Shown: piece by piece, positions 1 to 64,000 of the stretch
Layout: each line of letters opens with the position of its first letter
Numbering within the stretch: the stretch's first letter is position 1
Source of the DNA: Theocolax elegans
Taxonomy: Eukaryota > Arthropoda > Insecta > Hymenoptera > Cerocephalidae
DNA length: 64,000 bases
Direction of reading: 5' to 3'
Assembly: GCA_026168455.1 (NCBI GenBank)
Contig: CM047427.1
Span: forward strand, 44,920,058-44,984,057
The notes under the pieces: model-generated
The model's database searches: none
Seen by the model: the letters and a program-made list of their open reading frames with translations, nothing else
What the model was told of the DNA's origin: nothing
Translations under genes and position numbers: made by a program

Positions 1-2350
1 TTCTTTCCATGTAGGATTACATGTCATTGTGAGAAATATATCTGGTTTTCCATCAACTTGTAATTGAGTCATTGAATCTAAATAATTTTGTTGTATTGCT
101 CTGGGACTTCCTATATAGGTTGAAGGTAATATTATCAATCTCCCTATTTTAGAATGTTTAATATTTACTTTGTTATAAACATAATCCATCAATCCTTTAT
201 ACATTTCAGTTCGTAATTCTGCTTGATGACTGCGCAAATAGTATAATCGACATCCTTCAATTCTTGTCCATACGTCAACAATAAATTGTTCTGATATATT
301 TTTTAAATTTAAACAAGGATTAAAATCATCACGTATACTTAATTTAAATGAATAATATTGTAATATTGAAATATTATTATATTTATTATCTGCTTTTAAA
401 CATTTCATATTAGGACACCATCCAGGGTCACCAAGAAGAAATATTAACGGATATAACATTGGGTCGAGATGTTTACTGAGAATATTTATTATCTGTGGTC
501 TATCAGATTTAGGATAAATACGAATATCACGGTCAATTGGTGGTTCTCCGTTAATTCCTACATATACTGCAGCAACTTCATTGCATGAACCAAAATATGA
601 CTTATTTGTTGCACAATTGTCATGAACTAATGACATAACTACTTCACGTGGTGTAATGTTATTATTTTGTGCTCTGTTAATCTCTTCTTTTTCTGTTTGA
701 TACATCATTTTGTATGCTTTTGCATAAGGATTATGTGTTGTTAGAAACTTACATAATTCATTTAATAAATTTATATCAGGTTTATCTATTTTACAATCTT
801 TCGCTCTATATTTATTTGCTATTTCATTGTCGATTATATATAATTGTCCATATTTTGGAAATTCATTTTTATTTGGATGTAATGCATATGAATTATGGTA
901 TACTTGACCACATATCTTTAATACTTGTGGCCCAGGAGTATTAAAAGTTACTAATTTTGACCCAAAACTAGCAAATGCAAAAGAATTATTGTATCCCCGT
1001 ATATTTTTTTTATAATTTGTACTTATTGAAGTATTTTGAAATAATAAATTTTTTAATTCTTTTGGATATGAGTTATCATTATTTAAAAATATTTTATTTT
1101 ATGACAACAGTTAGTATATTTTTTATCATGTGAGATTTCATTCTTGAAGTGTTTTGCTTTACAGAAATTACAATTATTATTTAAACTTCCTAAAAAATTT
1201 AATTCGATGGTATTTTCAAAAAAATCTATATTTGCAATTAAACCTATTTTTGAATTTATATCTTTCGTATCATATTCTAATTCTGTGTTTGCTTTTCTTT
1301 TATTTTGTTTTAATTTCTTATGTTCATTTTGTTTTGTTTTTAGTTGTATTGTCATACTATTATAATACATTTTACTTTTCTTTACTTCATTTACCTTTAT
1401 GTCAGTCGTCATTTCTGTTTTTTTCGTTTTTTTTCTTTCAGTTTTCTTCATTTTTGTTTCATTCGTCGTTTTGGTTCTATTCGCTCTTTTTCTATCAGAT
1501 TTCTTTATTTTCATTTCATTTGTCAATTCTATTTTCATTTCGTGCGTCATTTCTACTCTATGTGCTTTTTTTCTTTCAGCTTCCTTTATTTTCATTTCAT
1601 TCGTCATTTTTGCTCTTTTCATTCTTTTTCTTTCAGCTTCCTTTATTTTCATTTCGTTCGTCATTTCTGCTCTATGTGCTTTTTTTCTTTCAGCTTCCTT
1701 TATTTTCATTTCATTCGTCATTTCAGCTCTATCCGCTCTTTTTCTTTCAGCTTCCTTTATTTTCATTTCATTCGTCATTTCTGCTGTATGTGCTCTTTTT
1801 CTTTCAGCTTCCTTTATTTTCATTTCGTTCGTCGTTTCTATTGTATCCGCTCTTTTTCTATCAGCGTCCTTTATTTTCATTTCATTTGTCATTTCTGCTC
1901 TTTTCATTTTTTTTTCTTTCAGCTTCCTTTATTTTCATTTCGTTCGTCATTCTGCTCTATGTGCTTTTTTTCTTTCAGCTTCCTTTATTTTCATTTCGTT
2001 CGTCATTTCTGCTCTATGTGCTTTTTTCTTTCAGCTTCCTTTATTTTCATTTCGTTCGTCATTTCTGCTCTATGTGCTTTTTTTCTTTCAGCTTCCTTTA
2101 CTTTCATTTCATTCGTTATTTAAGCTCTATTCGCTCATTTTTTTTCAGCTTCCTTTATTTTCATTTCATATGTCCTTTCTGCTCTATACGCTCTTTTTCT
2201 TTTAGCTTCCTTTATTTTCATTTCATTGGTCATTTTTACCTTATCCTCTCTTTTTGTTACAGCTTTCTTTATTTTCATTTCATCTGTCATTTTTTCTTTA
2301 TACGCTCTTTTTCTTTCTGATTCCTTTAAATTTGATAATATTTTAATATG
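1..2350 (-). pseudogene. Helitron Rep/helicase, N-terminal part, frameshifted and cut by window edge
   Basis: Helitron rolling-circle transposase. Read on the minus strand, 1-1080 encodes the Helitron_like_N (Rep-side) region: it ends at the window edge with a segment resembling the conserved Helitron block of an ILPS-type start, a GSPRA motif and a CNPTW motif. Upstream lies a Cys-rich segment (about 1090-1190, CxxC then CCHK), typical of Helitron N termini, and before that a long charged tandem-repeat region (1390-2330). The downstream Rep catalytic motifs and the helicase are outside the window. A one-base frame change near 1083-1095 separates the Cys-rich part from the rest, and poly-T runs (near 1907) break the repeat region, so it looks dead. 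The long plus-strand open frames over 1154-2320 are shadows of the repeat. Confidence 0.85.
1390..2330 (-). repeat. 57-bp coding minisatellite in the Helitron N terminus, about 15 copies
   Basis: A 57-bp unit repeats about 15 times. On the minus strand it encodes a 19-residue charged repeat of the type MTNEMKIKEAERKKAHRAE, predicted helical and very basic/acidic. Single-base changes in oligo-T runs shift the frame between copies. Charged N-terminal repeats of this general kind are known in insect Helitron proteins. Confidence 0.9.
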
Positions 2351-2459
2351 TTTTAATTCGTCAAGTTCTTTTTCATTGGTATTATTATCAGCTGTTAAAT
2401 CAACAAGTCCTAAAAAAGTTTTAGGAATGTTTAAGTTCTTATTGTATTTATCATAATAA

Positions 2460-4160
2460 ATAAGAAGAAGAAATTAATACGTATTTTAATTAGCTCAAGC
2501 TGGCAAAAGATAAATCAAGACTTTGTTTAATTTGCTCAAGCATTAAATGCATTGAAAAATTAATAAATAGTTAGTTAAACAATAAAATATTGTCGGACAT
2601 CCCTTACGCCAGCGTGCAAATATTGATTATATGCAATAAAAAAATACTAATCAACGTATTTCTAAATATATTTTCGAAATTTTTAATTGAACCTTTTCTA
2701 TTTTTAATTGAACCAACGTTAAAATGTTTAAAACATCATAAATTTATTTAAAAGATTAAAAAAACATTTATGAGAAATGGACTATGTATTACTGGCATAC
2801 GAAGCATGCGCGAAATCTTTCGACTATATTCAGGTTAGTTCCTACTCCGGCGGGAAGTACGAACTCCACAATAAGTATATGAACACATTCAAAACATCTG
2901 ACAAGTTCTTTTTTATTTATAAATTATAAAAAAATTAATTAAAATCTAAATTAATAAATAAGCCAAAGTTCAAATGAGTAACATTAAAAAAAAGAAATCC
3001 TTAACCGTAAGCCCCACACCAGGAGGCACAACGTAAATACAAGTTCTGATATTTTAACAGCGTATAGATGCGGTATCCATGAGCTTTAAGGCGCACGCTA
3101 TATGCAACTGTTATTCAAAAGGTCTCGGGTTAGAAGCTGTTCGAGACCTTCATTTTTTTTTAAATATATTATATATAACATTTTTATCATTTTATTAAAT
3201 TAAAAAAAATTACAATTTATGATACTGTCAACTGTTTTAATTTGTACTCAATGATTAATTTATTATATTGATTATTTAATTTAATAATTTATAAGGTACT
3301 TATGCGTACAAATGACAAAAATTGTATTTGGCCAAGAATTGTAAATCACACTTTTAGGTTATAATATTAATTGACCTCCGGTCCTTTGAATGATCTTAGA
3401 ATGATTCATCCCTCATTAATATTATAACGTAAGAGTGAATTTATCCCCGTAGAGAGGTTAGCCCGGATATTGGGTTATTGGTTTTATATACGTTATTCTA
3501 TCGAATAACCTAAAATATAATAACCTTATTCAAATTTACATGATTAGATTTATAATACTGTCAACTGTTTTAATTTTTACTTAATAATTAATTTATTATA
3601 TTGATTATTTATATAATTTATAAACTATAATATATAAATATATAAACGTATGTGTGAACTTATGCGGACTCAAATTGTTTTGTCGATATTTTGCGGTTAT
3701 GTAGTGATCTCATATATAAAAATATATAAAGTACCTAATATATAAAAATATTTAATTAAAATACAAATTTGTGGGATAGTAGAAAATACTTATCGATTAG
3801 TCTGCTTTGATTTCAGAACTTTCAATTGCTGAAACTGTTTATGGAATTTAAGTAACATATAACTGATATATATGTTATATTAATTATATTATGTTATATT
3901 AATATGATATATATATTACATTAATTATACTTGATATTTAATCAAATTTTTTTTCGAACTGCAAAATGTTCAATAGAAAAAAGTTTTGGACTTTTAAAAC
4001 AAACACTTCGTCTATATAAAGTTTTTATGTAGAATTTGAAGTTTTTCATTTATTACAAAAATACGTGTATTATTGATCATTTAGCATTTTTTTAAGCATT
4101 TTTGTAATTTTGAAACGAATATTTCGTCCATTTAAATTTTTTTGTAGAACCTCAAGTTTT
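2460..4160. other. AT-rich intergenic DNA with two diverged direct repeats
   Basis: No gene recognised. A segment of about 75 bp at 3220-3296 (ATACTGTCAACTGTTTTAAT core) recurs at about 3545-3625. A short hairpin with 8-bp arms (AGGTCTCG/CGAGACCT) lies near 3119-3150. A 65-bp motif around 3775-3842 recurs in diverged form at 6565-6632 and 6690-6757. Confidence 0.5.
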
Positions 4161-4164
4161 TGAG

Positions 4165-4398
4165 TTGTTGAATAATAACTGTATTTATGAACCTGTAAAT
4201 ATCATTATAACTGGAAATAGGACTATAAAGTTCCCAAATGATAAAGAATATAACCTTAAAATTTCAATCAAACTGATGGACAACTTTTTGAGATATTTGA
4301 GGAACAACACTTTTTTTGATGACAAAAATATAAGACACTTCCGTTATACGGTTGTGCACAATTATGTAAAAATTTTGTATTACCATCAGTATATGTAA
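4165..4398 (+). CDS. Unrecognised 77-codon open frame ending at a Helitron-like 3' end
   Basis: Open frame of 77 codons, rich in Asn, Ile and Lys, with no domain I recognise. It ends directly before the GC-rich sequence at 4399-4428 that resembles a Helitron 3' terminus. It may be the tail of a decayed transposon protein or chance in AT-rich DNA. Confidence 0.2.
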   Translation: MLNNNCIYEPVNIIITGNRTIKFPNDKEYNLKISIKLMDNFLRYLRNNTFFDDKNIRHFRYTVVHNYVKILYYHQYM

Positions 4399-4428
4399 AT
4401 CGCGAGCGAAGCGAGCGTTCATAGCTAG
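4396..4428 (+). mobile_element. Helitron-like 3' terminus
   Basis: TCGCGAGCGAAGCGAGCG is followed 7 bases later by CTAG and then T. Helitrons end in a GC-rich element shortly before CTRR and insert between A and T. The GC block here is a direct repeat rather than a clean hairpin. A diverged relative lies at 44061-44085. Assignment to the Helitron at 1-2350 is unproven because that gene points the other way. Confidence 0.4.
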
Positions 4429-4551
4429 TATTATTTTATTTATTTTAATTATGTTAATACCGGATGCGGTATGGGTGTAGTAGGAACAAAATAAGTCGGA
4501 TTTAACTCTTTAATATAACTGTAGATTACTTTCAACAAAACTATATAATAG

Positions 4552-4561
<10 letters not shown>

Positions 4562-4586
<25 letters not shown>
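4562..4586. repeat. (TA)n microsatellite
   Basis: Pure TA tract at the left edge of a foldback element. The same arrangement recurs at the other family members. Confidence 0.9.
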
Positions 4587-4588
<2 letters not shown>

Positions 4589-5918
4589 GTGGTTCTCTGT
4601 GACATCGAAGATGAAAAAATAAATATTGCTATAACTGTGGGAATATGTTTTAGAGGTATCCAGTAGTTGTCCTGAATTTTTTCAGATTTTTTCTGGGCCA
4701 TTATTTTAAGTTACAGAGAGTCAAAGTTGACATTTTAGCACTTTTTTGCATTATATGCTCATTTTCATGAATTTTTAGCTCCCAGGGGATGCATTTTTTA
4801 CTAAAAACATAAGTATGACTTTTTTTGTAAAATTTTCCGAACTTTTCATAAAAAATACTTTTAAAGACATAAATGTATGCTGTCACACTCTTGTAAGCCA
4901 TTTAAACCTTAAATAGTGAAAATCAGCAATTCTGCTCCGGACTCTGGTAACCTAATACTGTCTAAAAGATGTCTTTATAGTCAGAAACTGCCTAAAAATT
5001 TCCAGAGTGGGTCTAAATCATTAAGATCACTTATGGTCAAAATATCCGGGAAAAGTGCCCGAAATATTAATAGAAATGTATATTTGTTGCCTTATAACGA
5101 TGAATCTATTAGCATGATCATTGCAAAAAAATTTGTGCACTTACCTTGGAGTGGTAGAAAAGTATCTTCATTTGTTTCAGTATCCATCTAATCCCCTGTA
5201 AGCTGCTAAAAATATAAATATTATTATACAAATGTAAAAAATTAATTTTTAAACATTTATAATGCTGGATTTTTAGTTTTACATCCCTTACAAGAATTAT
5301 AATACTAATCTGAAGGATTACTATAAAAGTATCAACATTATTATTATTATTAATCAGCAATACATTGTTTAGATTTCACAAATTTGTCACTGTCACGTTA
5401 TCATATTATTCATTATAATTATATATCCGATTTATTTATATATCTTTTGTATTAAATACGTATATTCAGTTATTGTAATAATGATGTTTATATATTTATA
5501 GTAATCCTTCAGATTAGTATTATACTTCTTGTAAGGGATGTAAAACTAAAAATTCAGCATTATAAATGTTTAAAAATTAATTTTTTACATTTGTATAATA
5601 ATATTTATATTTTTAGCAGCTTACAGGGGACTAGATGGATACTGAAACAAGTGAAGATACTTTTCTACCACTCCAAGGTAAGTGCACAAATTTTTTTGCA
5701 ATGATCATGCTAATAGATTCATCGTTATAAGGCAACAAATATACATTTCTATTAATATTTCGGGCACTTTTCCCGGATATTTTGACCATAAGTGATCTTA
5801 ATGATTTAGACCCTCTCTGGAAATTTTTAGGCAGTTTCTGACTATAAAAAGACATCTTTTAGACAGTTTAAGGTTACCAGAGTCCGGAGCAGAATTGCTG
5901 ATTTTCACTATTTAAGGT
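4585..5918. mobile_element. Foldback element family 1, copy 1, right arm truncated
   Basis: Begins ATGGGTGGTTCTCTGTGACA inside a TA tract and reads as one long inverted repeat: the left arm (4585-5330) is repeated in reverse from about 5490. The right arm stops near 5918, in the middle of sequence that continues in other copies, so the right end is lost. Each arm holds a short open frame with a splice donor (see the mini-exon entries) and a 66-codon open frame. No transposase is present, so it is non-autonomous. Superfamily unresolved; TA-flanked ends would fit Tc1/mariner or ISL2EU-like elements. Confidence 0.8.
5634..5685 (+). other. Candidate transposon mini-exon with splice donor
   Basis: ATG begins a 14-codon open stretch (MDTETSEDTFLPLQ) that runs into CAAG|GTAAGTGC, a near-ideal splice donor. 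The same stretch and donor occur in every arm of foldback family 1 examined, for example the reverse strand at 5139-5190 and 11711-11762, and 52729-52772 on plus. A first coding exon of the missing autonomous partner is the likely origin (inference). Confidence 0.5.
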
Positions 5919-5919
5919 T

Positions 5920-6463
5920 ATGTAAGGGAAGATGCTGTCGCGGTCAAGACCAGCAGCGTACTGAGCTTTTCGGGAATTGTCGCATTCCCGAAAAGTACCT
6001 AACACACACACACACACACAATAACAATTGTATATGCGGATGCTCGCACACATCCTCGGTCGTCGACATAAACACGCGTGTTTCGTGGCCTTGAAGAGGC
6101 AACGCACGAAACAATAACAACGTGCGAGATTTTAAGATATAATATTTAATACATACTACGAAATAATATATTACATTATGCATTATTTATTTCATTGCAA
6201 CGACGTCTCGTCGCACGAGATATACTATATGAACTATAACGCGCTCGAGGAAGAGATTTAAAGGATGTATCCTAGAGGCGGAACCTCCCTTATATAGGGT
6301 CTCACTCTAGCGCCCCCACCAGTCCGCCGCTAAAGTTTCGCGCGCGATCTCGAGGCCAGTCATTGGTCCGACTCGAACACGCCAGCCAATACCGACCCCG
6401 GTAAAGAAATACTGCGCCAAAAGACGAAAATTCGTACGCGTAGGCGGGAATGACACAAACAAA
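5920..6463 (-). mobile_element. Probable solo LTR
   Basis: On the minus strand the block runs from TGTGTCATTCCCGCC to TTCCCTTACA, so has TG...CA ends. It contains a TATA-like CCCTATATAAGGG about 170 bases in, followed by an AATAAA signal. It is GC-rich against AT-rich surroundings and includes an (AC)n tract at 6001-6020. No target-site duplication is evident, and its left edge abuts the truncated foldback arm, so a deletion or recombination probably affected this junction. Confidence 0.5.
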
Positions 6464-7166
6464 TTACATAAATTGAAATTTATATGATTATATAACCTTA
6501 AGACTGCTATGTCACAAAAAAATAGATTGGCAAATAAAATTTAAAACATTTATTTATGATTATGTAGCGCAAAATACTTGACGATTTTATTTTGATTTCA
6601 GTACTTTCAATTGCAGTAACTTTTTGCGAATACTGTAATCATGGTTTGATTTTATTCTTAATAATTAAAGTAAAATATTAGATTTACGATGTGGTACAAA
6701 ATACTTGTCAATTATTCCGCTTCATTTCAGTGCTTTCTATTCACACAACTTCTTATTAACAATTTATCTACTTTTTAATACCAAATTTTAAGTTATTGAA
6801 CATTTGAAGTTTTTCTAAGTAGATAAAAAGATAGAAGCAAGAAATGAAGATATTTATTTTATCAGTTAACAATTATCATTATACTTGCGTATTCTCACAA
6901 CTTCGTGGAAGGTGCTATTTCAAAATACTTTCTATTCCTAAAACTTGATGTTAACAATTTAATATAATAAATGATAAATTTTTTTTTAATTTCATACATA
7001 ATGCGTATTATACATCTATTTTAGTTTGTCATCTGCAGTGTTTTGTATACAAAACTGTAACCTTACAATTTACGATCCAACGTGTGTTTTTAATATTCGA
7101 ATTTTTTGCAAACAAAAAGAAGAATTAATATTTGAATAAAGATTAAGATATAGAAAATTTGTCACC
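6464..7166. other. AT-rich DNA upstream of the RBMX2 remnant
   Basis: Contains two diverged copies of a 65-bp motif (6565-6632 and 6690-6757) also seen near 3775. No gene recognised. If the RBMX2 copy was once a complete locus, its promoter would lie here. Confidence 0.4.
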
Positions 7167-7667
7167 ATGAATCCTGTGACGTAAGTAGGACAACGTTAAT
7201 ATAGTCATAAGAATTAAAATAAAATACTGCTAAATATACAAATTTAGATTAACCTAAAATAATGGTTTTTTGAATTTTTTTTAAATAAATTTATAACGGA
7301 CTTTTTTAGAAATGTTAAAAATGTCGCAAAACTTGGCCAACAAGAATTAGGTTTGAATAGTAAATAATCTTGGCACAACGAGTACAAAGGTAGTGATTGG
7401 GTTTTTATTGGAGGTTTACCTTACGATTTGACGGAAGGGGATATTGTTGCTGTATTTTCACAGTAAGAACAAGTATTAATTGTATTTAAATACTATCTCT
7501 TCTTCTTTAAGTAAATGTTAATCATTTGTGTATCTAGGCATGGTGAAATCGTCAATCATAATTTAGTTCGAGATAAGGATACAGAAAAATCTAAAGGATA
7601 TGGTTTTCTATGTTATGAAGACCAACGCAGCATTGATCTTGCAGTGGACAATTATAATGGCATAAAG
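7167..7667 (+). pseudogene. RBMX2: RBMX2 (IST3/Snu17-type RRM splicing factor), 5' fragment with introns
   Basis: RBMX2 is a small RRM protein of the activated spliceosome (RES complex in yeast). Three exons are readable: 7167-7180 (starts ATGAATCCTGTGAC), 7310-7462 and 7538-7667, each with GT donors and AG acceptors and preserved phase. They encode the conserved start, RNP2 (VFIGGLP) and RNP1 region (KGYGFLCYED) of the family. Exon 2 has an in-frame TAA at 7365-7367, where the family normally continues. The exon that should complete the RRM after the donor at 7668 was not found. Retained introns argue for a DNA-level duplication or a decayed locus, not a retrocopy. Confidence 0.8.
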
Positions 7668-7948
7668 GTAGTACTAACGTTTTTCATTTATAACGAAGAT
7701 TTATTTCAATTTCTATAAAAGATACAGTTTGTTATAATACTCTGAAGAGTATAATCTCGCTTAATTATAAACGCTCTCACTAATTAGATAATTATACTTT
7801 TTCTTTTACATTGTCAAATAACTGTTAACCTCTTCTAAATTTTTACTTATACCTTAATTTAGTTTTTTTTAGTCATCATAAAAAGATAACTATTTATTAT
7901 TTTTTTCAGAAATATTTGACTATTTGAGATTAATGTTTTAAAAGAAAA

Positions 7949-8410
<462 letters not shown>

Positions 8411-8700
8411 TAATTAAGTTTATTCGCTTTTATAATCATAGTAAATAATAATAAGTTCTACACAAAAATAGTAATATAATAAATGTTAAATCATTTCATG
8501 TAATGTTAAATTTTTGTTTTTATTTTATACTGATACAAGTTTTAATAGTCACATTTTTCAATATCATTAAGCTCATGCACAAATGTATTAAGGAAATAAT
8601 ATTAAATTATGGCTTAATATAAAAATATCGTGATTACTTCTGTATTAATTATGCGCAAGAACAATTTTAGACGAAAAACTTAATATTAATAAAAATTTGT
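8411..8700. other. AT-rich spacer
   Basis: No gene, repeat or signal recognised. Confidence 0.4.
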
Positions 8701-9060
8701 AATTTAGTAACTGAATAATCACAGCTTGGGATTTCCAATATGGCAAGGCAGAAAGCTTTTCATTAAGATTATTAACCAACACAGCAAAAAATTATTCTTT
8801 TTCTCCTGATTTTTTTGGTAGGTAAAAATTTTTCTGTTTCTTCGACACTAGGTCCTCTTAAATCTGTATTAACGCTTGAAAAAAATTACTTTGTGATAAT
8901 AAATCATGAACTAAACTGGATGATTGTATAAGTGAACTGCGACTGTGACTCCTGCATAGATTTCGTTTCTTATTTTGTGATACAGTTACTTTTCCATCAG
9001 AAAAAAGATTTTATTTTATGTCCAAGAAAAGTGTCTTCAAGAGTTCGAAGTTCAAGTATT
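8700..9060 (-). pseudogene. Unidentified coding remnant
   Basis: On the minus strand about 70 codons are open, with a Ser-, Lys- and Leu-rich composition (segments LEDTFLGHKIKSFF and RSSLIQSSSLVHDLL). A frame change near 8870 then leads into a segment with SVEETEKFLP. Composition looks protein-like rather than random AT DNA, but I do not recognise the family. It ends at the outer edge of the 3' LTR at 9072. It could belong to the same disrupted locus as the gamma-tubulin-complex remnant beyond 30167, which has the same strand; that is only a possibility. Confidence 0.3.
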
Positions 9061-9570
9061 GGTATATTTTAAGTTTTATTAGTTTTATAGTGTATTTAAT
9101 TTTTCTTTAATCAATAACTATTAAAAAAAAATCGATATAACAGATTTTTTTCCTCCTACAATAAAAATAACTCAAATTAAGAATTTGAAGAAATAATTGC
9201 GGAGAGTGAGGTACCTGACTCGGTTATACACTCAATTATTCTTTTATTATTATAAATTAACTTTCCGTTTATTTTATTATTGTTTTTAAATAGACTTACC
9301 TTTTTTCTCCGATAGGCAGGTAGATGTAGGAATATTGAAATGACTAACGCGATTAGTTATAGTTATAAACTAGTACAAGATATATTTTTGTTTATTTATT
9401 ACAAACTCAGTATCTCTTTAATACACAATTAATAAATTGGTTTACCGGTCAAAATACAGAAATACAAAAAAAGAAAAGAGCTGACTATCTATTGGAGCGG
9501 TCAACTAATTGAATACAAAAAAGGTTGACTATCTAGTGGAGCGGTCGTCTATGTACTAAACGTGGTCTGA

Positions 9571-10742
9571 TTAACTCATTAAGGACTGAACGGACATTTT
9601 TTTAGGTCCAATTTCAAACGGTCACCAAGTGGTTAATTACATTTCAAAAAAATTTGTAAACTACCTATTCCGATGCTTTAAAGTGTGCTCTTTTTGATGA
9701 TGACACTCGTTTATTGCTAAAATAAGTTTTTTATGGCAAAAAAAAACATTTAAAAAAAACGCTGATTTTTTGATAAAAAAAATTTTTTTCATATAAATTT
9801 TTTTGCCTTATAATTTTCTTATGTGCCTAAGACCTATGAAAAAAGTGTCCATGATACCTAAACTTAAAGTTATGGACCCCAAAAACATTTCCAAAATTTT
9901 TTTGTTTAAACAAAATGGCGTATAGAAAAAAATTTGTATTCATTAACTTCACCAATTTTTTTCTCGAAAACTATAGACTTTGAAAAAAATTTCATATAAA
10001 CAAGAATTGCTTAGAATCTGTCAAGGAACACGCCTGAAATTTTTCAGATTTTTTTGGGAACATTTTTGGATTTCTCAAATTGGCCATTTTTTGAAAAATT
10101 CAAAAATGGCTTAAAAAATTTTGGAAAAATTTATGTTCCTTGACTGATTCTAAGCATTTTTTGTTGTTATAAAATTTTTACCTAAATTCGTAGTTTTTGA
10201 GAAAAAAATTATTGAAAATTGAAAAAAGCGTTTTTAGCCGACTAATAGTCAATTTTCAATCATATTTTTCGATGGCTCGGTCGGTAGGGCGTCGGGCTAG
10301 TAATCTGGAGGATGTATTTTCAACAAGTGCTTTCTTTACCAAGACATCGTATGAAAAAAATTCGTGACGTTAATAAATACAAATTTTTTTTATACGCCAT
10401 TTTGTTTAAAAAAAAATGTTGGAAATTTTCTAGGGTCCATAACTTTTAGTTTAGATATCATAGACACCTTTTTTATAGGTCTTAGGCACATAAGAAAATT
10501 ATAAGGCAAGAAAAATTTGGATAAAAAATTTTTTTTTAATCAAAAAATCAGCGTTTTTTTTAAATGTTTACTTTTGCCATAAAAAACTTATTTTAGCAAT
10601 GAACGAGTGTCATCATCAAAAAGAGCACACTTGAAAGCATCGGAATAGGTAGTTTAGAAATTTTTTTGAAATTAAATTAACCTCGTGGTGACCGTTCGAA
10701 ATTGGACCTAAAAAAATGTTCGTTCAGTCCTTAATGGGTTAA
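9571..10742. mobile_element. TTAA-flanked foldback element (piggyBac-type or Kolobok-type non-autonomous)
   Basis: The 5' LTR lacks this segment, so the boundaries are exact: TTAA at 9571-9574 and 10739-10742, element 9575-10738. Terminal inverted repeats start YCATTAAGGACTGAACG, and the arms extend for hundreds of bases, including AGGTCCAATTT. The centre (about 10255-10325) is not palindromic and contains a tRNA-like 5' half. TTAA duplications are the signature of piggyBac and Kolobok; the terminal CCC-like end favours piggyBac. No transposase is encoded. Confidence 0.85.
10268..10312 (+). repeat. tRNA-like half (box A region) at the foldback centre
   Basis: TGGCTCGGTCGGTAGGGCG is a box-A-like D-arm, followed by an anticodon-arm-like stretch ending TAATCTGGAGG. 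It closely matches the head of the SINE at 45131-45348 (opposite strand). The 3' half with box B is missing here. It looks like SINE or tRNA debris captured at the centre of the foldback. Confidence 0.6.
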
Positions 10743-11006
10743 GAGCAAAGGGAGGAACCAGGGGATAATGCTTCCCTCTCCTTATTACTTCTTCCTTCCT
10801 TTGGTCTTAACTATGAATACAGGAGGAGAATTGTTCCCTCCTCCGGCCGAAATGCTGATGATATGCATTCCTTTTGGCAGTATTATGTCTTGACTTTACT
10901 AAGCTTCTATAATACACTTAATTTTATACGACTATATTCTTTTTAATTCACGCTACGTTTTTAATTATTAATTGACAAATTAATGTAAAAAATATATTAC
11001 TTAACA

Positions 11007-11018
11007 TTCTCCTCCCTT
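11007..11018 (-). promoter_or_regulatory. Polypurine tract of the LTR element
   Basis: The minus strand reads AAGGGAGGAGAA directly before the LTR start TGTTAAG. This is the position and composition required for plus-strand DNA priming in LTR retroelements. Confidence 0.85.
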
Positions 11019-11157
11019 AGGCAGTAACAGAAAAACAATGCTCTTATAATTTTCTTATCCTACGGTGGTCATGTGGTCGTCTTAGCCTACTAGGGTGGTC
11101 ATATGCATACAAAATAAAATATAGTATTAAGGTAATTTATTTATATTTATATATATA

Positions 11158-12712
11158 TATGGGTGGTTCTCTGTGACATCGAAGATGAAAAAAATAAATA
11201 TTGCTATAACTGTGGGAATATGTTTTAAAGGTATCCAGTAGTTCTCCTGAATTTTTTCAGATTTTTTCTGGGCCATTATTTTAAGTTACAGAGAGTCAAA
11301 GTTGACATTTTAGCACTTTTTTGCATTATATGCCCATTTTCATGAATTTTTAGCTCCCAGGGGATGCATTTTTCACTAAAAACATAAATATGACTTTTTT
11401 TGTAAAATTTTCCGAACTTTTCATTAAAAATACTTTTAAAGATATAAATGTATACTGTCACACTCTTGTAAGCCATTTAAACCTTAAATAGTGAAAATCA
11501 GCAATTCTGCTACGGACTCTGGTAACCTAATACTGTCTAAAAGATGTCTTTTTATAGTCAGAAGCTGCCTAAAAATTTCCAGAGTGGGTCTAAATCATTA
11601 AGATCATTTATGGTCAAAATATCCGGGAAAAGTGCCCGAAATATTAATAGAAATGTATATTTGTTGCCTTATAACGATGAATCTATTAGCATGATCATTG
11701 CAAAAAAATTTGTGCACTTACCTTGGAGTGGTAGAAAAGTATCTTCACTTGTTTCAGTATCCATCTAATCCCCTGTAAGCTGCTAAAAATACAAATATTA
11801 TTATACAAATGTAAAAAATTAATTTTTTTCAACAACGGGCCGAAACTGTCACTTTCGCTCCCGGCGCCCGAATCGCGAAGTTGCAATTTCGGCCTCGTTG
11901 TTGAAAAAAATAGTATACACACCACGGGAGGTAAAATGGCGACCCAATAGCACACGTTTGCCACCCTCGCCTTCGGCTCGGACGGCAATTTACGTGTACT
12001 ATAGGCTCACCAATACTTTACCTCCCTAGATGTGTAATATACTATTTAAACACTTATAATGCTGAATTTTTAGTTTTTCATCCCTTACAAGAATTATAAT
12101 ACTAATCTGAAGGATTACTATAAATATATAAACATCATTATTATAATAACTGAATATACGTATTTAATACAAAAGATATATAAATAAATCAGATATATAA
12201 TTATAATGAATAATATGATAACGTGACAGTGACAAGTTTGTGAAATCTATGTTGACCATAAGTGATCTTAATGATTTAGACCCACTCTGGAAGTTTTTAG
12301 GCAGTTTCTGACTATAAAAAGACATCTTTTAGACAGTATTAGGTTACCAGAGTCCGGAGCAGAATTGCTGATTTTCACTATTTAAGGTTTAAATGGCTTA
12401 CAAGAGTGTGACAGCATACATTTATGTCTTTAAAAGTATTTTTAATGAAAAGTTCGGAAAATTTTACAAAAAAAGTCATACTTATGTTTTTAGTGAAAAA
12501 TGCATCCCCTGGGAGCTAAAAATTCATGAAAATGGGCATATAATGCAAAAAAGTGCTAAAATGTCAACTTTGACTCTCTGTAACTTAAAATAATGGCCCA
12601 GAAAAAATCTGAAAAAATTCAGGAGAACTACTGGATACCTCTAAAACATATTCCCACAATTATAGCAATATTTATTTTTTTCATCTTCGATGTCACAGAG
12701 AACCAACCATAT
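11158..12712. mobile_element. Foldback element family 1, copy 2, in the 3' UTR of the LTR element
   Basis: Starts GGGTGGTTCTCTGTGACATC at the end of a TA tract and ends with the reverse complement near 12710, again followed by TA repeats. Both arms carry the 66-codon open frame (complement 11276-11476 and 12393-12593). The right arm lacks an internal segment present in copy 3 (junction near 12250). A separate 220-bp insertion sits near the centre (11828-12050). Confidence 0.85.
11828..12050. mobile_element. Small GC-rich inverted-repeat insertion nested in the foldback
   Basis: Absent from all other family 1 copies at the same point. It has two nested inverted repeats: TTCAACAACGGGCCGAAA versus TTTCGGCCTCGTTGTTGAA (11828-11907), and TAGTATACACACC...GGGAGGTAAA versus TTTACCTCCC...TAATATACTA (11909-12050). 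It looks like a short MITE pair or a compound element; superfamily unknown. Confidence 0.6.
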
Positions 12713-12782
12713 ATATATATATATATATTTTAAGACGTGCAAGTCTATACTCGAATAGATGTATATTCTTATAGCGTATAAG

Positions 12783-12872
12783 AGGGCTCGATAGCTCAGG
12801 CGATAGCGTGCTGGATTACCACGCTCGGGATCGGAGTTCGATCCTCGCTGGATGCGAAAATTTTTTTTATCT
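12783..12872 (+). repeat. tRNA-like sequence with Pol III terminator-like T run
   Basis: GGCTCGATAGCTCAGGCGAT gives a good box A, and GGAGTTCGATCCTCG a box-B-like motif about 45 bases on. It is followed by T8 at 12863-12870. The acceptor stem and the T stem do not pair fully, and the anticodon loop is oversized, so it is not a functional tRNA. It is probably a SINE head or tRNA pseudogene. It lies in the 3' UTR of the LTR element. Confidence 0.6.
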
Positions 12873-13600
12873 GATCATTTATTGTTTAACGATAAAATTT
12901 AAACAATAAACAATCAAAATTCAAATTATTTATAATTTTACTTTTTTTTTTACAAAAATCGAAAATTTAATTAAAATATTAGCTCAATCGGAGCAAAATT
13001 GAAATAATTTATAATAATTAAATTAAGTAATTAATTATAACAATAACGATGATATACAATAATTAAAATAACATTTTCAAATATAAATAATTTAGAAAAG
13101 ATTGTTATTTAATTATTTGGACATTAATAATAGTATAAAAATATGATCCATTTATTTATTTAAGTTTTTGTTAAACAATAATAATTATTTTTATCATTAT
13201 ATTGATTTAAACATCGTTTAAACATTGTAAATTTTAAATATTATAAGTTTAAACGTTGAAGAATCAAAAGCGACACAAAATATAATTTGTCTAAGAGTGG
13301 GGCAATACCGCACATACATAGAATGAAATGTAAATGTGTGAATGTCTGAAAAGCAAGGGAAGCGAATTTGCACTCCAGTAATAAGGAAAATCAGCAAAGA
13401 GGGAGATTTTCCAGTCAAATCTTGAAGAGACAAAACCAGCCGTCTCCTCGTACTCAGCAGCATTCGCATCAGCGCGACCGAGTGACGGAGAGCCATCTCC
13501 GTACTTCATATATTTAAGCAAAAGTCCGACGGGGACTTATATAATATTCATAATATAAAGAATTATATAATCTTTGAAAAGACTTGTTTAATAATAAACT
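12873..13600. other. Non-coding 3' region of the LTR element
   Basis: AT-rich up to about 13210, then a less AT-rich stretch (13260-13560) without a recognisable protein. Open frames here do not resemble known families. Confidence 0.4.
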
Positions 13601-14072
13601 TACACGTTATGAATATTTTTTTTTTATTCTTGATTTTGTGCCGTCTTTTTTCCTGGCACTTCCTACCGTTTACCCCCTGGGGGACTTTAACGGTGTCCAC
13701 CTACCACCTATGTGTGGGTGCTTTTATCCCTCTCTTAAAAACCCCACCATCTCGCATTCGCCCGGGGTTATGCCCGTGGATGAGGGAAACCTGTGAAGCA
13801 GGGAAAACCTCACCCGAGATGGCCGGTGTATTCGAAGCATTCTTTTTGGGTGTCAAAGTCACATTGCGTAGGCCTTGACACCGAAACCGAATGTTCCACA
13901 CCTCCCGCTCACGTTGTGAAGTGTGAAAAAACACCTAACCCGCCACGAAAGCCAAGCGACCGAGAACGTCACCCATCCACTTGAGTACCGCGCTCAATAC
14001 TGCTTAACCCTCGTAACCGGCTGAGGTGCGTCTCCGCCACTCCGCCACCGCGTCGGTACACGTTATGAATAT
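13601..14072 (-). mobile_element. 5S-rRNA-derived SINE (SINE3 type) with 16-bp target duplication
   Basis: Flanked by the 16-bp duplication TACACGTTATGAATAT (13601-13616 and 14057-14072). The insertion 13617-14056 is on the minus strand, ending in an A-rich tail (T run at 13617-13626 on plus). Its 5' part carries 5S rRNA internal-promoter signatures GGGTTAAGC and GTGGATGGGTGACG with the spacing of a 5S gene. The GC-rich body that follows lacks a protein. 5S-derived SINEs depend on LINE machinery for mobility. Confidence 0.85.
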
Positions 14073-14462
14073 AATAAATTGGATTTATTATAATTATCAA
14101 ATCAAATGTTAATTAAGCTAATCACAGGAAAAAACGATTAAAAGATTTTATATCTTAAAATCTATTTTTTCGAATAGCTTAATTAGAACTTGATTTGAAT
14201 AAGAAATCATGAAATATTATTTGAATTCATTTTGAGGCTCTATAGAATGCTCACTACTAATTCCTATATCAAGTGAACCTGATCCTTTCGACCAAGTATT
14301 CATGGATGGCGCATGGTATTTATAATCATATGTCTACCCATGATACTAGTCAATTATATATTCCTTTTTGAACCCTAATCATATCCTGATGACCAAAAAA
14401 GAACATATTTTTCTATGTGACTAACAACATAGGCCTGTCACAATATATGTATAATGTTTCCA

Positions 14463-15140
14463 TTAGTGTTCTTCTTCATCTGGATTGCCATCTACACTTG
14501 CTGGTGAGTCTGTTTGGATATCGCAATAACGGATGTGGTCATGAAAATTTCTGCCATTCACCCATCTTTGGCACTTATAATGTAATTTTTTTAAGGGTCC
14601 GTCATATCTGTTTATAATTTGAGGTCCCACGGCCTTGGGGCTCAAAGTTTTTTCTTCGGAGAGCGCCTTGAAACGTGAATCATGTTAGAAATAACAAATA
14701 AATCCCATTTTAATTTCGTCTAAGTTTATAAATGAATAATAATATTCAATGGATCCATGTCTGCGGAATATTCTATATATTTCTTCATCGGAGTAATTTT
14801 GTTTATTTATAAAATGGAGTCGTCTTCCTGCTTCGTCAAAATTATGTCTTATTTTTATTTCTTCTTCTACAGTCCTTGATCCTGGATGCCTACTGATCGA
14901 TGCCTCGTCTTCTCTGGGTTTTGAATCTTTATTTGACGCTTGTTCAATTTTTCCAGATTCCTCCATCCTAGGTTTTTTTATATTGATCTTGGGCTTTTCA
15001 TTAAACTGTTCGTCCGCTTTTTGCGCTTCGGCCTCCGTGCTGAATGTCAAGGAGATCATGTTAGTGGGCTTCTCTTCTCTCTCAATCCGTATAATATCTC
15101 CAAATCTGTCGAACAATTTTGCTGTACTACTAATTGTCAT
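14463..15140 (-). pseudogene. ORF-B: RRM-like plus HxxC-x11-HxxxC protein of the LTR element
   Basis: Second extra ORF after env. 226 codons in one frame with a single in-frame TAA at codon 152 (14685-14687). Residues 1-50 look like a degenerate RRM (MISLTFSTEAEAQKADEQF block). A charged linker follows, then an RRM-like fold at about 107-165 with LHFIN as beta 1 and MGFICYF as beta 3, the stop falling just after it. Residues H187, C190, H202 and C206 form H-x2-C-x11-H-x3-C. The C terminus is acidic. Architecture and spacing match ORF-A, so the two are probably paralogues. The product is probably RNA-binding; function unknown. A weak acceptor-like CTATAG lies 9 bases before the ATG. Confidence 0.65.
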
Positions 15141-15167
15141 GTGTACCTATAGTAGGCATATTAACTG

Positions 15168-15171
<4 letters not shown>

Positions 15172-15209
<38 letters not shown>
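15172..15209. repeat. (TA)n microsatellite between ORF-B and ORF-A
   Basis: Uninterrupted TA dinucleotides. The rest of the 590-bp gap between the two ORFs is AT-rich without a recognisable product. Confidence 0.9.
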
Positions 15210-15214
<5 letters not shown>

Positions 15215-15726
15215 CTCTTCCTTAATCGAGGCGTGTATGGTCCTTTCTTTTTTTTCTTAAAAATTAGGTGGTCAATCGTTTGGTCAATTCTGTAACATAA
15301 ATAAAAGAAATATTAACATAGAAATTTTTCAAAACATCAAAAAAAAATTCTTTCTCCTATTTTTTTTACATATTTTTTAGAAGTTAGGTATGAAGAAATC
15401 ATTAGTTAGATCATACCTAATGCATTTAACAGCTATGTGGTCGGGACGGGTATTTATTAGGATTAGTTTGGTCAGTATAATTGGTTCCTTTGATAATTTG
15501 GTCTATTTCCTCTATATCTCCTCTATATAGATGATATCTGTATGTTGGTCTCTTCCTTTGGCCACAATTGTATTAGATCATTTTGGTCTTTTTCGCAATT
15601 AACTATTTGAGTTCTCATTAGACTTAGATGATTTATTACTTTGTTTACTTCCTGGTCTGTTTATATTTCTTTGGATGCTCTACATATTCTTGGTCTCTTC
15701 GCATCTATTAACTTTTCTTCCTTATC

Positions 15727-16602
15727 TCATAATACTCCTCCAAACGGGTCAGCTACTACGCCAGTATCAAGGTCTACAGGCATAGGATGATGTTCCATTA
15801 AATCCTGCGCTATTCGCTTTCTGTCTATATATCTAACTTCTACAGGAGTTACATCTTCATCCTGGTCCTTTATTTCTTCGACTTCTTCTGATGGTGGTCG
15901 TGCTTCTGTGCCTACAGCCCAAGAAATTGGATCTTCGGTTGTTAAAACAAATGCCGCCTGTTTTTCGCAAATTTTTTCATGTTCAGAATATGTGCTGATA
16001 CCGACCAGTCTCTTGCACAACGGATGAACCTTCTTCTCTGTTTTAAAAAGGATATCCCATTTGTGCTTAGGATATTTCCTTGGTTCTGATATTATTGCTC
16101 CATAAATTTTTGGGTAGTTATGTAAGGCCTTCTGAGCGTCTTTGTGGTCATAGAATCGAACATACCCGTAGTTACCTCGTCCTTGTTGGTCCTTAGTGAT
16201 ATATGCGTATTCTAATGTTCCTATTCTTGCAAAGTCTTGCATAAATTGATCCTCGGTATCATACAAGGGAACTTTGCAGAATAATCGGGTTCCATCTTGT
16301 TTTTCCGCTGGAACATGGTGCTCGTTTGTTTTGGTCGTTTGTAATTTAGGGGTTAAATCATTTCTATTATTATCGATAAGTGGTCTGATATTGGTCACTG
16401 GATCAGATAGTATTGCTCGAAACAGAGTATTAGGAATCTTAGTGCGAATAACGGTTTTAATATGTCTAATTCGCGCAACACTCTCTATCCAATTTACTAC
16501 AACTGAAATCGGTGTTGAGATGTCTGATGAAATAACTAATTCTCCTTCTTCTGTCGCACGCACGATTTTTAATCCATAATTTGTTTCTATACTGTTAGCC
16601 AT
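15727..16602 (-). CDS. ORF-A: intact 291-aa RRM plus HxxC-x11-HxxxC accessory protein
   Basis: Fully open 291-codon ORF 250 bp downstream of env in the LTR element. The start ATG lies after an A-rich leader and 46 bases beyond a strong splice acceptor (TTATTTGTTCCAG, ending at 16646). Residues 105-172 read as an RNA recognition motif: RNP2-like LFCKVP (107-112) and RNP1-like GNYGYVRF (143-150), whose aromatic positions suit RNA binding. H193, C196, H208 and C212 form H-x2-C-x11-H-x3-C, a plausible zinc site. An acidic C-terminal tail follows. Residues 20-80 may be a second, degenerate RRM-like fold. I do not know this protein from Gypsy/Errantivirus elements. An RNA export, packaging or silencing-suppressor role is speculation; a captured host gene is the alternative. 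Confidence 0.75.
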   Translation of the reverse strand: MANSIETNYGLKIVRATEEGELVISSDISTPISVVVNWIESVARIRHIKTVIRTKIPNTLFRAILSDPVTNIRPLIDNNRNDLTPKLQTTKTNEHHVPAEKQDGTRLFCKVPLYDTEDQFMQDFARIGTLEYAYITKDQQGRGNYGYVRFYDHKDAQKALHNYPKIYGAIISEPRKYPKHKWDILFKTEKKVHPLCKRLVGISTYSEHEKICEKQAAFVLTTEDPISWAVGTEARPPSEEVEEIKDQDEDVTPVEVRYIDRKRIAQDLMEHHPMPVDLDTGVVADPFGGVL

Positions 16603-16645
16603 TTTTTTTATTGTGTCAGTGGTCGATGGTCAATTTTTATTAGAT

Positions 16646-16659
16646 CTGGAACAAATAAC
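16646..16659 (-). promoter_or_regulatory. Candidate 3' splice site for ORF-A mRNA
   Basis: The minus strand reads TTATTTGTTCCAG, pyrimidine-rich and ending in CAG, 46 bases upstream of the ORF-A ATG and downstream of the env stop. It would allow a spliced subgenomic mRNA, as is known for env of Errantiviruses. Confidence 0.45.
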
Positions 16660-16852
16660 GTAACTTTTTAAATTAAAGGCAATTTCATTTTCATGCAATT
16701 ATTAATTAATTACCCCCCCCCCTTTTTTATTATTATTTTCTTAATCTAATTCTGCAGATTGTTTTGGGAGCATTGACGAGGGTAGATGTTGAATGTCAAG
16801 GGTTAGATTTTGGGAATTAGAGTTATCTAAAGTTGATTCTAACGATTCTTTC

Positions 16853-18663
16853 TTATAAGTTTTTTTGACTTTGTTGGTTATATTGGATAATTTTAACTTT
16901 CTTGGTTGATTTCTTTTTATGATAGATCCAAACGGTTACCAAACCGGTAATTATGAGTATATTAACTGAAAGAGTTCCATACGATAAATGATTGTAAAAA
17001 CCTTGGTTTCTTTTGTGTTCTCCTATTTGCTCTAATTGAGCGACTATATTAATTAATTTTTCTTCTTTATCTTTCCACACTGGATGCTCAACGCTCAATT
17101 CTTCTGTTAAATCGATCAATTGATTATGGTCCTTTTGTTTTTTTAAGGTTGGCAATATCTCTGTTATTTTTAAGTTTATTCTTGGTTGACATATATATTT
17201 ATTGTTACTTTTTCTAATGTTTTCTGTAATCAGCATGACTGTATCCGTGTTTCCTATACATCCAGTGGCAATCCTTAGAATTCCTATGTTTTTGATAGTT
17301 AGTATAGAATCAGGTGTTCCGGGACATATTATTCGTAGTGTTTCTGGCCTTGCTGCCGAATATAACCATGATCCTTCAGTTTGCAGATAATGCCACTGAG
17401 TCTCCAAGTTATGTTTGTATACAATGTCACATTGTTTCAATCGTTCGATGCTCGGACATATTAACATTGATAATTCACAGTCTTCCTTTATCGAGGTTTC
17501 CAAAAAGGGTTTCCTACAAGGACAAATGTATCCGTAGCTTAGATGTTTGCATTCTTGTAATTGATCATAATTGAGTTTTTGGTATTGTTTATGGTCGACA
17601 CTCAGAATTAAATACGGGTGTGTGGTCTTTATGTATGCCAATCCTAGAGTTTTGTTATTTATCTCTTGCGGAACTGCTAATGAGTATAACTTGTATAAGT
17701 GATATGGGATTTGGTCCACTAAAGGTAAGTGTAATATAGCTATTGTTTTGCCGTTTTGGTAGATGACATCTATATTGGCAATCTTCATTATCTCTTCTGC
17801 TCGTAAATATTCGTATGGCGTGGGCAATCTTAAATTCTCGAGTTCATGGTTGATGTCTTCATTTATTTGATGTATTATGTCTGGTTTTAATAATCTAGGA
17901 TGTACTTTTCCCTCCTTCAAGTATTGCAGTATGATTAATAGTTCTTGATTACTATAGATTAGGTGATCTATGGTAGTTTCAATTTTCCTCGTGTATGCCA
18001 TAGTTTCGATCATGTAATGAATGTGTTCTTCTTCCTTAGCTAAACCTGTTATTTTCAAGTTTATTGTATCTATTAAGCTTTTTAATGCTTCAGAATGTTT
18101 ATTGGTAATATTATATAGATGTTCTAATGAAGCACTAATTATGTGTGATCTTTAATTTGATAAATTAATGATTTTCTTTTGGTCTTTATATAGTTGGTCA
18201 ATATTTTGGTTTATTTTATCGATCTCCTCAGTAGTTGCAAGTCTAAATAAGCTGTGGCTCAGGCTACCCACTACTCCTAATGGCACCGTCCGTTTCTTCC
18301 TTATACTTCTGGATAACCTGGCGCTTTTTATTTCTGAATATTCTAACTTCTTTAGATTTTAGGAAAGTTTAGTTTTTGTCTGAATATTAAATCATGATCA
18401 ATCAGCATACTACATTTCCATGTACAAATTACGTTCTTACATTGATTAAAAACATATTCAGTGTTTAAAGTGAGTTGGTGTTTGTCAACAAAATCATCAG
18501 TTTTTATATAAACGGCTAATTGCCAATCTGTACGTCTTATTTTTACGGTTTCAATTCTCTCATAATAAATTCCTGATACAGACTCTAAAACTTCCAAATC
18601 GTATAGGTTTTGAGCGTCAGTTAATGTCAAAAAGGATAACGAAAGGATTATTAGATGGATCAT
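16853..18663 (-). pseudogene. env: Errantivirus env (F-like fusion glycoprotein), broken
   Basis: Envelope glycoprotein, related in layout to baculovirus F proteins. The natural start is probably the ATG at 18663, followed by a signal peptide (MIHLIILSLSFLTLTDA); a strong acceptor ends at 18680. A frame break lies near 18352. About 18290-18310 encodes a furin-type basic site (RKKR) followed by a hydrophobic stretch. A stop near 18152 interrupts the next part. From 18058 to 16853 a 401-codon frame is open, containing the Cys-rich ectodomain and a C-terminal membrane segment (LSVNILIITGLVTVWIY) with a short basic tail. The layout matches known Errantivirus Env; the breaks rule out a functional product. 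Confidence 0.8.
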
Positions 18664-18679
18664 TTTTGGAAAGGAAAGT

Positions 18680-18702
18680 CTGAAACAAAAAAAGAAAAAA
18701 AT
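18680..18702 (-). promoter_or_regulatory. Candidate env 3' splice site
   Basis: The minus strand has a long T-rich tract ending TTTTTTTGTTTCAG, 17 bases before the env ATG and immediately after the pol stop. It is a textbook acceptor at the position used for env subgenomic RNA in Errantiviruses. Confidence 0.6.
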
Positions 18703-18708
18703 CATAGA

Positions 18709-20036
18709 TTAATTATTACGGAGTGGAGCGGGTTTCAATTTATCTACATGTTTTCTAACCCTTCTGCCATTTGGCATTTCTAAAATAACATTATTTCGTC
18801 CGACTATTTCGATTATTTTTAAAGGTTTCTTATAATAGCAATCAAATTTAGAAAATCGTGGTTCGTTTAGTACGTAAGCATAATCTCCTACTTGTACATT
18901 GAATCTTTTAACTTTTTGGTCGTAACGTTCTTTTGATTTGTTTTTGGCTTGTATTTGGTTTTCTCCCGCTGCGACCCTCATTTCCCCTGAACGCGTAATT
19001 AAATCCCTTAAAAACGAATTATAAGTCCGCAGTTTCTCTTGGTCTGGAATTCGCATTGGAAATTGGTCGAAGAATGTACACTAGTATTATATGTAAAGAT
19101 GGCGAAAGGGATTAATCGATCCCAGTAACTTTTTACAAAATCCATTAGAGGCGCGTGACTTCGCTCGATCGACCCATTAGTTTGTGGTTTGTAGCCGGAA
19201 GTGGTCAAGTGGTTAATTTTAAAGATCTTTAACATTGTTTTAACTATGTCTGATAGAAAACTGGTACCTCTATCCGATAAAATTGCTCGTGGTGCACCGA
19301 AGTAACAGATTACATCTCTTGCTAACGCGTCAGCTCTTGTGGTCGTTCTTAAATTAGATATTGGGACGGCTATTAAGTATTTGGTCAAATTACATTGCAT
19401 GGTCAATATGTGGCAATTCCCTTGTGGTGTAGTTTTTAGTTTACCAACAGTGTCAATTGATACTTTATCGAAGGCATCTATCGGTGTATCAGTTATAATC
19501 ATCGGTTCACGTGTTTTAATTCGGTAAATTTTCCTTTCCTGGCAAGTAGGGCACGTTCTAATATAATCTAGAATGTTTTTCCTCATTCTCGGCCAATAGT
19601 AACGTTCTCGTATTTTTTTGTAGGTTTGATTTACTCTTTTATGTCCGCCAATTAAGCTGTCGTGTAATGCGGCTATAATATCTTTCTTCTGATTAACGTT
19701 AGGTAATTCTGCTTTGCCATAACATATTAATACTTTAATTCGTGAATCTTGAAAGACTTTGAATAGGATCTCTGTTAAAAGTCCGGGTTCCAGAGTAACT
19801 GTAAAATCTCCTTTCTTTGAGATTCTAAAGCTGCTTAAATTTTTTTGAATTAAAATTGTTTTTAAACTTCTAAGCGTTGTTCTAATCGTGCTAAAGTCTA
19901 ATGAATCATAATATTTGTCTTTTATTACTAATGAAAATATATTATGGTTTTTGTATGGGGTTACCAACATTTGCCCAATTTTTGGCTTTTTTGATTTTAA
20001 TGTCCTGAGATCGATTGCTCCTATTTCAGACAACAA
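18709..20036 (-). pseudogene. pol: Integrase part of pol, frameshifted near the end
   Basis: Inserts the cDNA into host DNA. The 342-codon frame (20036-19008) holds the zinc finger HDSLIGGHKR...CPTCQERK (HHCC) and the catalytic triad: D in SIDTVG, D in LSDRGTSF and E in GSIERSH, with 35 residues between the second D and the E (DD35E). All are present. Near 19050 the frame shifts into a 115-codon frame (19056-18709) with the C-terminal DNA-binding region (VGDYAYVLNEPRF and GRRVRKHVDKLKPA). The stop is immediately upstream of the env acceptor. Confidence 0.9.
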
Positions 20037-21283
20037 TCGAGTCGTAGGATTTTGTCCTTCGCAATCTCTGTTTTCTGATGTGCTTTTCCTACTTTTAAAT
20101 GAGTTGAATTAATTTATAGGTTCTTGACTTGGTGGAATTGGGAAAAATACTGGGTAACCAATTTCTGCTGGTTTTGAAAAATCTAATTCAACTGGATCAA
20201 TTACATTTTCTTCTTGTATTTCTTCTAAAGGAATAAATTTTTTTAATTTCCCTGTTTGATCTGAATTTATGGGTGTACTTCTGGTTCTTGGTTCTTTTAT
20301 TTTTATTGTCGGAGTCACTGAGATTGCTCTCGTATTGGTCTTAACTATTCGGTCTGTTTCTACCTGATCTATTTCTTCATCAGCTATTTCACCTTCATCT
20401 TGTGAGTCAATTGTTATTTCTTTTTGTGGTCGAGTGGCTTTTCCCCTCTTTTTATTAATTCTTCGATTCGTTGTTGCATTATTGAGTCATCATGATTTTC
20501 TCCATCATATGGATCCATTTCTTGTAGCTCTTCTTGAATATCTGGTGGTACTTCATCTCCATCTGAGAAATGGGTTACATTTACAGTTAGTTCTGGATCT
20601 TCTTGATATTGAATGCTGTCCTGCATCTCCATTCTTCTTTGTAGACTGTCATTAAATTTTTCTATAGATTTTTGGAGTTCTTGATAAGTTAAGCTGGTTT
20701 CGTGTCCTTTTCTTTCCTCGTGGTTAAAAACTTCGGCTTCTAGCTTTACTTAAGTGATAGATTCACTATCTGCTTCTTCAAATTCACTTTCTGACTCTGG
20801 AGTTACTGTAATAGCAATTTTATTCTCTGTGTCAAAATTTTGTGATTCTGATACACCCTCCCTTGCCTCTTCGGAACGTAGTCCACTACGTCGCGGATAA
20901 GGTATAGGTGGCCTGTTATCCGTTGAACTTAAAGATATGTTTGGTTTTTTCCTTATTTGAGATGGTCCTGCAGCTAAAGCATCCTTCGGTATTGTACTTT
21001 TGGAGCGTGTCCTCTGCGCTATTACGCTGTGTTCTAATTTTGGTATAAATTTGGTTGTTTTTGATCTTGATGATCCTTCCTTTGGTGATGTTTTTTCATT
21101 TCTTAATGTTTTGGCTCTGGGTCGTGATAGTTTTCCTTTTTTTGGTATTTGATCTTTATTTGTTAAGACTAAAATTTTAAGTTTAGGTAATCTTTCATTT
21201 ATTTCATTCTCTGGAACTTGAGTCTCAATCCTTGATAAAGCATCGGCATTATTATTTAAACGTCCTGGTTTATATTTAAAAAT
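20037..21283 (-). pseudogene. pol: Long acidic linker between RNase H and integrase in pol
   Basis: About 415 codons in several frames connect RNase H to the integrase section. Pieces are Ser/Glu/Asp-rich and low in hydrophobics (for example ESESEFEEADSESIT and DEGEIADEEIDQVE), with basic patches (KIKEPRTRS). At least one in-frame stop (near 20752) and frame changes break it. No domain recognised. In most Gypsy-group pol proteins this interval is much shorter, so it is either lineage-specific disordered sequence or a captured segment. Confidence 0.6.
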
Positions 21284-21703
21284 TTATTGATAATCTGTAA
21301 ATTTAAACATCCATCGCATTAATCTTTGTCCTGGATCGGTTCTATTATGCATCCAATTTAGAGGTTCGTGGTCTGCTTGAAGAATGAATTTTCGACATAA
21401 TAAATATGGCCGGAACTGGTGCATAGCATAAAGTGCTGCCAGGCATTCTTTTTCCGTTGTAGTATAATTTCTTTCAGCTTTATTCAAAGTTCTAGATAAA
21501 TATGCAATAGAGTGGTCGAATCCATCTATTTCCTGACTTAGTACCGCTCCGATGGCATAATCTGAAGCGTCGGTTGTTAGTGTAAAAACTTTATCAAAGT
21601 CGGGAAACTGTAATATTGGGGCTTGTATTAAATGCTGTTTTAAAATATTGAAACTTTCTTCATGCTTGTCTTCCCAAATAAATTCTACATTTTTTTGTAG
21701 CAA
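21284..21703 (-). pseudogene. pol: RNase H part of pol
   Basis: A 139-codon frame with the Ty3/Gypsy RNase H blocks: FTLTTDASDYAIGAVL, SIAYLSRTLNKAERNYTTTE, LAALYAMHQFRPYL and LQADHEPLNWM. It degrades RNA in the RNA-DNA hybrid during reverse transcription. The first catalytic Asp (TDAS) and the Glu (TTTEKE) are intact. The frame ends at a TAA just after the domain, where the family would read on into DALSR-type sequence, which is visible in the next segment. Confidence 0.9.
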
Positions 21704-21738
21704 TTGGTTTAAGGGTCGAGCTATTTTAGAAAAATCTT

Positions 21739-23158
21739 TTATAAATTTTCGATAATATCCTGCAAGTCCAAGAAATTGTCTAATATTTTTCTGGTTTTCG
21801 GTGTCGGAAAATTTTTTACTGCTGATATTTTCTGCGGATCTGGTTCTATCCCTTTTTCGCTAATAATATGTCCAAGATAGGTAACTTCTTTCCTTAAAAA
21901 TTCTATCTTATCCGGTTGTAGTACGAGATTTGCATTTCTTAGTTTCTCAAATAAATTTCTAACTTTTCTATCATGATCATGTAGATCTTTTGCATATACA
22001 ATAATATCATCGAGATATACTAACATTTCAGTATTTTGTAGTCCTCATAGTACTTGGTCCATTAACCTCTGAAAGGTTGCAGGTGCATTTTTGAGTCCTT
22101 CAGGCATCCTTCGATACTGATAATGTCCATTTGGGGTTGAAAAAGCGGTTTTCCACTTGTCGCTCTCTTTCATTGGTATTTGTTGGAAACCTGATGTAAG
22201 ATCAAATAAACTAAAGTAAAAACTTTTTCCTAATTGGTCGCAGATATCGGATATGTTGGGTAACGGATAAGCGTCTCCTATGGTTTTTTGTTAAGTTCTC
22301 TAAAGTCAATTACCATTCTCCATCTGGGTTTTCCATTACTATCTGGTTTTTTTGGTACACTCCAAAGCGGACTATTCATTGGTGATGTTGATGGTTCAAT
22401 AATTCTGTCTTGTAGTTTTTTTTAATTTGATCCTTTATTACTTCTAAATGGGCTGGCGGGTGTATGTACTGCTTAGTATTTATCGGTATGTTATTTCCTA
22501 AAGATATTTCATGTTCTACTTTATAAGTACAGGGCAGTGATTTGCCTGGTATTAAGAATACTTCATTATAGTCATTGATTAGTTGCATTACGTGCTCTTT
22601 TTCTTCTTCGTTTAAATGGTCTAGTTTTAATAAGTTTTTAATTTCTTCTATGCTTTGTTCGGTTGATTGAAATTTTGGAATTTCTGTTTCACTAGTTGTA
22701 TCGGGATCAAAATCGTGTATTGTTTGTTCAAATGGTAATAGTACTCTCGGTTCGATTTCTATTTCTACATCTTTTTCTTTTGTATTAATTGCCATAATAT
22801 TACAACTATTGTTGTAGTTGGATACTATTCCTTTTCCCAAAAATATATCTTTATCTCCTACATTAATTCTGGGGAGATATCCTTCTTTTAGATTAGTTTT
22901 TATTAGATTTATTCGAATTATTTGTTTTGATCGTCCTTTCAAACGGTGTACAGTCGTGTTATTTAGATTTAATGTATCTACTATTTTATTGTCTTCATCT
23001 GACTTGTCTATTTCCCTAAATAATGTCTCTCTTCGTGGTGTGCCCTTATTAAATTGTATATTATGGTCATTTTCATCAATATCATTAGCTTTGTTTATTT
23101 CAACTTCATGGTAAAGCTTCTTTTCATTTTTTTCCTCATTTGTGGAATCCAATTTCAT
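21739..23158 (-). pseudogene. pol: Reverse transcriptase part of pol, several breaks
   Basis: Ty3/Gypsy-type RT. A 260-codon frame (23158-22376) covers the pre-RT region and the RT entry (PGKSLPCTYKVEHEI, then YIHPPAHLEVIKDQI). A frame change near 22400 follows. The fingers and palm (WRMVIDFRELNKKT; FDLTSGFQQI) are readable in other frames. A CGA-to-TGA type stop lies near 22047. The catalytic box is YLDDIIVYA in the 95-codon frame 22026-21739. Another frame change lies near 21785. The YLDD motif is intact, so the breaks rather than active-site loss inactivate it. Confidence 0.9.
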
Positions 23159-23265
23159 AATATGTCGGTTGTATAGGTCATCGTCTGGTGTTTTCCCATA
23201 ATTTAAAATTTATTCATAAACATCGTCTGGAATAAAAAATATGGGATTCATAACATCACCGCTAA

Positions 23266-23529
23266 TCATAAGAGCTTTGTTATAAATAACCTCTTTAACT
23301 GTTTTAAATAACCTCTTCCTAGCATCCCATCTTGCATGATTGGAAAATCATTTGGTAATACATGAAATTCAACGTCGTTATTTCTAATAGAAAGAATTGT
23401 TGTTCGATATGTATAAACACATTCATTAGTAATTCCATATAAACAAGTCTTTTTTCTTGTGTCACACCAACTTGTTGGGTGTAGAGTTTGTACTTTGATC
23501 AGATTTGCTGAAGCACCGCTGCCTACCAT
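23266..23529 (-). pseudogene. pol: Aspartic protease part of pol with lost catalytic Asp
   Basis: Retropepsin domain. The active-site block reads MVGSGASANLIK, where the family has DSGA or DTGA; the Asp codon is changed to Gly (one base). The C-terminal flap-side block PIMQDGMLGRGYLKQ is conserved. An in-frame TAA lies just upstream (near 23563), and a frame change follows before RT. The protease would be catalytically dead. Confidence 0.8.
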
Positions 23530-23579
23530 AAAGGTTAAGTACGGCTTTGATCCTTAGGATACGCGAATTCTTACTGCGG

Positions 23580-24789
23580 TTGGATAGTCATCTTCCGTGA
23601 AAATTCTGCTATGGTCTTTACAAGATGCGATTTCTTCTCCTCGAGTGGGTCTTTGGTTAATATTCTCATTATTTGATGGTTTTTCATAGGTGGAGGAGAT
23701 GCATTCCTTTGTGGTTGTTGTATCTGCTCGCTCGAATACTTGGGATGATTTCGATAAGTCGAATGGTCTTGAAAATTCTGTACACGTTGTTGATCTTACA
23801 GATTTTGAAAAGTTGATTGGCCTTGGCGTTTCTGGGTTTTTTGTGAATTTTGTGGATTCGTGGTATTTTGAATATCTTGGGTATTTTGAATATTCTGGCT
23901 CGCCATCACGTTGTGACGAGCCTCATGGGAGTTTACAGATTCTCCTTGAATTGGGTAATTCTGTCGTTGATTTTGATATCCTTCGTAAGATTCCTTATTT
24001 TGTCGATTCAAATAGTTTTGATGATTTCTATCATAACCTCTGTTTTCGTAGTTTGATTGGTATTTGTGATCTGGTCTATAGTTGTCATAGGCTCTCGAAT
24101 ACTGTTGACGCCGATTATAGTATTGATTTCTTGGTTGATAGTCATCATTCTAATAATAATCATTATAAGGTCTGTAATTATCACGATTATTTCTATAAAC
24201 ATGTTGGTCAACATATCTTTGATGATACTCCTCCATCCTGGGATATTCATCGTATCGTCTAAATTGATCTATTGGTGGTCTACCTTGTGATGTGTGTGCA
24301 TGTTGCATGTCATCTATATCTAGTTTTGTATTCACGAATTTGTTATTAGGTTGTCATTTATTATAATTAGGTCTATTATTATACTCTGGTCTAGTAAATC
24401 TATCATATCTGAAGGCTGCAGAATATTCCGTCATTTCCCACTCTTGATCTGGTAGTCGTCCATATCTATTTCTCGTATCGGGTAGAATGCGTGCTTCAAT
24501 TGTCGTTTCAATTCTTACTGCTTCTCTGTATGCTTCATCAAGATTATTAGGACGACTTGCGTCGACTTGTCGCGCTATGTTGCTCATCACTCACATCAAT
24601 TAATGCGTTTCTTGCATCCTCTATAAAATCCTTTAACGGCATATTGCGTCCATCATAACAACAAATTCCTAATAATGCGTTCTGTAAGGCAAAACTTCCT
24701 GCCATCGTTGTAACCATTTGTGCTGTTACATTCCACTGGTCTGGTTGTTGTGATCCTCCACGGAAGGTCTGAGGTTGGTCGCCTTGCAT
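23580..24789 (-). pseudogene. gag: Gag of the Errantivirus-like element, fragmented
   Basis: Capsid precursor. The start at 24789 (MQGDQPQTFRGGSQ) is followed by the Errantivirus Gag block YDGRNMPLKDFIEDARNAL. The frame changes near 24570, where part of the capsid core seems deleted, and resumes with a block of the kind NNLDEAYREAVRIE. The remainder is Arg-, Tyr-, Asn- and Gln-rich, low in complexity (RYDEYPRMEEYHQRYVDQH; NTQDIQNTTNPQNSQ), spread over three frames. Such RNA-binding-like tails replace zinc knuckles in several Errantivirus Gags; no CCHC knuckle was seen. Confidence 0.75.
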
Positions 24790-27378
24790 TTCGGCGTTAA
24801 TTTCGAAATATCCGATGTTATTCTTCTTAATTTTGGCTAATAATTCTATCTATTTGGTTAAAATTTTCACGCACTATTATCGATCGTATAGATGCGATAA
24901 CAGATGTTTCGACCCGTAACTTTGACCGAATCAAAATTATAAGTTACGACAAAAATGAAAAGGAGAAAATAAAATTCAATTAATGCCCGATGGCAAAAGA
25001 AGTTGAAACCATAGTGAATTATTGGGGAATATGCATGGCAATGTCAAAATAAATGGGTGATTTTTAATTATATATATATTGGTATTCATACAAATTTATT
25101 TATATATATAACAAATAAAATATCATAAATATAAATAAAATGAGGGAATGGTCCTTATAGTAGTAAAAAAAAAGTTGATATTAATATAGGAATAGTTTTT
25201 TTTATGTTTATTAATTTTAATTAATTTAATTTATTCATCGAGTTTTAGTTTGGATTGTAGTCGACGATATTTGATTTATAGTTTACTTATTCATATAAAA
25301 AAAACTGGAAATTAACTAAAAAATTATTTAATTATTAAATAATTATTTATTATAATAATTACTTTCGATGATTCCGCTGAAGTTAATAACGAAAGGAAAT
25401 TTTGAATTCGAACTGCAATGTACATATAAGTCACAAAAATAAGATGTATGTATATAAGTTTTCACAGATATATGGAAATAAAATATATCAGTCAACGTAA
25501 TTTATAAATTATAAGATTAATGAATTTATTAAGAAGAATTTAATTAATTATTTTAAACAAATTTCCTCCTTAATTTTACCAATTTAAATTAAAGTTATTT
25601 GAATTATAAACAATATTTATTTATAATGTTGTTTAGAATACTAGTTATATTTTAAATATTATTCAAGTAATGTTACTTTGGTTAAATTATATATATTTTA
25701 TAATATTTATAATTTAATTTCAATTAATTTTCTATATAATTATAGCAAATTTTAAAGGAATGACGTATAGTTAGTATTTTAATATTGGTCACTATATCTA
25801 TATATATGATTTCACCTATTTATTAATTTACCTAAGTAAATATTATTGTCTATGGTTAGAAAAAATTTAAAGCATTCTTTGAGTGGTCACAAAAAAATTA
25901 TTTCTAAGAATTGTTTAAGTTAATTAATTAGGTTAAGAAATAAAAAATAGTCTTTTTTTTGAGAACGAGTTCTCATATATTGAGTCTCATTCAAAATAGT
26001 ATTTGTTTTTCTAAATGTGTTTTAATTTGCTTAATGAATTAACTTTAATGTTTTAATTTAAATTCTTTTTATAGATTGCATATATGGAAAAAAAAAATAA
26101 ATTATTTATAATTATTTAATGTTATAAAATTTATTTTTAATTGTTACTTTTATAATTTTCCTTTCATTTTATGAGTTTATTTATACCGTTTTTTTTATTT
26201 ATCAATTTAAACTAGCATTAGCAACACACACTTGTTTAATTTATTATTTGAAACAATATTAAATAACAAGATATTTGTGTATATTTTATTATATATAAGG
26301 AAGTAGAAAAAATGGTTTAATATTTCTTTATTTATTATTAATAGGTGCATTAATTCTTTATTATATTTAATGTATTGATTGTAAAAAGGTAACAGAATAA
26401 GTATTTTTCTTTAAAAAATTAAACGCAGATTTATATTATTTGAAACAATATTAAGTTACATCCGGTCGAAATTTTCTCACGACGAGAATAATGAATGTGC
26501 TCATTCATCAGAAAATACAACACCGTTTAGAAGTTTAGATTTTCTTTTCCTTGTTTCGCAATGACTAACTATATAGTTATTTAATTATTTATTACACGTA
26601 CAATTTAAAAAACTTATTCTCAACTCGTGTAATTATTTATTATTTATTTCTGGGTTTATCTTTTCTTGAAAAATATATATGTATATCACGTGTATATCAT
26701 GAGACCGAACCGATTTTCACTTTGCCCTATCGTAAACTGGGATTATAAAGGATTATACCCAGGTACCGATTTCCTTTTATTTTATTTCAAAACGGTATAC
26801 ACTTAAACGTAATAGTTATAACTTTTATTATATGTATTTTAAAATTTTGTTTAATATAGTTTCGACGAAATGTAACGAAATTATTTACAAAATTTAACAA
26901 ATTTAATTTATGATTTCGTATGTATTTAGTTTGTATGTTTGGATTGATTCATATAATTCACGATTATTACTTTATTAGTGTACATTTAATTATTAAATTT
27001 TTTTTTATTATTGTAATATTGATTAATTGTTAATCTGGTTTATATTAATGACTATAAAAAAAATATAAGAACGAAGATACAATAAAAAACTCTCGATTTT
27101 CTTATCCTTCAAAAGAATTTTAGTATATTATTTATTTATTTATTTATTCCTTTTTTCTGAAAATTTGGTTACGTGGAAGCTAAAGGCAATTTTATTTTAT
27201 ATGCGACACTCCTTAATTTTTCACTCGCGTTTTCACTTATACGATGACCCGTACACTATCTAATTTTTTTATAAATAAAGAAAAAGAAGGATAAGGTCGG
27301 TCCTGTAAAACGATGAGATATAGAAAAAAAGAAATTTTGGTACAATACTAGTTGTACTCATTAGTAACCATAAAAAAG

Positions 27379-27452
<74 letters not shown>
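24790..27452 (-). other. Leader (5' UTR) of the LTR element, gag-proximal part
   Basis: Very AT-rich with no recognisable protein. Contains an (AC)n(AT)n composite microsatellite at 27380-27452. With 28829-29381 it makes a leader of about 3.2 kb after removing the nested LTR, long for this group. A splice donor for env or accessory mRNAs should lie in it; I could not single one out. Confidence 0.5.
27380..27452. repeat. (AC)n(TA)n microsatellite
   Basis: About 19 AC units followed by about 16 TA units, immediately left of a nested solo LTR. Confidence 0.9.
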
Positions 27453-27455
<3 letters not shown>

Positions 27456-28828
27456 AAAGGTAAGCTACATACTTTTATGCGTATGAAGCTATACCTTATA
27501 ACGAGCGCGAGTGACGATCGGAAAAGCTCGTAGGTGATCGGGAAAGCCCGTGCGTAAGCCGCGTAAGGGCTAATAATGGTCCGACGCGCAAGCTGACTGA
27601 GGAGAGTAGATAGAGAGTTTATGCGAGTCATCGTAGATAGACACGTCGCCGGTAACGCCTTCATTGCTAATTCGTGGCAAGAGAAAAAGAATCGTTATTG
27701 CGGATTCTTCCTCGGGTTCTGGGTTTCGCGCCGTGAAGAGTGAGTAATTCGGTGGAATGAGCGTGCTGGTGTTAAGTGCACAGCTCCAGCGACTCCCAGG
27801 AACCTGCGAGGACGGCGAAGTTGCCGCGCGCGAGAGCCCGACGGAGAGAGGGGAAACAGGCGAAGTCGATGGCGCATCGACGGGGAGAATCGAGATTCAA
27901 GGTACGTGGTGCACCACTCGCGAGCCGCCGAAGCCGTAAAGACTCTCTCTTTACGGCTATATCTTTGAGTTAGGGATCGGCGGATCTCGCCCGCGCGTGA
28001 CGGCGAGGAAGCTAACGGGCGACCGCGTACGCGTGCTAGAAAGAAGAGAAAGTGCGAGTAACTCCGGTGGTTACACCTCGTCGCGAGACCTCACGCGGCC
28101 TATATACGGCTTTTGTCATTTCCTTATATTCTATGTTAAACTAAATTTATATTTTTAAATTAATATTGAATTTTGTTGGTCTTGCTGAGCTAACGTCTAA
28201 CGACTCTAAGAACTCCAAGTTGCTCGCTCGAAAAGGCACGACAATTCGCCGCGTATCAATCCCGAGGACAACATTATGAATTCATAATGTTGTCCTCGGG
28301 ATTGATACGCGGCGAATTGTCGTGCCTTTTCGAGCGAGCAACTTGGAGTTCTTAGAGTCGTTAGACGTTAGCTCAGCAAGACCAACAAAATTCAATATTA
28401 ATTTAAAAACTTTTGCCTGGGCGAGAAAAAATTATATTTTTAATAAATTTATATTTCTTTATAATAAATAAAATTCATATGTAATCAATGTCCGAGTACG
28501 AGTTTAATTGTTGATTACCGGCGTATGTTATTCCCGTTATCCCGAATACCGCCCTCTCCGTTTTAGGAGCGGCCGAGGTAAACTTATCGTGAATTTATCC
28601 CTTTTATTCGCGGTCCTTTTCAGCTCACGTTTTAGCTGTACAAAGACGCGAGATCGGCAAGTGATTTCGCGGTTGTTAACGGACATCGCAACGGTAGGTC
28701 GTGCGCGGGGTTCACTGATTTGAATCCGCCGCGCACTCTCGGAGCACCACCTAGGGAGTATAACTAGGCAGTGCCGTAGCTACCGATCCCTTTACCCTTA
28801 CCTACGCGAGAGATTGTACCCCGTTACA
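27453..28828. mobile_element. Solo-LTR-like element (TGTAAAGG...CCGTTACA), copy 1, with nested palindrome
   Basis: A second copy occurs at 50502-51572, so both ends are defined by comparison: TGTAAAGGTAAG at the left and GTACCCCGTTACA at the right (TG...CA, short inverted ends). It is GC-rich (CpG-containing) in AT-rich surroundings, without a protein I recognise. The size of about 1.1 kb without the insertion, and the absence of PBS or coding DNA, fit a solo LTR. Orientation not determined. Short open frames inside are not conserved as proteins between the copies. Confidence 0.65.
28152..28409. repeat. 258-bp perfect palindrome (129-bp arms, no spacer)
   Basis: The left arm 28152-28280 is the exact reverse complement of 28281-28409, centred on GAATTC. 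It is absent from the sister copy at 50502-51572, so it is an insertion with a few flanking bases of extra sequence. It is either a tiny foldback element or an assembly artefact of hairpin type. Confidence 0.9.
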
Positions 28829-29322
28829 ATATATATATGTATAATTCATTTAATTCGTTGATTCTTATGTTATTTTATCTTATTGAAAATAAACGTTATT
28901 ACAATCACCCTTTATAATAATTTTTATTATACTTTTTTTTTCTAATTCTTTACCATGTAATGATTTTATTTATTAATCAATGCAATTAAATTGATCTTCT
29001 ACTTTTCATTTATTTTGCAAATTTATTTATAAATATCTTTATTAATAAAGCTACATATTTTCCTCAAATTTATTAAATAGATATTTTATTATTTTATTCA
29101 TCAATCTATTTCATTTGCATAAAAAAATAAAGCTTTACTTTTCTATTCTCATTATTTATTTCGACTAATATTTATTAAAATTAAAACAATTATAAATCAG
29201 TAATAAATTTGCGACAGTATAAATCAATAAAAAATTCTGAATTTTCACTTGTTTACTTATTACTGGGAAACAATTTAAAATAAAATATATACGTTTCAAA
29301 CATAAAATATATATATAAACAT

Positions 29323-29359
<37 letters not shown>

Positions 29360-29381
29360 GAGTATACAAGCAACGAGTCGT
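28829..29381 (-). other. Leader of the LTR element, PBS-proximal part
   Basis: AT-rich, with a (TA)n tract at 29330-29356. No coding potential recognised. Confidence 0.5.
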
Positions 29382-29399
29382 GTCCCTGTTCGGGCGCCA
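29382..29399 (-). promoter_or_regulatory. Primer-binding site, tRNA-Lys(UUU)
   Basis: The minus strand reads TGGCGCCCGAACAGGGAC, an 18-base perfect complement of the 3' end of tRNA-Lys3 including CCA. It directly abuts the 5' LTR and fixes element orientation and LTR boundary. Confidence 0.95.
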
Positions 29400-30166
29400 A
29401 GTTTTTTTAAGTTTCATAGTATATTTAATTTTTCTTTAATCAATAACTATTAAAAAAAATCGATATTACAGATTTTTTTTCCTCCTATAATAAAAATAAG
29501 TCAAATTAAGAATTTGAAGAAATAATTGCGGAGAGTGAGGTACCTGACTCGGTTATGCAATTAATTATTCTTTTATTATTATAAATTAACTTTCCGTTTA
29601 TTTTATTATTGTTTTTAAATAGACTTACCTTTTTTTCTCCGACAGGCAGGTAGATGTAGGAATATTGAAATGACTTACGCGATTAGTTATAGTTATAAAC
29701 TAGTACAAGATATATTTTTGTTTATTTATTACAAACTCAGTATCTCTTTAATACACAATTGATAAATTGGTGTATCGGTCAAAATACAGAAATACAAAAA
29801 AAGAAAAGAGCTGACTATCTATAGGAGCGGTCAACTAATTGAATACAAAAAAGGTTGACTATCTACTAGAGCGGTCAACTATGTACTAAACGTGGTCTGA
29901 TTAAGAGCAAAGGGAGGAACCAGGGGAAAATGCTTCCCTCTCCTTATTACTTCCTCCTTCTTTTGGTCTTAACTATGAATACAGGAGGAAAATTGTTCTC
30001 TCCTCCTGCCGAAATGCTGATGTTACGCATTTCTTTTGGCAGTATTGTCTTGACTTTACTAAGCTTCTATAATACACTTAATTTTATACGACTATATTCT
30101 TTTTAATTCACGCTACGTTTTGAATTATTAATTGCCAAATTAATGTAAAAAATATATTACTTAACA
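29400..30166 (-). repeat. 5' LTR of the Errantivirus-like element
   Basis: 767 bp. The minus strand runs from TGTTAAG at 30166 to ...AAAACT at 29400, next to the PBS. It matches the 3' LTR over its full length apart from the nested TTAA element there. The LTR should provide promoter and poly-A signals. Confidence 0.9.
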
Positions 30167-30900
30167 GTCCATACACAGAACGACGATGATTCATTAATTC
30201 CTAAACATAAGTAACCCAAAATCATAATGAAATGTTTAATACTGTTTGATATTAGTGATTTAAAATAAATTTTCTTAATTACTTGAGATTGTTCATCAAG
30301 AAGTGTTCCTTTTTTAACAGATTGTATAAAGTTAGTGTGTGAAGTTAGAATGTCGTTGAGTGACGATGCTTGTCTCAGCTGCTTAGCAAAAATACACCCC
30401 AGGAACATTCAATCACCTGCAAATAAAAATTATTGCAGTTACAAATAACTGCTTCTTTTTTTTTTTGCATTAAATTATTTACCAACCTCGAATAAAAAGT
30501 AATACTGCATTTGATGTACTAAATGTACCATACTACTAGTAATTAAATGAATGTGTTTCTGTATTGGTAAAATTTCAGGCATTTTCCTAAACATTTTTGC
30601 AGAAGTGATTTGTTGTTTCAATATTGCTTGATATGTTTGACGACTGGGCTCCAGAATCTAAATTATTAAATAAATAATTTTATTAACAAATAATTATATT
30701 TTTAACTTCTCTAAAATAATTTATTCAGATAATTAATAAACATTTCCTAAATTTTTTTTACGATTTTTATTTAAATCTTGATACTTACAAATGTAGTAAA
30801 AACAAAAAATTTAAATAATTATTATACTGTACCTGTGAAAACTGTAGTCCAAAACCAAGAATTCAAATTATCAACATTAAATATAACCAATAATTGTCAC
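30167..30900 (-). pseudogene. Gamma-tubulin complex component (GCP family), C-terminal fragment cut by the LTR
   Basis: GCP proteins form the microtubule-nucleating ring. One exon, complement 30487-30657, encodes ILEPSRQTYQAILKQQITSA and then MVHLVHQMQYYFLFE, matching the conserved C-terminal block of the family. Clean splice sites (TTTAG acceptor; GAG|GTTGGT donor) lead to a second exon from 30416, starting VIECSW. That exon then shifts frame into QLRQASSLNDILTSHTNFIQ and LLDEQS, also GCP-like. It runs into the LTR at 30166, which supplies the stop. A further possible exon lies near 30840-30900. Which paralogue (GCP4, 5 or 6) cannot be told. The frame shift and truncation make it a pseudogene or a disrupted allele. 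Confidence 0.65.
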
Positions 30901-31320
30901 TGACAGGTTCTGCTACGCGCACGCTTCTCGGCAAATTAGATGATTGACGACCGTGTAAGATAAAAGATGACCGTTTAAGATAATAATGACAAAATAACTA
31001 GATCACGCGTGTAGACATATATATATATATATATATATAGGAGACGAAAAAGATATCGAAAAATACATAGCCAAGTAAAAGAATTTGACATCTCAGATAT
31101 TTACATGAAGTTTTGTTAAAAGTATTACTAAATAATTTATCGAAAACTTAATAAACTGAAAAAATATTAAATAAATAATAATAAATGATATAAAAAGTTA
31201 CGTAAATAACATATTATATATTAATATTCAAAAATAAAAAAACCGCAGGTGCAGTTAGATGTCTATTAGGTGCTAGCGCGCATTATACTTGCGTTGGTTG
31301 CGCTACCGCGCACTTTGATT
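30901..31320. other. AT-rich spacer with (TA)n tract
   Basis: (TA)n at 31015-31038. No gene recognised. Confidence 0.4.
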
Positions 31321-31635
31321 TATATTTTTAACAGTTTACAGGAAATTAGATTGATAATGAAAAAAGTGGAGATTCTTTTCTACCACTTCAAGGTAACTCA
31401 TAAATTTTTTTGCAATGATCATGCTAACAGATTCATCATTATAAGGCAACAAATATACATTGCTATTAATATTTTGGGCACTTTTCCCAGATATTTTGAC
31501 CAAAAGTGACCTTAATGATTTAGACCTACATTGGAAATTTATTTGGAACTACTGGACGCCTCTAAAACATATTCCCACAGTTATAGCAATATTCATTTTT
31601 TTCTTCTTTGATTTCACAGAGAACCACCCATATAT
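31321..31635 (+). mobile_element. Old, diverged right half of a foldback family 1 element
   Basis: Matches the family 1 right arm with many substitutions and a deletion near 31535. It keeps the mini-exon-like stretch near 31353, followed by AAG|GTAACT, and ends in AGAGAACCACCCATATATA. It is clearly older than the near-identical copies elsewhere. Confidence 0.75.
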
Positions 31636-31964
31636 AGACTTTTTCAATAACAAAGCCGAGGATTTAAGGCAATCCTTAAGCTGAGGCTTTCAACCTTTAG
31701 ACTGCCGGAAAATTAATATATTGGCTCAACCCATAATCGACACTTTGTATAAACCAACTTATGATATAAGATACCTTTTCTATCAATTTTGTAAGTGTCA
31801 TATGCCCTCTTAAATCCCAGCAGTCCAAAAATTAAGGCTATAGACGTAAAGAGAACTATGTGGCACATATATATGAAAAAAATAATAAGTATCTTGTAAT
31901 TAATCATTTTTTTCACTTCATAGGTAATAAAATCTTAACAACGTTAGTAAAGGAAATAGAACTA

Positions 31965-32301
31965 ATGTCTGAAACTAAAGAAACTGATGTAAGTGGAAGT
32001 GGAAAAAAAATATTAAAAGATGACTCTACCATTGAATCAAAAAAGCAGAAAATTGAAACATTTGTGAGAGTTAAAAGAAAAAATTATGCAATGATGCTTG
32101 GTTATTTAGGAAAAAACTACTATGGAATGCAAAGAAATCCTGGAATGAAAACAATAGAAGAAGATTTAATTAATGCAATGTTTAAAGCTGACTTAATAAC
32201 GTCAGAAGCTTTTGAAACAATTCAAAGTATAAATTTTCAAAGGGCCGCTAGAACCGATAAAGGAGTTTCAGCTATTAGACAAGTAGTCTCTCTCAAATTA
32301 C
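31965..32301 (+). pseudogene. PUS1: PUS1 (tRNA pseudouridine synthase), first coding exon only
   Basis: PUS1 isomerises uridine to pseudouridine in tRNA and other RNAs. From ATG at 31965 the frame encodes a charged N terminus and then the TruA-type blocks KNYAMMLGYLGKNYYGMQRN, MKTIEEDLINAMFKA and FQRAARTDKGVSAIRQVVSL. The last includes the catalytic Asp (ARTDKG). It ends at a good donor (TTAC|GTAAGT at 32302). The following exons of the synthase fold were not found in the next kilobase. Upstream, TTCATAG at about 31917-31923 may be a 5' UTR acceptor. The exon itself has no break, so this may be the start of a real gene interrupted downstream. Confidence 0.75.
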
Positions 32302-33590
32302 GTAAGTTTAATAATACACTACATTATTTAACGTAAGAAAGCTTTTGAAGTCTTTTAAGTTTTAAGGGGATCCGATATTCGTAAACGTTTCTGTTATACG
32401 GCCACGTGTAAATACTGCTATTTATATCTTCAAACTTATTCAGGATATGTTACAACAAAAAGAAACAAGAGACACATTTTACGTAAACCCAACATTGTCG
32501 TGCCTTACGAAGAGTAGCACATTTACGTTTAATAAAGCATTCAGGTGTGCTAGTATTCGTAAGGCACGACGATATATAAATAAAAGATAGCAAAGTAAAT
32601 ACAATTTTGCATTATTAAATAAATATATTAAATAAATTTGTAAACGCAACCATGTTGCGTCTCGACGAAAATGACATTATTATTTTTCATAAATTTCTGC
32701 CTAGTATAAAATAAAATCATGGTGATAAAAACCGAATGAAATAAAGTTGATAGAAAATGATTATAAGTAAATGCAGTAACAATAAAATTTAATTTAATTT
32801 ATTGTCGGATGAGTAGAACTAAAATATAATTCGATGCAAATACACATATAAGCTGAATTGTCAATCATAGGATCGAAACGAAAGTATTGCACAAGAGTTT
32901 CTATAGATTGCATTATAATATCGATACTTGGAGAAGAAGCCAATAGTGAGTGACATAAGCTAGAAATTCGTACTAACAACGATGCTGTCTGGTAAAAAAA
33001 TGTGTGGGATTTGATCATCTTATGATCACGCACATGTAACGAGCCAATTGGGTGCAAGCGCACTGAAAACGAGAGCTTTGTATTTTAATTTAATTACGTA
33101 ATTTCGATCCAAAATAAAGCGTAAGCTTGGATAGATCAATGGATTGGTTGTTAAGATGAATGGAGTTTTAGGGTATATAAAAAGGACCCAGGTCCGATAC
33201 GAGCACTGCTAGATTTTTGTCTAAACCTTCTGTAAGGCGATGCTTTACTTGTCTATTCTGTGATTTTTATATGAGAACAATCGCTAAAACTGAGATGCCT
33301 CGCCTGTACTTAATAAAGGAAAGTCTTGCGAGCCTTACTTGCGAGCGACTACGATTTCCTGATATCTGGAAGTCAACGTTCCATCATCTAATGCCGGCGC
33401 CTGAATTCAAGCGGGATACCACCGAAGCAGCCATCTACTCTTCACCATCTATATAAATACATATATATTGTAATATTGCACTTTTTATACAAAACCAGTT
33501 GCTTCGCAAAGTACACATCAACTGAGTTCTACAACAAACATAAATGAGAAGAAATAATTATTATCTAATTCGGTAACGATTTCTATAATT
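32302..33590. other. Intergenic DNA with a hairpin and a promoter-like TATA
   Basis: Contains a 74-base hairpin (32497-32570) and, at 33170-33180, GGGTATATAAAAAGGACC, a TATA-like box followed by GC-richer sequence up to 33440. An LTR or the 5' end of the following LINE are possible sources; neither boundary could be defined. Confidence 0.35.
32497..32570. ncRNA. Pre-miRNA-like hairpin
   Basis: GTCGTGCCTTACGAA pairs perfectly with TTCGTAAGGCACGAC. After a 3x3 internal loop, TAGCACA pairs with TGTGCTA, leaving a 24-base loop. Size and symmetry resemble a pre-miRNA; a small MITE would look similar. No expression evidence. Confidence 0.3.
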
Positions 33591-34400
33591 AAACGCCAGT
33601 TACCGATCGAAAATCTACAGCAAGCTAATACAGGGTCGCGAGTCCCACGGGTACAATCCCGGAAAATGATGACTATGTACAGGATAAATCACTACAGAAG
33701 CAAGAAGTGAACTATCCGATAAACCGACGTTGAGAAACTGAACAAGCAAATCATTGCAGCTTTTGAAAACAACTGCAGACTCACATTAGTAGGAGTGCGA
33801 GATAAAACGCTGAAATGAAAATATAGAGTACCTCAGGAAACAGGTAAGAAAAAATTTCAAACTGGCTCGAAAAAGAGGTACGCAAGTAAGAGACAGCTAT
33901 ATAGCTGCAATTAGGAAAACTCAAGCTGGGTAAACTTTTACAGCGACATAGAAAAAGACCCACTGGCGGCTTGGCTTTATTGGATATCATCAAAGAATCC
34001 TGAGGCCATTGGGTGCACTTAAACTGGAAAATAGAAAATATACCGTACCAGGCGAGGAAACGTTGCATTACCTGATTGAATCTTTCTACCCGAACTTCTT
34101 GAAGGAAAAGGAAAGCTCAATGTATGTTCAAGAGTCGATGACTACCAAACAGAAAATCAATATGCGTTGAACTACACTGGATCATGCAGTTTACTACGGA
34201 CCGTAATCGCTTCAGAAGATAAGGTCAGGTGGGTCATCGGATTTTTCGGCTCATATGTCACCGAGACTGGATATTATTTATCCCGTGCTATTACAAAGCG
34301 CAGAAGAAGGAATTATTGGTCCAATGAACAAGCTGTTTAGGGCAAGACCGGAGTTGTGCTACATTACAGAATGGATAACGATATATACATCTTGACGGTC
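33590..34400 (+). pseudogene. Degenerate LINE pol fragment (Jockey/R1-like), endonuclease-RT linker to RT start
   Basis: Short blocks in three frames resemble the region before and at the start of a non-LTR RT: DPLAAWLYWISSKNPEAIG, YTVPGEETLHYLIESFYP and, near 34265-34380, IIYPVLLQSAEEGIIGPMNK followed by LFRARPELCYITEW. The order is right and the strand is plus. Many frame changes and stops show an old dead copy. No RT catalytic motif remains. Confidence 0.6.
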
Positions 34401-36450
34401 ACCAGAACGATGTTACCAACTCCTAGTAGTCGTACAACCAAATGCAGCCTAATTTGGAGGGTATATTAAACTGGAATGGTCAACTTAGCGTAATTAAGAA
34501 AACATAGTCGAGAGTTTTTAACTACATTTTAGCTACTTTATTGACAATTCCAATAATTTATAGCTCTGCCCGGTCGAATTTTAACACCTATACATGCCAG
34601 CTTAAATATTAAGCTGACTTAACCCGTTTATTGCTCGGCAACTTACCAACAAAAATCAACGTTCTTGGGCTCAAAATTTTTAGCTTGGCCAGTAGTGCAA
34701 GATAATACATCCCTGTATTGTGAGGACCAAGTACCTCGCCTGCGGTTGACTATACCCCGAAATCCGCTATTCGGGTACCGGCGTACCCGAACACACTCCC
34801 GAGTTCTCGCACTCTTATACACTCATACACAGGTGGCCTCCTGGGTAACGGAGGAACAGCGTCGGTTGCGGTGGTGATGAGGCGGCCCAATGTCGTGGCG
34901 AGTACCTCGCGAACCGCGTTAGCACTCGCGCACAACCCCGTCCTAGTCACTCACCAAGTCACTCGCGGTACACCACTCGAGGATGATCCGGATACCGACG
35001 GCTTCTGCGCCTCACGCGCCTTTTCTTAGCCGTACACAAAACTGTAGGCATCGGCACCGGATTAGTTCATCCGCCTCGAGCGGCGGATCGGGACGTATTA
35101 AATTAGGCAATTGCCTAATTTCCCGAAAAAGGGATGAGAGAGGGGAAACTCACACATACACTCTCGCGCTCTCATCCCTACGTATTGTTGCGCGCGTAAT
35201 TGTATACTTGTGTTAAAGTAAACAAGTGGCGTCGGTTGGCCTTGACATACCAAAGGCTTCGACGACTTACAATTATAATAAATTGAAACAGTTCATTTGC
35301 CGCGAATGGATTGTGTGACGATTTCCGTCACAATGTATATATTTATGTACTATAAGGTAAATTCTTTTCAACCATCGATATTCTTTTCTGTATACTGTAA
35401 CGGTGTCGCTGGGGATTAGGACGTGGCGTCAGGGCGAAATAAACAATTGAATTAAATAAAATAATATTAATTTATTATAATAATAAAAAAGGGTTTGGGC
35501 GCCAGCCGCGTACGATCGCGGCAAATTTATAGAATAATGCTCGGGTGCGTGCGAGCTGCGACGACTTGCTGCGCAAGGGAAGGAGAGGGGAGGAAAGGGG
35601 AAGCACACTTACGAGTTGGAGAGATCGCGGAATAACCGGTGCAGGGCGTGCACCCACCTTGGTTGAGTGGAGATCGTCTCCTGGAGATTGCTACTGCAGT
35701 CACTGCTCTCTCACACACACACAATATTAAACTGATTGGCGATAGCGGTCGGTCGGTTAATGTTGCCCCGTTGGCGTCCCAATGAGCTCTATCGAGCTTG
35801 GGCTCGTTTGCTGCTTCGTTGCTCGGCCGCCGCCGTCTCGCGCGCCCCGTGTAGTGAGTGCTCGCGGCCGCATTAACACGAAGTGGACGATGGTGCCTGG
35901 GCTGCTGCATCCCACGGAGAGAACGGTATTCCTGGTGATGCTGTCTACTAGGTAAACCCCTATCGTTCCTTTGGTGTTAGCTTATCGGCTAATAATTTCT
36001 CTCCGTTGCAGGTACAGACTGGACGGCCGATACTCGACTCTTCTCTCTCTTCTTGGATGCTGCGTTGCTGCGAGGGTTTCTGGCTGCTTACTGGGTAATT
36101 ATCTAGTTCTTGAGGGAGTGCTTGATATTTAATATTAGTTATTAATTGAGAGTTATGGTAATGTTATGATTACCATAACCTCACTTCTAATCCTCTCCTT
36201 GCATGTAGCTATCAGTTACTTGTGCAACTACATGCTTCCTTGTCTCCTCCTAATTGGGATTATCACTGATTGCTTAATGTGTTACAGCTTCCTGGAGTCC
36301 TTATTGCTGCTCATTATGCTCAGCCTAACACCCTGGGCCATCGTAAGCTGCTTAACTGGCCCTGGTGGTATGAGTACCTTGTCACAATACAGGGGCAAAT
36401 CTGATATTTTATTTTATTTTACTGTACAAACAAAATTTTCTTAATATTTA
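34400..36450. other. GC-rich LTR-like DNA with a partial PBS-like motif
   Basis: Two GC-rich blocks (34660-35230 and 35500-36100) stand out. TGTAACGGTGTCGCTGGGG at 35397 resembles an LTR start of the TGTAACGG type. GTTTGGGCGCCA at 35493-35504 reads TGGCGCCCAAAC on the minus strand, like the start of a tRNA-Lys-type PBS. I could not pair the LTR ends, so the element is unresolved. The short open frames in these blocks look like non-coding shadows. Confidence 0.35.
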
Positions 36451-37140
36451 TTATACTAGTAATTGTATTTTCATTAATACTTATTGCGTTTAATTATACT
36501 CCATCTTATTTTGAATTTTAACAATAATCGTTTATAACAAAGTAATATTCTGTATATTACATTCGCTAAACAAGGATAATTTGTTGACTTTTATTTAAAG
36601 TGCAATTGTTTATATTTTTAATTTTTGATTAATTATAAACTTACGTAAGTTTCCGTATTGTTTGTAATATTATGTACTTTCTAGTGCTTTATGGTCATTA
36701 AAATGTAAGAGAACTAAATATTATATATTTAAAAAAAGATTTTTTTATACATTTAGTTAATTGTTTTTAAATGCACATATTTGTTAATAAATCATGCAAT
36801 TGACTGTTATTTAACTTGATCAGTTTATTCAAATTAATTCAAATGAATAATATTTACGATTAATATTCGTAATATTAATATGTATTCGTATTATATTCTT
36901 TGATTTCTGCTTGCGAAACTTCGCTTGCTACTCCCGAGGGCATAAGGCTAGTCCTGGTCAAACAAAAGCGAAAGGAGTATGAGTGGTTTATTAATTATTT
37001 GTTTTTTTGTAAACATTTTTATAGTAGGTAATGCAAGTCTGGACATGACCACCTAATCAATTGAAATCTGACCAATTTTTCAATTATTGTAAAAACTAGA
37101 TAGTTTTAGAAAAAACATAGTTGGGAAGGAAAAAATAGTA
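36450..37140. other. AT-rich spacer
   Basis: No gene or defined repeat recognised, apart from a GC-richer stretch at 36905-36960. Confidence 0.4.
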
Positions 37141-37145
37141 TGTAA

Positions 37146-38182
37146 TTACAGAGATTGACAATAAATTGACATATGTATCCGATACCAATTTACTACCCTT
37201 TTACCATTCTGTATAAATTTAACAATTGTATCATAACACTCACTAGGCTTGCAGTATATGTATACTTGTAGGTCATTACCAAACAGCTTACCCTTTGTAT
37301 GCAATAGTTTAAGCATAATAGAGTTTATTAATGTGAGAAAGATAATGGGTCCTGGTGTAGAACCTTGAGGAACTCTTGCCGTAATTACAAGTAATTTACG
37401 TAGTACTCCATCAAGACCAGGAACGGCCTGTGAATGACCATCTAAGTAACTATATATCCACATAATTCATTCTTTTGAAAAATTTAACTCCTTTAATTTC
37501 TACTTTTCTAAAATCAAATAATAGTAGAAAAGTAACCAAACCACGTTTAATAGCCAATCGAATATCATCCGTGATTTTTATTAAAACCATTTAAGTGCTA
37601 TATAAACTCCAGTAACCGGGGTGGAAAAGAGATAAGAGCTCATTTGCCTTTAAGTAAGAAGTTATTTGTTGCATAATTAATCGATCAAAAACTTTGGTAA
37701 GATGAGCCAAGTTTGCGATCGTAGTTTGTAGTATGTTTTCTAATATAAAAATATGAAAAATGACAGAGCCGCAGACCCTAAAAATCGTTTTTTTAAAAGT
37801 TACACGCTGTTAAAGAAAAATTTGCAAATAAAAGACTATACTTTAAATGCTTGTAACTTCTAAACTATCAAATATTAAAGCTCAAACCAAAGTTTAATAA
37901 AAAACTGAAATTAAGTAAATATAATTTTAATAAAGTACTCTCAAATCCGTTAGAGTGGAACACAGTTATAGCCGATTTACCATCATTTCAAACTAAGCAA
38001 AAATTAAAAATATTGTAAATATCATCCGAGCTGTTAGGTGTTAACCATGTCTCAGAGATTGAAAGTATATCAATATTCTCACCTACAATAAGAGACTCTA
38101 CCTCTGCCTGATGATGCATGTGAGAATTCACATTTACTTGGGCAACACGTAAAAAAAGAGTTCTCCTTTGCATGGAATACAT
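37146..38182 (-). pseudogene. LINE ORF2 remnant (Jockey/CR1-like): endonuclease start and RT pieces
   Basis: From 38182 leftwards: an AP-endonuclease start (LRVAQVNVNS and IDILSISETWLTP), then a deletion or unrelated AT-rich stretch (37720-37980). RT blocks follow near 37700-37480 (IMQQITSYLKANELLS; DDIRLAIKRGLVTFLLLFDF), then VPQGSTPGPIIFLTLINSI and LFGNDLQVYIY at 37463-37146. The FADD catalytic box is changed to FGND, so the RT is dead. The same strand and order as the ORF1 pieces at 38205-39342 suggest one element. Confidence 0.8.
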
Positions 38183-38204
38183 CTGTCCGTGAAGAATTTT
38201 GCAA

Positions 38205-38498
38205 TCATTTCAATTTATCCAAGTCTGACTCAGTTACGATTTGTATGCGTTCAACTCCATCATCTTTACGTACAAAAATTTTCCCTTCGCGAGTCCATAT
38301 ATATTTATATTTTAACGGCTCGAATCTGTTCTTAATAAGAAAACACAACTCGTGAATCGCAGGTAGTAACATTTTGAAGAACTTGATAGATTTGTCACGA
38401 GTAATACATTCAGATTCAACAAAAATATCACCAACCTTAATATCACCATACTTTCGCTTAATTTCCAAAATAAAATCATTAATATCTGGTGACTTCAT
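38205..38498 (-). pseudogene. LINE ORF1 C-terminal piece
   Basis: A 97-codon open frame. The block KYIWTREGKIFVRKDDGVER followed by a Ser-Asp-Leu end is typical of ORF1 proteins of insect Jockey/CR1-like LINEs. It lies directly before the endonuclease start of ORF2, as expected. Confidence 0.6.
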
Positions 38499-38737
38499 CC
38501 TGATAATAAAAAATTTTAAAATAGGTGGTGCGAAAAAGAAAATATCTCAGTAGGTTTCGAAGTAAATGTACGGACTTTTAAGATATCATTCTGCAAATGC
38601 TGCAATATTAGCGATTTAAAAATACGACATTAGTTAAACAATTTTTTTAACATTAGTTACATCAATTTTTTAACTTCATTTTTATGAGATTTCATATTAG
38701 CATTTAAAGCATCTAGTCGTTTAATTAATATTTTTGA

Positions 38738-38985
38738 ATAGAATAGAAGATTCTCAACATTTTACCCGACAATATAGAAATGTTATGAATATAATTTAAA
38801 GGCATAAATATACACAAACTATGCCGCATAGTTTGGAAACACGCATCTGCTTTGTTTTTGTATAAATACCCATCGATGTCGTATCAAATGTTATTTGATG
38901 AAGCACACTTGGGCTGTAACATTATATTCAATATTGAACACCTGAAGAGGCGCAAACATGGCGGACGAAACGCTGTGCACTTAAA
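38738..38985 (+). mobile_element. 3' end of a Penelope-like element
   Basis: On plus, RIEDSQHFTRQYRNVMN followed by a stop matches the C terminus of the Penelope remnant at 44968-45030 on the other strand (RIEDTQYLNRQYRNVMN). A 3' UTR-like stretch follows with CACCTGAAGAGGCGCAAACA and GGACGAAACGCTGTG, similar to the conserved 3' region of Penelope-like elements. It sits between the LINE ORF1 pieces, so it inserted into that LINE. Confidence 0.55.
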
Positions 38986-39009
38986 TAAACAAATTGGATT
39001 TATTTATTA

Positions 39010-39342
39010 TTAATTCTGAATAATCAACAATTTACTAATAGAATTTGACCAATCCAAAGATTCAGTAATGATATCGCGTGTAACATCAAATATTTCCTGT
39101 TGCGCAGAAGCAGAAGAAGAACTCGCCAATTTACTATTTATACAATTTAAGTAATCTGTTTTCAATATTAGTTCGCAGATGTTAGAACAAAAACAAATAT
39201 AAGATGCTTTACTCTGTAAGTAGTAATTTACGCCACCTGGATGAAACCTTTTCTTACAGCTAGAGCATACTCTTAAAATAGTAGAGAAATTTTTATTATA
39301 TTTAAAGTATTTTACTTTTCTCTTTACAATATAATTATTCAT
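39010..39342 (-). pseudogene. LINE ORF1 N-terminal piece with Cys-rich motif
   Basis: A 110-codon open frame with CSSCKKRFHP...YICFCSNIC, a CxxC plus Cys-rich pattern that could bind zinc. Position and strand fit the N terminus of the ORF1 whose C-terminal piece is at 38205-38498. I infer the link from order only. Confidence 0.4.
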
Positions 39343-39523
39343 CTAAATGATAATTTAATCAAAGAACAAAAACTAAATGATTAATTTAAATAAACACCGT
39401 AATTGTAAGAAACGTATAATGTACATAAATATGAAATCATTCAAATGTAAATAACTATAAAATTATATAGTAACATTAAATCATACTAATACGCAGTTTA
39501 ATAAATAAATAACTAGTGAATAA

Positions 39524-39733
39524 TGTAACGGGGTACGGATTGAATATAAGGAATAAAAAAATCAACGAAGGTATCGGGGCGCGAACCCACGATCCCGGGA
39601 GCGCGAGGCAGAAGCCTCACCACTACGCTACCATTCGCAATTATCCCGGCTAGTCGACTTGGTCCTATCGACGATCGTCGCCGATAATCCAGGGACCTAC
39701 CTGCGCCGATACTCGAAATCTGTACCCGTTATA
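39524..39733 (-). repeat. TRIM 3' LTR with embedded tRNA-like sequence
   Basis: On minus, GCGAATGGTAGCGTAGTGGTG gives a box-A-like D-arm, and GTGGGTTCGCGCC a box-B-like T-arm (39572-39638). The same is present in the other LTR. A Pol III promoter inside an LTR is unusual. Confidence 0.75.
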
Positions 39734-40146
39734 TCCCAAACCCAAACGCGACCTACGCCCTCGGAGAGCCGTTTGATCACTTCGATCATCGCGTGGGGAA
39801 GGTTGTCCCTGCTTGACCGGTGTCAAAAAGACCGGTTTCTGAGCACCGGGAGCCTTATTTAGGATCGCCGTGCGTTTGCACCACCACGCTTCAGATCCCA
39901 GAAACTCAAGCTCCCCTACGTCTAGTGCCTACATTGGAGGTATATACGTATACACACTGTGGCAGGAGAAACACAGGCTTTTCTCCTACAGTCGTACCTC
40001 CGCACTTTTTGGCGTTCTCGCGGGAAAATCCACCGGGACTGTGGTGGTGGGGATGGGAGTTTGTGACCACTTTAGTCGAGGATGAGCCAGGTGAAGATAA
40101 ATTTCTTCGTCTCTTCTGGCAAGTGGGTTTTTGAGTTGGGCGCCAT

Positions 40147-40355
40147 TGTAAAGGGGTACGGATTGAATATAAGGAATAAAAAAATCAACGAAGGTATCGG
40201 GACGCGAACCCACGATCCCGGGAGCGCGAGGCAGAAGCCTCACCACTGCGCTCCATTCGCAAGTATCCCGGCTAGTCGACTTGGTCCTATCGACGATCGT
40301 CGCCGATAATCCAGGGACCTACCTGCGGCGACACTCGAAATCTGTACCCGTTATA
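40147..40355 (-). repeat. TRIM 5' LTR with embedded tRNA-like sequence
   Basis: Differs from the 3' LTR by only a few bases, including TGTAAAGGGG for TGTAACGGGG and loss of one base in the tRNA-like D-arm. This implies recent insertion. Confidence 0.75.
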
Positions 40356-40359
40356 ATAA

Positions 40360-41440
40360 AAATAATTAATATATATATACGCAAATGGTGAGTAAAATTT
40401 TACGAAAACTTGTATAATATTGGTTAATAAGGCATTGAATTTTGTCTTAAAAAAGTAAAGTAAAATTTAGATATTTAGAGAATGATTAAATAACTTAGTT
40501 TTCCTTAGAAATATATTATAATATAATATTATAAGAAATAATATTATAAGATAATAATTAAATTAAAAATAACTTATCAATATAATAAGTCCACATATAA
40601 GTAATTGCGCAATCATATATAAAGGCATATATTAGAAAACAGTCACAAAACGGTGCACGTGGGACCATCTAACGGCGAAATATGAGACTACGTAGTCAGA
40701 TTTATCGTCTACTCAACACGTGTTTTATACAACCTAAATTCAAACCTGTTAACAACGAAAATTCAATATATGAAGACAATATTATGAATTTAGATCTTTT
40801 TTTCTAAATTAATTGTAGTAGAACACTGTAGTTACACTAAGAAATCCGAGTATTATGCACATTAAGTACTTTTTACATCCACAAGTTTAATATTGTATAA
40901 CTGGTCACCACACAAACAGCGTCACAGCAGGTATTAGGTGTTGGATTTCTGATTGTCACTGATTGAGCAGAGTCGCCAATCCAGACGATAGAAATCCCGC
41001 CAAGGAAAGTGTCGAAGAAGCAAAGTTAAAACTTGTTCCCAATTGACTCAGTACTTAAAAAACACACACTGCTTTATATCCACACAAGACCTCATGAACC
41101 AAGTACATGACAATCAAGTGACGCATAACAAGTTTACTAACATAAAATAAAAGAAACAGATGACTGCTATCGGTAGTAGATGAAAAACAACAAAATATCA
41201 AGATAACATAATAAATAAAATACATGAGTAATAACAAAAATATATAAAACAACAAATATAACTATTTTCAAATTCATTTAATATATTGTTCGCTGCAATC
41301 CACAGTAATGCTAAATAAATAGAGACAATGCGCAAAAGTTAACAAATACAAACAAAATACATAATGGAACGGCGAAAGCATAAAACCTTAACATAAAGAA
41401 ATGTACAGATAATGCTAAGTTACACAAATATAATAAATAA
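40360..41440. other. AT-rich DNA, possibly the 3' UTR of the following LINE
   Basis: No protein recognised. It adjoins the 3' end of the minus-strand LINE remnant at 41457. Confidence 0.35.
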
Positions 41441-41456
41441 CAGATAAACGATATAA

Positions 41457-43130
41457 CTACTTATCAAAACTAGAGATCGGACAAGGGAGGGCAAGCAATT
41501 TTCTTGCGACTAACCCTTGCGTCCCAAGCCTGACGGTCGTGCTCCGAAAGGTGAGATGACAGGACGGATTTAAATGCAGTAAATGAGAGGGGATTAAAGT
41601 CAGTGTAAGAAAGCTGATTATAAGGAGAGTGGCAGTAATGATAAAGGAGTTGTTCAGGGCTTCAGTTCTGGGAGGAAGATAGATAAGGGAAACGGACGGG
41701 TGACGTGAGGAGGAACGAGCCGTGAAAGATGTAAGAAGGGGATTTGTTTGAGATGATGTTAAAAGCGCAGAAGCCAATGAAGAGAGATCTTCTGAGCTCG
41801 ACCGACTGCCATCCCAATTTGAGATGGTAGGGCGTAACGTGCTCATTTTAGGGGATGTTACCTTACACAAAATGCAAGCAAGTATTTAATAAGCGCTAAA
41901 GCTTTAACTTTCTTGAATCATCGAGTCACTGAACACAATGCACGCGTAATAAAAGTGCAATAAAATTAGCGCCTCAACGAGTTTTTTCCTATTTCTACGC
42001 GAAAGAGCATGCTTGTAATATGTGAAAGAGTGTAAGACTCTTTGTACGTGTTGGGACACTGACGCGACCTGTCTTGACCAATACAAGGTGGACGTAAAAC
42101 AAACTCCCAGCGACTTGACCTCGGTCTCGTAGTTAAGAAATTGGTCATCGATTGAAACCTTCCGGACTCTGTCTAGGTTAATACGCGAAATGTACACCTG
42201 ACTACTCAGGATCATCACTTTAGTCTTAACTACATTTAACCTTAATCCATTTGACCTCGTCCAGTTTTGAACCGCGTTAGCATCATCCGAAATTTGTTGC
42301 ACTCTCTGGTCGAAGTTAGCAGGAGAAAATGGGTGATATACCTGGGTATCATCCGCACAAATCATATGTTTAGAATGTTTGAGGACCAATGGTAGATCGT
42401 TGAAAAAACTAGACAATAATAGAGAACCTAAAACACTGCCTTGAGGAACGCCCCTATTGAGCCTAGCACTAGGTAGTGGAAGAACCAATTAGTGACTGAG
42501 TCAAAGCAGCCCAAAGAACGCAGTTTAATAAGCAAGGGTCCATGAGGTACTGAGTCAAACGCTTTGGAAAAGTTAAATAGGGTAAGGATGGTAATCATAT
42601 GTTTATCAATGGCCCTTCTAACGTCATCCGTAATATCAATTGAAGCTGTATGAGTACTATGATCCCAGCGGAAGTCTGCTAGTCTTTCAATAATTAAACC
42701 ATTTTTATTTAAATAGTGAGTGAGCTGATCATGAATAAGTATCTCCAGAAGTTTAGAGACTTCGCAGAGCTTAGCTATGGGTCTAGTGTCAGACGGAGAA
42801 TCAACTCTATTTGTCTTAGCAAAAAGAAATAGATTTTTTCCAGGTCTCCGGGAAGTAGCGAAAAACAAAAAAATTCTACAATGTAAGGAGATATCTGGTG
42901 AGCCAAAAACATTAGCATAGGAAAAGAAATACGGTCATAGCCCGTCGCTTTAGAGGTAACGCTATAGATGGTTGGCAGAACTTTAAAAGGGGTGACAGGA
43001 GTGAAATGCAAGGAAATTTGTGGATAGATGGGTTACAAAGTGGTTAAGGATGATATAAGTAAATGTAATTGATCGAGGGTGAAGAGAGTATCTGACAAAG
43101 AGAATACATGACCTCCGGGAAACGGATCTT
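41457..43130 (-). pseudogene. LINE ORF2 RT remnant (CR1/Jockey-like)
   Basis: Consecutive overlapping frames from right to left encode a nearly continuous RT: KATGYDRISFPMLMFLAHQI, then TRPIAKLCEVSKLLEILIHD, FNFSKAFDSVPH, GVPQGSVLGSLL and ADDTQVYHPFS (catalytic ADD retained), QNWTRSNGLRLNVVKTKVMI, then the thumb and C-terminal region. At least three frame changes (near 42870, 42480 and 41890) break it. The N-terminal endonuclease is not visible. It is a different copy from the LINE at 37146-38498, and probably a different family. Confidence 0.85.
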
Positions 43131-43319
43131 ATCCTAACTTTGGTTATCTTTTGTAATGTAGAAATATGAATAAAGCCAAGTTATTGCTTGCCAGTGACTA
43201 CATTGATGAAAGTTATTCGACATCTAATAATAATTTCAATGAAAATTACTTCCAACTTAAACGCCTATAACTCCGAAACCAATAAAGATGAACAATTAAA
43301 CCAAAAACCAGAAGAAATT

Positions 43320-43530
43320 CGAGTTCAAGGAGATATAATTTAAAAAAGGAAGCTAAAATTGCTCTATCTGAAGTAAAGTTATGAAGAAAATAAGAAATTG
43401 AAGAATTTTGGGCTAAAAAGAACAATAAACTTTGTATATTAAATTTTCGTTAAAATATCTTCAATTTCTTATTTTTATCATAACTTTGCTCCAAATATAG
43501 CAATTTTAGCTTCTTTTTTTAAATTAGGCG
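43320..43530. repeat. Imperfect palindrome (small MITE-like)
   Basis: The stretch ending GAAATTGAAGAATTTTGGGC (43320-43420) is repeated in reverse from 43440 to 43525 (CTTCAATTTCTTATTTT...GCAATTTTAGCTTC). No transposase. Outer boundaries uncertain. Confidence 0.6.
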
Positions 43531-43703
43531 ATATGCAGAAAATTCGGCCGCGATCCGACCGCCAATTTATGTGAGACGCCGCATCTTAACCTCTTAATAT
43601 GAAATCCCAGGCATTAAAAAGTACCTGATAATATTTCAAGTAGAAGCCGCCGCTCAAAGCAATAGGTGCCAAGGAAAGGAAAAAGCGTTTGATCAACCCA
43701 CCT

Positions 43704-43708
<5 letters not shown>

Positions 43709-43747
<39 letters not shown>
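43709..43747. repeat. (GA)n microsatellite
   Basis: About 19 GA units. Confidence 0.9.
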
Positions 43748-43751
<4 letters not shown>

Positions 43752-43769
43752 GAAAAAAATTTTCTAAGG

Positions 43770-44960
43770 CTGGTACGTTAACCGGTTTAATCTTGATTAC
43801 TATTTTTTAATATGATTAAATAAACATTAAATCTTTAAATTTAAATTAATAATTATTATACAGATGCAAATAATATAATATAAATATAAAAAAAAATTTT
43901 ATTCAAATCAAACATATAATAAATAAAATAAACTAAACTCAAAATAATTTATACAATTTATTAAAACAATAGTTTTTTTTATTTTATAAATTAATATACA
44001 ATTTAAATATATCATTATTCATGAATCATAATGAATATTAAATCACACAAGCAATACATGTAAATCACGAGCAAAGCGAGCATATGTTTCAAATTTTTAT
44101 TTTAGTCCATCTTTTTCTTAACCCAATATAATAATTTCCGAATACATTGTAAATAGATTATTTCATTGCATCTAATAAATATTTCTTTAATCATAAAATT
44201 TTGATTAAAAAATTGTAGAACTGAAATTTATATTATTAAATCATTTAACTCAAAGAAATATGATTTTAAATATGCTGATAAGTCTTTTCTAACAAATATA
44301 TTTATTTTGCAAATTTTTACGTTACATTAGTAAGATTTTAATAATGATTTGTTATATAAAATAAAATTAAAGCGATTCACAGCAATTCATTAAAAATAAA
44401 TATTTTAATAGAGCATATTGGTTCGCAAAGCCCGATAAATTCAATATATCGAAAAACTTTTTAGCGAACGATAAATCCACTTTTCTTAAAACTCTGCGAC
44501 TTCGGGTGAAAACACGTCGCACTCTGGTTGGTTTGAGTTCTTACCACTAGGGAGTTCCGACTGTTCTCTCTACCAGCTAGGGACACAGTCGAGTACAATA
44601 TATAAATACAGCCACTATAACATCCATTCGACGTCGGTTTTCATCGTTGCCGGGCGTTTAAGGAAAGCCTCTAGCTCCTTACTGGGGAGATCAAAGCTAG
44701 ACAGACGTAGTCGAAATGCCAATTTTTAACCTCTAGCTCCTTTTTAATTTTTAATTTTTGGGAAGGCTTACTCTGGGATTTTTACCAACAATAGTGGACG
44801 AAGAGTATAGGCCCTGCTTAATAAAGCATATTGGTTCGCAAATTCCGATAAATTCTATGCAAAAAAAAAATACAATTTGTTCTGAAAAACTGATCAGCAA
44901 ATTTAAAATTATTTGACTTATAAAATAAAATCATAATTTCATACTTATTTAATCTATACA
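43770..44960. other. AT-rich DNA with Helitron-like motif and a direct repeat pair
   Basis: 44061-44085 (ATCACGAGCAAAGCGAGCAT) resembles the Helitron-like end at 4396. GCATATTGGTTCGCAAA...CCGATAAATTC occurs at about 44412 and again at about 44826, flanking a GC-richer 410-bp block (44460-44810). Part of this may be the 3' UTR of the Penelope element to the right. Confidence 0.4.
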
Positions 44961-45900
44961 GTATCTTTGAATTTTATTCATAACATTTCTATATTGTCGG
45001 TTTAAATATTGAGTATCTTCTATTCTGTAAATCGTCGAATTATGATCATTAATATGTAACATTTGCGAAATGAGTCTTTTTATAAAAAGATTCTTTATCT
45101 ATTATTTTTACATCATCCCAGTTGAAATTCTTTTTTTTTTTTTTTATTATTATTTTAACGTCGCTCTTTTTATGCTCCCAAACCGGTGCTAATCAGCGAC
45201 GGAGGTCATACGATGTCTTGGTGAAGAAAGCACTTGTTGAAAATACATTCGCCAGTGGTGCTTGTATCAATCGGCCGGGGCCGGGAATCGAACCTTGGAC
45301 CTCCAGATTACGAGCCCAGCGCCCTACCGACCGAGCCATCGCAGGCCTCAGTTGAAATTCTGATTTATATTATTTAAAATATGTGCAGTAATAACGGCTT
45401 ATGGATTTTTATTTTTCTGATGTCCTTTTATTCGATTTTTTAGGCAGCGTTTCGTTTCTCGACTATAAATAGCCTGGCATTCAATACAAGATAACTTGTA
45501 AAGTATCCCTGCCCCTTCCCATTTTGAGATGTTTTGTCTTTGTCAAATTTTATGATAGTATTTGTAAAATTAAAGAATCGTAATATTATTTTTATTCACC
45601 ATGTCATAAGATCAATATGTTTACTAATTTGTGGAATACTAATCTAAATAGGCTTACCGTGATTTGAATATGTATCTATCTCGCGATCAATTTATGGATG
45701 TCCATGTTCTCCTACAAATACCATTGCTACTCCATTACATGCGGCTTTACTGCATGTATATGCCCTAATAAATTATCTAAGTTGCTTTGTAATTCTCATT
45801 CTTTAATAGAATTATTTTTATTATTTAATCTTTCATTACTTGCTAATTCAATTCCTAATATATCGACGCCCCGTACGAAGAAAATCTTTTTTAACATTTG
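44960..45900 (-). pseudogene. Penelope-like element C terminus with GIY-YIG nuclease, split by a SINE
   Basis: On minus, about 45370-45520 encodes KWEGAGILYKLSCIECQAIY and KRCLKNRIKGHQKN, the GIY-YIG endonuclease signature of Penelope-like elements (GxxYK...C..C...IY...K..L..R...H). After the SINE at 45131-45348, the reading resumes as FNWDDVKIID, RLISQMLHIND and RIEDTQYLNRQYRNVMN, ending at TAG/TAA near 44968. The SINE target duplication lies inside the codons between these parts. Upstream, to about 45900, pieces are weaker. RT motifs are not visible. Frame changes and stops make it dead. Confidence 0.7.
45119..45360 (-). mobile_element. tRNA-derived SINE, full length, 12-bp target duplication
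   Basis: Flanked by CAGTTGAAATTC at 45119-45130 and 45349-45360. The minus strand starts GAGGCCTGCGATGGCTCGGT. The tRNA-like head has box A TGGCTCGGTCGGTAGGG and box B GGTTCGATTCC, with an anticodon-like CGT loop. A body of about 130 bp follows, and an A tail (T run 45131-45145 on plus). Acceptor and T stems no longer pair, so it is a SINE and not a tRNA. Confidence 0.9.
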
Positions 45901-46015
45901 CTACGCGAAAATAAACACTTTCATCATTTACTACACGAAGAAAAACACTTTCATCATTTACTACGCGAAAAAAAATAGTTTCATCATTTACTAGGCCAAA
46001 AAACTGTAAATATTT
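45890..46015. repeat. 33-bp minisatellite, about four copies
   Basis: Unit TTCATCATTTACTACGCGAA plus an A-rich stretch, repeated with small changes. Confidence 0.8.
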
Positions 46016-46181
46016 ACTACGTTCTACTCTTGATTTACTGAACATAAAAAAATGCTATCACTATATTTGCAACGAGAAATTATTTCTTGTTGATGTAAAA
46101 GTTGATTTATATTATATTTTAATTAATGTTATTTAACGCTCTATTTATATGATCAATTCGATCTATAAATATGTAACAAAA

Positions 46182-46221
<40 letters not shown>

Positions 46222-47163
46222 GCTATTTCACGTCAAGTGGTACGATGAAAATTTTAAATCACTCCAAATTTTCTGAACAGACTGGAAATATCTTCCAGAA
46301 GATAGAAAAAAATTGTAGGTGTTAAAAATAATTTGCCTAAGAGTTATTCCACCATGAAAATTGGAAATTTTTCAATTTTTTAGAAAATTTTCTATTTTTA
46401 AAGCCATTTATCTCAAAATCTATTAATTTTTTTGAAAAAACATTACAAACAACTTTTGTGTAAAATAATCTTTAGAACTTATCTACCTGGGTTACAATTC
46501 TTAATTTTAAAATCTCGAAGAGATAGAGCACTCGAAAATATTGAATATAAAAAAGGCGACCACGCCACAATCGATTTTGATCTAACATTGCTCAAAAAAT
46601 CACATTTTTTGAGAGCTTTCGAATGGCGGTGGTTAGATTATTGGCCAAGACCGCTGGTGTAAGTTATGCCCTAAAATACATGAAAATTAGTGATTTTATT
46701 AGGTTCATGGGGTATAACTTACACCAGCGGTCTTGGCCAATAATCTAACCACCGTCATTCGAAAGCTCTCAAAAAATGTGATCTTTTGAGCGGTGTCAGT
46801 TCAAAATCGATTGTGGCGTGGTCGCCTTTTTTTATATTCAATTATTTTCGAGTGCTCTATCTCTTCGAGATTTTAAAATTAAGAATTGTAACCCAGGTAG
46901 ATAAGTTCTAAAGATTATTTTAAACAAAAGTTGTTTGTAATGTTTTTTCAAAAAAATTAATAGATTTTGAGATAAATGGCTTTAAAAATAGAAAATTTTC
47001 TAAAAATTGAAAAATTTCCATTTTTTATGGTGGAATAACTCTTAGGCAAATTATTTTTAACATCTAAAATTTTTTTTCTACCTTCTGGAAGATACTTCCA
47101 GTCTGTTCACAAAATTTGGAGTGATTTAAAATTTTCATCGTACCACTTGACGTGAAATAGCCC
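46182..47163. mobile_element. Foldback element family 2, complete copy in a (TA)n tract
   Basis: From 46220 (GGGCTATTTCACGTCAAGTG) to 47163 (reverse complement CACTTGACGTGAAATAGCCC), 944 bp. The two arms match for nearly their whole length, meeting near 46690. A TA tract (46182-46219) precedes it. No transposase. Related sequence lies at 63145-63654, and a diverged subfamily at 62121-63116. Confidence 0.85.
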
Positions 47164-47219
47164 ATATACAGGGTGTTTCATTTTAATCCATTCACGTAGG
47201 TAACCTTTGTAAAAACGAA

Positions 47220-47980
47220 TAATATTAAAAAATCACCTCTACAAAACTTGAAGGGGTCAGAGGCGGCCACCCAACAGTGGCAACAACCTCGACCTTGAAC
47301 CCGATTTTCAAGGTTATTTGAAGGATTGTCTTTATTTTAATGGGAATCCCTATTTTTTACCCCGGGTTCGAAAAGAGCGAAGAATTTCATGTACATTTTG
47401 TTTTGAGGTAATTCTGAAGGTCATCAGGAAGTCATGAAATCAGATATCTCGGTAACTCCCCTTCTCCAGTCTCTGAAACTACGAACTTTACGGAGAAAAG
47501 ACGTTTACAAAAGTTGTAGGGTTGTCGACGACGAACTTGACCGTGACCTTGAACTTGATGCGGACGGTCATTTCAAGGTCAAGTCGATTTTTGAATGCTC
47601 TACCTTTGATCATGAATCCTAAAATTTCGTGCAATTCTGCTTACGACAGGATGTATCACAATATGGGTCAAAGGTCATTCCGAGGTCATTCAGAGGTCAA
47701 GAACCATTGTGGCCGCTTTCCTGGATGTTTGAAAACTCATGATAAAGAATTAAAAAAATTTTGTGATTCATGATTTTCCTTTGGCTATCCCATGGAAACA
47801 TTAGTTTTTGAGGTTAGGTCGACTTTTTTTTAAAATGAAACCTTCCACTACTTTATTGCACGTTCAGAAAGTATAGGAAATTCTGCGTTTAGATCTGTGT
47901 ACGTTAATTTGACTATGAGGTCTTACAAGGTCACATAATGGTCATTTGAAGGTCAAACTAGCAAAACTCGAAAAATGGTA
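47220..47980. promoter_or_regulatory. Subterminal cluster of AGGTCA half-sites in transposon A
   Basis: Roughly ten AGGTCA or TGACCT motifs occur, several as TCAAGGTCA, the consensus for FTZ-F1/ERR-type nuclear receptors. A few more lie at the right end (49645-49805). They may be transposase-binding subterminal repeats or regulatory sites; not distinguishable here. Confidence 0.4.
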
Positions 47981-48372
47981 TTTTTTACGTATTTTTCTTC
48001 TTTTTAAAAAGTGACAGCTCTTAAAATAGTAAGAGTTGTTAGTTTGTGTGTAGAGAGTAACTATTTCATCATCTGCAAATAGTATGTTTTTTGTTGGTCC
48101 GGCTATAAAGAGGTAATGTTCTCATAATAATGACTATAAAATTCAATTAAATTAAAGTTATGGTTGTGAAAAAAATAAAATATATTTTCAATAATTAAAT
48201 GTTTTTTAAGAATAAATTAATAAAAAAACTCTTTCATTAAACAAAACTGTTTTTTTTATTATTTTATTTCCTTTACATTTAACAGTTTTTGAATTCTGAA
48301 GTTATCAATATTCTCCTCAGAGTTTTCAATTATCCCATGCAATTAGACAGGCATTGTTACATCCGGACCATC

Positions 48373-49443
48373 ATGGTTCTAAGTGAAGGGGAGCGGATAA
48401 CTATTCTTATGATGATTCGTTTTGGTAATAGTCGGCGATTTTATGAAAGAGTGTATGATCTCTTCAACCAACAGTTTAGATTCGGACAAACTAGAATATC
48501 AAAATATACAGTAAAATTAACGGTGCAATGTTTTAATGATCAGGGTACTGTACGTGATCTGCCCAAATTGGGTCGACCAGTAACTACAACGAATGCAGAA
48601 CACCAACTTAACGTTGCATTATCAATTCAAGAGAATCCGCATAACACTATCAGGAAAATCCAACAAGAACATAGCCTATCCTATAGTAGAACACAAAGAA
48701 TATTAACATAACACTCGAAATTTCACCCGCATAAAGTTAAACATGTTTAAAATCTAAATGAAGATGATCCTAATAGGCGCCTACAGTTCTCAGATAACGA
48801 TGGACATAATAAATGCTCATAAACAATTTTTAAAACGTATTGTTTTTACTGATGAAGCAACATTTTTTCAAATAGTTGTGTAAATAGGCATAATATGTTT
48901 TATTGGTCTGAAATAAATCCTCACTGGATAATGGATAATTGGTTGAACCAATGGCCTCAAAAAAATTAATCTTTGGGCAGACATTATGAAAAATCGAATA
49001 ATTGGGCCTTTCCTCATCGAAGGCACTCTGACAGGCAACATATACGAAGATTTGTTGGGGAACGTGATTGTCTTGCCGTTCAAAGTATTGTAAGTAATTA
49101 TTTTTATCAGCAAAACGATGCTGCACCTCACTGTAAGAGAAGCGTTCGTAATTATTTAGGTGGAACTTTTCCACACAGATGGATTTGTCGGCGAGGTGAA
49201 ATTGACTGCCCAGCCATATCACCAGATCTTACATCCTTAGATTATTTCTTTTGGGAATAGTTGAAAGATAGAGTTTACAAAAAACACCAACCAGCCAATC
49301 TTCAGGAGCTCCAATGACGTATCCAAGATGAAATAACTACTCTAACTCTGGAAATAATACAAAGGAGTGTTCAAAACTTTTACCAACGCTTTGCATACTG
49401 CCAAGAGGTTGGTGGTCATCATTTTGAACAATGTGTTAGTTAA
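48373..49443 (+). pseudogene. Transposase of transposon A, broken
   Basis: Cut-and-paste transposase homologous to the intact one at 54339-55424. It starts at ATG 48373 (MVLSEGERITILMM), with helix-turn-helix blocks and GRPVTTTNAEHQLNVALSIQ. A stop after RTQRILT (near 48709) and frame changes near 48780, 48880 and 48970 follow. The first catalytic Asp is in FTDEATF; the second region (QQNDAAPH) has Asn-Asp in place of QQDG. A stop lies at the WG block (49258). The end GGHHFEQCVS is at 49443. Confidence 0.85.
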
Positions 49444-49454
49444 TTCTGCCATCG

Positions 49455-49650
49455 CCTTGGACCTCGCCTTAACCGGCTGGGTTACGATACGGATGCCTTG
49501 TCTTAACCTGCTGGGTCACGATTTAAACACCTTGTCTTAACCTGCTGGGACATGATTCAAACACCTTGCCTTAACCGGCTGGGTCATGATCCGACCACCT
49601 TGTCTTAACCGGCTGGGTCACGATTCAAACACATTGCCTTAACCAAGTTC
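49455..49650. repeat. Minisatellite of about 33 bp, five copies, in transposon A
   Basis: Unit CTTAACCGGCTGGGTCACGA plus TTCAAACACCTTG-type sequence, directly after the transposase stop. Confidence 0.85.
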
Positions 49651-49924
49651 AAGGTCACAAGTTTAAGGTCACGGCCAAGTTCGTCGTCGACAACCCTACA
49701 ACTTTTGTAAACGTCATTTCTCCGTAAAGTTCGTAGTTTCAGAGACTGGGGAAGAGGAGTTACCGAGATATCTGATCTTCTGATGACTTCCTGATGACCT
49801 TCAGAATTAGCTCAAAACAAAATTTACGTAATATTCTTCGCTCTTTTCGAACCCGATCATGTTTTATAATGTTCGTTTTTACAGAGGTTACCTACGTGGA
49901 TGGATTAAAATGAAACACCCTGTA

Positions 49925-50501
49925 TATATGGGTCAAAATGTTTTTTTCCCCAACATTTCTTAACATGTTCTATAATGTGTTTCCAGTGTATGTCAATCTT
50001 TTCAGATTTTTATATTACTTTATGCCAAAGTAGTAGACACTTAAAAAAAAAGTTTAGCCATTTTTACACTGGCTATTATTATTATTTTTACATTGTATTT
50101 AAATACACCTGCTTTCAGTCATGGGTAATATGTTGCTTTATCAAGAACAACTTCAAAAAACTGTTTAAAAGTATCAATAAATAATAAATCAATTTATAAA
50201 ATTAAAGATGATACTGACACTTATAAAAATAAAAGGAAAAGAATAAATAATGGACCAAAAATCTTTACAAAAAATATAGTATATACAGAAATATATGATT
50301 AATAATTAACTACAAATAATAAACAATTTTTGTTATATTCATTAAAACATTTAATTTATGGTTAAGTTATCGCCATTTCATTCTTTTTATGGACAGTAAA
50401 GAATGTGGTTCAGTTATAGCATTATTGACATATAAATTTTTAAATACAAATCAATAATTTATTATAAATAATGAGGTATTTACTTATAAATAAATATATA
50501 T
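49925..50501. other. AT-rich spacer
   Basis: No gene or defined repeat recognised. Confidence 0.4.
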
Positions 50502-51572
50502 TGTAAAGGTAAGATACATACTCTTATGCGTATGAAGCTATACCTTATAACGAGCGCGAGTGATGATCGGAAAAGCTCGTAGGTGATCGGGAAAGCCCGC
50601 GCGTAAGCCGCGTAAGGACTAATAATGGTCCGACGCGCAAGCTGACTGAGGAGACTATAGAGAGTTTATGCGAGTCATCGTTAATAGACACGTCGCCGGT
50701 AACGCCTTCCTTGCTAACTCGTGGCAAGAGAACAAGAATCGTTATCGCGGATTCTTCCTCGGGTTCTGGGTTTCGTGCCGTAAAGAACGAGTGATTTTGT
50801 GGAGTGAGTGTGCTGGTGTCGAGCGCACATCTCCAGCGACTCCCAGGAACCTGCGAGGACGGCGAAGTTACCGCGCGCGAGAGCCCGACGGAGAGAAGGG
50901 AAACAGGCGAAGCCAAGCGCATCGACGGGGAGATAAGGTATGTGGTGCACCACTCGCGAGCCGCCGAAGCCGTAAAGACTCTCTTTACGGCTATAACTTT
51001 AAGTTAGGGATCGGCGGATCTCTCCCGCGCGCGACGGCGAGGAAGCTAACGGGCGACCGCGTACGCGTGCTAGAAAGAGAGAAAGTGCGAGTAACCCCGG
51101 GGTTACACCACGTCGCGAGACCTCACGCGGCCTATATACGGCCTTTGTAATTTCATTATTCTTTTCTTTATCCTATGTTAAATCAAAGTTATATTTCTTT
51201 ATAATAAATAAAAATTCATATGTAATCAATTTCCGAGTACGAGTATAATTATTGATTACCGGCGTACGTTATTCCCGTTATCCCGAATACCGCCCTCTCC
51301 GTTCTAGGAGCGGCCGAGATAAACTTACCGCGAATTTATCCCTTTTATTCACGGTCCTTTTCAGCTCACAACGCTTTAGCTGTACAAAGACGCGAGATCA
51401 GCAAGTGATCTCGCGGTTGTTAACGGACATCGCAACAGTAGGTCGTGCGCGGGGTTCACTGATTTGAATCCGCCGCGCACTCTCAGAGCACCGCCTAGGG
51501 AGTATAAGTAGGCAGTGCCGTAGCAACCGATCCCTTTACCCCTACCGACGCGAGAGATTGTACCCCGTTACA
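50502..51572. mobile_element. Solo-LTR-like element (TGTAAAGG...CCGTTACA), copy 2
   Basis: Highly similar to 27453-28828 but without the 258-bp palindrome. Ends are TGTAAAGGTAAG and GTACCCCGTTACA. GC-rich, with no protein shared intact between copies. No PBS adjacent on either side, so a solo LTR is likely. Confidence 0.65.
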
Positions 51573-51606
51573 ACATATATATCTCTCTATAATATATAAA
51601 TATTTC

Positions 51607-51627
51607 GCCGCCGCCGCCGCCGCCGTG
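51607..51627. repeat. (GCC)n trinucleotide repeat
   Basis: About seven GCC units between the solo LTR and the foldback. Confidence 0.85.
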
Positions 51628-51675
51628 TCTAAGAATTCAGAATTCAACATATATATATATATGTTTTATATATAT

Positions 51676-53335
51676 ATGGGTGGTTCTCTGTGACATCGAA
51701 GATGAAAAAAATAAATATTGCTATAACTGTGGGAATATGTTTTAGAGGTATCCAGTAGTTCTCCTGAATTTTTTCAGATTTTTTCTGGGCCATTATTTTA
51801 AGTTACAGAGAGTCAAAGTTGACATTTTAGCACTTTTTTGCATTATATGCCCATTTTCATGAATTTTTAGCTCCCAGGGGATGCATTTTTCACTAAAAAC
51901 ATAAGTATGACTTTTTTTGTAAAATTTTCCGAACTTTTCATTAAAAATACTTTTAAAGACATAAATGTATGCTGTCACACTCTTGTAAGCCATTTAAACC
52001 TTAAATAGTGAAAATCAGCAATTCTGCTCCGGACTCTGGTAACCTAATACTGTCTAAAAGATGTCTTTTTATAGTCAGAAACTGCCTAAAAACTTCCAGA
52101 GTGGGTCTAAATCATTAAGATCACTTATGGTCAAAATATCCGGGAAAAGTGCCCGAAATATTAATAGCCATGTATATTTGTTGCCTTATAACGATGAATC
52201 TATTAGCATGATCATTGCAAAAAAATTTGTGCACTTACCTTGGAGTGGTAGAAAAGTATCTTCACTTGTTTCAGTATCCATCTAATCCCCTGTAAGCTGC
52301 TAAAAATACAAATATTATTATACAAATGTAAAAAATTAATTTTTAAACATTTATAATGCTGAATTTTTAGTTTTACATCCCTTACAAGAATTATAATACT
52401 AATCTGAAGGATTACTATAAATATATAAACATCATTATTACAATAACTGAATATACGTATTTAATACAAAAGATATATAAATAACTCGGATATATAATTA
52501 TAATGAATAATAAGATAACGTGACAGTGACAAGTTTGTGAAATCTAAACAATGTATTGCTGAATAATAATAATAATAATGTTGATACTTTTATAGTAATC
52601 CTTCAGATTAGTATTATAATTCTTGTAAGGGATGTAAAACTAAAAATCCAGCATTATAAATGTTTAAAAAATAATTTTTTATAATTTTATAATAATATTT
52701 GTATTTTTAGCAGATTACAGGGGATTAGATGGATACTGAAACAAGTGGAGATACTTTTCTACCATTCCGAGGTAAGTGCACAAATTTTTTTGCAATGATC
52801 ATGATAACTAGATTCATCGTTATAAGGCAACAAATATACATTTCTATTAATATTTCTGGCACTTTTCCCGGATATTTTGACCATAAGTGATCTTAATGAT
52901 TTAGACCCACTCTGGAAATTTTTAGGCAGTTTCTGACTATAAAAAGACATCTTTTAGACAGTATTAGGTTACCAGAGTCCGGAGCAGAATTGCTGATTTT
53001 CACTATTTAAGGTTTAAATGGCTTACAAGAGTGTGACAGCATACATTTATGTCTTTAAAAGTATTTTTAATGAAAAGTTCGGAAAATTTTACAAAAAAAG
53101 TCATACTTATGTTTTTAGTGAAAAATGCATCCCCTGGGAGCTAAAAATTCATGAAAATGGGCATATAATGCAAAAAAGTGCTAAAATGTCAACTTTGACT
53201 CTCTGTAACTTAAAATAATGGCCCAGAAAAAATCTGAAAAAATTCAGGAGAACTACTGGATACCTCTAAAACATATTCCCACAGTTATAGCAATATTTAT
53301 TTTTTTCATCTTCGATGTCACAGAGAACCACCCAT
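51676..53335. mobile_element. Foldback element family 1, copy 3, complete
   Basis: From GGGTGGTTCTCTGTGACATC (51678) to the reverse complement at 53333, both sides in TA-rich tracts; about 1,656 bp. Arms meet near 52500. Both arms hold the mini-exon with donor (right arm 52729-52772, plus) and the 66-codon open frame (complement 51793-51993; plus 53018-53218). It is the best reference copy of the family. Confidence 0.9.
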
Positions 53336-53338
53336 ATA

Positions 53339-53459
53339 TATCATATATATGTTATATATATGTTATATATATATATATATATATGTTATATATATGTTAT
53401 ATATATATGTCATATATATGTTATATATATATGTCATATATATATGTTATATATATATA
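53339..53459. repeat. (TATATG)n-type microsatellite
   Basis: Variable TATA and TATG units between foldback and transposon B; duplicated at 57549-57669. Short open frames here are shadows. Confidence 0.9.
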
Positions 53460-54119
53460 CAGGGTATCCCAAAAGTATGGACACACCTGAATATCTCGGA
53501 AAATAAGGGTGCTAGGAAAATACTTTCAATATAAAAGCTTTAGGAAATCAAACGATGCATCTGATGGTGACCTTCAATTTGACCTTAAGCTTGACCTTCA
53601 AGGTTATTTGAAGGTCAAAGAGATTTTTTTAAATGGGAACCCCTATTTTTGACACCGGATTCAGAAAGAGCGAAAAATTTTACGTCCAAAGCGATGGTTT
53701 TCAATTTGTTAGAATGACCTTCAAAAGGTAAAATGAAGGTTAAATATTGAAAAATCGTAAACAAGCTATTTTCTTTGAACTTTTTCGGATTTGTGGGCGA
53801 ATAAATGTCAGAGTAGATTTTGGGATTAACAACCTTGAGTATCTCGACCTTGGAGTTAATTTTCAAGGTCATTCAAAGGTCAAAGTAAATTTTTTATGGA
53901 CAGCCTTATTTCTGACACCGGATTCAAAGAGAGCGGAAAACGTAATACCAGAAATGATATTTTACAGTTTTTCGTTGTGAACATGAGAAAGTTAATTGAA
54001 GGTTAAATTTCATAAACACTTAGAAACTATTGTCGTAAATTTACTAACCTTACTTTTAGCGCTACCCAGAAACAACGACGTGGACGTAGTAAGTTCTGTT
54101 TCCTTTGGGGTGCTTGATT

Positions 54120-54316
54120 AACGTGAGTCCCCTTGCCTCTCACGATGGGGAGCTTGCTTAACGTGAGTCCCCTTGCCTCTCACGATTGACGTGATATCTA
54201 GCCGGTGAAGGCAAGACAGAGTGATGTCCGGCCGGTGAAGGCAAGACAGGCTGGTGTCCGGCCGTTAAAGGCAAGACAGGCTGGTGTCTGGCCTGTGAAG
54301 GCAAGATGAAAATTCT
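54120..54316. repeat. 28-bp minisatellite, four to five copies, in transposon B
   Basis: Unit GTGAAGGCAAGACAGGCTGG plus TGTCCGGCC. It lies next to the 3' end of the transposase, like the minisatellite in transposon A. Duplicated at 58330-58526. Confidence 0.85.
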
Positions 54317-54338
54317 TTCAGAAATCGTCAGTTACCAT

Positions 54339-55424
54339 TTAAAGTTCTTGCTCGAAATGCCCTCCATTTTTTAGTTGACAATGCCCCATGCGATCATAAA
54401 ATGATGAAACTGCTCTTTGAATCATTTCATTTGGGATTGCCTGTATCGTGTCAATAATACGTTGTCGTAATTCCTCCAAGTTTGCAGGTTTAGTAGCATA
54501 CACTTTGTTTTTGACGTAGCCCCATAAAAAATAATCTAGTGGCAACATGTCAGGGGAACGAGGTGGCCACTCAATAGTTCCTCTACGCCCAATTACTCGT
54601 CCTGGAAATGTTTCATCTAAATAATTACGCACGTTTATTGCATAATGAGGGGCCGCCCCATCTTGTTGAAAGTAAGTGGTGTTAAAATTGTCACCGACAA
54701 TCTCATTAACCGCAGGTACGATTTCATTCCTTAACATGTTTAGATACTTTTTTCCTGTCAAATTACCTTCTATAAAAAACGGCCCTACTATGCTATTGTT
54801 TATGATACCAGCCCAAACATTTAGTTTTTGTGGATGTTGTGTATGTGATTTCAAAAACCAGTGTGGATTCTCTGATGCCCAGAACCTACAATTGTGACGA
54901 TTAACGTTGCCATCTAACTGAAAAGTATATTCATCGGAAAATACTATTTCGTTTAAAAAATTTTGCCGCGCATCTATACGGTTCATCATTAATTCGGCAA
55001 ATTTCAGTCTTCGATCAAAATCATCCTCATTTAATTCTTGTACCAATTTGATTTTATATGGATGAAATTTCAACAGTTTCATAATTCTATGAACGGAAGT
55101 CCTACAAACATTTGTTTCCCGAGATACTTGCCTGATAGAGGTTCCAGGATTTTCAAAGAATGATAATGCCACATTCAAAGAAGTTTCTTCATCAGTCGCA
55201 ATCTTAGGCCTCCCACTTTTGGGGCAATCTTTGACACTACCAGTTTGCTCAAAACGAGAAATAGTTTTTCCAACTGTTTTTTGTGAAATTCCTGGTTGCA
55301 ACGGTAAACGGTATTCTGCATTAAATAAAGCCGCAACTCGACGATATGACCTGACCATGTTACCCCATCCTCTCATCATGAGAATGGTTATTCGTTCACG
55401 TTCTGAAAGACGATTCATATTCAA
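54339..55424 (-). CDS. Intact DDE transposase, 361 aa (Tc1/mariner superfamily, DUF4817 type)
   Basis: Cut-and-paste transposase. N-terminal helix-turn-helix region (SERERITILMMRGWGNM; SQKTVGKTISRFEQTGSVKD), linker GRPK, second HTH (VALSFFENPGTSIRQVSRET). The catalytic residues are D164 (VFSDEYTF), D255 (YFQQDGAAPHY) and D292 (PPRSPDMLPLDYFLWG), with 36 residues between the second and third. It ends GGHFEQEL. A start at ATG 55424 or 55418 (MNMNRL) is possible. Uninterrupted and full length for the family, so it could still be active, although this copy has lost the right transposon end. A second copy at 58549 differs by a one-base deletion. Confidence 0.9.
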   Translation of the reverse strand: MNMNRLSERERITILMMRGWGNMVRSYRRVAALFNAEYRLPLQPGISQKTVGKTISRFEQTGSVKDCPKSGRPKIATDEETSLNVALSFFENPGTSIRQVSRETNVCRTSVHRIMKLLKFHPYKIKLVQELNEDDFDRRLKFAELMMNRIDARQNFLNEIVFSDEYTFQLDGNVNRHNCRFWASENPHWFLKSHTQHPQKLNVWAGIINNSIVGPFFIEGNLTGKKYLNMLRNEIVPAVNEIVGDNFNTTYFQQDGAAPHYAINVRNYLDETFPGRVIGRRGTIEWPPRSPDMLPLDYFLWGYVKNKVYATKPANLEELRQRIIDTIQAIPNEMIQRAVSSFYDRMGHCQLKNGGHFEQEL

Positions 55425-56196
55425 ATGAATAAAAGAAATGAAGAATAAGTTGAGAATTGTAAAACAAAACTAATAATTGAAAACAGAATGAATGCTTTAA
55501 TAGACCAAATTCAAACTTGTTCGTTGAAATTTTCAGAGTCACTGAAAACACTATCCACGAGGTTTTCGGGGTTGTTGTACACGAATATGGGCTCAGAATT
55601 TTAACTGGGTACCCCCGGTGTAACTCTTAAATGTTTGAATATCTGCACATTAGTGCATATTTAAACATTTTCTCAAATTTGCATCTTGCTATTTTTTTAT
55701 AAATTTGCTAGAATTAGTCGTGTTTATCTATTCCTTAAACTGACGAAATCTTATTCACATATCAGGCATCCCCAAAATTTTTTAAAGTTATAAAAACCGT
55801 GAAAAAGCGAATAAAATCCATATTAAAATGGTAAGATTCGGAGTAAAACAGTTTTTTATGAGTGTACGTGGTTTTTGTGTATTTGACTTGCTAAACCCAA
55901 ATCCAGGGCTTATTTTACCCGATTGGATCAGACTGTCTTGCCTTCACCGGCAGGACACCAGCGTGTCTTGCATTATTGCAATTTTTTATTTTTGCAAATT
56001 TTTGAATTTTGCAAATTTTTTATTTTTGCAAATTTTTGAATTTTGCAAATTTTTTATTTTTGCAAATTTTCCAATTTTGCAAATTTTTTATTTTTGCAAA
56101 TTTTCCAATTTGCAAATTTTTTAGTGTTACTTTGTATTTAAGCATTCCATCGTAGAGAGACAAAGGAGAATCAGTTAAGCAAGCATCCCTACGTGA

Positions 56197-57545
56197 AAGC
56201 CATTTAAACCTTAAATAGTGAAAATCAGCAATTCTGCTCCGGACTCTGGTAACCTAATACTGTCTAAAAGATGTCTTTTTATAGTCAGAAACTGCCTAAA
56301 AACTTCCAGAGTGGGTCTAAATCATTAAGATCACTTATGGTCAAAATATCCGGGAAAAGTGCCCGAAATATTAATAGCCATGTATATTTGTTGCCTTATA
56401 ACGATGAATCTATTAGCATGATCATTGCAAAAAAAATTTGTGCACTTACCTTGGAGTGGTAGAAAAGTATCTTCACTTGTTTCAGTATCCATCTAATCCC
56501 CTGTAAGCTGCTAAAATACAAATATTATTATACAAATGTAAAAAATTAATTTTTAAACATTTATAATGCTGAATTTTTAGTTTTACATCCCTTACAAGAA
56601 TTATAATACTAATCTGAAGGATTACTATAAATATATAAACATCATTATTACAATAACTGAATATACGTATTTAATACAAAAGATATATAAATAACTCGGA
56701 TATATAATTATAATGAATAATAAGATAACGTGACAGTGACAAGTTTGTGAAATCTAAACAATGTATTGCTGAATAATAATAATAATAATGTTGATACTTT
56801 TATAGTAATCCTTCAGATTAGTATTATAATTCTTGTAAGGGATGTAAAACTAAAAATCCAGCATTATAAATGTTTAAAAAATAATTTTTTATAATTTTAT
56901 AATAATATTTGTATTTTTAGCAGATTACAGGGGATTAGATGGATACTGAAACAAGTGGAGATACTTTTCTACCATTCCGAGGTAAGTGCACAAATTTTTT
57001 TGCAATGATCATGATAACTAGATTCATCGTTATAAGGCAACAAATATACATTTCTATTAATATTTCTGGCACTTTTCCCGGATATTTTGACCATAAGTGA
57101 TCTTAATGATTTAGACCCACTCTGGAAATTTTTAGGCAGTTTCTGACTATAAAAAGACATCTTTTAGACAGTATTAGGTTACCAGAGTCCGGAGCAGAAT
57201 TGCTGATTTTCACTATTTAAGGTTTAAATGGCTTACAAGAGTGTGACAGCATACATTTATGTCTTTAAAAGTATTTTTAATGAAAAGTTCGGAAAATTTT
57301 ACAAAAAAAGTCATACTTATGTTTTTAGTGAAAAATGCATCCCCTGGGAGCTAAAAATTCATGAAAATGGGCATATAATGCAAAAAAGTGCTAAAATGTC
57401 AACTTTGACTCTCTGTAACTTAAAATAATGGCCCAGAAAAAATCTGAAAACATTCAGGAGAACTACTGGATACCTCTAAAACATATTCCCACAGTTATAG
57501 CAATATTTATTTTTTTCATCTTCGATGTCACAGAGAACCACCCAT
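56197..57545. mobile_element. Foldback family 1, truncated copy in duplication unit 2
   Basis: Identical in layout to 51987-53335; the first 310 bp of the left arm are missing because the duplication breakpoint lies inside it. Ends at CCACCCATATATA. Confidence 0.9.
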
Positions 57546-57669
57546 ATATATCATATATATGTTATATATATGTTATATATATATATATATATATGTTATA
57601 TATATGTTATATATATATGTCATATATATGTTATATATATATGTCATATATATATGTTATATATATATA

Positions 57670-60600
57670 CAGGGTATCCCAAAAGTATGGACACACCTGA
57701 ATATCTCGGAAAATAAGGGTGCTAGGAAAATACTTTCAATATAAAAGCTTTAGGAAATCAAACGATGCATCTGATGGTGACCTTCAATTTGACCTTAAGC
57801 TTGACCTTCAAGGTTATTTGAAGGTCAAAGAGATTTTTTTAAATGGGAACCCCTATTTTTGACACCGGATTCAGAAAGAGCGAAAAATTTTACGTCCAAA
57901 GCGATGGTTTTCAATTTGTTAGAATGACCTTCAAAAGGTAAAATGAAGGTTAAATATTGAAAAATCGTAAACAAGCTATTTTCTTTGAACTTTTTCGGAT
58001 TTGTGGGCGAATAAATGTCAGAGTAGATTTTGGGATTAACAACCTTGAGTATCTCGACCTTGGAGTTAATTTTCAAGGTCATTCAAAGGTCAAAGTAAAT
58101 TTTTTATGGACAGCCTTATTTCTGACACCGGATTCAAAGAGAGCGGAAAACGTAATACCAGAAATGATATTTTACAGTTTTTCGTTGTGAACATGAGAAA
58201 GTTAATTGAAGGTTAAATTTCATAAACACTTAGAAACTATTGTCGTAAATTTACTAACCTTACTTTTAGCGCTACCCAGAAACAACGACGTGGACGTAGT
58301 AAGTTCTGTTTCCTTTGGGGTGCTTGATTAACGTGAGTCCCCTTGCCTCTCACGATGGGGAGCTTGCTTAACGTGAGTCCCCTTGCCTCTCACGATTGAC
58401 GTGATATCTAGCCGGTGAAGGCAAGACAGAGTGATGTCCGGCCGGTGAAGGCAAGACAGGCTGGTGTCCGGCCGTTAAAGGCAAGACAGGCTGGTGTCTG
58501 GCCTGTGAAGGCAAGATGAAAATTCTTTCAGAAATCGTCAGTTACCATTTAAAGTTCTTGCTCGAAATGCCCTCCATTTTTTAGTTGACAATGCCCCATG
58601 CGATCATAAAATGATGAAACTGCTCTTTGAATCATTTCATTTGGGATTGCCTGTATCGTGTCAATAATACGTTGTCGTAATTCCTCCAAGTTTGCAGGTT
58701 TAGTAGCATACACTTTGTTTTTGACGTAGCCCCATAAAAAATAATCTAGTGGCAACATGTCAGGGGAACGAGGTGGCCACTCAATAGTTCCTCTACGCCC
58801 AATTACTCGTCCTGGAAATGTTTCATCTAAATAATTACGCACGTTTATTGCATAATGAGGGGCCGCCCCATCTTGTTGAAAGTAAGTGGTGTTAAAATTG
58901 TCACCGACAATCTCATTAACCGCAGGTACGATTTCATTCCTTAACATGTTTAGATACTTTTTTCCTGTCAAATTACCTTCTATAAAAAACGGCCCTACTA
59001 TGCTATTGTTTATGATACCAGCCCAAACATTTAGTTTTTGTGGATGTTGTGTATGTGATTTCAAAAACCAGTGTGGATTCTCTGATGCCCAGAACCTACA
59101 ATTGTGACGATTAACGTTGCCATCTAACTGAAAAGTATATTCATCGGAAAATACTATTTCGTTTAAAAAATTTTGCCGCGCATCTATACGGTTCATCATT
59201 AATTCGGCAAATTTCAGTCTTCGATCAAAATCATCCTCATTTAATTCTTGTACCAATTTGATTTTATATGGATGAAATTTCAACAGTTTCATAATTCTAT
59301 GAACGGAAGTCCTACAAACATTTGTTTCCCGAGATACTTGCCTGATAGAGGTTCCAGGATTTTCAAAGAATGATAATGCCACATTCAAAGAAGTTTCTTC
59401 ATCAGTCGCAATCTTAGGCCTCCCACTTTTGGGGCAATCTTTGACACTACCAGTTGCTCAAAACGAGAAATAGTTTTTCCAACTGTTTTTTGTGAAATTC
59501 CTGGTTGCAACGGTAAACGGTATTCTGCATTAAATAAAGCCGCAACTCGACGATATGACCTGACCATGTTACCCCATCCTCTCATCATGAGAATGGTTAT
59601 TCGTTCACGTTCTGAAAGACGATTCATATTCAAATGAATAAAGAAATGAAGAATAAGTTGAGAATTGTAAAACAAAACTAATAATTGAAAACAGAATGAA
59701 TGCTTTAATAGACCAAATTCAAACTTGTTCGTTGAAATTTTCAGAGTCACTGAAAACACTATCCACGAGGTTTTCGGGGTTGTTGTACACGAATATGGGC
59801 TCAGAATTTTAACTGGGTACCCCCGGTGTAACTCTTAAATGTTTGAATATCTGCACATTAGTGCATATTTAAACATTTTCTCAAATTTGCAATCTTGCTA
59901 TTTTTTTATAAATTTGCTAGAATTAGTCGTGTTTATCTATTCCTTAAAACTGACGAAATCTTATTCACATATCAGGCATCCCCAAAAATTTTTTAAAGTT
60001 ATAAAAAACCGTGAAAAAGGCGAATAAAATCCATATTAAAATGGTAAGATTCGGAGTAAAACAGTTTTTTATGAGTGTACGTGGTTTTTGTGTATTTTGA
60101 CTTGCTAAACCCAAATCCAGGGCTTATTTTACCCGATTGGATCAGACTGTCTTGCCTTCACCGGCAGGACACCAGCGTGTCTTGCATTATTGCAAATTTT
60201 TTATTTTTGCAAATTTTTGAATTTTGCAAATTTTTTATTTTTGCAAATTTTTGAATTTTGCAAATTTTTTATTTTTGCAAATTTTCCAATTTTGCAAATT
60301 TTTTATTTTTGCAAATTTTCCAATTTTGCAAATTTTTTAGTTTTACTTTTTTATTTAAGCATTCCATCGTGAGAGACAAAGGAGAATCACGTTAAGCAAG
60401 CATCCCATCGTGAGAGGCAAGGCGACTCATTTCTGGCATTACGTTTTTCCGCTCTCTTTGAATCCGGTGTCAGAAATAAGGCTGTCCATAAAAAATTTAC
60501 TTTGACCTTTGAATGACCTTGAAAATTAACTCCAAGGTCGAGATACTCAAGGTTGTTAATCCCAAAATCTACTCTGACATTTATTCGCCCACAAATCCGA

Positions 60601-60925
60601 AAAAGTTCAAAGAAAATAGCTTGTTTACGATTTTTCAATATTTAACCTTCATTTTACCTTTTGAAGGTCATTCTAACAAATTGAAAACCATCGCTTTGGA
60701 CGTAAAATTTTTCGCTCTTTCTGAATCCGGTGTCAAAAATAGGGGTTCCCATTTAAAAAAATCTCTTTGACCTTCAAATAACCTTGAAGGTCAAGCTTAA
60801 GGTCAAATTGAAGGTCACCATCAGATGCATCGTTTGATTTCCTAAAGCTTTTATATTGAAAGTATTTTCCTAGCACCCTTATTTTCCGAGATATTCAGGT
60901 GTGTCCATACTTTTGGGACACCCTG
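57670..60925 (-). mobile_element. Transposon B, copy 2, complete ends
   Basis: TA-flanked ends CAGGGTATCCCAAAAGTATG (57670) and CTTTTGGGACACCCTG-type reverse (60925). Inverted repeats extend about 510 bp on each side (57670-58180 and 60415-60925). Total 3,256 bp. Confidence 0.9.
58549..59633 (-). pseudogene. Transposase of transposon B copy 2, single frameshift
   Basis: Same gene as 54339-55424. A one-base deletion in a GTTTG run (GTTG, near 59454) splits it into an N-terminal frame (complement 59385-59759) and a 279-codon C-terminal frame containing all three catalytic Asp. Because unit 1 and unit 2 otherwise differ mainly by homopolymer length, this frameshift may be a sequencing or consensus error. 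Confidence 0.85.
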
Positions 60926-60935
60926 TATGTCATAT

Positions 60936-61012
60936 ATAAGTGTGTATGTGTGTGCGCGAGCGTGCGTGCGTGTGTGTGTGTGTATGTGTGCGTGCGTGCG
61001 TGCGTGCATATG

Positions 61013-61060
<48 letters not shown>

Positions 61061-61165
61061 TGTGCGTGTGCGTGTGCGTGTGTATGTGTGTGTGTGCGTG
61101 TACGTGTGCGTGTGTGTGTGTGTGTGTGCGTGTGCGTGTGCGTGTGCGTGTGTGTATGTACGTGT
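60936..61165. repeat. (GT)n/(GC)n compound microsatellite
   Basis: About 230 bp of GT with GCGT and GTAT interruptions, starting at the right TA of transposon B. Long open frames here (Cys-Val or Thr-His repeats) are artefacts. Confidence 0.95.
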
Positions 61166-61413
61166 TATTTGTTTTTTCAAGAATAGATAATATATGTATT
61201 TTTTCCGTGCGCAAAAAAAAGTTGTGAATATAACTTGAAAGAATGTGTATTAGTTTACTTATTCCTGATAAAACTCATAAAATAAAAACGGACCTAAAAT
61301 TTAATGTAATGTTTTTAAAAATATGCACAATTTTTCGAAGATAAAATAAATATTAATCAAGTATAACATACACTTTTCCAAATACCTATATGTGAAATAT
61401 ACAATATATTAAA
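61164..61413. repeat. Dispersed 250-bp repeat, copy 1
   Basis: TTGTTTTTTCAAGAATA...TGCGCAAAAAAAA...ACTTGAAAGAATGTGTATTA recurs at 63735-64000 in the same orientation with about 10 percent differences. Both copies follow a microsatellite. No coding potential. Confidence 0.8.
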
Positions 61414-62120
61414 AATTAAATACATTAATTATTGCATTTTTAAGATAATTCTATTATAAACAGTAATGGCAAAAGAAAATTCAAATTTTAACAGTGGCAA
61501 TATAAAATACGAATAACATTTCAAAAGTTTTTCGAAAATTATTATTTTAGTAGTATTTAATGTAAATATTATTCAAATCAAATTTAAAAATTGTATGGAT
61601 ATATAAGTGAGTAGATTACGTATATTTATATAAAACAATATTTTAAATAAACAAGTATGTATTTATTAGATACAAAAGGTTATTTAAGGAATGCCTTTGT
61701 TTATAATAATTAAAATAAATATATGGGCTCTGTAACTAAAGGGAAAAATAAATTGGATATAATTATGGATTAAAACGCAAATTTTGATAGAGGGTGCAAA
61801 TTACGAATTACGGGAGAAATGGAAGAAACAGGTTTTTATTTATATGCCGCTAAAATGTTATAAATAATTCTTTAAAACTAATACAAAAATTAATTTAATT
61901 AAGAAGAAAGTTTTATTACTCTAAAAGTACAAAATATTAATGACATATAGAATTCTTGGCGATGACCCTTCGTCATTAAAAAAATTAATTTTAGGAGGTA
62001 AAGTTCTATTTAGATCCGTTTAAAAAAATCTAAAATTTTAATAGGCTTATACTAAATACTACAATTAAGTATATGCACTTTACTATTTTTGGTAAGTTAA
62101 TTGTTCATTACCATACATAT
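61414..62120. other. AT-rich spacer
   Basis: No gene or repeat recognised. Confidence 0.4.
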
Positions 62121-63116
62121 GGGGTATTCCACGTGAAGTGGTCCGATCAAAATTTTAAAATGCACCAAATTTTGGGTACACATTGCAAATGTTTTTCAGA
62201 ATACAGAAAAAAATTTTTAGGTACTGGTATTTATTAGCTCAAAAGTTATTCTAACCTCAAGAAGTGAACTTTTTCCAGTTTTTTTCAACAACAGCTGGGT
62301 TCATCGCTATTTAACCCAAAATCTATCAACTTTCACTATACAATATTATATGTAACATTCGTTGCTAATTATGTGTAGAATTTATTCTTCTGGATTAGAA
62401 TTTCTAATCTCAAGGTCAATATTACTTAAACTACATGTCAATATTCAACTTAAAAAAAAGTGTAAGTGCGCCACAATTGATTTTTTTATCCAAAAGTCTA
62501 AAAGAAAGCTTGGAGCAATACCTTTCAAATGGTCTGTAGCATTTTTATGGCCTTCAATTCTGTAAAAAGTTATGATAATTTAAAGAAAGACAAAAAATTC
62601 ACAAAAATTATCATGGTATTTCCCATTTAAATTTTTAAAAAAATATGGTGTTTTTTAAATTATCATAACTTTTTACAGAATTGAAGGCCATAAAAATGCT
62701 ACAGACCATTTGAAATGTATTGCTCCAAGCTTTCTTTTAGACTTTTGGAAAAAAAAATCAATAGTGGCAAACTTACACTTTTTTTAAGTTGAATAGTGAC
62801 ATGTAGTTTATGTAACATTGACCTTAAGATTAGAAATTCTAACCCAGAAGGATAAATTCTACACATAATTAGCAACGAATGTTACAAATAATGTTGTATA
62901 TTAAAAGTTGATAGATTTTGAGTTAAATAGCGATAAACCCAGCTGGTGTTGAAAAAAACTGGAAAAAGTTAACTTTTTGAGGTTATAATAACTTTTGAGC
63001 TAATAAATTCCGGTACCTAAAAATTTTTTTCTGTATTCTGAAAAACATTTGCAATGTGTACTCAAAATTTGGTGCATTTTAAAATTTTGATCGGAATCCT
63101 TCACGTGGAATACCCC
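62121..63116. mobile_element. Foldback element, family 2 subfamily b, complete
   Basis: 996 bp, from GGGGTATTCCACGTGAAGTG to TCACGTGGAATACCCC. Arms match for almost their full length, meeting near 62618. Termini resemble family 2a (GGGCTATTTCACGTCAAGTG) but the interior is diverged. Followed by (TA)n. Confidence 0.85.
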
Positions 63117-63144
63117 ATATATATATTATATATATTATACCTTT

Positions 63145-63654
63145 GGTGTAAGTTATGTCCTAAAATACGTGAAAATTAGTGATTTTATGAGGTTTATGAG
63201 GCATAACTTACAACAGCGGTCTTGGCCAATAAGCTAACCCAAGGCATTCGAAAGCTCGCGAAAAATGTGAACTTTTGAGAGGTATTAAATTAAAATCGAT
63301 TATGGTGTGGTAGCCTTTTTTTTGATATTCAATATGTCCGGGTGTTCTATCTCTTCGAGATTTTAAAATTAAGAAATGTAACCATGGTAGATAAGTTCTA
63401 AAGATTAATTTAAACAAAAGTTGTTTGTAATGTTTTTTCAAAAAAATCAACAGATTTTGAGATAAATGGCTTAAAAAATAGAAATTTTTCTAAAAAATTG
63501 AAAAATTTCCACTTTTCATGGTCGAATAACTCTTAAGCAAATTATTTTTAACACTTAAATTTTTTTTGTATGTTCTGGAAGATGTTTCCAGCCTGTACTC
63601 AAATTTTGGAGTGATATAAAATTTTCATCGTACCACTTGACGTGAAATAGACCA
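63145..63654. mobile_element. Foldback family 2a, right half only
   Basis: Matches 46640-47163 (centre to right end) with moderate divergence. The left half is missing; it starts right after a TA tract. Confidence 0.8.
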
Positions 63655-63734
63655 TATATATGTATATATATGTATGTATGTATGTAGGTATGTGTGCGTG
63701 CGGCGGAATATTTATATAATATATATATATTTTA
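63655..63734. repeat. TATG/TA microsatellite
   Basis: Short TATG and TA runs between the foldback end and the dispersed repeat. Confidence 0.8.
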
Positions 63735-64000
63735 AAATTGTTTTTTCAAGAATACATAATATATGTATTTTCCTTGCGCAAAAAAAAATTTTTGAACATA
63801 ACTTGAAAGAATGTGTATTAGCTTACTCATTCTTGATGAAACTCATAAAATGTTTAAACGTATACTCAATAATATAATAACGGACCTAAAAATTAATGTA
63901 ATGCTTTAAATACAGATGCAAAATTGTTTGAAGATTAAATAAATATTAATCAAGTATAACATACACTTTTCCAAATATCTATATGTGAAATATACAATAA
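63735..64000. repeat. Dispersed 250-bp repeat, copy 2
   Basis: Same orientation as 61164-61413, running to the window edge. Confidence 0.8.

What the first reader, a model, noticed from the sequence alone, without database searches (positions are those of the whole stretch)
15727..16602. Intact RRM plus HxxC-x11-HxxxC ORF downstream of env in an Errantivirus-like retroelement
A 291-codon open frame between env and the 3' LTR has an RRM with readable RNP2 (LFCKVP) and RNP1 (GNYGYVRF), then a putative zinc site H193/C196/H208/C212. Gag, pol and env of the same element are all broken, yet this frame is clean. Accessory genes downstream of env are not part of the Errantivirus plan as I know it, so this may be an undescribed retroelement accessory protein (RNA export, packaging or silencing suppression are conjectures).
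Basis: partly seen in the sequence, partly recalled or inferred. Interest (0 to 1): 0.88.

Follow-up and report, generated by a model that had tools for sequence, protein, structure and literature searches.

The report
Insect retrovirus with captured RNA-binding genes
A family of insect retroviruses carries, after its envelope gene, two extra genes for RNA-binding proteins whose core resembles that of the host gene RBM45, so these viruses are more complex than insect retroviruses are usually described.

Summary
Window 15727-16602 (-) is a clean 291-codon frame with an RRM (Pfam E 4.6e-5) and an exact HxxC-x11-HxxxC site, between env and the 3' LTR of a decayed errantivirus-like element. It is one of two such genes: a second RRM+finger gene (B) follows it. 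In the same 658 Mb genome the order env-A-B recurs: 43 of 57 env loci have A downstream, 0 of 57 on the opposite strand. At least four lineages carry the pair; env is about 38-53% identical between them and A about 25-43% over the aligned part. dN/dS is below 1 in 57 of 57 A pairs and 49 of 49 B pairs kept. The copy whose ends were read has identical 610-bp LTRs and a 4-bp target duplication. RBM45 is the best single-domain PDB match for four of five A/B proteins tried (not 114); the host RBM45 gene is present separately. Best reading: an RBM45-type RRM was captured, given a zinc finger and duplicated, as RNA regulators in an HTLV-pX-like position. Two-gene anatomy and selection are well supported, the origin fairly so; the mechanism is inferred. 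The intactness of this one copy needs no special cause.

The parts
15727..16602 (-). RRM-A: 291-aa accessory protein between env and the 3' LTR
   Evidence: open frame; homologues downstream of env; dN/dS below 1
16075..16302 (-). RRM of A (residues 101-176), closest single domain in the PDB: RBM45 RRM2
15967..16026 (-). HxxC-x11-HxxxC putative zinc site of A (residues 193-212)
   Evidence: invariant in five A proteins; motif counts and shuffles
14685..15146 (-). RRM-B: second accessory gene, part with RRM sequence; ends at an in-frame stop in this copy
   Evidence: RRM_1 E 2.1e-5, two stretches; homologous to B of F2
14523..14582 (-). HxxC-x11-HxxxC of B, beyond the in-frame stop
   Evidence: three-frame reading, sequence
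16744..18654 (-). env (Baculo_F-type), in three pieces in two alternating frames
   Evidence: tblastn with F2 env; F2 env Pfam Baculo_F E 4.6e-34
18718..21852 (-). pol (RT-RNaseH, integrase), pieces in several frames
   Evidence: Integrase_H2C2 E 1.8e-21 and rve E 1e-9
23583..24741 (-). gag, two pieces in different frames
   Evidence: tblastn with F2 gag
29405..30169 (-). 5' LTR of the element
   Evidence: 88.5% match to the 3' end of copy L009
9074..9574 (-). 3' LTR, outer piece
   Evidence: 93.7% match to the same stretch of copy L009
10739..11157 (-). 3' LTR inner piece and 3' untranslated part, cut off from the rest by insertions
   Evidence: 82% match to L009:600-999

Best explanation
A clade of env-carrying Ty3/gypsy (errantivirus-like) elements in this insect genome encodes, between env and the 3' LTR, two paralogous accessory proteins, RRM-A and RRM-B. 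SHOWN by sequence: both have an RRM (of RBM45 type in most) followed by one or two HxxC-x11-HxxxC sites; both have homologues in at least four element lineages; both show dN/dS below 1; the copy whose ends were read has identical LTRs. INFERRED: the RRM came from an RBM45-like host gene, gained the finger, and duplicated before the lineages split. INFERRED mechanism: the proteins are made late, from their own (probably spliced) messages, and bind the element's own RNA to shift the balance between spliced mRNA and unspliced genomic RNA (splicing, nuclear export or stability). That is the role that Rex- and Rev-type genes have in complex vertebrate retroviruses (recalled); the RRM would give RNA contact and the finger a second RNA or partner contact. 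About 0.9 for anatomy and selection, about 0.8 for an RBM45-like origin, about 0.4 for the splicing/export role.
For: Order: env upstream of A in 20 of 20 fetched loci (chosen for their A hit; in L011 about 4 kb away), INT in 18 of 20, B downstream in 17 of 20. Test not chosen by A: 43 of 57 env loci have A within 6 kb downstream, median 330 bp, 0 of 57 on the other strand. Lineage F3 also has integrase upstream, 68% identical to the window's. RBM45 in the PDB: first for F2 A (6.5e-7), F2 B (3.5e-7), F4 B (1.1e-9) and an A profile (1.1e-14); for window A (2.9e-9) a four-RRM PABP chain ranks above it on the sum (1.6e-9), but per domain RBM45 RRM2 scores 33 bits against 20. A human RBM45 query in the genome finds the host gene first (E 4e-21); of its 48 hits, 37 others overlap places hit by A or B queries or, in one case, a B frame. 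The host exon is RBM45 (1e-36 to the human protein), matches window A over 80 residues at 32.5% (blastp 1e-13 against ten sequences) and shows no finger in the 801 bases read. Tree: A apart from B+RBM45 (82), B group (90), RBM45 pair (95). dN/dS: A 0.18-0.87 over 57 pairs (42 at or below 0.5), B 0.13-0.82 over 49 pairs (39 at or below 0.5), none at or above 1; pair L016-L026: A 0.22, B 0.40, env 0.28. F2 copy: LTRs identical over 610 bp, TSD CGAG. Precedent: RBM45 binds intron splicing enhancers of parvovirus B19 and is needed for one viral mRNA; RRM2-HOA does most of the binding to one of them (PMC7064759, abstract and section headings).
Against: No transcript, splice site, localisation or RNA-binding data. 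GAC, the RBM45 target, is not clearly enriched in the element (z -0.4 to 2.2 by region; the highest of 18 tests is GACG in env, 2.5). NES-like patterns are at or near the shuffled level in most proteins; F2 B has 9 against a shuffled mean of 3.8, none in its last 40%; NLS-like patches are present only in some. F3 B prefers other RRM proteins to RBM45; F3 A and F4 A were not compared with the PDB on their own. 8 of 57 env loci showed neither A nor B (7 if the env-B fusion L038 is counted as having B), so the module is not universal, or is lost or decayed there. Two env pairs used as yardstick have dN/dS above 1, a sign of how noisy the measure is on decayed copies. No relative outside this genome was found.
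Confidence: 0.5

Rival explanations
1. A and B work as a detached nucleocapsid: they coat, package or chaperone genomic RNA, replacing the zinc knuckle that Gag lacks, as the RRM-CCHC ORF1 proteins of type I LINEs are thought to do for their RNA.
For: The F2 Gag has an Asn/Gln/Tyr/Arg-rich tail, no CCHC knuckle and no Pfam match. Errantivirus gags have zero CCHC arrays (PMC2774666, passage). Type I LINE ORF1p is an RRM just upstream of CCHC knuckles (PMC4120745, passages).
Against: Known errantiviruses also lack the knuckle without having A or B (recalled). A and B are separate genes at the 3' end, far from gag, and have about balanced or acidic charge counts in several lineages, though F3 A and F2 B are basic.
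Confidence: 0.22
2. A and B suppress or evade small-RNA silencing (piRNA/siRNA) of the element by binding its RNA or silencing intermediates.
For: Position and faster divergence (A about 25-43% where integrase is about 68-77% identical) fit a host-facing accessory gene. Env-carrying gypsy elements of insects are targets of piRNA defence (PMC13172572, start of abstract in listing and passages).
Against: dN/dS below 1 in the A and B pairs kept; no match to a known suppressor was seen; nothing tested directly.
Confidence: 0.18
3. The RRM came from another retroelement ORF1 (LINE) or an unrelated host RRM gene; the RBM45 likeness is an accident of which structures have been solved.
For: RRM plus zinc site recalls LINE type I ORF1p; F3 B matches RBM3 and Nop15 better than RBM45; the PDB covers only part of RRM diversity; no other host RRM protein was in the tree.
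Against: The genome-wide reverse search with RBM45 returns mostly A and B places; the conserved tail after the last strand (AIISEPRK in A, AILAEPKN in RBM45) is shared; the zinc spacing is not CCHC.
Confidence: 0.15
4. Chance frame or a host exon trapped by one insertion; the clean frame means domestication of this copy.
For: In this copy gag, pol, env and B are broken; A is the most complete of the six F1 copies read.
Against: Many homologous copies in the same place in several lineages, dN/dS below 1, open A and B in a copy with identical LTRs.
Confidence: 0.02

Closest known systems
Errantiviruses (gypsy, ZAM, Idefix, Tirant; Metaviridae)
   Same: LTRs, 4-bp target duplication (recalled as typical), Gag without zinc knuckle, pol with integrase, Baculo_F-type env
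   Different: two further genes after env; about 16.1 kb with a leader of about 3.9 kb; the described plan has three ORFs (PMC5408687, passages)
RBM45 (host and human), RRM2
   Same: best single-domain PDB match for four of five A/B proteins tried; shared tail after the last strand; tree neighbours
   Different: A and B have a HxxC-x11-HxxxC finger not found in the 801 bases of host RBM45 read, and lie in a retroelement
LINE type I ORF1p
   Same: RRM(s) followed by a zinc site in a retroelement protein (PMC4120745, passages)
   Different: CCHC knuckles there, HCHC with an 11-residue loop here; first ORF of a non-LTR element there, after env here
pX genes of deltaretroviruses, tas/bet of foamy viruses, rev of lentiviruses (recalled)
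   Same: accessory genes outside gag-pol-env, in HTLV between env and the 3' LTR, some RNA-binding
   Different: no sequence relation known; not RRM proteins (recalled)
sORF1/sORF2 of MDG1-group elements
   Same: accessory ORFs of insect Ty3/gypsy elements (PMC11952523, passages)
   Different: short, mostly upstream of gag, helix-turn-helix-like or fusogen-like

Membership tests
Errantivirus-like Ty3/gypsy element | env of baculovirus F type downstream of pol | tested here: met
   F2 env Baculo_F E 4.6e-34; order
Errantivirus-like Ty3/gypsy element | paired LTRs with 4-bp target duplication | tested here: met
   one F2 copy: 610 bp identical, CGAG on both sides
Errantivirus-like Ty3/gypsy element | Gag without CCHC knuckle | tested here: met
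   F2 gag translation, no Pfam match
Errantivirus-like Ty3/gypsy element | three-ORF plan gag-pol-env only | tested here: not met
   two further genes after env; so filed as errantivirus-like, not as a standard member
Errantivirus-like Ty3/gypsy element | place in the RT or integrase tree | not tested
   only similarity of integrase to proteins, some of them hymenopteran
RRM (PF00076) proteins | RNP2/RNP1 and beta-alpha-beta-beta-alpha-beta order | tested here: met
   F2 A (20.6 bits) is just below and F4 A (14.4 bits) below Pfam's cut-off of 20.7; model confidence is low
RBM45 orthologue | RBM45-type RRM2 | tested here: met
   not for F3 B
RBM45 orthologue | whole RBM45 architecture (three RRMs with an HOA domain, recalled in part) | tested here: not met
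   the four A proteins scanned (246-343 aa) match RRM_1 in one stretch each; F2 B in two; the orthologue is a separate gene at C1:5945702-5946882
LINE type I ORF1p | RRM directly before CCHC knuckles | tested here: not met
   the site is HxxC-x11-HxxxC
Rev/Rex-type export or splicing regulator | binding of own RNA and shuttling | not testable with these tools
   pattern scan gives no clear signal
Rev/Rex-type export or splicing regulator | gene between env and 3' LTR (pX-like place) | tested here: met

The most novel reading that the evidence does not exclude
A lineage of insect retroviruses became 'complex' by capturing an RBM45-type RRM gene, adding a new zinc finger class (HxxC-x11-HxxxC, sometimes in tandem) and duplicating it into two late regulators. 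It would be an independent invention, in Metaviridae, of the pX-type regulatory region of vertebrate complex retroviruses.
Probability: 0.4. Interest if true: 0.87.

Novelty: new variant of a known kind. Interest (0 to 1): 0.76.

Why it matters
Insect retroviruses are described as simple gag-pol-env elements. A conserved pair of RNA-binding accessory genes, close to a named host gene, shows how a retroelement can gain post-transcriptional regulators, and gives a concrete protein pair with which to ask how insect retroviruses balance spliced env RNA against unspliced genomes. The strict HxxC-x11-HxxxC site next to an RRM is also a testable new RNA-binding arrangement.

Tried and rejected
Chance frame: rejected. 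Copy-specific domestication: not supported; the open frame of the window copy needs no special cause. LINE ORF1 origin: not favoured (zinc spacing; RBM45 matches). GAC enrichment in the element as a sign of RBM45-like targets: not found. NES/NLS patterns: no clear signal. External relatives: none in the protein collection with window A or with a five-sequence A alignment, although that collection holds 66 integrase relatives, the few named ones mostly hymenopteran; none confirmed in viral contigs with A, the A alignment, env or integrase, nor in prokaryote genomes (one or two short patterns only, so weak searches). B was not searched outside this genome apart from Pfam and the PDB. Insect genomes other than this one could not be searched, so the host range of the module is unknown. 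Literature: the searches gave no report of an RRM or accessory gene after env in an errantivirus; the one paper holding both 'errantivirus' and 'RNA recognition motif' (PMC3230855) mentions RRM only as a frequent family of a transcriptome (passages). Only the open library was searched: listings, passages of ten papers, and the abstract and outline of one.

Full report
What is in the window. The frame 15727-16602 (-) is real: 291 codons, stop-free, RRM_1 at residues 116-165 with E 4.6e-5. It lies in an errantivirus-like element on the minus strand: 5' LTR 29405-30169, gag pieces 23583-24741, pol pieces 18718-21852, env pieces 16744-18654, and a 3' LTR split by insertions into 9074-9574 and 10739-11157. 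A second RRM gene, B, follows at 14685-15146 (RRM_1 E 2.1e-5); in this copy one in-frame stop separates its RRM part from its finger.

Copies in the genome. The window's own genome (658 Mb, 1277 contigs) has 93 matches to A (one of them the host RBM45 exon) and 103 to B of lineage F2. After removing B-overlapping hits and merging, 45 of 72 A loci (one being the host exon) have a B hit within 4 kb downstream on the same strand. I fetched 20 loci chosen by their A hit: env lies upstream in 20 of 20, integrase in 18 of 20, B downstream in 17 of 20. The test not chosen by A: an env search gave 57 merged loci, of which 43 have A within 6 kb downstream (36 within 1 kb, median 330 bp), 6 have only B, 8 neither; the opposite strand gives 0 of 57. 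One of the 8 (L038) is an env-B fusion frame of 805 aa without A, so 7 and 7 if it is counted with B. Only 67 of 722 env candidates were scored, so the env sample leans to close relatives. Not every A or B hit was checked for env.

Lineages. F1 (window, L009-L012, L025; decayed), F2 (L013-L024, L026-L028), F3 (L030, L031, with F3b L040, L041) and F4 (L032, L034-L039). env is about 38-53% identical between lineages (for F1 a piece of 386 aa). A is about 40% between F1 and F2 over its whole length, and about 25-43% between the other lineages over the aligned part. Integrase is about 77% between the window and the better F2 copies and 68% between the window and F3. A thus diverges faster than integrase. 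In F1-F2 the RRM (54%) and the finger region (56%) are better kept than the N-part (30%) and C-part (33%). Several F2 copies have open env, A (343 aa from Met) and B (265 aa from Met) frames. The F2 copy whose two ends were read has LTRs identical over 610 bp, a CGAG target duplication, a length of about 16.1 kb and a leader of about 3.9 kb. That copy is young; I only describe it.

The proteins. A and B are paralogues over RRM and finger (blastp within a set of ten proteins: most cross matches 1e-4 to 1e-11). HxxC-x11-HxxxC is present in 23 of 29 A and 14 of 24 B frames of at least 150 aa; shuffles give 0 of 5800 and 1 of 4800; 0 of 75 other frames of that length have it. Of the 16 frames without it, 3 A frames of decayed copies keep the place with one ligand changed, and the other 13 end or shift before or within it. 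The F3 proteins (A and B) and F4 B carry two in tandem. The four ligands and Tyr205 are invariant in five A proteins. The site resembles C2HC fingers of the zf-C2HC_2 kind (recalled), but Pfam gives no finger match.

Origin. RBM45 is the first PDB match for F2 A, F2 B, F4 B and for an A profile (1.1e-14; the next, PABP, 4.8e-11), and the best single-domain match for window A, where a four-RRM PABP chain ranks first on its sum. It is not for F3 B. Foldseek on the low-confidence RRM-finger model also puts RBM45 first, at only E 2.5e-3. A human RBM45 query in the genome finds the host gene (exons at C1:5945702 and C1:5946622, E 4e-21 for the latter); of its 48 hits, 2 are these exons, 37 overlap places hit by A or B queries (one of them a B frame of L037), 4 lie close downstream of such places, and 5 are elsewhere. 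The host exon is RBM45 (E 1e-36 to the human protein, next 4e-21) and shows no such finger in the 801 bases read. The tree separates A from B and RBM45 (82), groups B (90) and pairs the two RBM45 sequences (95). A single capture, finger gain and early duplication explain this best; two captures are possible but would need the finger twice. The domain is short and other host RRM proteins were not in the tree.

Selection. Nei-Gojobori on open frames, pairs with at least 140 codons and dS 0.03-1.2: of 406 A pairs 57 were kept, range 0.18-0.87, 42 at or below 0.5; of 276 B pairs 49 were kept, range 0.13-0.82, 39 at or below 0.5; none at or above 1. env pairs, the yardstick, range from 0.06 to 1.31, two above 1. 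For one F2 pair (L016-L026): A 0.22, B 0.40, env 0.28. For F1: window-L011 0.28, window-L010 0.46, window-L009 0.75. Pairs share branches and are not independent. Some frames are truncated or joined to other sequence, which inflates dN. In F1 part of the divergence is neutral decay.

How it works. I commit to post-transcriptional control of the element's own RNA (splicing, export or stability) by late proteins, at about 0.4. For: RNA-binding fold, place in the pX-like region, two related proteins, and the RBM45 precedent with parvovirus B19 splicing (PMC7064759, abstract and headings). RBM45 RRM1 and RRM2 read GAC (PMC11402289, passages). Against: no clear GAC enrichment, and no localisation-signal excess except NES-like patterns in F2 B (9 against 3.8 in shuffles), none of which lies in its last 40%. 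A detached nucleocapsid role (0.22) and a silencing role (0.18) are the live rivals.

Known or new. The described errantivirus plan has three ORFs (PMC5408687, passages) and Gag without CCHC (PMC2774666, passages). Accessory ORFs of MDG1-group elements are different (PMC11952523, passages). PMC12992720, PMC13172572 and PMC12440569 gave no RRM mention in term searches. The searches found no report of this module in the open library; subscription papers, repeat databases and other insect genomes were not searched. So: a new variant of a known kind, with an accessory gene pair that may be undescribed.

Noticed in passing
L033:2655-4201, L029:1-2476; window 24742-29404: Very long AT-rich leader (about 3.9 kb in the F2 copy, about 4.7 kb in the window element) between 5' LTR and gag; purpose unknown.
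   Followed up: partly
L031; G000:C7:49618318-49624426: The A-B pair of lineage F3 repeated in tandem three times at 2,179-bp spacing (positions).
   Followed up: no
L038:2194-4611: An 805-aa frame beginning in env-like sequence and ending with the fingers of B; A lost.
   Followed up: no
L033:2655 onwards and window 29381-29404: Sequence next to the 5' LTR reads like a tRNA-Lys primer-binding site (recalled).
   Followed up: no
window 28152-28409: Perfect 129-nt inverted repeat without spacer, inside the element's leader region.
   Followed up: no
window 11142-12727: Inverted-repeat arms of 480 nt, 98% complementary, largely within the insertion that separates the 3' LTR pieces from the rest of the element.
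   Followed up: no
window 54339-55469 and 58549-59834: Tc1/mariner-like transposase frames (by eye): one 376-aa frame open, one broken near-copy.
   Followed up: no
window 1083-1928: Repetitive Lys/Glu-rich frame with units like EMTNEMKIKEAERKR.
   Followed up: no
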